Positions 1 to 21,689 of a stretch of 21,689 bases of DNA are shown piece by piece. The translations under genes and the position numbers were made by a program. This DNA comes from a virus. Each line of letters begins with the position of its first letter. The stretch's first letter is position 1. The DNA lies in the IMG/VR virus record IMGVR_UViG_3300050821_003662, positions 1-21,689 of that record; one strand, given 5' to 3'. The notes beneath the pieces were generated by a model. That model made no database searches and had not been told where the DNA came from. It saw only the letters and a list, made by a program, of their open reading frames with translations.

Positions 1-25
1 CTGCCTTGGTTACATCTATTACCAT
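1..25 (-). CDS. 5' end of a leftward gene running off the left edge
   Basis: Reading leftward, an ATG at 25-23 opens a frame with no stop before the edge (eight codons, MVIDVTKA). It is preceded on the same strand by a G-rich, Shine-Dalgarno-like GGGGGTGAA at ideal spacing. Nothing can be said about function from eight codons. A leftward gene here would make the following ~490 bases a divergent intergenic region. The ribosome-binding site is the main support; the frame is too short to be convincing by itself. Confidence 0.4.
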
Positions 26-57
26 TTCACCCCCGCACCAAACACAGTCTTTTCGTA

Positions 58-69
58 ATCTGTACAGAT
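58..69. promoter_or_regulatory. 12-bp perfect palindrome, putative operator
   Basis: ATCTGTACAGAT equals its own reverse complement. It lies 33 bases upstream of the putative leftward start at 25. Its right part plus the next base (TGTACAGATG, 61-70) recurs exactly at 20814-20823, inside the inverted repeat overlapping the promoter of the ribbon-helix-helix gene. A shared regulator binding both sites is a plausible inference. Confidence 0.4.
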
Positions 70-228
70 GTATCCACTTGCCGCGCCACCATCTCGTGAG
101 CGCGTCGCCACCTGTCCAGCCGTGTGGGATTGTGCCTAAAGAGTCGTTCATGTGTTTTTCTCCGTGCGTAAAAACTGTTCATGGCACACATCGTTTTTTA
201 TAGCAATCCATGTAATTTTTGTGTTCAC

Positions 229-237
229 TTATCCACA
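229..237 (+). promoter_or_regulatory. DnaA box
   Basis: TTATCCACA matches the strong DnaA-box consensus TTATNCACA exactly and overlaps the end of one GTTCACT repeat. A single 9-mer can occur by chance; its place inside an AT-rich repeat array makes it more credible. Confidence 0.45.
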
Positions 238-280
238 AGGTTTTTTGTTCATGTGAACTACGTAAATTCACAGTTTTTCA

Positions 281-311
281 CAAGTGCAGTTTACGTCGTT
301 CAAGTGCAGTT
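281..311 (+). repeat. 11-bp direct repeat, 20-base period
   Basis: CAAGTGCAGTT occurs at 281-291 and again at 301-311, two helical turns apart, inside the GTTCATG array. A longer related pair (AGTTTACGTCGTTCA at 288-302 and AGTTTACTTCCGTTCA at 349-364) suggests the array grew from a composite unit. Confidence 0.5.
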
Positions 312-380
312 CATGACCGTTTTTGTTGTTTTTCATGCCGTTCATGCAAGTTTACTTCCGTTCACGAAGCATAATCAATC

Positions 381-411
381 AAGGTTCCCGGCAGAATGCC
401 GGTAACACCTT
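381..411. other. Stem-loop (CCGGCA-GAA-TGCCGG core)
   Basis: A six-base-pair stem (388-393 with 397-402) closes a GAA loop, and an outer AAGGT/ACCTT stem (381-385 with 407-411) can extend it across small internal loops. No T-run follows on the + strand, so it is not a classical terminator. It could be a structured element of an origin or of an RNA crossing this region. Confidence 0.35.
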
Positions 412-479
412 GGATTAAGACTATTAAAGAAACCGGTTAGGGCTTGGCTGCGCTTCGCTTCGCCGCGCCTCCGGAAGTC

Positions 480-508
480 TGGACGGTCAGCACGTAAGCG
501 GCTAGAAT
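480..508 (+). promoter_or_regulatory. Sigma70-type promoter for a leaderless transcript
   Basis: TGGACG (480-485), a 17-base spacer and TAGAAT (503-508) resemble a -35/-10 pair. The expected transcription start, six to seven bases after the -10 box, falls at about 514-515, right on the ATG of the next gene. That gene has no Shine-Dalgarno sequence, which fits leaderless translation. Confidence 0.5.
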
Positions 509-514
509 ACGTAT

Positions 515-952
515 ATGAGCAACCAACTTACGGTCGTACAGCCTTCTCGCTACGTTGAGATGGTTATTCAACACACGCCTTTAATCCGGTCATATGTACG
601 AGTCGAAAGCGCAATTCTTACGGCAGCGTGTAAGCAAGCCAACATCGTAGCGCCTCGAATCTGTGCCGGCGTACTCGCATCGGTCATCGACGACTTGATT
701 GTGGTCAGTCGGCTCAACCGGTCCGATTTCGAACGTACGAAGCGTAAGGAACGCGTTTTAGCGGCTGCACAAGAGCCGGTCGCGTCGGCCTTGCGACTGG
801 CTATTGCGGCGTCTCCGGTCAATGGGCGGGCTGCTGTGGCGCACTGGGACGTGGTTTGCGAGCATCACGAAGTCGGCAAGTTGGCTTGGCTTTTAGGCAT
901 GCCAACCGAGACAGCTAAAAAATATTCGGTCAAACACGGTCGACGTGGTTGA
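515..952 (+). CDS. Unknown 145-aa protein, probably translated leaderless
   Basis: I do not recognise this protein. It is soluble, of mixed charge, with a basic stretch in the middle (around RTKRKER) and a C-terminal segment, KLAWLLGMPTETAKKY, that could fold as a helix-turn-helix-like pair of helices followed by a basic tail. No signal peptide or membrane segment is seen. The ATG lies at the predicted transcription start of the promoter at 480-508 and lacks a ribosome-binding site. Lambda CI made from PRM is a well-known leaderless phage protein, so a regulatory role is possible but unproven. Its last codons overlap the -35 box of the next promoter. Confidence 0.7.
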   Translation: MSNQLTVVQPSRYVEMVIQHTPLIRSYVRVESAILTAACKQANIVAPRICAGVLASVIDDLIVVSRLNRSDFERTKRKERVLAAAQEPVASALRLAIAASPVNGRAAVAHWDVVCEHHEVGKLAWLLGMPTETAKKYSVKHGRRG

Positions 953-977
953 CACCGGTCGCAAGCTGACGTATATA
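949..977 (+). promoter_or_regulatory. Strong sigma70-type promoter
   Basis: TTGACA (949-954, perfect), a 17-base spacer and TATATA (972-977) form a near-consensus promoter that starts inside the stop codon of the preceding gene. Transcription would begin at about 984, some 20 bases before the first gene of the small-gene operon. No operator-like palindrome was seen, which fits a strong host-polymerase (early-type) promoter. Confidence 0.7.
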
Positions 978-991
978 CGGATTGTTGAAGC

Positions 992-1011
992 GCTGGAGAG
1001 CACGAAATGAC
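992..1011 (+). repeat. 20-bp leader repeat, copy 1 (ribosome-binding cassette)
   Basis: GCTGGAGAGCACGAAATGAC, containing the Shine-Dalgarno GGAG and the ATG of the 1007 gene, recurs identically at 1122-1141 in front of the next gene. The proteins diverge straight after the start, so the repeat is a duplicated translation-initiation segment rather than a gene duplication. Confidence 0.75.
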
Positions 1012-1120
1012 CAAGCAAACCAATATCCTCCGTAAAAACCTGACGCCAGAACAAGCCGCGAAGGCCGAAAAGATCGGTCGCATCGGCTTCAAAAGTGCGG
1101 GCACAACTCGCAAGAAATAA
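1007..1120 (+). CDS. Small basic protein, 37 aa
   Basis: The gene begins at the ATG inside the first leader repeat, with GGAG eight bases upstream. The 37-residue product (MTKQTNILRKNLTPEQAAKA, ending in GTTRKK) is highly basic and probably one amphipathic helix with a disordered basic tail. I recognise no family. It is the first gene after the strong promoter at 949-977 and so is expected to be well expressed. Small basic early proteins of phages often target host enzymes; that is only an analogy. Confidence 0.65.
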   Translation: MTKQTNILRKNLTPEQAAKAEKIGRIGFKSAGTTRKK

Positions 1121-1121
1121 A

Positions 1122-1141
1122 GCTGGAGAGCACGAAATGAC
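1122..1141 (+). repeat. 20-bp leader repeat, copy 2
   Basis: Identical to 992-1011. It includes the Shine-Dalgarno sequence and ATG of the gene at 1137 and fixes that start over an upstream in-frame alternative. Confidence 0.75.
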
Positions 1142-1352
1142 ACGCGAAGCAAAACAAGAGCTAGCGAAGGCGTACAACGGAACGGTTCACCTCCACGAAG
1201 CCAGCTATAACAACACTTCGGACACGTATTTGCTGACGTGGCGTCAAGCAGCCGAGCATGCATGCGAAGATCAAGATTTAGTTCTGATAGTTTATTGCAT
1301 GGCGGTTAGCGGCTATTCCGACTTTACAGACTGGGCTCAGCAACATGACTGA
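1137..1352 (+). CDS. Unknown 71-aa acidic protein
   Basis: The start is set by the duplicated leader (GGAG eight bases before the ATG). The product has an N-terminal lysine/glutamate-rich helix (MTREAKQELAKAY), a central stretch of N, T and Y, and a hydrophobic segment, LVLIVYCMAV, too short for a confident membrane span. It ends DFTDWAQQHD. No family recognised. The stop overlaps the start of the next gene by eight bases, so the two are probably translationally coupled. Confidence 0.65.
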   Translation: MTREAKQELAKAYNGTVHLHEASYNNTSDTYLLTWRQAAEHACEDQDLVLIVYCMAVSGYSDFTDWAQQHD

Positions 1353-1536
1353 AACTCAGACCTACGTACGCGAGCGACAAGAACGCGTAAACCGCGTCCG
1401 GCGACGGCTTAGTCAAATTAAGCCGGAAGATGGCGACATGATTGCACTTGTTAGCGCGATCAAAGGATTGCTGGACATCGTTGCAGATGATAGTCCGGAA
1501 TACGGACGGGCGCAGCTGGGGGATGATTTCGAATGA
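1345..1536 (+). CDS. Unknown 63-aa helical protein
   Basis: The ATG lies inside the end of the preceding gene. The N-terminal half is strongly basic and helical (RERQERVNRVRRRLSQIKP); the C-terminal half is acidic with hydrophobic heptad positions (MIALVSAIKGLLDIVADD). This looks like a two-helix, possibly dimeric protein. No homologue is recognised. It overlaps the next gene in an ATGA arrangement, third in the coupled operon. Confidence 0.65.
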   Translation: MTETQTYVRERQERVNRVRRRLSQIKPEDGDMIALVSAIKGLLDIVADDSPEYGRAQLGDDFE

Positions 1537-1727
1537 CAATCGACGAATTCAGAGCGCTGAAAGTTGGCGACCAAATCAGCAACCCGATGTCCGATTCGTT
1601 GGGCACCATAAGTGAAATCGTACGTAACCGTAGCGGTGTGCATGTTTACGTGCAATGGAGCGGTTCACCGAAAACAATTCATTTCAGCGAACATATGACG
1701 GCATGGATGCATTGGAGTAAGGAATGA
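1533..1727 (+). CDS. Unknown 64-aa protein, small beta-barrel-like
   Basis: Starts by ATGA overlap with the preceding stop. The sequence (FRALKVGDQISNPM, then GTISEIVRN and VHVYVQWSG) has the alternating pattern of a small SH3-like or KOW-like beta barrel, ending in an aromatic-rich tail (MTAWMHWSKE). That fold idea is inferred from pattern only. The stop overlaps the next ATG by four bases. Confidence 0.65.
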   Translation: MTIDEFRALKVGDQISNPMSDSLGTISEIVRNRSGVHVYVQWSGSPKTIHFSEHMTAWMHWSKE

Positions 1728-1972
1728 ACGCGTCCGAAGGTTGGTTATCAGAACAGCAATCCGGATTGATTGTAAAAATGGACGAGCTAGAACGCGAACT
1801 GAACAAGCACGATCCAATCAGTGACATTGCCGCAATCGTTGGCAAGTTGACGTATGGCGAAATGGTGCAGTTAGCGACGGAGTTGGTTGGTTCCGGCGAA
1901 TTGCCTGCCACGGTTGAAGGCGTTATGAAACGATTTCATGACTGGCAGAAAAGTCGCGGGGCCGCACCGTGA
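1724..1972 (+). CDS. Unknown 82-aa helical protein
   Basis: Starts by ATGA overlap. It has a helix with charged heptads (MDELERELNKH), a hydrophobic helix (ISDIAAIVGKL) and a motif YGEMVQLATELVGSG that resembles the helical cores of small phage accessory proteins. The C-terminus is basic. No membrane segment or catalytic motif is visible. The stop codon overlaps the GTG start of the next gene. Confidence 0.65.
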   Translation: MNASEGWLSEQQSGLIVKMDELERELNKHDPISDIAAIVGKLTYGEMVQLATELVGSGELPATVEGVMKRFHDWQKSRGAAP

Positions 1973-2142
1973 AATTCGTTTGGTTGGTTAACGAATTCGG
2001 CAACACTACTTGCGAATTATGGGTCGATGAAGGTTTTAGTTGCTGCAGTGCGCGACGGCGTAAAATCGTCGCTACGTACGAAGTTGAGTTGCCTGTGAAG
2101 TCTCTTGCTGATTACGCTACGCAGTTTTTGCCTCCAGGGTGA
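1969..2142 (+). CDS. Unknown 57-aa protein with GTG start
   Basis: The start is GTG at 1969, overlapping the preceding TGA (GTGA), which makes coupling the simplest reading. The 57-residue product starts MKFVWLVNEF and contains a Cys pair followed by a basic run (CCSARRRKIV) and an acidic/hydrophobic strand. It is probably a small beta-rich fold. It is the last of six coupled small genes; no homologue is recognised. Confidence 0.55.
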   Translation: MKFVWLVNEFGNTTCELWVDEGFSCCSARRRKIVATYEVELPVKSLADYATQFLPPG

Positions 2143-2197
2143 CAACGCTGTAACACCATGCTAAAGCTGGTCTTTGCACTGTGCAGAGGTCGGTTTC

Positions 2198-5100
2198 ATG
2201 CCAGATTTCGGTAGCGGCTTGGATTTGGGTGGGGGTGCAGGCGGGGATTCGGCGGCGCCTGCAGTCCCTTTGGGGACTCCCGCAGGGTCGTCGCCCCCTG
2301 CGGCAGTATCGCAGCCCGGCAACGTGTTCGGGTCTATGTTCGGAGGTCCGCGCTACACGGCGCCAGATCCCGCCGCGTCGGCGCTAGACCAATCGGCCGG
2401 CCTGCTGCAGCAACGTGTCAAGCGTGCCAACGAGATAGCCACCAACCCGTTTGCTCAGTTTTTCGCGCCGGAACAGGTGCAAAAAGCACGCGACTTCGTG
2501 CCGACTGCAGTGGAAAAACTCCAGACGATTGAAAAGCAGAAAGCCGATATCGCGGCCGGACGGCAACAAGCCGGTTTGCTCGGACTGGATCCGGGTGAAG
2601 TATCTGATCAAGCCACAATGGCGGATCGCGTTACCGCTGCACAGGGACGCGCGCTTAAGGGCGACCTGAAAGCGTTCCAAGGGCTTCAGGCTGTCGACCC
2701 GAAGGCCGCAGAGGCAATCCAGGACCAAGTACACTCAACGGTCGCGGCGAACCTTACGGCTGCGCAGGGTGCTTTTGACAAGCTGGCGAACGCACGCAAT
2801 CAGGGCGAGTATTCGGCGGCGTTGAAGGAACTTCGGCAAGGTGGCAGCATCAAAGGGCTTGAATCGCTTGGTTTAAAGGTACCGGACGACTTTCAGAAGT
2901 TTGGCGCGGTGCAGGGTCGTGAAGCCTCAGCACTCAGACAGGCCCGTATCGGCGTCGACACGATCCGGCAAAAGCTGGAGGATCGAAATACCTACCAGCC
3001 TATGGAGAAAAAAGAGGCCGAGACGTACGCAAACCGGCTGACTACGGTCTATGGCGACCCGGCAAAGAATGTTACATGGTCGCGTAACAGCGCAGCCGGC
3101 ACGCGCGGCGCAATCGTGAACGGTGCGGCGGATCCACGGGATTTGGGAAAGAAGTACGCGCTCGCCGACCAAGAGCAGCGCAAGGCGATTGCCGATGAAT
3201 TTAAAGAGGCAGTTCCCAAGGAGGATATGGAAAAATACCGCGCGTTCAATCGCGTACTCACGCTTGCGGAGCCGACTCCGGAACAAAAGAAACGTGGTGA
3301 TATCCTCAATACAAGCCCGCAAGTGCAGCAAGGCGTGTCCGAAGGGCTTGCGTCGATGCTGCGCGGTGGTACCGGCGGCGCCAATGTCGGCTTGTTGCGG
3401 ATTGAGTCAATTAAAACCGGCGCCGTACAGAGTTTTCTTGACGGTCTTAAATCGAGCGTCGCAGGCGGTTTGAATGCAGTTACCGGTAAAGACGTTTCTG
3501 CGTACTTGACGAAGATATCGCAGCAACAGCGCAAAGCCATTCTCGACGACATCAAAGCGTACAGCGACGCAACTATTGCCGACCGCACGGCACAGATTGC
3601 GAAGCGTGCGGGTGCTCTTGGTCTCGACAGCGCGACATTTGGATTCGGCAAGAACGAAAGTGCGGGACCGGTGGGCGCGGCGCTGGAGGAAGGTCGACAG
3701 GCACAGATTGAGCGCATGCTGCCCTACCATCAAGCGATCGGTGGGGGCGACGGTGTGTTCCAGATAGGGGCACAGCGGCCGGGCGCTGGGGCTACAGGCG
3801 TTCCAGCAGGAACGCAGCCAGCTACCCAGCTTCCCGGCGCACAGCCCTTGCAAACGCCAGTGCAGCAGGCTACAAGTCCGAGCGATCCTCAACCCGGAAC
3901 GCCAGCGCCTCCAGGTCTACCAGTAACGGGTACGCCCTCAGCCCAACCCGGGTCGGGAGTTCCTGGAGGCGTACCTCCGGTTGGTAGTGGCTTTTACGAT
4001 CAAACTGTGTTAAAGGGCGGGCCCCAATCACCGGTTGTACCACCTACTGGTGGACCCACTCCAGGTCGTAACGGTTTACCGCCCGGCATGCCGTTGAACA
4101 CCTCGGCTGCGCTTGATGCGGCTGCGAACCGTACAATCCAAGTTGAGAGCGGATTCAAACCCGGCAGTAAAACCGGGTCATACGTTGGTCTTGGCCAGTG
4201 GTCCAAAGAAGAAATGAAGCGTCACGGAATCACAGATCCGGACGACATCGAACAGAACCGCGCCGCACTGAAGGCGGATATTCAGACACGCGCGGCGAAA
4301 TTGCAGAAGGACGGTTTGCCAGTCACTGCTGCGAACGTTTATCTGATGCATCAGCAGGGCGAGGCGGGTTTAGAAGCGCATTTGCGCGCACCGAATGAAC
4401 CGGCGTGGAAAAACGTACGTTTTGGTTACAAGGACGACGCAACGGCTAAGGCGGCTATTTGGGGTAATATGACGCCGGCCATGCGGCAGCAATTTACGGA
4501 CAAAGGCGGCGTGAACGCAGTTACGTCAGGCGATTTTACGCGGCTATGGGAAGCGCGATACAACAACACAGACGGCGGCGGTAAGTTTGCCGGCGCACGC
4601 GACGAGCGCACGGATCCGGATTTGGCATCTTACGGACGCAAGCACCCGCGTTTTAGTCCGGAAGTTGACAGTTTTTGGGACCGCTTGAAACGCGGTGACA
4701 TACCGGGTGGTCGAGCGACTACGGAGCAAGCACGGCAGACCGGCACGGAGTATGCGCCGCAAATCGGGTCAACCGTTGGTGCAATCGGGGGCGCGGCGGG
4801 CGGTCCGGCTGGCGTTGTTGCGGGTGGCGCGGCCGGGGGTGGCGCCGGCCAGATGCTTAAGGACTATCTACAAGGGCGAACACAGAATCCAACGGAGATT
4901 GCTAAGCAAACAGCTCTGGGTGGCGTCCTAGGCGTTGCTCCGGAGGGCCGCCCGGTCGTAGGTGCGTTGACACGGACGCTCGGTGCCGGAGGTGTGGAGG
5001 GCGCTGGAACGGCTTTACAAGGAGGCAGCGTAGACGAGACGACATCGGCCGCCGCGACAGGCGCTGCGTCTGCGGCCGGTGGCGAGGCATTCGGCCGGGC

Positions 5101-6634
5101 GCTCGGCATGGTCGGGCACAAAGTTTGGAAAATGTTCTCTCCAGACGCTAAACAGGCCGTAATTGACGCCGCGAAGGCGCACAGTGAGGCCGAAGAGGTG
5201 TTACGAACAGAGCAACCGAAATTGTTGAATGCAGCCGGTGCGTCCAGCGGTCCTAATCCGAAGTATGCAGTTGCGGAGGCAGCGAAGGAAAAAGCGGAAA
5301 TTACGCTGAAAGACGCCGGTCTTAACCCGGAAGAAGCGGCGTACGCACACCGCGCGGCGTCGGAAGGCGTACCGCGACAAGAGGCAGTTGTTAACCGGCC
5401 CGGCGACATCGAAAAACGCGCTGTTGGTGCCGGTTACAATGAACTTGAACAGGAATTGCCGCCGCGTAAAGGTTTGAAGGCGGCAATGGATCAAGTTACG
5501 GATTTACGCGAAGGCGCGTATCTTAAAGACGGTCCGCTCGCTGCGGTGAAAAACGGCGACGTTGTTAAAAACAATACGAATGCAGAACTAGCACAGCACG
5601 TCGAGAATGCCATCACGGCACCGGCAAAGACGTGGGCGGAAAAGTGGACTCAATTAAGAGAGGCGCGTACGGCACTTTTAGAGGCTGAACGTGACGCCAT
5701 GACATCAACAGCAGCTGGTCGTTCGCAAACGGCAAAGGACATGCGGACGCTTGCTGATACGGTACGAACGCAGCAAGAGAAAGCCGCAACGGCAGTATTT
5801 GGGAAGAAAGCGGGCGCCGAATTCATCGATCGTTTGAAGGTACTCGACATGCGCTATGCGAAGCTAATGGACGCTACGGCTGGGGGCGACATTGCGAAGG
5901 CCGTTGCAATGAAGGGTGAGGCCGGTCGCGAAGCAGAAAAGCGGTTCATGGCGTTCGCTGCAGGTGATCCAGAAGCGCAACGGGCATATCGTGCTATGCG
6001 CGGCATCGACCCGAGTGCTTTTGAAGCTACTGTTCCTTGGACAGTTGCAGCGGAGGGGATTCCTGTGATCGGTAAAGGTATTAAGCTCGTCAAAATGGCT
6101 GGCATGCTCAGTGAGTATGCGACACGTAAAGCAGCCGGTGATCCCGTAAAGTTTCGTGATCTCGTCAAGATGCCGCATGATGATAACGGTCGTGCTATTC
6201 GCAATGTTGGTGGTACGATTGGGTCGCACGGTGCGGTCGGCGCTACAGAAGATAATCTACAATCCGCCCAGCCAGCTGGAGGGTCGATAGCCAGCCCTTT
6301 TGAACCGGTGCACATGGCTGGAGCCAAGCCAGCTGATTATCTACGTGAGTTATCACGTAATCCGGACATTCTTCGCAAGAACATTGAACAAGCCAGTAAC
6401 TTTGCGCTTGATGCTGGGACAGTGCGGCGTATCGGCGGTAAAACGATGACGGAGCGACGTGCAGAGATTGCTGAACAACTTGGTGTTTCAGTGAAAAACG
6501 TTACTAACGTATCAAGAAAGTTCGGTATGGACGCTAAACAGGTATGGGCCAAAAAACGTGCTGCGCTCGCCGAAGAGCACGGTACGACGGAAGACGTTAT
6601 CGAGAGCATTTCAAAGAAATTCGGCAAACGGTAG
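2198..6634 (+). CDS. Large virion ejection-type protein with lysozyme-like domain, 1478 aa
   Basis: This very long protein probably enters the cell wall with phage DNA, as T7 gp16-type internal virion proteins do. I start it at the ATG at 2198, preceded by GCAGAGG; an in-frame TTG 24 bases earlier lacks a better site. Order of regions: Gly/Pro-rich N-terminus; long charged, mostly helical part (about 40-520); Pro/Gly/Thr-rich linker (about 525-632); lysozyme or transglycosylase-like domain (about 635-830) with E650 in QVESGFKPGS as likely catalytic acid, then YVGLGQ and MHQQGEAG; glycine-zipper hydrophobic segment (about 858-885) that could insert in a membrane; long charged helical C-terminal part; and a C-terminal repeat-like segment with two SISKKFG/NVSRKFG-type helices. 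A tail tape-measure with a muralytic domain is the alternative. Confidence 0.8.
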   Translation: MPDFGSGLDLGGGAGGDSAAPAVPLGTPAGSSPPAAVSQPGNVFGSMFGGPRYTAPDPAASALDQSAGLLQQRVKRANEIATNPFAQFFAPEQVQKARDFVPTAVEKLQTIEKQKADIAAGRQQAGLLGLDPGEVSDQATMADRVTAAQGRALKGDLKAFQGLQAVDPKAAEAIQDQVHSTVAANLTAAQGAFDKLANARNQGEYSAALKELRQGGSIKGLESLGLKVPDDFQKFGAVQGREASALRQARIGVDTIRQKLEDRNTYQPMEKKEAETYANRLTTVYGDPAKNVTWSRNSAAGTRGAIVNGAADPRDLGKKYALADQEQRKAIADEFKEAVPKEDMEKYRAFNRVLTLAEPTPEQKKRGDILNTSPQVQQGVSEGLASMLRGGTGGANVGLLRIESIKTGAVQSFLDGLKSSVAGGLNAVTGKDVSAYLTKISQQQRKAILDDIKAYSDATIADRTAQIAKRAGALGLDSATFGFGKNESAGPVGAALEEGRQAQIERMLPYHQAIGGGDGVFQIGAQRPGAGATGVPAGTQPATQLPGAQPLQTPVQQATSPSDPQPGTPAPPGLPVTGTPSAQPGSGVPGGVPPVGSGFYDQTVLKGGPQSPVVPPTGGPTPGRNGLPPGMPLNTSAALDAAANRTIQVESGFKPGSKTGSYVGLGQWSKEEMKRHGITDPDDIEQNRAALKADIQTRAAKLQKDGLPVTAANVYLMHQQGEAGLEAHLRAPNEPAWKNVRFGYKDDATAKAAIWGNMTPAMRQQFTDKGGVNAVTSGDFTRLWEARYNNTDGGGKFAGARDERTDPDLASYGRKHPRFSPEVDSFWDRLKRGDIPGGRATTEQARQTGTEYAPQIGSTVGAIGGAAGGPAGVVAGGAAGGGAGQMLKDYLQGRTQNPTEIAKQTALGGVLGVAPEGRPVVGALTRTLGAGGVEGAGTALQGGSVDETTSAAATGAASAAGGEAFGRALGMVGHKVWKMFSPDAKQAVIDAAKAHSEAEEVLRTEQPKLLNAAGASSGPNPKYAVAEAAKEKAEITLKDAGLNPEEAAYAHRAASEGVPRQEAVVNRPGDIEKRAVGAGYNELEQELPPRKGLKAAMDQVTDLREGAYLKDGPLAAVKNGDVVKNNTNAELAQHVENAITAPAKTWAEKWTQLREARTALLEAERDAMTSTAAGRSQTAKDMRTLADTVRTQQEKAATAVFGKKAGAEFIDRLKVLDMRYAKLMDATAGGDIAKAVAMKGEAGREAEKRFMAFAAGDPEAQRAYRAMRGIDPSAFEATVPWTVAAEGIPVIGKGIKLVKMAGMLSEYATRKAAGDPVKFRDLVKMPHDDNGRAIRNVGGTIGSHGAVGATEDNLQSAQPAGGSIASPFEPVHMAGAKPADYLRELSRNPDILRKNIEQASNFALDAGTVRRIGGKTMTERRAEIAEQLGVSVKNVTNVSRKFGMDAKQVWAKKRAALAEEHGTTEDVIESISKKFGKR

Positions 6635-6636
6635 CG

Positions 6637-6945
6637 ATGTTTCCGTGGTTGACGCCATTCGCTCAAAAGCAGAAAACGCCGCGCGAAGTGATGCTTGACC
6701 GGCTTCGCGAAGGCGTACCGCCGGAATTGGTAGCGCGAGCGGCCGGTGTCCCGGTCGAATCATTCAAAAACGATCCTGAGACAGACAAGGCATTGGCTGA
6801 GGGTGAAATACTGCTATTCGAGCGAGCACGCGATAGCGGCGTAACCGGTGCTATACGCGCTGCAATGCGTCGCGAAGCCAATTCGTGGATGCCAAAGGCC
6901 GAAGTTACGATCGGACTTAGTTTGGAAGACTATTTACGCGAGTAG
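6637..6945 (+). CDS. Possible small DNA-binding or terminase-small-like protein, 102 aa
   Basis: The ATG lies two bases after the stop of the giant virion gene. The product has a helix-turn-helix-like segment (PPELVARAAGVPVESF) followed by acidic and basic helices (TDKALAEGEILLFERA, TGAIRAAMRRE). That pattern is seen in small phage DNA-packaging and terminase-small proteins, but the match is only by shape. The large terminase is about 12.6 kb away, which weakens the idea. It is the last rightward gene before the leftward cassette. Confidence 0.6.
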   Translation: MFPWLTPFAQKQKTPREVMLDRLREGVPPELVARAAGVPVESFKNDPETDKALAEGEILLFERARDSGVTGAIRAAMRREANSWMPKAEVTIGLSLEDYLRE

Positions 6946-6973
6946 CGTTCTAAACCTGCCACTATAAGTTTCA

Positions 6974-7258
6974 TTAACCACCCGGTACCCAATCGTCATC
7001 ACTGAAGTCTAAGACGTTCCAACGTGCTTTTTTAAGCATTCGCATGCGATTGGAAACACCGGCCATGCATCCGCACGATTTGGTGAGTCCTCGATTTAAC
7101 GACGTGCCGGCCGGCGTGCACGTGTTTCCGCACTCACAAGTACAAAGCCAGTGAGTAACGCCGTTTTTGTCGGCATGACTCTCACGGATTACCGTCAAAC
7201 GGCCAAACCGGCGTCCGTTCAATTGGAGTTTGTTTGCCGGGGCTGAGTGATTGGCCAT
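6974..7258 (-). CDS. Phage zinc-ribbon protein (GRRFGRLTVI type), 94 aa
   Basis: After a short tail the protein reads GRRFGRLTVIRESHADKNG, then a cysteine cluster (WLCTCECGN, C39, C41, C43, C47) and SLNRGLTKSCGCM (C62, C64). This arrangement is common in small phage proteins found near HNH enzymes or fused to AP2-like DNA-binding domains; a nucleic-acid-binding zinc ribbon is the likely role. The C-terminus is basic, then acidic. The start overlaps the upstream gene of the same operon by 77 bases, more than usual, but the family pattern begins too near the N-terminus for a much later start. It is the last gene of the leftward operon. Confidence 0.7.
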   Translation of the reverse strand: MANHSAPANKLQLNGRRFGRLTVIRESHADKNGVTHWLCTCECGNTCTPAGTSLNRGLTKSCGCMAGVSNRMRMLKKARWNVLDFSDDDWVPGG

Positions 7259-7436
7259 GCATAATTCCGTGAACGTCCATTTGATGGGCTCGCAGTGCGT
7301 CCCAGCCTATTCCGACAGTACCGTTTAGTCTTTTTATACGTTTAAGAAAGAACGGAATGCCATTTTTATCTTCAGCCAGATCTAGCGGTCCGAGCTTGTT
7401 TAGTTCGGATTTTGGTTGCTCCCACGGGAAAGTCAT
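7182..7436 (-). CDS. Unknown 84-aa protein of leftward operon
   Basis: The chosen ATG overlaps the stop of the preceding gene as TAATG, typical of coupling; a further upstream start would run into that gene. The product starts MTFPWEQPKSEL and has a basic middle (FFLKRIKRLNG) and a proline-rich tail. No signal peptide, membrane span or known motif is seen. It shares 77 bases in another frame with the zinc-ribbon gene, so one of the two ends may be less constrained. Confidence 0.55.
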   Translation of the reverse strand: MTFPWEQPKSELNKLGPLDLAEDKNGIPFFLKRIKRLNGTVGIGWDALRAHQMDVHGIMHGQSLSPGKQTPIERTPVWPFDGNP

Positions 7437-7630
7437 TACCGCGGTCCTGCTGGGATGTCTGCCCAATGCGTTGCGGTTGTATCTGTGTTTCTGGCGACAG
7501 GTCCCATGCTGTCAGTTGCCAAATAGCGACCACTAACTAGGCGCCCGCGCGTGATGTATCCAGAACGGAGTGCGACAAAAAAGTCCCGATCCCGAGGCGC
7601 GGTATCGATTGTTTGCCAGTTGAGTGTCAT
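7436..7630 (-). CDS. DUF551-like small protein, 64 aa
   Basis: The layout NWQTIDTAPRDRDFFVALR, ending in ATHWADIPAGP, matches the pattern of DUF551-type phage proteins (WQPIETAPKDG near the N-terminus, THWMPLPEPP near the C-terminus). Their function is not known; they are frequent in phages and prophages of proteobacteria. It overlaps the start of the next gene downstream by TAATG and the stop of the upstream membrane-protein gene by ATGA, so it is part of a tightly coupled operon. Confidence 0.65.
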   Translation of the reverse strand: MTLNWQTIDTAPRDRDFFVALRSGYITRGRLVSGRYLATDSMGPVARNTDTTATHWADIPAGPR

Positions 7631-7971
7631 TTCGCTGCCCTTCGTACGTCTTTACCGGAATGTGCGGTTTCTTCGCAAGCGTAGCCACAGCGCGGCTCCG
7701 CAGGAAAGTAGGAATCGGCTACCGCAGATTTCGCCAACCACGGGGGCGGATTTACGCAATCTCCGCAAGCAGACGGTGCACGACGGGAATCTGCTGAGCG
7801 GGACATCGGCTGCATTTCCTCCCATACCACGATAGCGAACCACGCGGCTCCTACGAACACTACGGCCGCAGTACAATAGATGATTCCGCGCACAAATGCG
7901 CGTGCTGTACCGCCTCCGAATCCGATCGCGATAAGTCCAACAATGATTGTAAGTCCGATTAAGACGTGCAT
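7627..7971 (-). CDS. Two-helix membrane protein with Cys-pair tail, 114 aa
   Basis: Two hydrophobic segments (MHVLIGLTIIVGLIAIGFGG and IIYCTAAVVFVGAAWFAIVV) separated by a short basic loop suggest an inner-membrane hairpin. A hydrophilic tail of about 60 residues follows, with cysteine pairs CGDC and CGYAC. The operon context is accessory, not lysis, so a role in exclusion or signalling is as likely as a holin role. Length and topology would also fit a holin, but another good holin candidate lies at 18836. No homologue is recognised. Confidence 0.6.
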   Translation of the reverse strand: MHVLIGLTIIVGLIAIGFGGGTARAFVRGIIYCTAAVVFVGAAWFAIVVWEEMQPMSRSADSRRAPSACGDCVNPPPWLAKSAVADSYFPAEPRCGYACEETAHSGKDVRRAAK

Positions 7972-7973
7972 AT

Positions 7974-8093
7974 TCAGTCTTTCCTTGTTTGATGGCTTCG
8001 TGAGATTTCGACAATTCTTTGCGCCCGTTTTCGAACTGACGTGAGCGCGGGTCCCGTAACAGCCTCTTCGTTAATGCGGTCAAGGATGCTCAT
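7974..8093 (-). CDS. Small basic protein, 39 aa
   Basis: The frame begins at the ATG at 8093 and gives MSILDRINEEAVTGPALTSV followed by a basic helix (RKRAQRIVEISRSHQTRKD). It ends two bases before the membrane-protein start. No Shine-Dalgarno sequence sits directly before it; the strong GGAGG is 35 bases upstream in front of a ten-codon leader frame whose TAA overlaps this ATG. Translation by reinitiation is therefore likely. A longer overlapping frame in another phase was rejected because it overlaps the membrane-protein gene heavily. Confidence 0.5.
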   Translation of the reverse strand: MSILDRINEEAVTGPALTSVRKRAQRIVEISRSHQTRKD

Positions 8094-8125
8094 TAATTCG
8101 CAGTTGTCAGTTTGTCATTGTTCAA
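8093..8125 (-). CDS. Ten-codon leader peptide
   Basis: On the minus strand a strong GGAGG precedes TTG at a spacing of five bases. The frame encodes LNNDKLTTAN and ends TAATG, overlapping the next ATG. It is the first frame after the leftward promoter. It could serve only to bring ribosomes to the next start. Support is from the ribosome-binding site and overlap; the peptide itself says nothing. Confidence 0.35.
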   Translation of the reverse strand: MNNDKLTTAN

Positions 8126-8146
8126 TGTAGCCTCCGCTGTTCTGTC

Positions 8147-8175
8147 ATACATATCGCATCTGTATTACAAGTCAA
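8147..8175 (-). promoter_or_regulatory. Leftward promoter of the accessory operon
   Basis: On the minus strand TTGACT (8175-8170) is followed after 16 bases by TATGTA (8153-8148), or after 17 by ATGTAT. Transcription would start at about 8141, just ahead of the leader frame. Its -35 box is only six bases from that of the rightward promoter, a back-to-back pair that may share regulation. Confidence 0.5.
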
Positions 8176-8181
8176 GGCCGT

Positions 8182-8210
8182 TTGACAACAATTTTTTGTA
8201 GTGCTAGCTT
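8182..8210 (+). promoter_or_regulatory. Rightward promoter of the tail and lysis module
   Basis: A perfect TTGACA (8182-8187), 17-base spacer and TAGCTT (8205-8210), with TGC just before the -10 box (extended -10 feature), face the 8247 gene. No terminator is visible for about 12.6 kb downstream, so this promoter may drive most of the tail, lysis and packaging genes. Confidence 0.6.
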
Positions 8211-8246
8211 CGAAGCAACTCAGGAATTCGTTCGCGGAGCGCTTAC

Positions 8247-8981
8247 ATGGTCCAAATTGTTAACCAGACGGTACTCGGTGGGGGTTACAGACATTTTTCT
8301 GGCTTGTTGCCTCAATTTCCGGGTGATGGCGCTGCGCAAGCGCAAGCTTCTGTGCGGCCGTTTCACGTACCGGCGACCAACGCAGCAGCGATATTTCGCG
8401 GTGATATCGTAGTTTGGGCCTCCGCTTCAATCGGCGTGCCGGGGGCTGGCGATCTACCAGCCAACATCGGAGCGCCGGGGCCGGCCGGTGGCGTTATCGG
8501 CAACGGCGGCGGTTCGCTACTGGGCAACGCCGCGATGGCTGCAAACATCTCCCGTTGGGTGCCGGGCGATACTACAAGTGTCATCGCCGGCATTGTGGTC
8601 GGATTCGGCCCGATCACCCTGTTTATGGCGAAAAACGGCTTCCAATTCATTCCGGCCTCGACTGAGGCGTGGGTTTTCGTTGAGACGGATCCGCAAGTCG
8701 TCATGTCGGCAACTACGCCGAGCGTTCCTCTGGTACTTGCGTCAAATTTGGGTGCTGGCATCGACGTAAAAGCGAATGCTGCTTTTCAGGCAACGCGATT
8801 TGGTATTTCTGGGTTGTCACTTGACCCGGCCACAATCGCGTTGACTGCTACGCTCCCGCTCCGGATCATCAATTCGTCCGAGCAGATCGGTAACGATCCT
8901 ACGAACAACGGTGGTGTTGCCCAGGTTATGTTCAACCAATCTCGTCACTATCGCGGCGGCGCCGGCTTCATCGCCGACTAG
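8247..8981 (+). CDS. Probable virion structural protein, 244 aa
   Basis: The ATG follows CGGAG and is the first start after the rightward promoter. The product is rich in Gly, Ala and beta-prone residues, with no signal peptide: a Gly/Pro loop (IGVPGAGDLPANIG), several hydrophobic strands, then a C-terminal part reading LPLRIINSSEQIGND and VAQVMFNQSRHYRGG. This last pattern (R-[IV]-[IV] strand, then a polymer-like N/Q/H strand and Gly-rich end) resembles decoration or minor structural proteins of podophages. I cannot name a family with certainty. Confidence 0.55.
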   Translation: MVQIVNQTVLGGGYRHFSGLLPQFPGDGAAQAQASVRPFHVPATNAAAIFRGDIVVWASASIGVPGAGDLPANIGAPGPAGGVIGNGGGSLLGNAAMAANISRWVPGDTTSVIAGIVVGFGPITLFMAKNGFQFIPASTEAWVFVETDPQVVMSATTPSVPLVLASNLGAGIDVKANAAFQATRFGISGLSLDPATIALTATLPLRIINSSEQIGNDPTNNGGVAQVMFNQSRHYRGGAGFIAD

Positions 8982-9011
8982 GTGTTTCACGTAAAACAAG
9001 AGGCTATCGTC

Positions 9012-9611
9012 ATGAAAATGTTTCGTTTTCTTGCTGCTTTTGCGCTGCTCGCGTTGTCAACGAGTGCGCATGCACAGACGGCCAACAAGCAACCCGTGTT
9101 TGCTCAAAACCAGCAATGGGCAGACTTGGGCAACGGTCCGCTCGACGTGCAGTCGGTCGAGGGTGCCGGTTTTATTTACTCGTCTGGCGGCGCTGGTGTT
9201 GGCACTTCGGCAGGTACAACTGCACTTACCTTGACTGCGACGCCTCCGGCTGGCACCGCACCGTGCATCGGCTGCGTGATTACGTGCTCGCTGAGTAACA
9301 CTGCGGCGTGTACCATCCCTGCCAACACAACCGTCACTGCGTTTAACGGCACTACTGGCGTCACTACGTCGGTTGCGACGACTGTCACCGCTGCCTCGCT
9401 CGTATGGGGCGCGGCGTGCCCAGCAGCAACCGCTGCGAACGTGCCGGGCGTCAACCCAAATACTGTAGCGTCGCTGGGGCCGCCTCTTACTCTTCGGTCG
9501 GGAGCTGGCGTACCTGTCACCTATCCGTTCTCCACAGCGGCGCGTCTCTGCGCGTACGCGGGGCAGCAAGCTGGTTTTGAGTTTCTTACGTTCCCGATTG
9601 GTGCCCACTAA
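9012..9611 (+). CDS. Exported Cys-containing protein of tail region, 199 aa
   Basis: I start at ATG 9012, preceded by AGAGG; an in-frame GTG at 8982 would add ten residues before the signal peptide. The N-terminus MKMFRFLAAFALLALSTSAH is a textbook Sec signal peptide, with cleavage likely after SAHA (then QTANKQ). The mature part is Thr/Ala/Gly-rich and beta-prone, with cysteines in PCIGCVITCSLSNTAAC, GAACPA and ARLCAY, consistent with disulphides in the periplasm. It ends FLTFPIGAH. No enzyme motif is seen. A fibre, adhesin or envelope role is possible. Confidence 0.65.
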   Translation: MKMFRFLAAFALLALSTSAHAQTANKQPVFAQNQQWADLGNGPLDVQSVEGAGFIYSSGGAGVGTSAGTTALTLTATPPAGTAPCIGCVITCSLSNTAACTIPANTTVTAFNGTTGVTTSVATTVTAASLVWGAACPAATAANVPGVNPNTVASLGPPLTLRSGAGVPVTYPFSTAARLCAYAGQQAGFEFLTFPIGAH

Positions 9612-9902
9612 ATGGCGCTCGTTACCGTACCGCGAAGTTTTTTCTACGGTGCTGCCCTTGCGGCCGGCAACTCAGATTTTAATCTAGACGCCGGTATCTA
9701 TGCGCTTGAGTTTGTGTTTACGGCGGGCACTATACAGCTGTTTAAGTTTCTGCCCGACGCGGTGACATTGATACCGGTGACTGCGGCACTTGGGGCAACT
9801 ACGTACACAACAATTCAGTTGCCGGCCGGACAGTATCGTCTCGTTGTGGTGACAGGGCCGGCGACCGTCGTAATCGAAAAGATCGACAGGGCAAGGTCAT
9901 GA
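9612..9902 (+). CDS. Unknown 96-aa beta-rich protein
   Basis: The ATG follows the preceding TAA directly. The product has no signal peptide. It is hydrophobic and beta-prone (IYALEFVFTAGTIQLFKF, QLPAGQYRLVVVTGPATVVI), like a small beta-sandwich of a fibre or baseplate subunit, and ends with a charged tail (EKIDRARS). Its stop overlaps the next ATG. No homologue is recognised. Confidence 0.6.
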   Translation: MALVTVPRSFFYGAALAAGNSDFNLDAGIYALEFVFTAGTIQLFKFLPDAVTLIPVTAALGATTYTTIQLPAGQYRLVVVTGPATVVIEKIDRARS

Positions 9903-10069
9903 AGGTGAAGCATACTGGTCCGTGCGGAGCGCAACCTAAAGTAACGGTGCACAAGCGCTACCCCGAAAAGTTGATGCGTGCTAAGATAGAGCGCCGCTCT
10001 CCGCTCAATGACAAGCGTCGGCTGTCTGAAGGAAAACCCTTTAAAACCAGCATTCCGGTAGGACCTTAA
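9899..10069 (+). CDS. Small basic protein, 56 aa
   Basis: ATGA overlap with the preceding gene sets the start, with AGG a few bases upstream. The product (MKVKHTGPCGAQPKV, then a run of basic residues in YPEKLMRAKIERRSP and NDKRRL) is very basic and probably unstructured. It lies between two structural-type genes and could be a nucleic-acid or virion-binding peptide. Function unknown. Confidence 0.55.
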   Translation: MKVKHTGPCGAQPKVTVHKRYPEKLMRAKIERRSPLNDKRRLSEGKPFKTSIPVGP

Positions 10070-10072
10070 GCC

Positions 10073-10945
10073 ATGAAAAAGCTTGCTGTCGCCATTGCTA
10101 CCTATCTGTTCGCGGCGACGGCGGCTTTTGCGCAGTATTCGGGCACTGGCAGCGATCGCAACATCGTTTGCAATCTTCTGCTTGTGAACGACACGTGCGT
10201 TGTCAACACTCAGGGATCTTCAACGGTTGGATGGTACACGACAGGCGGCCCAGCTACCTGGAGCGTCATCACTGAGTTGCTGTATGATGTTCCGGGGAGC
10301 GCGACCCAAACGTGGTTTCCAGCGCAGACATTTGACAGCAATGTCGCCAAGAATATCTTGGTCCCAAATTCGGCGTTGGCGACGACTCCAGGACAGTTTT
10401 CACAGGGTCTCAACAACGATCCGTGGATTACTAACGTCGGAGGCGCGCAAGCGTACCGGCTGCGACTTACAGCAACGGCCGGTGGTACGCCAATAACGGT
10501 TGTTTTGAATGCCTCTGTTGCGGTCAATGCGACGGCTGCATTTCAGACCAATCCGAACAATTTGCAGGTTACAGCCTCGCCGGTTGGATCTGCAGTCGGT
10601 CAAGTCACGGGCTCTGCTACTGGCACCACAGCCGGAGCGACAGCCACGCTGGTGGCTTCCGCGACGACTGGGCAATTTGGGTACCTTTGTGGCTATCGCG
10701 TCTCCCCAGGCAGTGCGACGGCGGCAGCTACTATCGCGATCACGACAACTGGGCTGACGAATAATTTGACGGATACGGTTGGTGCCCCCGTGACCGCTGC
10801 AGGTACGACGGGCGCCATCGTATCGGCGACATTTACTCCGTGTTTGAAGGCTGCAACGGCTAACACGAACATTACTGTTGCAGCTGGCGCTCTTGGTGCG
10901 GGTGGCGTAAATCAGGCAGTAAATGCTTGGGGCTACACGCAATGA
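10073..10945 (+). CDS. Exported beta-rich protein of tail region, 290 aa
   Basis: ATG 10073 has AGGA nine bases upstream. The N-terminus MKKLAVAIATYLFAATAAFA is a clear Sec signal peptide; cleavage is expected before QYSGTG. The mature protein has four cysteines (IVCNLLL, DTCVV, YLCGY, TPCLK) in an even, pairable arrangement and long Ala/Thr/Gly/Val stretches (TGSATGTTAGATATLVASAT) typical of fibre-like beta structures. The middle part (AYRLRLTATAGGTPITVVL) is a beta-sandwich pattern. No catalytic motif is visible. A surface or fibre role is likely; a tail role would need assembly after or without export. Confidence 0.65.
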   Translation: MKKLAVAIATYLFAATAAFAQYSGTGSDRNIVCNLLLVNDTCVVNTQGSSTVGWYTTGGPATWSVITELLYDVPGSATQTWFPAQTFDSNVAKNILVPNSALATTPGQFSQGLNNDPWITNVGGAQAYRLRLTATAGGTPITVVLNASVAVNATAAFQTNPNNLQVTASPVGSAVGQVTGSATGTTAGATATLVASATTGQFGYLCGYRVSPGSATAAATIAITTTGLTNNLTDTVGAPVTAAGTTGAIVSATFTPCLKAATANTNITVAAGALGAGGVNQAVNAWGYTQ

Positions 10946-11095
10946 TGGTTTTTATCGACCATGGTGTGCAGAACGGTAATCGGCGAGGTGCGTCACGCTC
11001 TTAACAGCCGACTTGATGAGTTGGTCGAATCTGCGGAAGGATGCGCTCATTACAGGCAGGAACCAAGAACGAGAGCGTGCAGAAAAGGCGCGAGA
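10942..11095 (+). other. Short gap with two tiny uncertain open frames
   Basis: A 20-codon frame (ATG at 10942, ATGA overlap, stop at 11002-11004) and a 27-codon frame (ATG 11016, product starting MSWSNLRKDALITGRNQERE, its TGA overlapping the next GTG) lie here. The second has a charged, helical look and couples neatly to the next gene, but its ribosome-binding site is poor. I see nothing else in the gap. Confidence 0.3.
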
Positions 11096-11398
11096 GTGAA
11101 CGTCGTTTTTGTCAACACGATCAATCTGGGTCACATTATTTCGGCGGTCGGATTCTTGGTCGGCGGCGTGAGTGTTTTCTTCGCACTTAAAAGCAGGTTG
11201 ATGGTCATTGAGGTGCTAAGTGCAGGTCAAGCAAAGGTAATCGACGCGATTCAAGACGAAATTAAGGAAATGCGTAAAGTTGTGCAAGAGCAGGCGCGAT
11301 TTGATGTTAAGTTAGCGACGCTTGAGCGCGATCTTTACGACCTAAAAACAGGTCGGGGCTTTATATTCGATCGGCCATTTGTTCCGTCTAAAGACTAA
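11096..11398 (+). CDS. Single-helix membrane protein with coiled coil, 100 aa (i-spanin-like?)
   Basis: I choose GTG 11096, with GAAAAGG upstream; the in-frame ATG at 10961 would add a poorly structured N-terminus that overlaps other tiny frames. Residues about 7-27 (LGHIISAVGFLVGGVSVFFA) form a membrane span. The rest is a charged coiled coil (VIDAIQDEIKEMRKVVQEQA, TLERDLYDLKTG). Such N-terminal anchor plus coiled coil is the plan of Rz-type inner-membrane spanins, and also of other small phage membrane proteins. No partner o-spanin gene is recognised nearby, so the spanin call is weak. Confidence 0.6.
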   Translation: MNVVFVNTINLGHIISAVGFLVGGVSVFFALKSRLMVIEVLSAGQAKVIDAIQDEIKEMRKVVQEQARFDVKLATLERDLYDLKTGRGFIFDRPFVPSKD

Positions 11399-11414
11399 CC
11401 ATGGGAGCGACACT

Positions 11415-11843
11415 ATGCCGCAGTTGAACAGTATTCTCCAGGAAAAAGTTGACTTTCTCAGTGAGTTGGAAGCCGTAGCGCGAAAGCTGCAAAACCCCAA
11501 TTTCGCTGACATCGTGAAGTCGGCACGTGCGCGCATGGCGCAACTGTTGACGCATCCGGATCTCGAAAACGTGGCACAGTTGCACGGTGACGAGCATGCA
11601 CCCGGCAGCCACGCGAATCTAGACGCATTTCAGAACGAACTCGCTGCTTTGGTGCGGATCGGAGATGACCAGTCGCCGCGTGCTCAGGAACTTCGTGTTC
11701 TGATTGGTCAGTTGCAGACTGATCAGACGAAGAAGTCCGCGCCGTTCCCCACAGCACAGCCACAGCAGCCGGTTGCGCCGCCCGCAGTCGATCGTACAGT
11801 TCCGCGTAATCCGACTCCAAGCGGCGCCTCTTTCGGTCCGTAA
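11415..11843 (+). CDS. Unknown 142-aa helical protein with Pro-rich tail
   Basis: ATG 11415 follows GGGAGCG; an in-frame TTG upstream overlaps the previous gene and is less likely. The protein has charged amphipathic helices (VDFLSELEAVARKLQN, FADIVKSARARMAQLL, AFQNELAALVR) and a C-terminal Pro/Gln-rich tail (AQPQQPVAPPAVDRT). A coiled-coil or scaffold-like role is possible. No homologue is recognised. The next gene begins 33 bases later with its own ribosome-binding site. Confidence 0.6.
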   Translation: MPQLNSILQEKVDFLSELEAVARKLQNPNFADIVKSARARMAQLLTHPDLENVAQLHGDEHAPGSHANLDAFQNELAALVRIGDDQSPRAQELRVLIGQLQTDQTKKSAPFPTAQPQQPVAPPAVDRTVPRNPTPSGASFGP

Positions 11844-11875
11844 AAGTCGAGTATTCGACATAGGAAAGCTTTACC

Positions 11876-12208
11876 ATGCCTACGCGCTTTTGCGGTCATA
11901 AAACTGGCTTTAACCCAGCCGGTGATAACACGTGCGACCCGAACGAGCTGGGACCGCCGGAAACGAAGTTCGGTGGTCGTCCCGCCGTACCGGCCGGGCC
12001 GTTGAAGCATTTTCCAGGTGCCGTCGCAGATATCAGTTCGGGGAATCGCCGTCTCTCCAAGTCAAAGCATGGCGAAGGTACGGGCGGCGGTACCGTCTAT
12101 AAAGGCACGTCAGCCTTTGTGGATTCTCGGCCTCATATGGACACGGGGCGCAAGCCTGGAGGCATGGGCGGCCGCCGTAACCGCGGCATGAGCGACAACA
12201 GGAAGTAG
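11876..12208 (+). CDS. Unknown 110-aa Gly/basic-rich protein
   Basis: ATG 11876 has AGGAAAG upstream. The product begins MPTRFCGHKTGFNPAGDNTC, is rich in Gly, Lys, Arg and Pro, and seems largely disordered (KHGEGTGGGTVYKGT, RKPGGMGGRRNRGMSDN). No known domain is seen. Such disordered basic proteins occur among phage structural or nucleic-acid-binding proteins. The following gene starts five bases downstream. Confidence 0.6.
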   Translation: MPTRFCGHKTGFNPAGDNTCDPNELGPPETKFGGRPAVPAGPLKHFPGAVADISSGNRRLSKSKHGEGTGGGTVYKGTSAFVDSRPHMDTGRKPGGMGGRRNRGMSDNRK

Positions 12209-12213
12209 CCTGC

Positions 12214-12360
12214 GTGCCTCGGCGGTACGAAGCCATCAAGCGCGAGTTGCGCAAAGGGCACCCTGGAATGTCCGATGCGATGGTAAAGAAGCACGCCGCA
12301 ATGATTTTCAACGGTACGCGTAAGAAGGGTCAGAAGCCGGTTACGCGCGGGTCAAAGTAA
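12214..12360 (+). CDS. Small basic protein, 48 aa, GTG start
   Basis: GTG 12214 is preceded by AGGAAG at good spacing, partly inside the end of the previous gene. The product, PRRYEAIKRELRKGHPGMSD then VKKHAAMIFN and a lysine-rich tail, is strongly basic and helical. This style of short protein (a K/R-rich helix, then SDAMVKKHAA) occurs widely in phages, function unknown. Its TAA overlaps the next ATG. Confidence 0.6.
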   Translation: MPRRYEAIKRELRKGHPGMSDAMVKKHAAMIFNGTRKKGQKPVTRGSK

Positions 12361-12623
12361 TGGACGATTTCACTAAGCATCCGATCTCACTTGGCGAAGT
12401 CAGGGCAGAGCAGAGTGGTGAGTGTACTGACTGGTCTCCGCGTGATGTGTTAGTGAAGATGTTACGCATGATCGATAGCGGTGAAGTTTCGCCCGACGTT
12501 CTTGTAGTTGCTTACAGTCGAATGGTTGAAGGCAAACGTATGGGACATTTTTGGCAGTCAACGCCGTGCGGAATGTTATCGCTTGGTTTGATGCAATCAA
12601 CCATCTTCAAAATGCAGGATTGA
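12360..12623 (+). CDS. Unknown 87-aa phage protein
   Basis: Starts at the ATG overlapping the preceding TAA (TAATG). The product has a recognisable phage-type pattern: TDWSPRDVLVKMLRMIDSGE, then SPDVLVVAYSRM and a Gly/hydrophobic end with LSLGLMQSTIFKMQ. Similar small proteins (acid-rich start, WSPRDAL, alternating strand-helix) are frequent in proteobacterial phages and carry no assigned function. No catalytic motif is seen. Confidence 0.6.
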   Translation: MDDFTKHPISLGEVRAEQSGECTDWSPRDVLVKMLRMIDSGEVSPDVLVVAYSRMVEGKRMGHFWQSTPCGMLSLGLMQSTIFKMQD

Positions 12624-12704
12624 CGTGACATTTTACGTGTATGAGCATGTTGATCCTTGCACGTTCGCCACGTTTCCGCGCTTGTGAAGTCTGGAGTTTG
12701 CGGG

Positions 12705-12794
12705 ATGACTGGACGGAAGCACTCCTCGGAAACTCGCGTCAGCATGGTCGTGGCACAGAGGAAACGCAGGAACGGAGTGCCGCATGTTCTATAG
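12705..12794 (+). CDS. 29-aa peptide with NUMOD3-like motif
   Basis: ATG 12705 has GGAG eight bases upstream. The peptide contains GRKHSSETRVSMVVAQRKRR, which fits the NUMOD3 DNA-binding motif pattern (G-KHSEET...KMS.A...R) known from GIY-YIG and HNH homing endonucleases. Alone it is far shorter than any such enzyme, so it is either a remnant of a homing endonuclease or a stand-alone DNA-binding peptide. An in-frame extension upstream starts at TTG 12657 but lacks a domain. It overlaps the next gene by 11 bases. Confidence 0.4.
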   Translation: MTGRKHSSETRVSMVVAQRKRRNGVPHVL

Positions 12795-13200
12795 GCCGGG
12801 AGGATCCATAAAAAGTATAAATCGTCAGTACGACCAGTGCTATGCTGATTTTGTCGGTGCGGCCACTGGTTGGCTCCCAACTCACAAAGGCGACACGATC
12901 GGAGTTAATATTTGTCGAGCCAGTATCGTGTTTGGTAACGCGGCGTCTTCTCTCGTGACTAACACACCGATCGCTCCGGAAGCTACTGTCTTAATGGAGT
13001 TGAAAATGTTCGGTGTTGATTTGAACAGCGCCGCTTTCCCTGCGGATCAGTGGCAAAATATGGTCGTCGCTACGTCACGCCGTGCACACCGGGCCGGTTG
13101 GGTGCGGCTGCGCATTCTCGCCATCAACAACGGAGACGGAACTGGCATCAACATGGCCTTGCAGATTTCCCGCACAGGCGACGTTGGTGCGCAGACCTAG
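12784..13200 (+). CDS. Unknown 138-aa protein
   Basis: ATG 12784 has GGAACGGAG upstream. The product begins MFYRPGGSIKSINRQYDQCY and continues as a beta-rich fold (TIGVNICRASIVFGNAAS, ATVLMELKMFGV, WVRLRILAINNGDG). No signal peptide. The start overlaps the 29-aa NUMOD3-like frame. It may be a small structural or baseplate-like protein; I recognise no family. Confidence 0.55.
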   Translation: MFYRPGGSIKSINRQYDQCYADFVGAATGWLPTHKGDTIGVNICRASIVFGNAASSLVTNTPIAPEATVLMELKMFGVDLNSAAFPADQWQNMVVATSRRAHRAGWVRLRILAINNGDGTGINMALQISRTGDVGAQT

Positions 13201-13203
13201 GCC

Positions 13204-13392
13204 ATGAACGAGAGTGAAATCAAGGCTCGGATGTTGGCTTTAGGAGACGCCTACGCAAAGGGTGACGAAGGACTGTCGGCCGAGATAGGGCTTTCGATTG
13301 TTACTCAGTTTTTGGTTGATACAAACCGAATTGCAACCGCGTTGGAACGCATGGCGTCGACAACTCCGAGTAAAATGCCATGGGGGGCATAG
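13204..13392 (+). CDS. Unknown 62-aa helical protein
   Basis: ATG 13204 is close behind the previous stop, without a strong ribosome-binding site. The product is two helices (ESEIKARMLALGDAYAKG and LSIVTQFLVDTNRIATALER) with acidic and hydrophobic heptads, suggesting a coiled-coil dimer. Its end overlaps the HNH gene start by 13 bases. Function unknown. Confidence 0.55.
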   Translation: MNESEIKARMLALGDAYAKGDEGLSAEIGLSIVTQFLVDTNRIATALERMASTTPSKMPWGA

Positions 13393-13895
13393 TACGTGAG
13401 AGAGTGACTTACCAAGGCGTGCCTTGCAAACGCGGCCATGACGGTTTGCGTTTTAAGGGTGGTCACTGCTGCAGTTGTCGTCGTGCGTATGAGCGAGTGC
13501 GGGACCGCACTCGATGGCAACGGAGACGTGTCGATCCGTTTCGTTTTCGAAAATGGAGTGCGTGGCGTCTTGCTAATATTGATCGCGAGCGTGCCAGAGG
13601 ACGAGCGGGCGCTGCCATCCGTAAAGCTCGTTCGTTAGCTTCTGGGGGTGTATACACCTACCATGATATTATTTCGCTTTTTGCCATGCAGGAAGGTCGC
13701 TGCGCTGCTTTTTGGTGTCGTGCCGAACTGAAAAACAGTTATCATGTAGATCACATTACGGCGCTGGCGCGCGGAGGGTCTAACGATCCAAGCAATCTGC
13801 AGTTGCTTTGTCCGTCATGTAATACGTCAAAAGCGGACGACAGTATGTTTGATTTTTACCTTCGAGTAGTAGGGAGGCGAAAATTAGTGGGCTAG
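13380..13895 (+). CDS. HNH endonuclease with N-terminal zinc ribbon, 171 aa
   Basis: A DNA-cutting HNH nuclease. The N-terminus has a zinc-ribbon pattern (C16, H20, C30, C33 in PCKRGHDGLRF and GGHCCSC), then a long basic stretch. The nuclease domain shows C108 and C113, H122-V-D124-H125 (YHVDHI, the catalytic core), SNL with N139, and CPSC (C144, C147), all expected residues. I use ATG 13380, overlapping the previous stop; an in-frame GTG at 13404 is an alternative. It sits among tail genes, away from the terminase, so homing is more likely than a packaging role. Its end overlaps the first paralogue start. Confidence 0.85.
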   Translation: MGGIVRERVTYQGVPCKRGHDGLRFKGGHCCSCRRAYERVRDRTRWQRRRVDPFRFRKWSAWRLANIDRERARGRAGAAIRKARSLASGGVYTYHDIISLFAMQEGRCAAFWCRAELKNSYHVDHITALARGGSNDPSNLQLLCPSCNTSKADDSMFDFYLRVVGRRKLVG

Positions 13896-14524
13896 ACAAC
13901 GGCACTGGGCAGGGCGGCGTTTTCTTTCAGACCAAGCAATTCGGCTCGATCCTACGCGGATTCGGTCCGCCGGTACCACAAGCCGGACTTGTCGGCGATC
14001 TCTATCTGGATACCCTCACTTTCAACCTGTACGAGAAACGTGCTACCGACGCTGGTCAGGATGTAGACCCGTGGGGGCATTTTATGTTTGTCGTTCCAGT
14101 TACTTACCGGAATCAATTAAAGTGGTTTAGTACGTCGTTGCCGGATGACAGCATTGGCGTTACGGGCGATTATTGCTTGTCGTGGGCCGGCTTTGGCAAC
14201 TACGGGTTGCAACCGTCGATCTACGGACCAAAGAACGTCGCCGGGTCATGGCCCGAGAGCGGTAACGGACCAACCACAACGATCGCTGCAGTCGGTACCG
14301 GCTTCGTGTTTCCGCTCGGACTGGTTGATGAAGGCCCCCAGGCTGCGTACAGTCGGTCCACACAGCTGATTGTCGCCGGTCTCGTCGACGAGTTCGTGCT
14401 GTCGACGCCAGTAAGCAACATCGCCGGCACTATCATCGGGGAACTCGGCTTGCAAAGTGTTCCAACCCCGGTTACGGTTACGCTTAACGCGTTGTATACT
14501 GCGGAGGACTCACATGCTGTTTAA
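13883..14524 (+). CDS. Tail-region paralogue A (213 aa), probable AUU start
   Basis: The frame is open from 13853 to 14524, with no ATG, GTG, TTG or CTG in its first 70 or so codons. Homology to the paralogue at 14740 starts with EAKISG, and the sequence around the ATT at 13883 is AGGGAGG-CGAAA-ATT, a good Shine-Dalgarno. The protein reads ISGLDNGTGQGG, then QFGSILRGFGPPVPQAGLVG, DPWGHFMFVVP and GDYCLSWAGFGNYG, beta-rich and fibre-like. A 60- to 70-residue segment between SWPE and VTVTLN is absent in B. The end overlaps a small secreted-peptide gene by 11 bases. An ATG at 14084 would delete a third of the conserved part. Confidence 0.6.
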   Translation: MSGLDNGTGQGGVFFQTKQFGSILRGFGPPVPQAGLVGDLYLDTLTFNLYEKRATDAGQDVDPWGHFMFVVPVTYRNQLKWFSTSLPDDSIGVTGDYCLSWAGFGNYGLQPSIYGPKNVAGSWPESGNGPTTTIAAVGTGFVFPLGLVDEGPQAAYSRSTQLIVAGLVDEFVLSTPVSNIAGTIIGELGLQSVPTPVTVTLNALYTAEDSHAV

Positions 14525-14738
14525 AATTCTTTCTGCCATCGTTGCGGTGTTCGTGCTTGGCGGAACTGTAGCCAACGCCGGTTACTACGTCTACCGCTTT
14601 AATTGGAATCCGTGGCATCCTTACCATTACTGGCACGCACCGGCTCCGGGCTACAGCAATACGTATCGGCGGGGTTTTCGTCGCGAAGGTGGTTTCGGTC
14701 GCTGTTACAGTCCGTACAATTGCGGTTGGGGAGGCTAA
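14514..14738 (+). CDS. Secreted 74-aa aromatic/glycine-rich peptide
   Basis: ATG 14514 overlaps the stop of paralogue A; GGAG in its codons serves as ribosome-binding site. The N-terminus MLFKILSAIVAVFVLGGTVA is a Sec signal peptide, with cleavage likely at NA|G. The mature ~52 residues are rich in Tyr, Trp, His, Gly and Arg (YYVYRFNWNPWHPYHYWHAP and GFRREGGFGRCYSPYNCGWG) with two cysteines, a low-complexity pattern of secreted adhesive or envelope peptides. No family recognised. The stop is one base before the ATC start of paralogue B. Confidence 0.6.
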   Translation: MLFKILSAIVAVFVLGGTVANAGYYVYRFNWNPWHPYHYWHAPAPGYSNTYRRGFRREGGFGRCYSPYNCGWGG

Positions 14739-14739
14739 A

Positions 14740-15180
14740 ATCTCCGGATTCGACAACGGGACGCTGCAGTCCGGCATTTTCTCTCAAGCTAAGCAGTTTG
14801 GGTCGATTTTGCGCGGCTCCGGACCGCCCGTGCCGCAAGCGGGCCTTGTGGGCGATTTGTACATCGATACGGTGACGCTTAACTTGTTCACCAAAAGATC
14901 GACGGAAGCCGGTGGTGATGTGGATCCTTGGGGGCATTTTCTTTTTGTTGTTCCATCAGCGCAGCAAGCGCAGTTGAAATGGTTTGGGGCGTCCGCGCCG
15001 ACAAACGATATCGGAATTAATGGTGATTATTATTTGCTTTGGGGTGGTTTTGGTAACTACGGCCTAAACCCGATTTCAGTATTTGGTCCGAAGGCAGCGG
15101 GCGTATGGCCTGGAGCAGCGGCTCAAGTGGCTGTTACGCTCAATACGCTTTATACGGCGGAAGATAGTCATGCCATTTAA
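14740..15180 (+). CDS. Tail-region paralogue B (146 aa), probable AUC start
   Basis: The conserved part starts at ISGFDNGTL, from an ATC at 14740 preceded by GGGGAGG-CTAAA, the same leader as paralogue A. A GTG at 14689 is in frame but would add 17 residues that are only the shadow of the upstream peptide gene. Segments shared with A: KQFGSILRG, GPPVPQAGLVGDLYIDT, DVDPWGHFLFVVP, GDYYLLWGGFGNYG, VAVTLNTLYTAEDSHA. No signal peptide. The TAA overlaps the next gene start in the same way as in A, so the whole cassette seems duplicated. A fibre or baseplate-type protein is likely. Confidence 0.6.
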   Translation: MSGFDNGTLQSGIFSQAKQFGSILRGSGPPVPQAGLVGDLYIDTVTLNLFTKRSTEAGGDVDPWGHFLFVVPSAQQAQLKWFGASAPTNDIGINGDYYLLWGGFGNYGLNPISVFGPKAAGVWPGAAAQVAVTLNTLYTAEDSHAI

Positions 15181-15355
15181 GAAAAAACCTCCCGCCAAAT
15201 CGGCCACAAAGCGCGGTCCGATGACTGCGGAGGACCACCGCAAGTTGGCTGCAACGCACAGTGCTAAAAGTAGTTTGCAACATGCAAAAGCACAGTTACT
15301 AGAAGCCCAGGACCCAAAGCAGAAAAAGCGCGATACTTTGATCGGACGTTATTGA
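15170..15355 (+). CDS. Small basic protein, 61 aa
   Basis: ATG 15170 overlaps the stop of paralogue B exactly as the secreted-peptide ATG overlaps A; GGAAG lies upstream. The product is strongly basic and helical (MPFKKKPPAKSATKRGP, then AATHSAKSSLQHAKAQLLEA and KQKKRD). No signal peptide, so despite the shared position it is unrelated to the secreted peptide. Function unknown. The next ATG follows after one base. Confidence 0.6.
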   Translation: MPFKKKPPAKSATKRGPMTAEDHRKLAATHSAKSSLQHAKAQLLEAQDPKQKKRDTLIGRY

Positions 15356-15356
15356 A

Positions 15357-15977
15357 ATGAGTTACAGCCCGGCGACCGATTTTCTTGCGTTGCTCCGCCC
15401 TACGTCCGGAGGCGTGCGTACTGAGCAAATGCCGGGGTTAGATTTTGTTATTGCGGCTTTGCAGCGTGCGGGACTTTTGACTAACCTCGTAATCGGAGCA
15501 GTTGCGCCGACGTTCAATCAAGCAGCGACACCGTGGTTTCAGCCTGCATCGCCATCGTGGTCGGGAGAAGGCATTCTTTTCCTGTGGAACGCAGTGGCTG
15601 GGGCTTACCAGCCCGCTACGCCCGCCTTATGGGCTGCTTTTTTTCTTCCGACCATAACTGGATACGTATTTCAATCGGTAAATGCTGGTGCTGGAGTTGT
15701 ACTCGCAGGCACCAGTTTGCTCGCTATTCAGCGCGTGGCGCCGGCCGCCACAGCGCTCACGCTTCCGAATCTTGCGGCGCAATTTACTTCCGGCCATAAG
15801 CTCCAAATTTTGGACTTCTCGACGGCTGTCGTGAACCATACTATCACACTGACGACGCCGGACGGTGCCACTATCATGAGACAAGCAGCGTGGCAGTTGC
15901 TTTCGACGCCTGACCAGCTTGCTGGGGTTATGCTGCAGCCGTCTCCTGACCTCAACTCGTGGATTATCGCGCCATGA
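15357..15977 (+). CDS. Probable tail or fibre protein, 206 aa
   Basis: The ATG lies one base after the previous TGA. The product begins MSYSPATDFLALLRPTSGGV and is Gly/Ala/Thr-rich with many beta-prone segments, e.g. GYVFQSVNAGAGVVLAG, TALTLPNLAAQFTSGHKLQI and VNHTITLTTPDGATI. The LTLPNLAAQFTSGHKLQILD-type pattern resembles beta modules in phage fibres. No signal peptide, unlike its neighbours. Its stop overlaps the next ATG (ATGA). Confidence 0.6.
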   Translation: MSYSPATDFLALLRPTSGGVRTEQMPGLDFVIAALQRAGLLTNLVIGAVAPTFNQAATPWFQPASPSWSGEGILFLWNAVAGAYQPATPALWAAFFLPTITGYVFQSVNAGAGVVLAGTSLLAIQRVAPAATALTLPNLAAQFTSGHKLQILDFSTAVVNHTITLTTPDGATIMRQAAWQLLSTPDQLAGVMLQPSPDLNSWIIAP

Positions 15978-16855
15978 TGAAAAAACTTCGCATTTTTGCT
16001 TTCGTCGCTTCTATGGCAGCAACGGCTTTGGCTTTGGCTGGGATGCCCGTTGATGCCCAGTGGCAAACGCCGGACCACTCGGTACCGATCGGGAATGGTG
16101 CCGGCATTGTTGGTTTTAGTAACGCCGCGCCGGGCACTGCGGGGCAACCGCTCGTCAGCAACGGTCCTAGTGCGGATCCTTCGTTTCAGCTTTTGCTTGA
16201 TATCATCCCGATCGGGGCCGTGCTTGATTATACAGGTACGACGGCACCCAATGCGCATTTCCAGCTTGCATTTGGTCAGGCAATTTCGCGCGCAGCTTTT
16301 CCAGCGTACTTTGCACTGGTTGGTACGACTTACGGAGCCGGAGACGGATCAACGACGTTCAACGTACCGGATTTGCGCGGGCGCGCAGTCGCTGGCGTCG
16401 ACAACATGGGCGGCTCAACGGCAGGCCGTATTACGGTTGCGGGAGGGAATTTCAACGGTACGGTTTTGGGAGGTGTGGGAGGCTTGGAAAACCACGCACT
16501 GACTGGACCAGAGGGGCCGGTGCATAGCCACACTGCTACTGATAGCGGTCATACTCATAACGTCACAGCGGACGACAACACAAACGTCATTGGTGGCGTT
16601 AACGGCGGCAACGCTGGTACGTTTGCGCTTTTTAACACCACAACGCCGGCTCACACTATCACATCGACGGTAGGCACTGCAAACATCACTGTCTCCAACG
16701 CCGGCAGTGGCGCCCCACACACGATTTTGTCGCCGACGATAGTCCTCAACAAAATCGTCCGCGTTCAGTTTTGGGACGAGTATTTTGCAAGTCGGATGCT
16801 TGGTGTTGCAAACGACAACGACGAGATCTGGTACAAGGCAGCGGTGGGAGAATGA
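15974..16855 (+). CDS. Tail-collar-domain protein with signal peptide, 293 aa
   Basis: ATG 15974 overlaps the preceding TGA. Residues 1-27 ([18 protein letters not shown], ending PVDA) look like a Sec signal peptide. Next is a ~45-residue module ([16 protein letters not shown]) repeated in the next gene. Then comes a phage tail collar domain (about 79-150): [49 protein letters not shown]. The C-terminal part has HSH and HTH pairs, likely metal sites, and ends [18 protein letters not shown], a typical short-fibre end. Such proteins are tail fibres; a signal peptide on one is unexpected. Confidence 0.8.
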
Positions 16856-18249
16856 TCAAGAGGTTTCTTTTTGCTGCTGTTCTATTTGCTACGGTAGCGC
16901 CCGCGTGTGCGCAATGGCAAACACCGAATCACTCAGTACCGGTTGGGCGAGGGCTCGCCACTACTGGTTTTGGCACTGTAGGACCCGGTGCGTTAAATCT
17001 TCCGTTTATCGGACAAGGCGCGACTGCGGATCCAGTATTTGGAGCGTTGCCGCTCAACGGTGCCGGCGTTACCGGTAATTTGCCCGTAGGCAATCTCAAT
17101 AGCGGTACGGGTGCGTCCGCAACAACATTTTGGCGTGGTGACGGGACTTGGGCCGTACCGAATCCGTCGACTAATTTACAAGTTATAAACTATACAATTG
17201 CCAATACCGATTGTTTTAAGACTGTTCAAATGGGGAGCGGATCGACTGGATTTCTTACGGTAACTCTGCCGCCTGTAGCGGGTTTTACTCCTGGTTGCTG
17301 GGTGTACGTCAAGAACGGCGATACCTATCCAGGAGGACGCGGTAAGAAACTTTCTGGTTTTCCAGCTGATTTACAAACAATTTTATGGCCTAGTCAAACG
17401 TTGGCTGTCCAAATCATTAACGGCGCATGGGTGAGCGTCCAGAATCCGGGAAGGTGGAATTCAGGAGTCGCAGCTACGATTTGTGTTGATACGACCGGCG
17501 CTAACACTAATGACGGTCTTGCCGGAACCGGCAGTGGATGTGTTGCTGATACGCAAGCAGCGGTTAGCATCATTCAAAAGTCACTTGATATATCTCCGGG
17601 AACTCCTGTCATATCGGTTACTTGCGGGCAAACGCAAACTGTTCAACTTTCGATGGGAGGACAACCGACTGGCGGCAATCTTGTCCAATTAAGCCCCAAC
17701 GGAAATTGCTCGTTCAACTGGACTAATACCGGCCCTTGTATTTCAGTAGGTGATAATGCTGAGTTGGATATGCGGCTTAATGCAGGTGGTGGATCTGGTG
17801 CTATTAATTTTACTTGTGACTCGCTTAATCCTTCTAATTCTGGGCAGGTATTTATACATAATAACGGTATTGTCGACTTGGAAGGAACGCCTACGTTCAA
17901 TGGCGGAGGTACCAATGACGCTGCTTTCTTTTTCGATGGTATCGGCATATCCACAATAACAAACGGTATGAATACAACCGGTAATTTTCATACTATTCTT
18001 GATCTTGATGTCGGCAGTAAAGTTACAGCTTCCGGCGTTATTAACACGCCGAGCGGGACAATAGCCGCATGCGTAGTTGTGCAGGGGGGTAGTCGATTGA
18101 TTATGGGCGGTAATGCGTGTACTGGGGGCGCAACAATTTCCGGTACGTCGCCTATTACGGGCAACTCTTCAATTGTTACTAATGGAGTGACAATTACGGG
18201 TGGAACTGCAGCATCCACGGGTGGTCAGGTCTGTGTGTCAAAATGCTGA
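16852..18249 (+). CDS. Tailspike-like beta-helix protein with signal peptide, 465 aa
   Basis: ATG 16852 overlaps the previous stop (ATGA). Residues 1-21 ([20 protein letters not shown]) form a Sec-type signal peptide. Residues from [14 protein letters not shown] repeat the N-terminal module of the preceding gene. Next is a fibre-like section ([20 protein letters not shown]). From about residue 200 the sequence runs [18 protein letters not shown] and a series of short beta strands ([28 protein letters not shown]), as in right-handed parallel beta-helix spikes. Many cysteines occur, the last at VCVSKC. No catalytic residue can be placed, so it may be binding-only. Confidence 0.7.
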
Positions 18250-18266
18250 ATTAGGAACTTCGAACA

Positions 18267-18806
18267 ATGGACAATTTTCCGAAAGCTTTAGATTTCGTTC
18301 TCCGTCCTGACATCGAAGGCGGCAACGACGACGATCCACAAGATCCCGGCGGACGTACCTCGCGCGGTATTGAACAGCGTGAGTGGGACGCCTACTGTAA
18401 GTTGCATGACTACCCCCAGTGCGATGTATGGCGGGCGCCGCAAGTATCGATCGGAGAGATTTATCGAAAATACTACTGGCAACCGTATTGCCAAGTGCTA
18501 CCGGCCGGCGTCGATCTTTCGTTTTTCGACGAGCATGTGAACACCGGTCTGCACGAGGCGGCCGTAATTCTTCAGCGCTGTTTGCATGTTACGGTTGACG
18601 GACATATCGGCGTGATTACGATGCGTGCACTGTCGGAGGAAGACCCGCGTAGTATCGTCAACGACTACGCGCTGGAGCGAGAGCGGGTTTACCGGGAAAT
18701 GAGAGGCTTCCCGAGATTCGGCAGAGGCTGGTTGAAAAGGGCGAAGTTGTGCCGAGATGTATCACTCGCACTGATTGTAGGCTTGACGCCGCCAACCGGA
18801 GCGTAA
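18267..18806 (+). CDS. GH108 muramidase endolysin, 179 aa
   Basis: This protein hydrolyses peptidoglycan and releases progeny. The N-terminal domain shows the family signature EGGNDDDPQDPGGRTSRGI (residues 17-35), with E17 as catalytic acid. The C-terminal part fits the peptidoglycan-binding region paired with GH108 domains (VDLSFFDEHVNTGLHEAAVI, then VDGHIGVITMRAL). No signal peptide or signal-anchor is present, so it should need the holin to reach the wall. Length is normal for the family. AGGAAC precedes the ATG; the holin gene follows with its own ribosome-binding site. Confidence 0.85.
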   Translation: MDNFPKALDFVLRPDIEGGNDDDPQDPGGRTSRGIEQREWDAYCKLHDYPQCDVWRAPQVSIGEIYRKYYWQPYCQVLPAGVDLSFFDEHVNTGLHEAAVILQRCLHVTVDGHIGVITMRALSEEDPRSIVNDYALERERVYREMRGFPRFGRGWLKRAKLCRDVSLALIVGLTPPTGA

Positions 18807-18835
18807 TACAGTCTGTCGGAAGTGGAGGCTGAAAC

Positions 18836-19264
18836 ATGGCTTTTGACATCGGTCCGTATTTTGCGGGTGCGCGATACGCGGTGACTACCGCAACGGCATT
18901 TGGAGCCGGAATCGGGCTTCATTCGATTTACGGAGTGTCGACAGACCAAGTTACGGCGGGATTTGACCACATCTTCAATGGCCTGAACGAAATTGCGGTT
19001 GGTGCTGGGATCCTCGCTCCGATTGTGGCGGGTGCTTGGGGCGTAGCAAGTTCGCGCTTTTCATCGAAGGTAGCTGACGTGCGCGCTGCGGCGCCTGCGG
19101 ACCTTGCCAGTGCTGTTGCGAAGGCCGCCCCTACGGTCATACTCGACGCGGCTGCGAACGTCCCAGGGACCACGCAGATACGCACTACGCCGGAACTGGC
19201 GAGGGCTACGGAGAGCCCGAAGGTGGTCGCGGCACCACTCACAGCCAACCCACGCGTTGCGTGA
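18836..19264 (+). CDS. Holin-like membrane protein (Pam3-gp28 type), 142 aa
   Basis: ATG 18836 is preceded by a strong GGAGG. Two hydrophobic segments (ARYAVTTATAFGAGIGLHS, residues about 12-30, and EIAVGAGILAPIVAGAWGVA, about 52-71) surround a short acidic loop (GVSTDQVTAGFDH), the pattern of Pam3-gp28-type holins. The C-terminal ~65 residues are a longer Ala/Thr/Pro-rich tail than in those proteins. It lies between endolysin and terminase, and its TGA overlaps the terminase GTG, a typical podophage order. It would form the membrane lesion that lets out the muramidase. Confidence 0.7.
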   Translation: MAFDIGPYFAGARYAVTTATAFGAGIGLHSIYGVSTDQVTAGFDHIFNGLNEIAVGAGILAPIVAGAWGVASSRFSSKVADVRAAAPADLASAVAKAAPTVILDAAANVPGTTQIRTTPELARATESPKVVAAPLTANPRVA

Positions 19265-20808
19265 GCGTTGCTTACCCGTGGAGCAGTGCAGCCCCGCCCG
19301 CGCGTAGTAAAGAAAGCGTTCGGGCGGGGCTACTTGATTTTGACAAGTATCGCGAAACGTTTTTGCGCGTTCGTCCCCGGCAAGGTGGTGACCGCATACC
19401 ATTTATTTTGAACAGCGCACAACGCGTGCTGCACGCCGGAATCGAAAACGAACGTAAGACTTTTGGGATGGTGCGCGCACTCATTCCGAAAGCACGGCGT
19501 ATGGGCGTCAGTACGTACGTTGGCGGCCGTTATTTTCATCGCACAGCTACGGAGTTCGGCCGGCGCGCGCAGATTGTGGCACACCGATCAGATAGCGCAA
19601 CCAATCTTCACAAAGAGGTAAAGGAGTTTTACGCGGGTTTGCCTCTGAGTGCACAGCCGCACTTAGGCGCTTCGAATGCACGTGAGTTGATATTTGATAG
19701 GTTGAAATCGCTTTACAAAGTCGGTTCGGCAGAGGGCGGCGACATCGGTCGGTCGGATGACTTTCATTTGCTGCATCTGTCGGAAGCAGCATTTTTTGAT
19801 AATACCGAAGATTTGTCATCCGGCCTTTTGCAGACTGTGCAAGATATTCCGGGTACCGAAATTGCCATGGAGAGCACCGGCAACGGTCAATCCGGCATGT
19901 TTTATAGTATGTGCCAAGAGGCGCACGTTAATCAGAATAAAGGCCCGTGGCGATTGCATTTTTTGCCTTGGGGCGTGATGCCTGAGTACCGAACGCAGGT
20001 ACCGCAAAACTGGACGGCACCGAAAGATTTCATAGATTACGCCAAGTTTCATGGGTTTGATCGTGAACAACTATACTGGTTTTGGCTGCGGAACTATACT
20101 ATCGCGACGATGAATGGAGGACAGCCCGAAACTATTCATCGACTTACAAGGCAAGAATATCCGGCCACGTATAACGAATGTTTTATGGCGGATTCGACGC
20201 TGGATTTCTTTCCGGCGTCTATCGTTAGTGCTGCGATGGTTCGGAAGCCGAATCCTTCGGCCGGTGCACTGAAATTGCTTTGTGTCGACCCGGCTGGTGA
20301 CGGTCAAGACAAACCTTTCGTATGTGACCGACAGGGATCCGCGATCGGTGCGCGGGTGTGGGGCGAGCTGGCCAACCGTGATTTTAATGTTCAAGCGGAT
20401 TGGCTTGTGCAGACTTATGAGCGTTTCAGTATGGATGCGATCGTAATTGACGTGACGGGCGTAGGGAAGGGACTAGTTGACGCGGTGCGACTTCGTATGC
20501 GCAAGTACGGTCAAGAAAAAGTCGTTCCCGTAAACTTTGCTTGGGGTGCACTGAATGACGTACTGTACGGTAATCGACGTGCAGAGTTACACGACAAGTT
20601 CCAGCGTTGGTTGCAGGGCGGCGTATCGATGCCAAATGACAAGTTACTGTCGGAAGAGGTTGCGGCGTACAAGTGGGGGCAAGGCGGTTGCCGGCGCGAT
20701 GATAAAATGCGCTTGTTCATGACGCCGAAACTCAAAATTCATAAGGACATCGGACGGTCTCCAGACCGGTTGGACGCTTGTGCGGTGGCTATGGCAGTGG
20801 AGGGTTGA
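19261..20808 (+). CDS. Terminase large subunit, 515 aa
   Basis: The packaging motor and nuclease. GTG 19261 overlaps the holin TGA (GTGA). The ATPase domain shows a deviant Walker A, PKARRMGVSTY (76-86), and Walker B-like LLHLSEAAF (170-178, E175), both usual in this group. The RNase-H-like nuclease domain has D343 in LCVDPAGDG, D397 in VIDVTG and D505 (or D502) in SPDRLDA. Length is normal. No small terminase is next to it; the 102-aa protein at 6637 is only a distant candidate. Confidence 0.92.
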   Translation: MSVAYPWSSAAPPARSKESVRAGLLDFDKYRETFLRVRPRQGGDRIPFILNSAQRVLHAGIENERKTFGMVRALIPKARRMGVSTYVGGRYFHRTATEFGRRAQIVAHRSDSATNLHKEVKEFYAGLPLSAQPHLGASNARELIFDRLKSLYKVGSAEGGDIGRSDDFHLLHLSEAAFFDNTEDLSSGLLQTVQDIPGTEIAMESTGNGQSGMFYSMCQEAHVNQNKGPWRLHFLPWGVMPEYRTQVPQNWTAPKDFIDYAKFHGFDREQLYWFWLRNYTIATMNGGQPETIHRLTRQEYPATYNECFMADSTLDFFPASIVSAAMVRKPNPSAGALKLLCVDPAGDGQDKPFVCDRQGSAIGARVWGELANRDFNVQADWLVQTYERFSMDAIVIDVTGVGKGLVDAVRLRMRKYGQEKVVPVNFAWGALNDVLYGNRRAELHDKFQRWLQGGVSMPNDKLLSEEVAAYKWGQGGCRRDDKMRLFMTPKLKIHKDIGRSPDRLDACAVAMAVEG

Positions 20809-20833
20809 CGTAATGTACAGATGCGTGTACATA
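20805..20833 (+). promoter_or_regulatory. Promoter of ribbon-helix-helix gene
   Basis: TTGACG (20805-20810), a 17-base spacer and TACATA (20828-20833) form a -35/-10 pair; the -35 box begins in the stop codon region of the terminase gene. The inverted repeat at 20813-20832 lies across the spacer and -10 box, so a bound protein would block RNA polymerase. Confidence 0.5.
20813..20832. promoter_or_regulatory. Inverted repeat operator (ATGTACA-N6-TGTACAT)
   Basis: Two perfect 7-base arms (20813-20819 and 20826-20832) with a six-base spacer. Its part TGTACAGATG is identical to 61-70 near the left-edge palindrome. Self-repression by the ribbon-helix-helix protein is the likely use, since such proteins usually bind short inverted repeats in their own promoters. 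Confidence 0.5.
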
Positions 20834-20859
20834 TTACATCGCACACAGGAGCGTACACA

Positions 20860-21039
20860 ATGAGCATGCCGTGGGAGAATCACGTAATTCCGGAGAAGTC
20901 GGGACCTAAAAGCGTGCGGTCGTGCCGTCTCGACATGCGCCTGACGAAGGGTGAAAAGGTGAAACTGGAGCGCAAGGCGCGGATTGAAAAACGCACAGTA
21001 ACGAGCATTATTTCGGAATTGATTGAAAACATGGAGTAG
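20860..21039 (+). CDS. Ribbon-helix-helix-like DNA-binding protein, 59 aa
   Basis: ATG 20860 has CAGGAG upstream; an in-frame ATG at 20821 lies inside the operator and lacks such a site. After a short N-terminal tail the protein reads KSVRSCRLDMRLTKGEKVK, a beta strand plus start of helix 1, then KARIEKRTVTSIISELIEN, a second helix. This is the Arc/MetJ/CopG-like plan of small dimeric repressors. Its promoter overlaps an inverted repeat, suggesting autoregulation. It ends in the palindrome at 21039. Confidence 0.6.
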   Translation: MSMPWENHVIPEKSGPKSVRSCRLDMRLTKGEKVKLERKARIEKRTVTSIISELIENME

Positions 21040-21058
21040 GGGAGCCCGCGGGCTCCCC
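21039..21058. terminator. 20-bp perfect palindrome between convergent genes
   Basis: GGGGAGCCCG followed directly by CGGGCTCCCC is its own reverse complement and begins on the last base of the preceding stop codon. It lies between convergent genes and can form a stable GC-rich hairpin in RNA of either strand. No T-run follows on either side, so any termination would be non-canonical or Rho-aided. Confidence 0.5.
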
Positions 21059-21067
21059 GCTCAGCTG

Positions 21068-21689
21068 TCAGAACTGGTAGAACAGACCGAATTTTTGCGT
21101 TACCATGTGATACTTGGCGAGGCTGGTTGCCAGCACGTTTCCGGCGGAATCGGTCGCCGTCAGGGACTTGTCGCCAAGCTGGGACCAGTCGCCTTCAATG
21201 AACACGCCAAGGTTCTGAGTGACCTTATAGCGCAGACCCGCGCCGACGTTCCAGCCGGTCGACGTGTCGCTGGCAGCGGCCTGGATTGACCCGACGTTCA
21301 GGTTGGGGTGAGCGCCTCCAAAGGCGAAACCGCCGACGCCGTAAGCCAAGAGTCGACGATCGGCCGACACTGGGATGCCAAACATCACGTCAAAGTTGCC
21401 CAGATAGTTCGTAGCGTTCGATACCGAAAGGGAGTCCGCAATGCTCGTTCCGGATCCACTGACGTTGAGATAGCCGATATCGACACGAGTGCCAAACACG
21501 AAACTGCCAGTATCGAAGTTATAGCCGACAGAACCGCCGCCGCCGGGACCGCGCGGAGCGGAGGCCAAATCAACGATCGGGTTGGTAGTTGTGGTCGTGG
21601 TGACGCCTGTGACGTTGGCGCCATATTGAAAATATCCGTCCAGGTAAAGGCCCTGCCAGCTTGTCGCGGGTAGTGCCGTCTGAAATGGA
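21068..21689 (-). CDS. Outer-membrane beta-barrel protein, C-terminal part (partial)
   Basis: The frame is open from the right edge to the stop at 21070-21068, so the true start is outside the window. The visible ~206 residues read SWQGLYLDGYFQYGANVTGV, GPGGGGSVGYNFDTGSFVFG, RLLAYGVGGFAFGGAHPN, GWNVGAGLRYKVTQNLGVF and end QKFGLFYQF. This is the pattern of Omp25/31- or OmpA-like barrels, with an aromatic C-terminal residue for the Bam machinery. Such genes are abundant in Rhizobiales. It faces the rest of the module and may be a lysogenic-conversion gene (compare lambda Lom) or the host flank of a prophage. Confidence 0.75.
   Translation of the reverse strand, partial: PFQTALPATSWQGLYLDGYFQYGANVTGVTTTTTTNPIVDLASAPRGPGGGGSVGYNFDTGSFVFGTRVDIGYLNVSGSGTSIADSLSVSNATNYLGNFDVMFGIPVSADRRLLAYGVGGFAFGGAHPNLNVGSIQAAASDTSTGWNVGAGLRYKVTQNLGVFIEGDWSQLGDKSLTATDSAGNVLATSLAKYHMVTQKFGLFYQF

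Follow-up and report, generated by a model that had tools for sequence, protein, structure and literature searches.

The usual assumption for tailed phages is that tail fibres fold and join the virion inside the cytoplasm. Virion proteins made with signal peptides are known from filamentous phages, in which pVIII and pIII belong to this class and the adsorption protein contains periplasmic disulphides. Phage-encoded envelope proteins are exemplified by Lom and Bor of lambda and by superinfection-exclusion proteins, which are small accessory genes that occur as one or two in temperate phages. To our knowledge, tailed viruses do not export host-recognition fibres and sugar-cutting proteins. A literature search, with most subscription journals outside its scope, returned no report of Sec-exported tail fibres. 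In P22, the tailspikes occupy the exterior of the gp4/gp10 tail and cut the polysaccharide that serves as receptor (PMC3741392). Use of the host Sec machinery by tailed phages during infection has been described for Sec-exported and SAR endolysins, spanins and T4 RI (PMC6116005).

The locus analyzed here belongs to an uncultured, podovirus-like soil phage lineage with genomes of about 52 kb. The window, i.e. the whole stretch of 21,689 nucleotides that was analyzed (IMGVR_UViG_3300050821_003662), is a fragment of this lineage, for which 17 longer records are available; the record L003 represents the same phage. The lineage is defined by the terminase large subunit gene. It encodes a P22-like gp10 hub protein (phrog_578, 4e-34), an SU10-like portal and a phage capsid protein, and no tape measure protein was seen. 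The QWQTP module described below was not found among 84,980 species genomes at the sensitivity used, nor was the lineage found integrated there. Among 397 genomes from the order of Bradyrhizobium only two gave matches, which were partial and located in the stalk region, and none of the cultured phages matched genes 9012, 10073 or 15357 (genes are named by their first position in the window).

Signal peptides in the late region

The genes of the window that are relevant here are the following:

2198..6634, plus strand: core protein of 1478 aa, no usable family match in Pfam or PHROGs; probable internal or injection protein
8247..8981, plus strand: core protein of 244 aa without signal peptide, 0-1 Cys, directly upstream of 9012, in 17 of 17 long records; probably structural
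9012..9611, plus strand: signal-peptide protein 1, 199 aa, signal peptide about 9012-9074, cut between AHA and QTANKQP; lineage core family
10073..10945, plus strand: signal-peptide protein 2, 290 aa, signal peptide about 10073-10132, cut between AFA and QYSGTGS
14514..14738, plus strand: signal-peptide protein 3, 74 aa, Gly/Tyr/Trp-rich, signal peptide about 14514-14579, cut between ANA and GYYVYRF
15357..15977, plus strand: conserved Cys-free protein without signal peptide, directly upstream of and overlapping fibre gene 15974
15974..16855, plus strand: signal-peptide protein 4, 293 aa, signal peptide 15974-16057, then the QWQTP module and a Collar domain of phage tails
16852..18249, plus strand: signal-peptide protein 5, 465 aa, signal peptide 16852-16911, then the QWQTP module
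18267..18806, plus strand: endolysin without signal peptide, GH108 and peptidoglycan-binding (PF05838, 3e-16; phrog_315)
18836..19264, plus strand: probable holin or other small membrane protein of 142 aa, adjoining the endolysin, no family match
19261..20808, plus strand: terminase large subunit (phrog_2, 5e-22)
21068..21688, minus strand: outer-membrane beta-barrel, 5' end outside the window, complete copy in L003

Signal peptides were called by a von Heijne weight-matrix scan combined with a test of h-region and charge. Among the 26 ORFs of the window tested, exactly five were called, namely 9012, 10073, 14514, 15974 and 16852, the same five for which the initial annotation had claimed Sec signals. 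The scan recovered 12 of 12 textbook Sec signals of E. coli. It made four calls in 42 E. coli genes, two of which (yaaX, yaaI) resemble real signal peptides and two of which (nhaA, caiB) are false, while the calls in P22 (1/64) and T7 (3/52) were all membrane-protein-like. Shuffled N-termini of the window were called in 2.4% of cases, as compared to five of the 22 called genes (p=1.5e-4). Across the lineage, 100 of the 879 proteins with 100 aa or more carried a signal peptide, versus 2 of 313 proteins from eight control phages (p=5e-12). The signals harbor K/R in the n-region, a hydrophobic h-region and small residues at positions -3 and -1, as is characteristic for substrates of Sec signal peptidase I. 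Judged by these features, the five window genes carry Sec-type signal peptides. A few of the exported proteins perhaps use Tat instead. The signal-peptide genes are located among late virion and lysis genes; the start of 15974 overlaps the stop of 15357 (ATGA), and the start of 16852 coincides with the stop of 15974.

In the QWQTP proteins the N-terminal module is conserved and the C-terminus variable. In 30 distinct homologues position -3 is A or V, position -1 is A or S, and Q occupies position +1 in all 30. Acidic residues occur at 1 of 584 signal positions. Identity amounts to 33% in the signal region versus 71% in the first 18 mature residues, and a signal peptide is kept in essentially all true homologues. 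Processing as a lipoprotein by signal peptidase II was rejected, since the +1 residue is Q and not Cys in 30/30 homologues. The sequence VAPAC in 16852 was likewise rejected as a lipobox, as it is not canonical and its Cys is absent from most homologues. The 9012 family retains its signal peptide in 18 of 18 records. Gene 10073 has a single distant homologue (L004 14542-15387, 40% over 124 aa), which also carries one. The signal of 14514, a gene preceded by an SD-like GGAGG, is without comparative support because homologues are restricted to its own phage (window and L003), and this protein is the weakest and least certain of the five.

Cysteines and modules of the signal-peptide proteins

The mature parts of 9012, 10073, 14514, 15974 and 16852 contain 6, 4, 2, 0 and 12 Cys, respectively (for 16852 counted from the cleavage site before QWQTP), which agrees with the several cysteines ascribed earlier to 9012, 10073 and 16852. 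Among families with at least three Cys, even counts were found in 43 of 50 families with signal peptides versus 44 of 99 without (p=5e-7). In these exported families, Cys pairs are gained and lost pairwise. Every Cys of the 9012 family, which is characterized by a DLGNGP motif and three Cys pairs, is paired in 18/18 records, and the pair at positions 26 and 43 of the QWQTP module is present either completely or not at all (6 and 24 homologues, no singles). Exceptions are 15974, which has no Cys, and its L004 homologue, which has one. The paired cysteines argue that the exported proteins reach an oxidizing compartment; export and oxidation are thus strongly inferred from the sequences.

Fibre modules were found in two of the window proteins. 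Protein 15974 matches the Collar domain PF07484 (1e-15) and the tail protein family phrog_8763 (3e-36). In 16852 the QWQTP module is followed by a stalk motif (21 protein letters, not shown), which is also present in fibre-like proteins of other phages that have no signal peptide, and by a Cys-rich and strand-rich C-terminal part. Weak beta-helix and tailspike matches of 16852 were set aside and not counted as evidence. For 9012, 10073, 14514, 8247 and 15357, searches of Pfam and PHROGs yielded no usable match. AlphaFold models of 9012 (pLDDT 53) and 16852 (pLDDT 46) are of low confidence and mostly strand, in line with the beta-rich mature parts noted before, and a Foldseek search of the PDB with these poor models returned nothing below E 0.6.

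The exported proteins of the lineage as a whole carry fibre or glycan modules (Collar, pectate lyase, GDSL esterase, fucosidase). Their number ranges from 3 to 10 per genome, one of them core. Relatives of the window encode a pectate lyase with a signal peptide. In L115, another phage, the signal peptide is immediately followed by the domain with which tail fibres canonically attach to the virion; this domain (residues 29-162) aligns to the very start (profile 2-128) of tail spike and fibre families (phrog_1640, 6e-18). Not every fibre-like part is exported, as the gene in the position of the P22 needle has a fibre-type ATTAFV motif and no signal peptide. The fibre-like proteins of the diverged record G004 also have none.

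Proposed assembly and alternative readings

Signal peptides conserved as such, paired cysteines and fibre modules are established features of the predicted proteins. On this basis, these probably short-tailed soil phages would make variable receptor-binding and glycan-active proteins, in which fibre or spike modules follow a conserved N-terminal adaptor, and would equip them with cleavable Sec signal peptides. After passage through the inner membrane and removal of the signal at AXA/Q, these proteins would fold and become disulphide-bonded in the periplasm, while heads packed with DNA and fitted with a P22-like tail hub would be assembled in the cytoplasm. Lysis by holin and endolysin would bring both together, and the fibres may dock on the hub by the N-terminal sequence conserved in the mature proteins (QWQTPxHSVPIGRG..., or xDLGNGPxxI...), possibly by way of a partner without signal peptide that is encoded just upstream. 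The candidate for such a virion-side partner is the 15357 protein, whose homologues are found at the corresponding position in almost every record and usually have 0 Cys. The scheme as a whole, from Sec export and periplasmic oxidation to joining of virions at lysis, is given an even chance. Completion of fibres in the periplasm or after lysis had been one option of the initial annotation; it is favoured here, its export part by the signal peptides and the Cys pattern, whereas docking on virions after lysis is a step that we infer. The broader claim that tailed-phage virions are built in two compartments and joined only at lysis, also in at least two other lineages (L114, L115), is held somewhat more tentatively.

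In the leading alternative, which was also raised initially in the form of surface proteins coating the host or masking receptors, the exported proteins would be non-virion proteins whose fibre and hydrolase modules act in the periplasm, outer membrane or exopolysaccharide. There they could mask or trim the receptor, block superinfection or free progeny from glycan, with the phage-encoded barrel as part of the same set, much as in the possible envelope-modification system put forward in the initial annotation. An outer-membrane barrel had been predicted at the right edge of the window, and its complete copy (L003 6741-7451) indeed has a signal peptide (cut between AAGA and ADLSDRYPTK) and matches PF13505 OMP_b-brl (8e-11). 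Such a barrel, again with a signal peptide, is encoded near the terminase in most lineage records; it shares up to ~35% identity with Hyphomicrobiales barrels, and its relatives indicate no single host genus. Relatives also encode a GDSL esterase with a signal peptide and stand-alone glycosidases with Tat-like signals (GH29 fucosidase 1e-25, GH26 4e-5), for which secretion fits better than virion assembly. The presence of several different signal-peptide proteins per genome, in variable number, points in the same direction. However, Collar and stalk modules are typical of virions, and in L115 one protein combines a signal peptide with a virion-attachment domain. Moreover, most of the long late variable proteins of the 52-kb records, apart from lysins and internal proteins, carry signal peptides, and few receptor-binding candidates would remain if the exported proteins acted solely outside the virion. 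For the set as a whole this explanation is less probable than the proposed scheme, and it may hold for some members such as the stand-alone glycosidases.

That the hydrophobic N-termini stay uncleaved and serve to anchor the proteins in the virion or a membrane, or to trimerise them, is very improbable. Fibre N-termini usually bind the virion and hydrophobic segments can insert into membranes, but conservation is lowest in the signal region, which retains only the grammar of a signal peptide, with the -3/-1 rules kept and acidic residues nearly absent. The earlier suggestion that the N-termini are reused as virion anchors is therefore disfavoured, because the conserved motif begins right after the cleavage site. 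In addition, Cys pairing calls for an oxidizing compartment, and the outer-membrane barrel and the GDSL esterase show an identical signal grammar. Hydrophobic N-termini that arose by chance, misassigned starts and contamination from a host, to which the isolated 14514 and uncertain starts of some relatives' genes might point, are largely refuted and barely credible given the signal conservation across 30 distinct homologues, the gene content shared by circular or complete-looking records of ~52 kb and the low control call rates.

If true, lineage-wide export of fibres would represent a new assembly route in which particles acquire their host-recognition parts only upon release. Alternatively, viral 'tail fibre' annotations would include secreted effectors on the host surface. 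Either meaning alters the reading of fibre and carbohydrate-enzyme genes in soil viromes, and signal peptides together with Cys parity provide a simple sequence test that is applicable to any virome.

Comparison with known systems

The lineage resembles phages with a P22-type tail (gp4, gp10, gp26 needle, gp9 tailspike) in its phrog_578 hub, its short needle-position protein and its enzymatic spike-like proteins. However, P22 spikes lack signal peptides and fold in the cytoplasm, and the sole call in P22 was a membrane protein. Filamentous phages share signal-peptide-bearing virion proteins with the proposed scheme, but their virions are filamentous and extruded through the membrane, whereas in the lineage a tailed-phage capsid protein is accompanied by a portal, a terminase and lysis genes. 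Sec-exported endolysins, spanins and RI act in lysis; in contrast, the lineage endolysin has no signal peptide and fibre and glycan modules are exported instead. Like Lom and Bor, the signal-peptide proteins of the lineage, including the barrel, come from late-region genes of a tailed phage, but in contrast to these accessory genes there are several per genome and one is core.

Signal peptides in the window and its lineage

The 26 open reading frames of the window, a complete IMG/VR record of 21,689 bases, were scanned for signal peptides with a von Heijne prokaryotic matrix and h-region and charge tests in place of SignalP. The scan returned the genes starting at 9012, 10073, 14514, 15974 and 16852 and no others, exactly the five to which the initial annotation had assigned Sec signal peptides. 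All 12 of 12 textbook E. coli signal peptides were detected. Four of 42 E. coli genes were called, of which yaaX and yaaI resemble real signal peptides, and the calls in phages P22 (1/64) and T7 (3/52) were all membrane-protein-like. Shuffled window N-termini were called at a rate of 2.4%, so that five among 22 called genes are unlikely by chance (p=1.5e-4).

Relatives of the terminase and of the N-terminal module shared by 15974 and 16852 were found in IMG/VR contigs, many of 50-54 kb. The terminase is 64-88% identical to that of the window in 18 of 23 records, and several contigs show end overlaps of 90-127 bases, as in circular assemblies. Seventeen of the related records were fetched piecewise and their genes called with a home-made caller. 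The core genes encode a capsid protein (PF25209), an SU10-like portal, a terminase, a GroES-like protein and a P22 gp10-type hub protein (phrog_578, 4e-34), and include the families of window genes 8247, 9012, 11876, 12784, 14084 and 15357. One record, L003, represents the same phage as the window and reaches ~1.7 kb further right. A search of 84,980 bacterial and archaeal species genomes gave no relatives of the module, so a virulent lifestyle is probable for the lineage. Other features of the lineage are:

L059 (stretch of a related record), 2483-2935 (-): GroES-like co-chaperonin (phrog_3188, 4e-4) adjoining the portal gene, kept across the lineage
Window, 6974-7258 (-): 94-aa reading frame opposite to the late genes; the cysteines form a CxCxCG...CGC pattern, and the product is probably zinc-finger or homing-endonuclease-related
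Window, 14084-14524 and 14689-15180: tandem paralogues, each with the ending LYTAEDSHA, of a core family with about two copies per genome; around them lie the HNH gene at 13380-13895 and the solitary 14514 gene

In each long lineage record the scan called 3-10 proteins with signal peptides. Counting only proteins of 100 aa or more, strong calls amounted to 100/879 in the lineage versus 2/313 in eight control phages (T7, P22, Roseobacter phage CRP-901, Alcaligenes phage QDWS535, two groundwater phages, Caulobacter phage GB2A and Bradyrhizobium phage ppBjS10J-1; p=5e-12). The 9012 family, a core gene, has a signal peptide in 18/18 records. The module QWQTPxHSVPIGRG is preceded by one in essentially all true homologues, that of L028 scoring just under the cut-off. 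In 30 distinct homologues the cleavage site has A or V at -3, A or S at -1 and always Q at +1, and only 1 in 584 signal positions is acidic. Mean identity is 33% in the signal region versus 71% in the first 18 mature residues. Together with the site rules, this indicates that the region evolves like a cleaved signal peptide and argues against the earlier suggestion that the N-termini are reused as virion anchors, which would not be expected to show such a pattern.

Cysteine pairing and nature of the putatively exported proteins

Paired cysteines are a common trait of periplasmically matured proteins, and their frequency here supports real export. In families with three or more cysteines, even counts occurred in 43/50 with signal peptides versus 44/99 others (p=5e-7), and among single proteins in 77/85 versus 131/279, where families are partly dependent via homologous modules and some start choices are uncertain. 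Cysteines at mature positions 26 and 43 of the QWQTP module are both present in 6 homologues and both absent in 24, and never occur singly. In the 9012 family the pairs PCxGC, TC...CTI and ACP...RxC, and one more in genome record G005, each come or go as a pair in 18/18 members. The 15357 family, which lacks signal peptides, is mostly devoid of cysteines.

The exported genes lie in the late-gene region, with start-stop overlaps running through 15357/15974/16852. The 15974 protein contains a Phage Tail Collar domain (1e-15) and matches tail proteins (phrog_8763, 3e-36), and a 21-residue stalk motif of 16852 is common to fibre-like proteins without signal peptides in other phages, including ppBjS10J-1. 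Exported proteins of the relatives include a pectate-lyase-like fibre (PF12708), BNR repeats, collagen-like and glycine-rich fibre modules and a GDSL esterase (PF13472), which in L003 lies just beyond the window's right end. An alpha-L-fucosidase (PF01120, 1e-25; L061:8823-9809, +) and a GH26 enzyme (L080:14503-15630, +) have Tat-signal-like N-termini (SRREVCRG and SRRALIGG), so export in the lineage may not proceed through Sec alone.

Once lysins and internal proteins are set aside, signal peptides occur on most of the long, variable late proteins in the 52-kb records, some scan or start-choice misses being assigned by eye. A protein at L063:17869-18687 (-), in the position of the P22 needle, has no signal peptide and bears a TAPTAPLGTNTDQIATTAFV motif common to the exported NCIVPTAP fibres. 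The diverged 79.8-kb record G004 (L106-L109), which is either a larger phage or an assembly chimera, combines lineage core genes with a second structural-like gene set and fibre-like proteins lacking signal peptides.

Related loci and a possible host

Two loci outside the lineage, reached via the exported N-terminal module QGCGPANPNCIVPTAP..., likewise contain runs of signal-peptide proteins. In one, L115, the protein at 3470-4927 begins with a signal peptide, followed from residue 29 by a domain matching profile positions 2-128 of tail protein, tail spike and tail fibre families (phrog_1640, 6e-18). Since this is the extreme N-terminus of these families, the signal peptide precedes what is normally the virion-binding part, which speaks for virion fibres. 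The adjoining L115 proteins at 4933-5301 and 5298-5675 (+) are similar (GGxLGFSLGT...), but only the second has a signal peptide, a case of the export signal being naturally gained or lost.

Bradyrhizobium sp. 132 and one other among 243 genomes of that genus harbor the QGCGPANPNCIVPTAP module with a signal peptide. This suggests a Bradyrhizobium host, or one related to it, but is not proof for the window's phage. In genome G066 (contig 6, L122/L123), integrase-, primase- and terminase-small-subunit-like genes adjoin a fibre gene with a signal peptide, and no other virion genes are present; the arrangement resembles a satellite-type element or a decayed one.

Proposed assembly route and known uses of Sec

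From these sequence patterns we strongly infer Sec export, cleavage before Gln and disulphide formation. The mature fibres might then be held in the periplasm until lysis, when holin and endolysin would open the cell and the fibres could dock on tail hubs like that of P22. Spikeless P22 particles can be supplied with spikes in vitro. The spikes of P22 are attached externally to its gp4/gp10 tail (PMC3741392). The main rival explanation places the exported proteins outside the virion and has them act on the envelope of the host or on its polysaccharide; the phage-encoded outer-membrane barrel at the window's right edge (PF13505) and free glycosidases fit such a role, and the tail-family domain of L115 favors virion fibres. 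Each explanation may be true of different members.

Small phage envelope proteins such as lambda Lom use Sec. Tailed phages are also known to use it for endolysins, SAR endolysins, spanins and lysis control (PMC6116005). The literature searched, the coverage of which was incomplete, contained no description of a lineage of tailed phages that exports its tail-fibre proteins. Filamentous phages export virion proteins but belong to another kind of virus. If the fibres join virions after export, this would be a categorically new assembly route.
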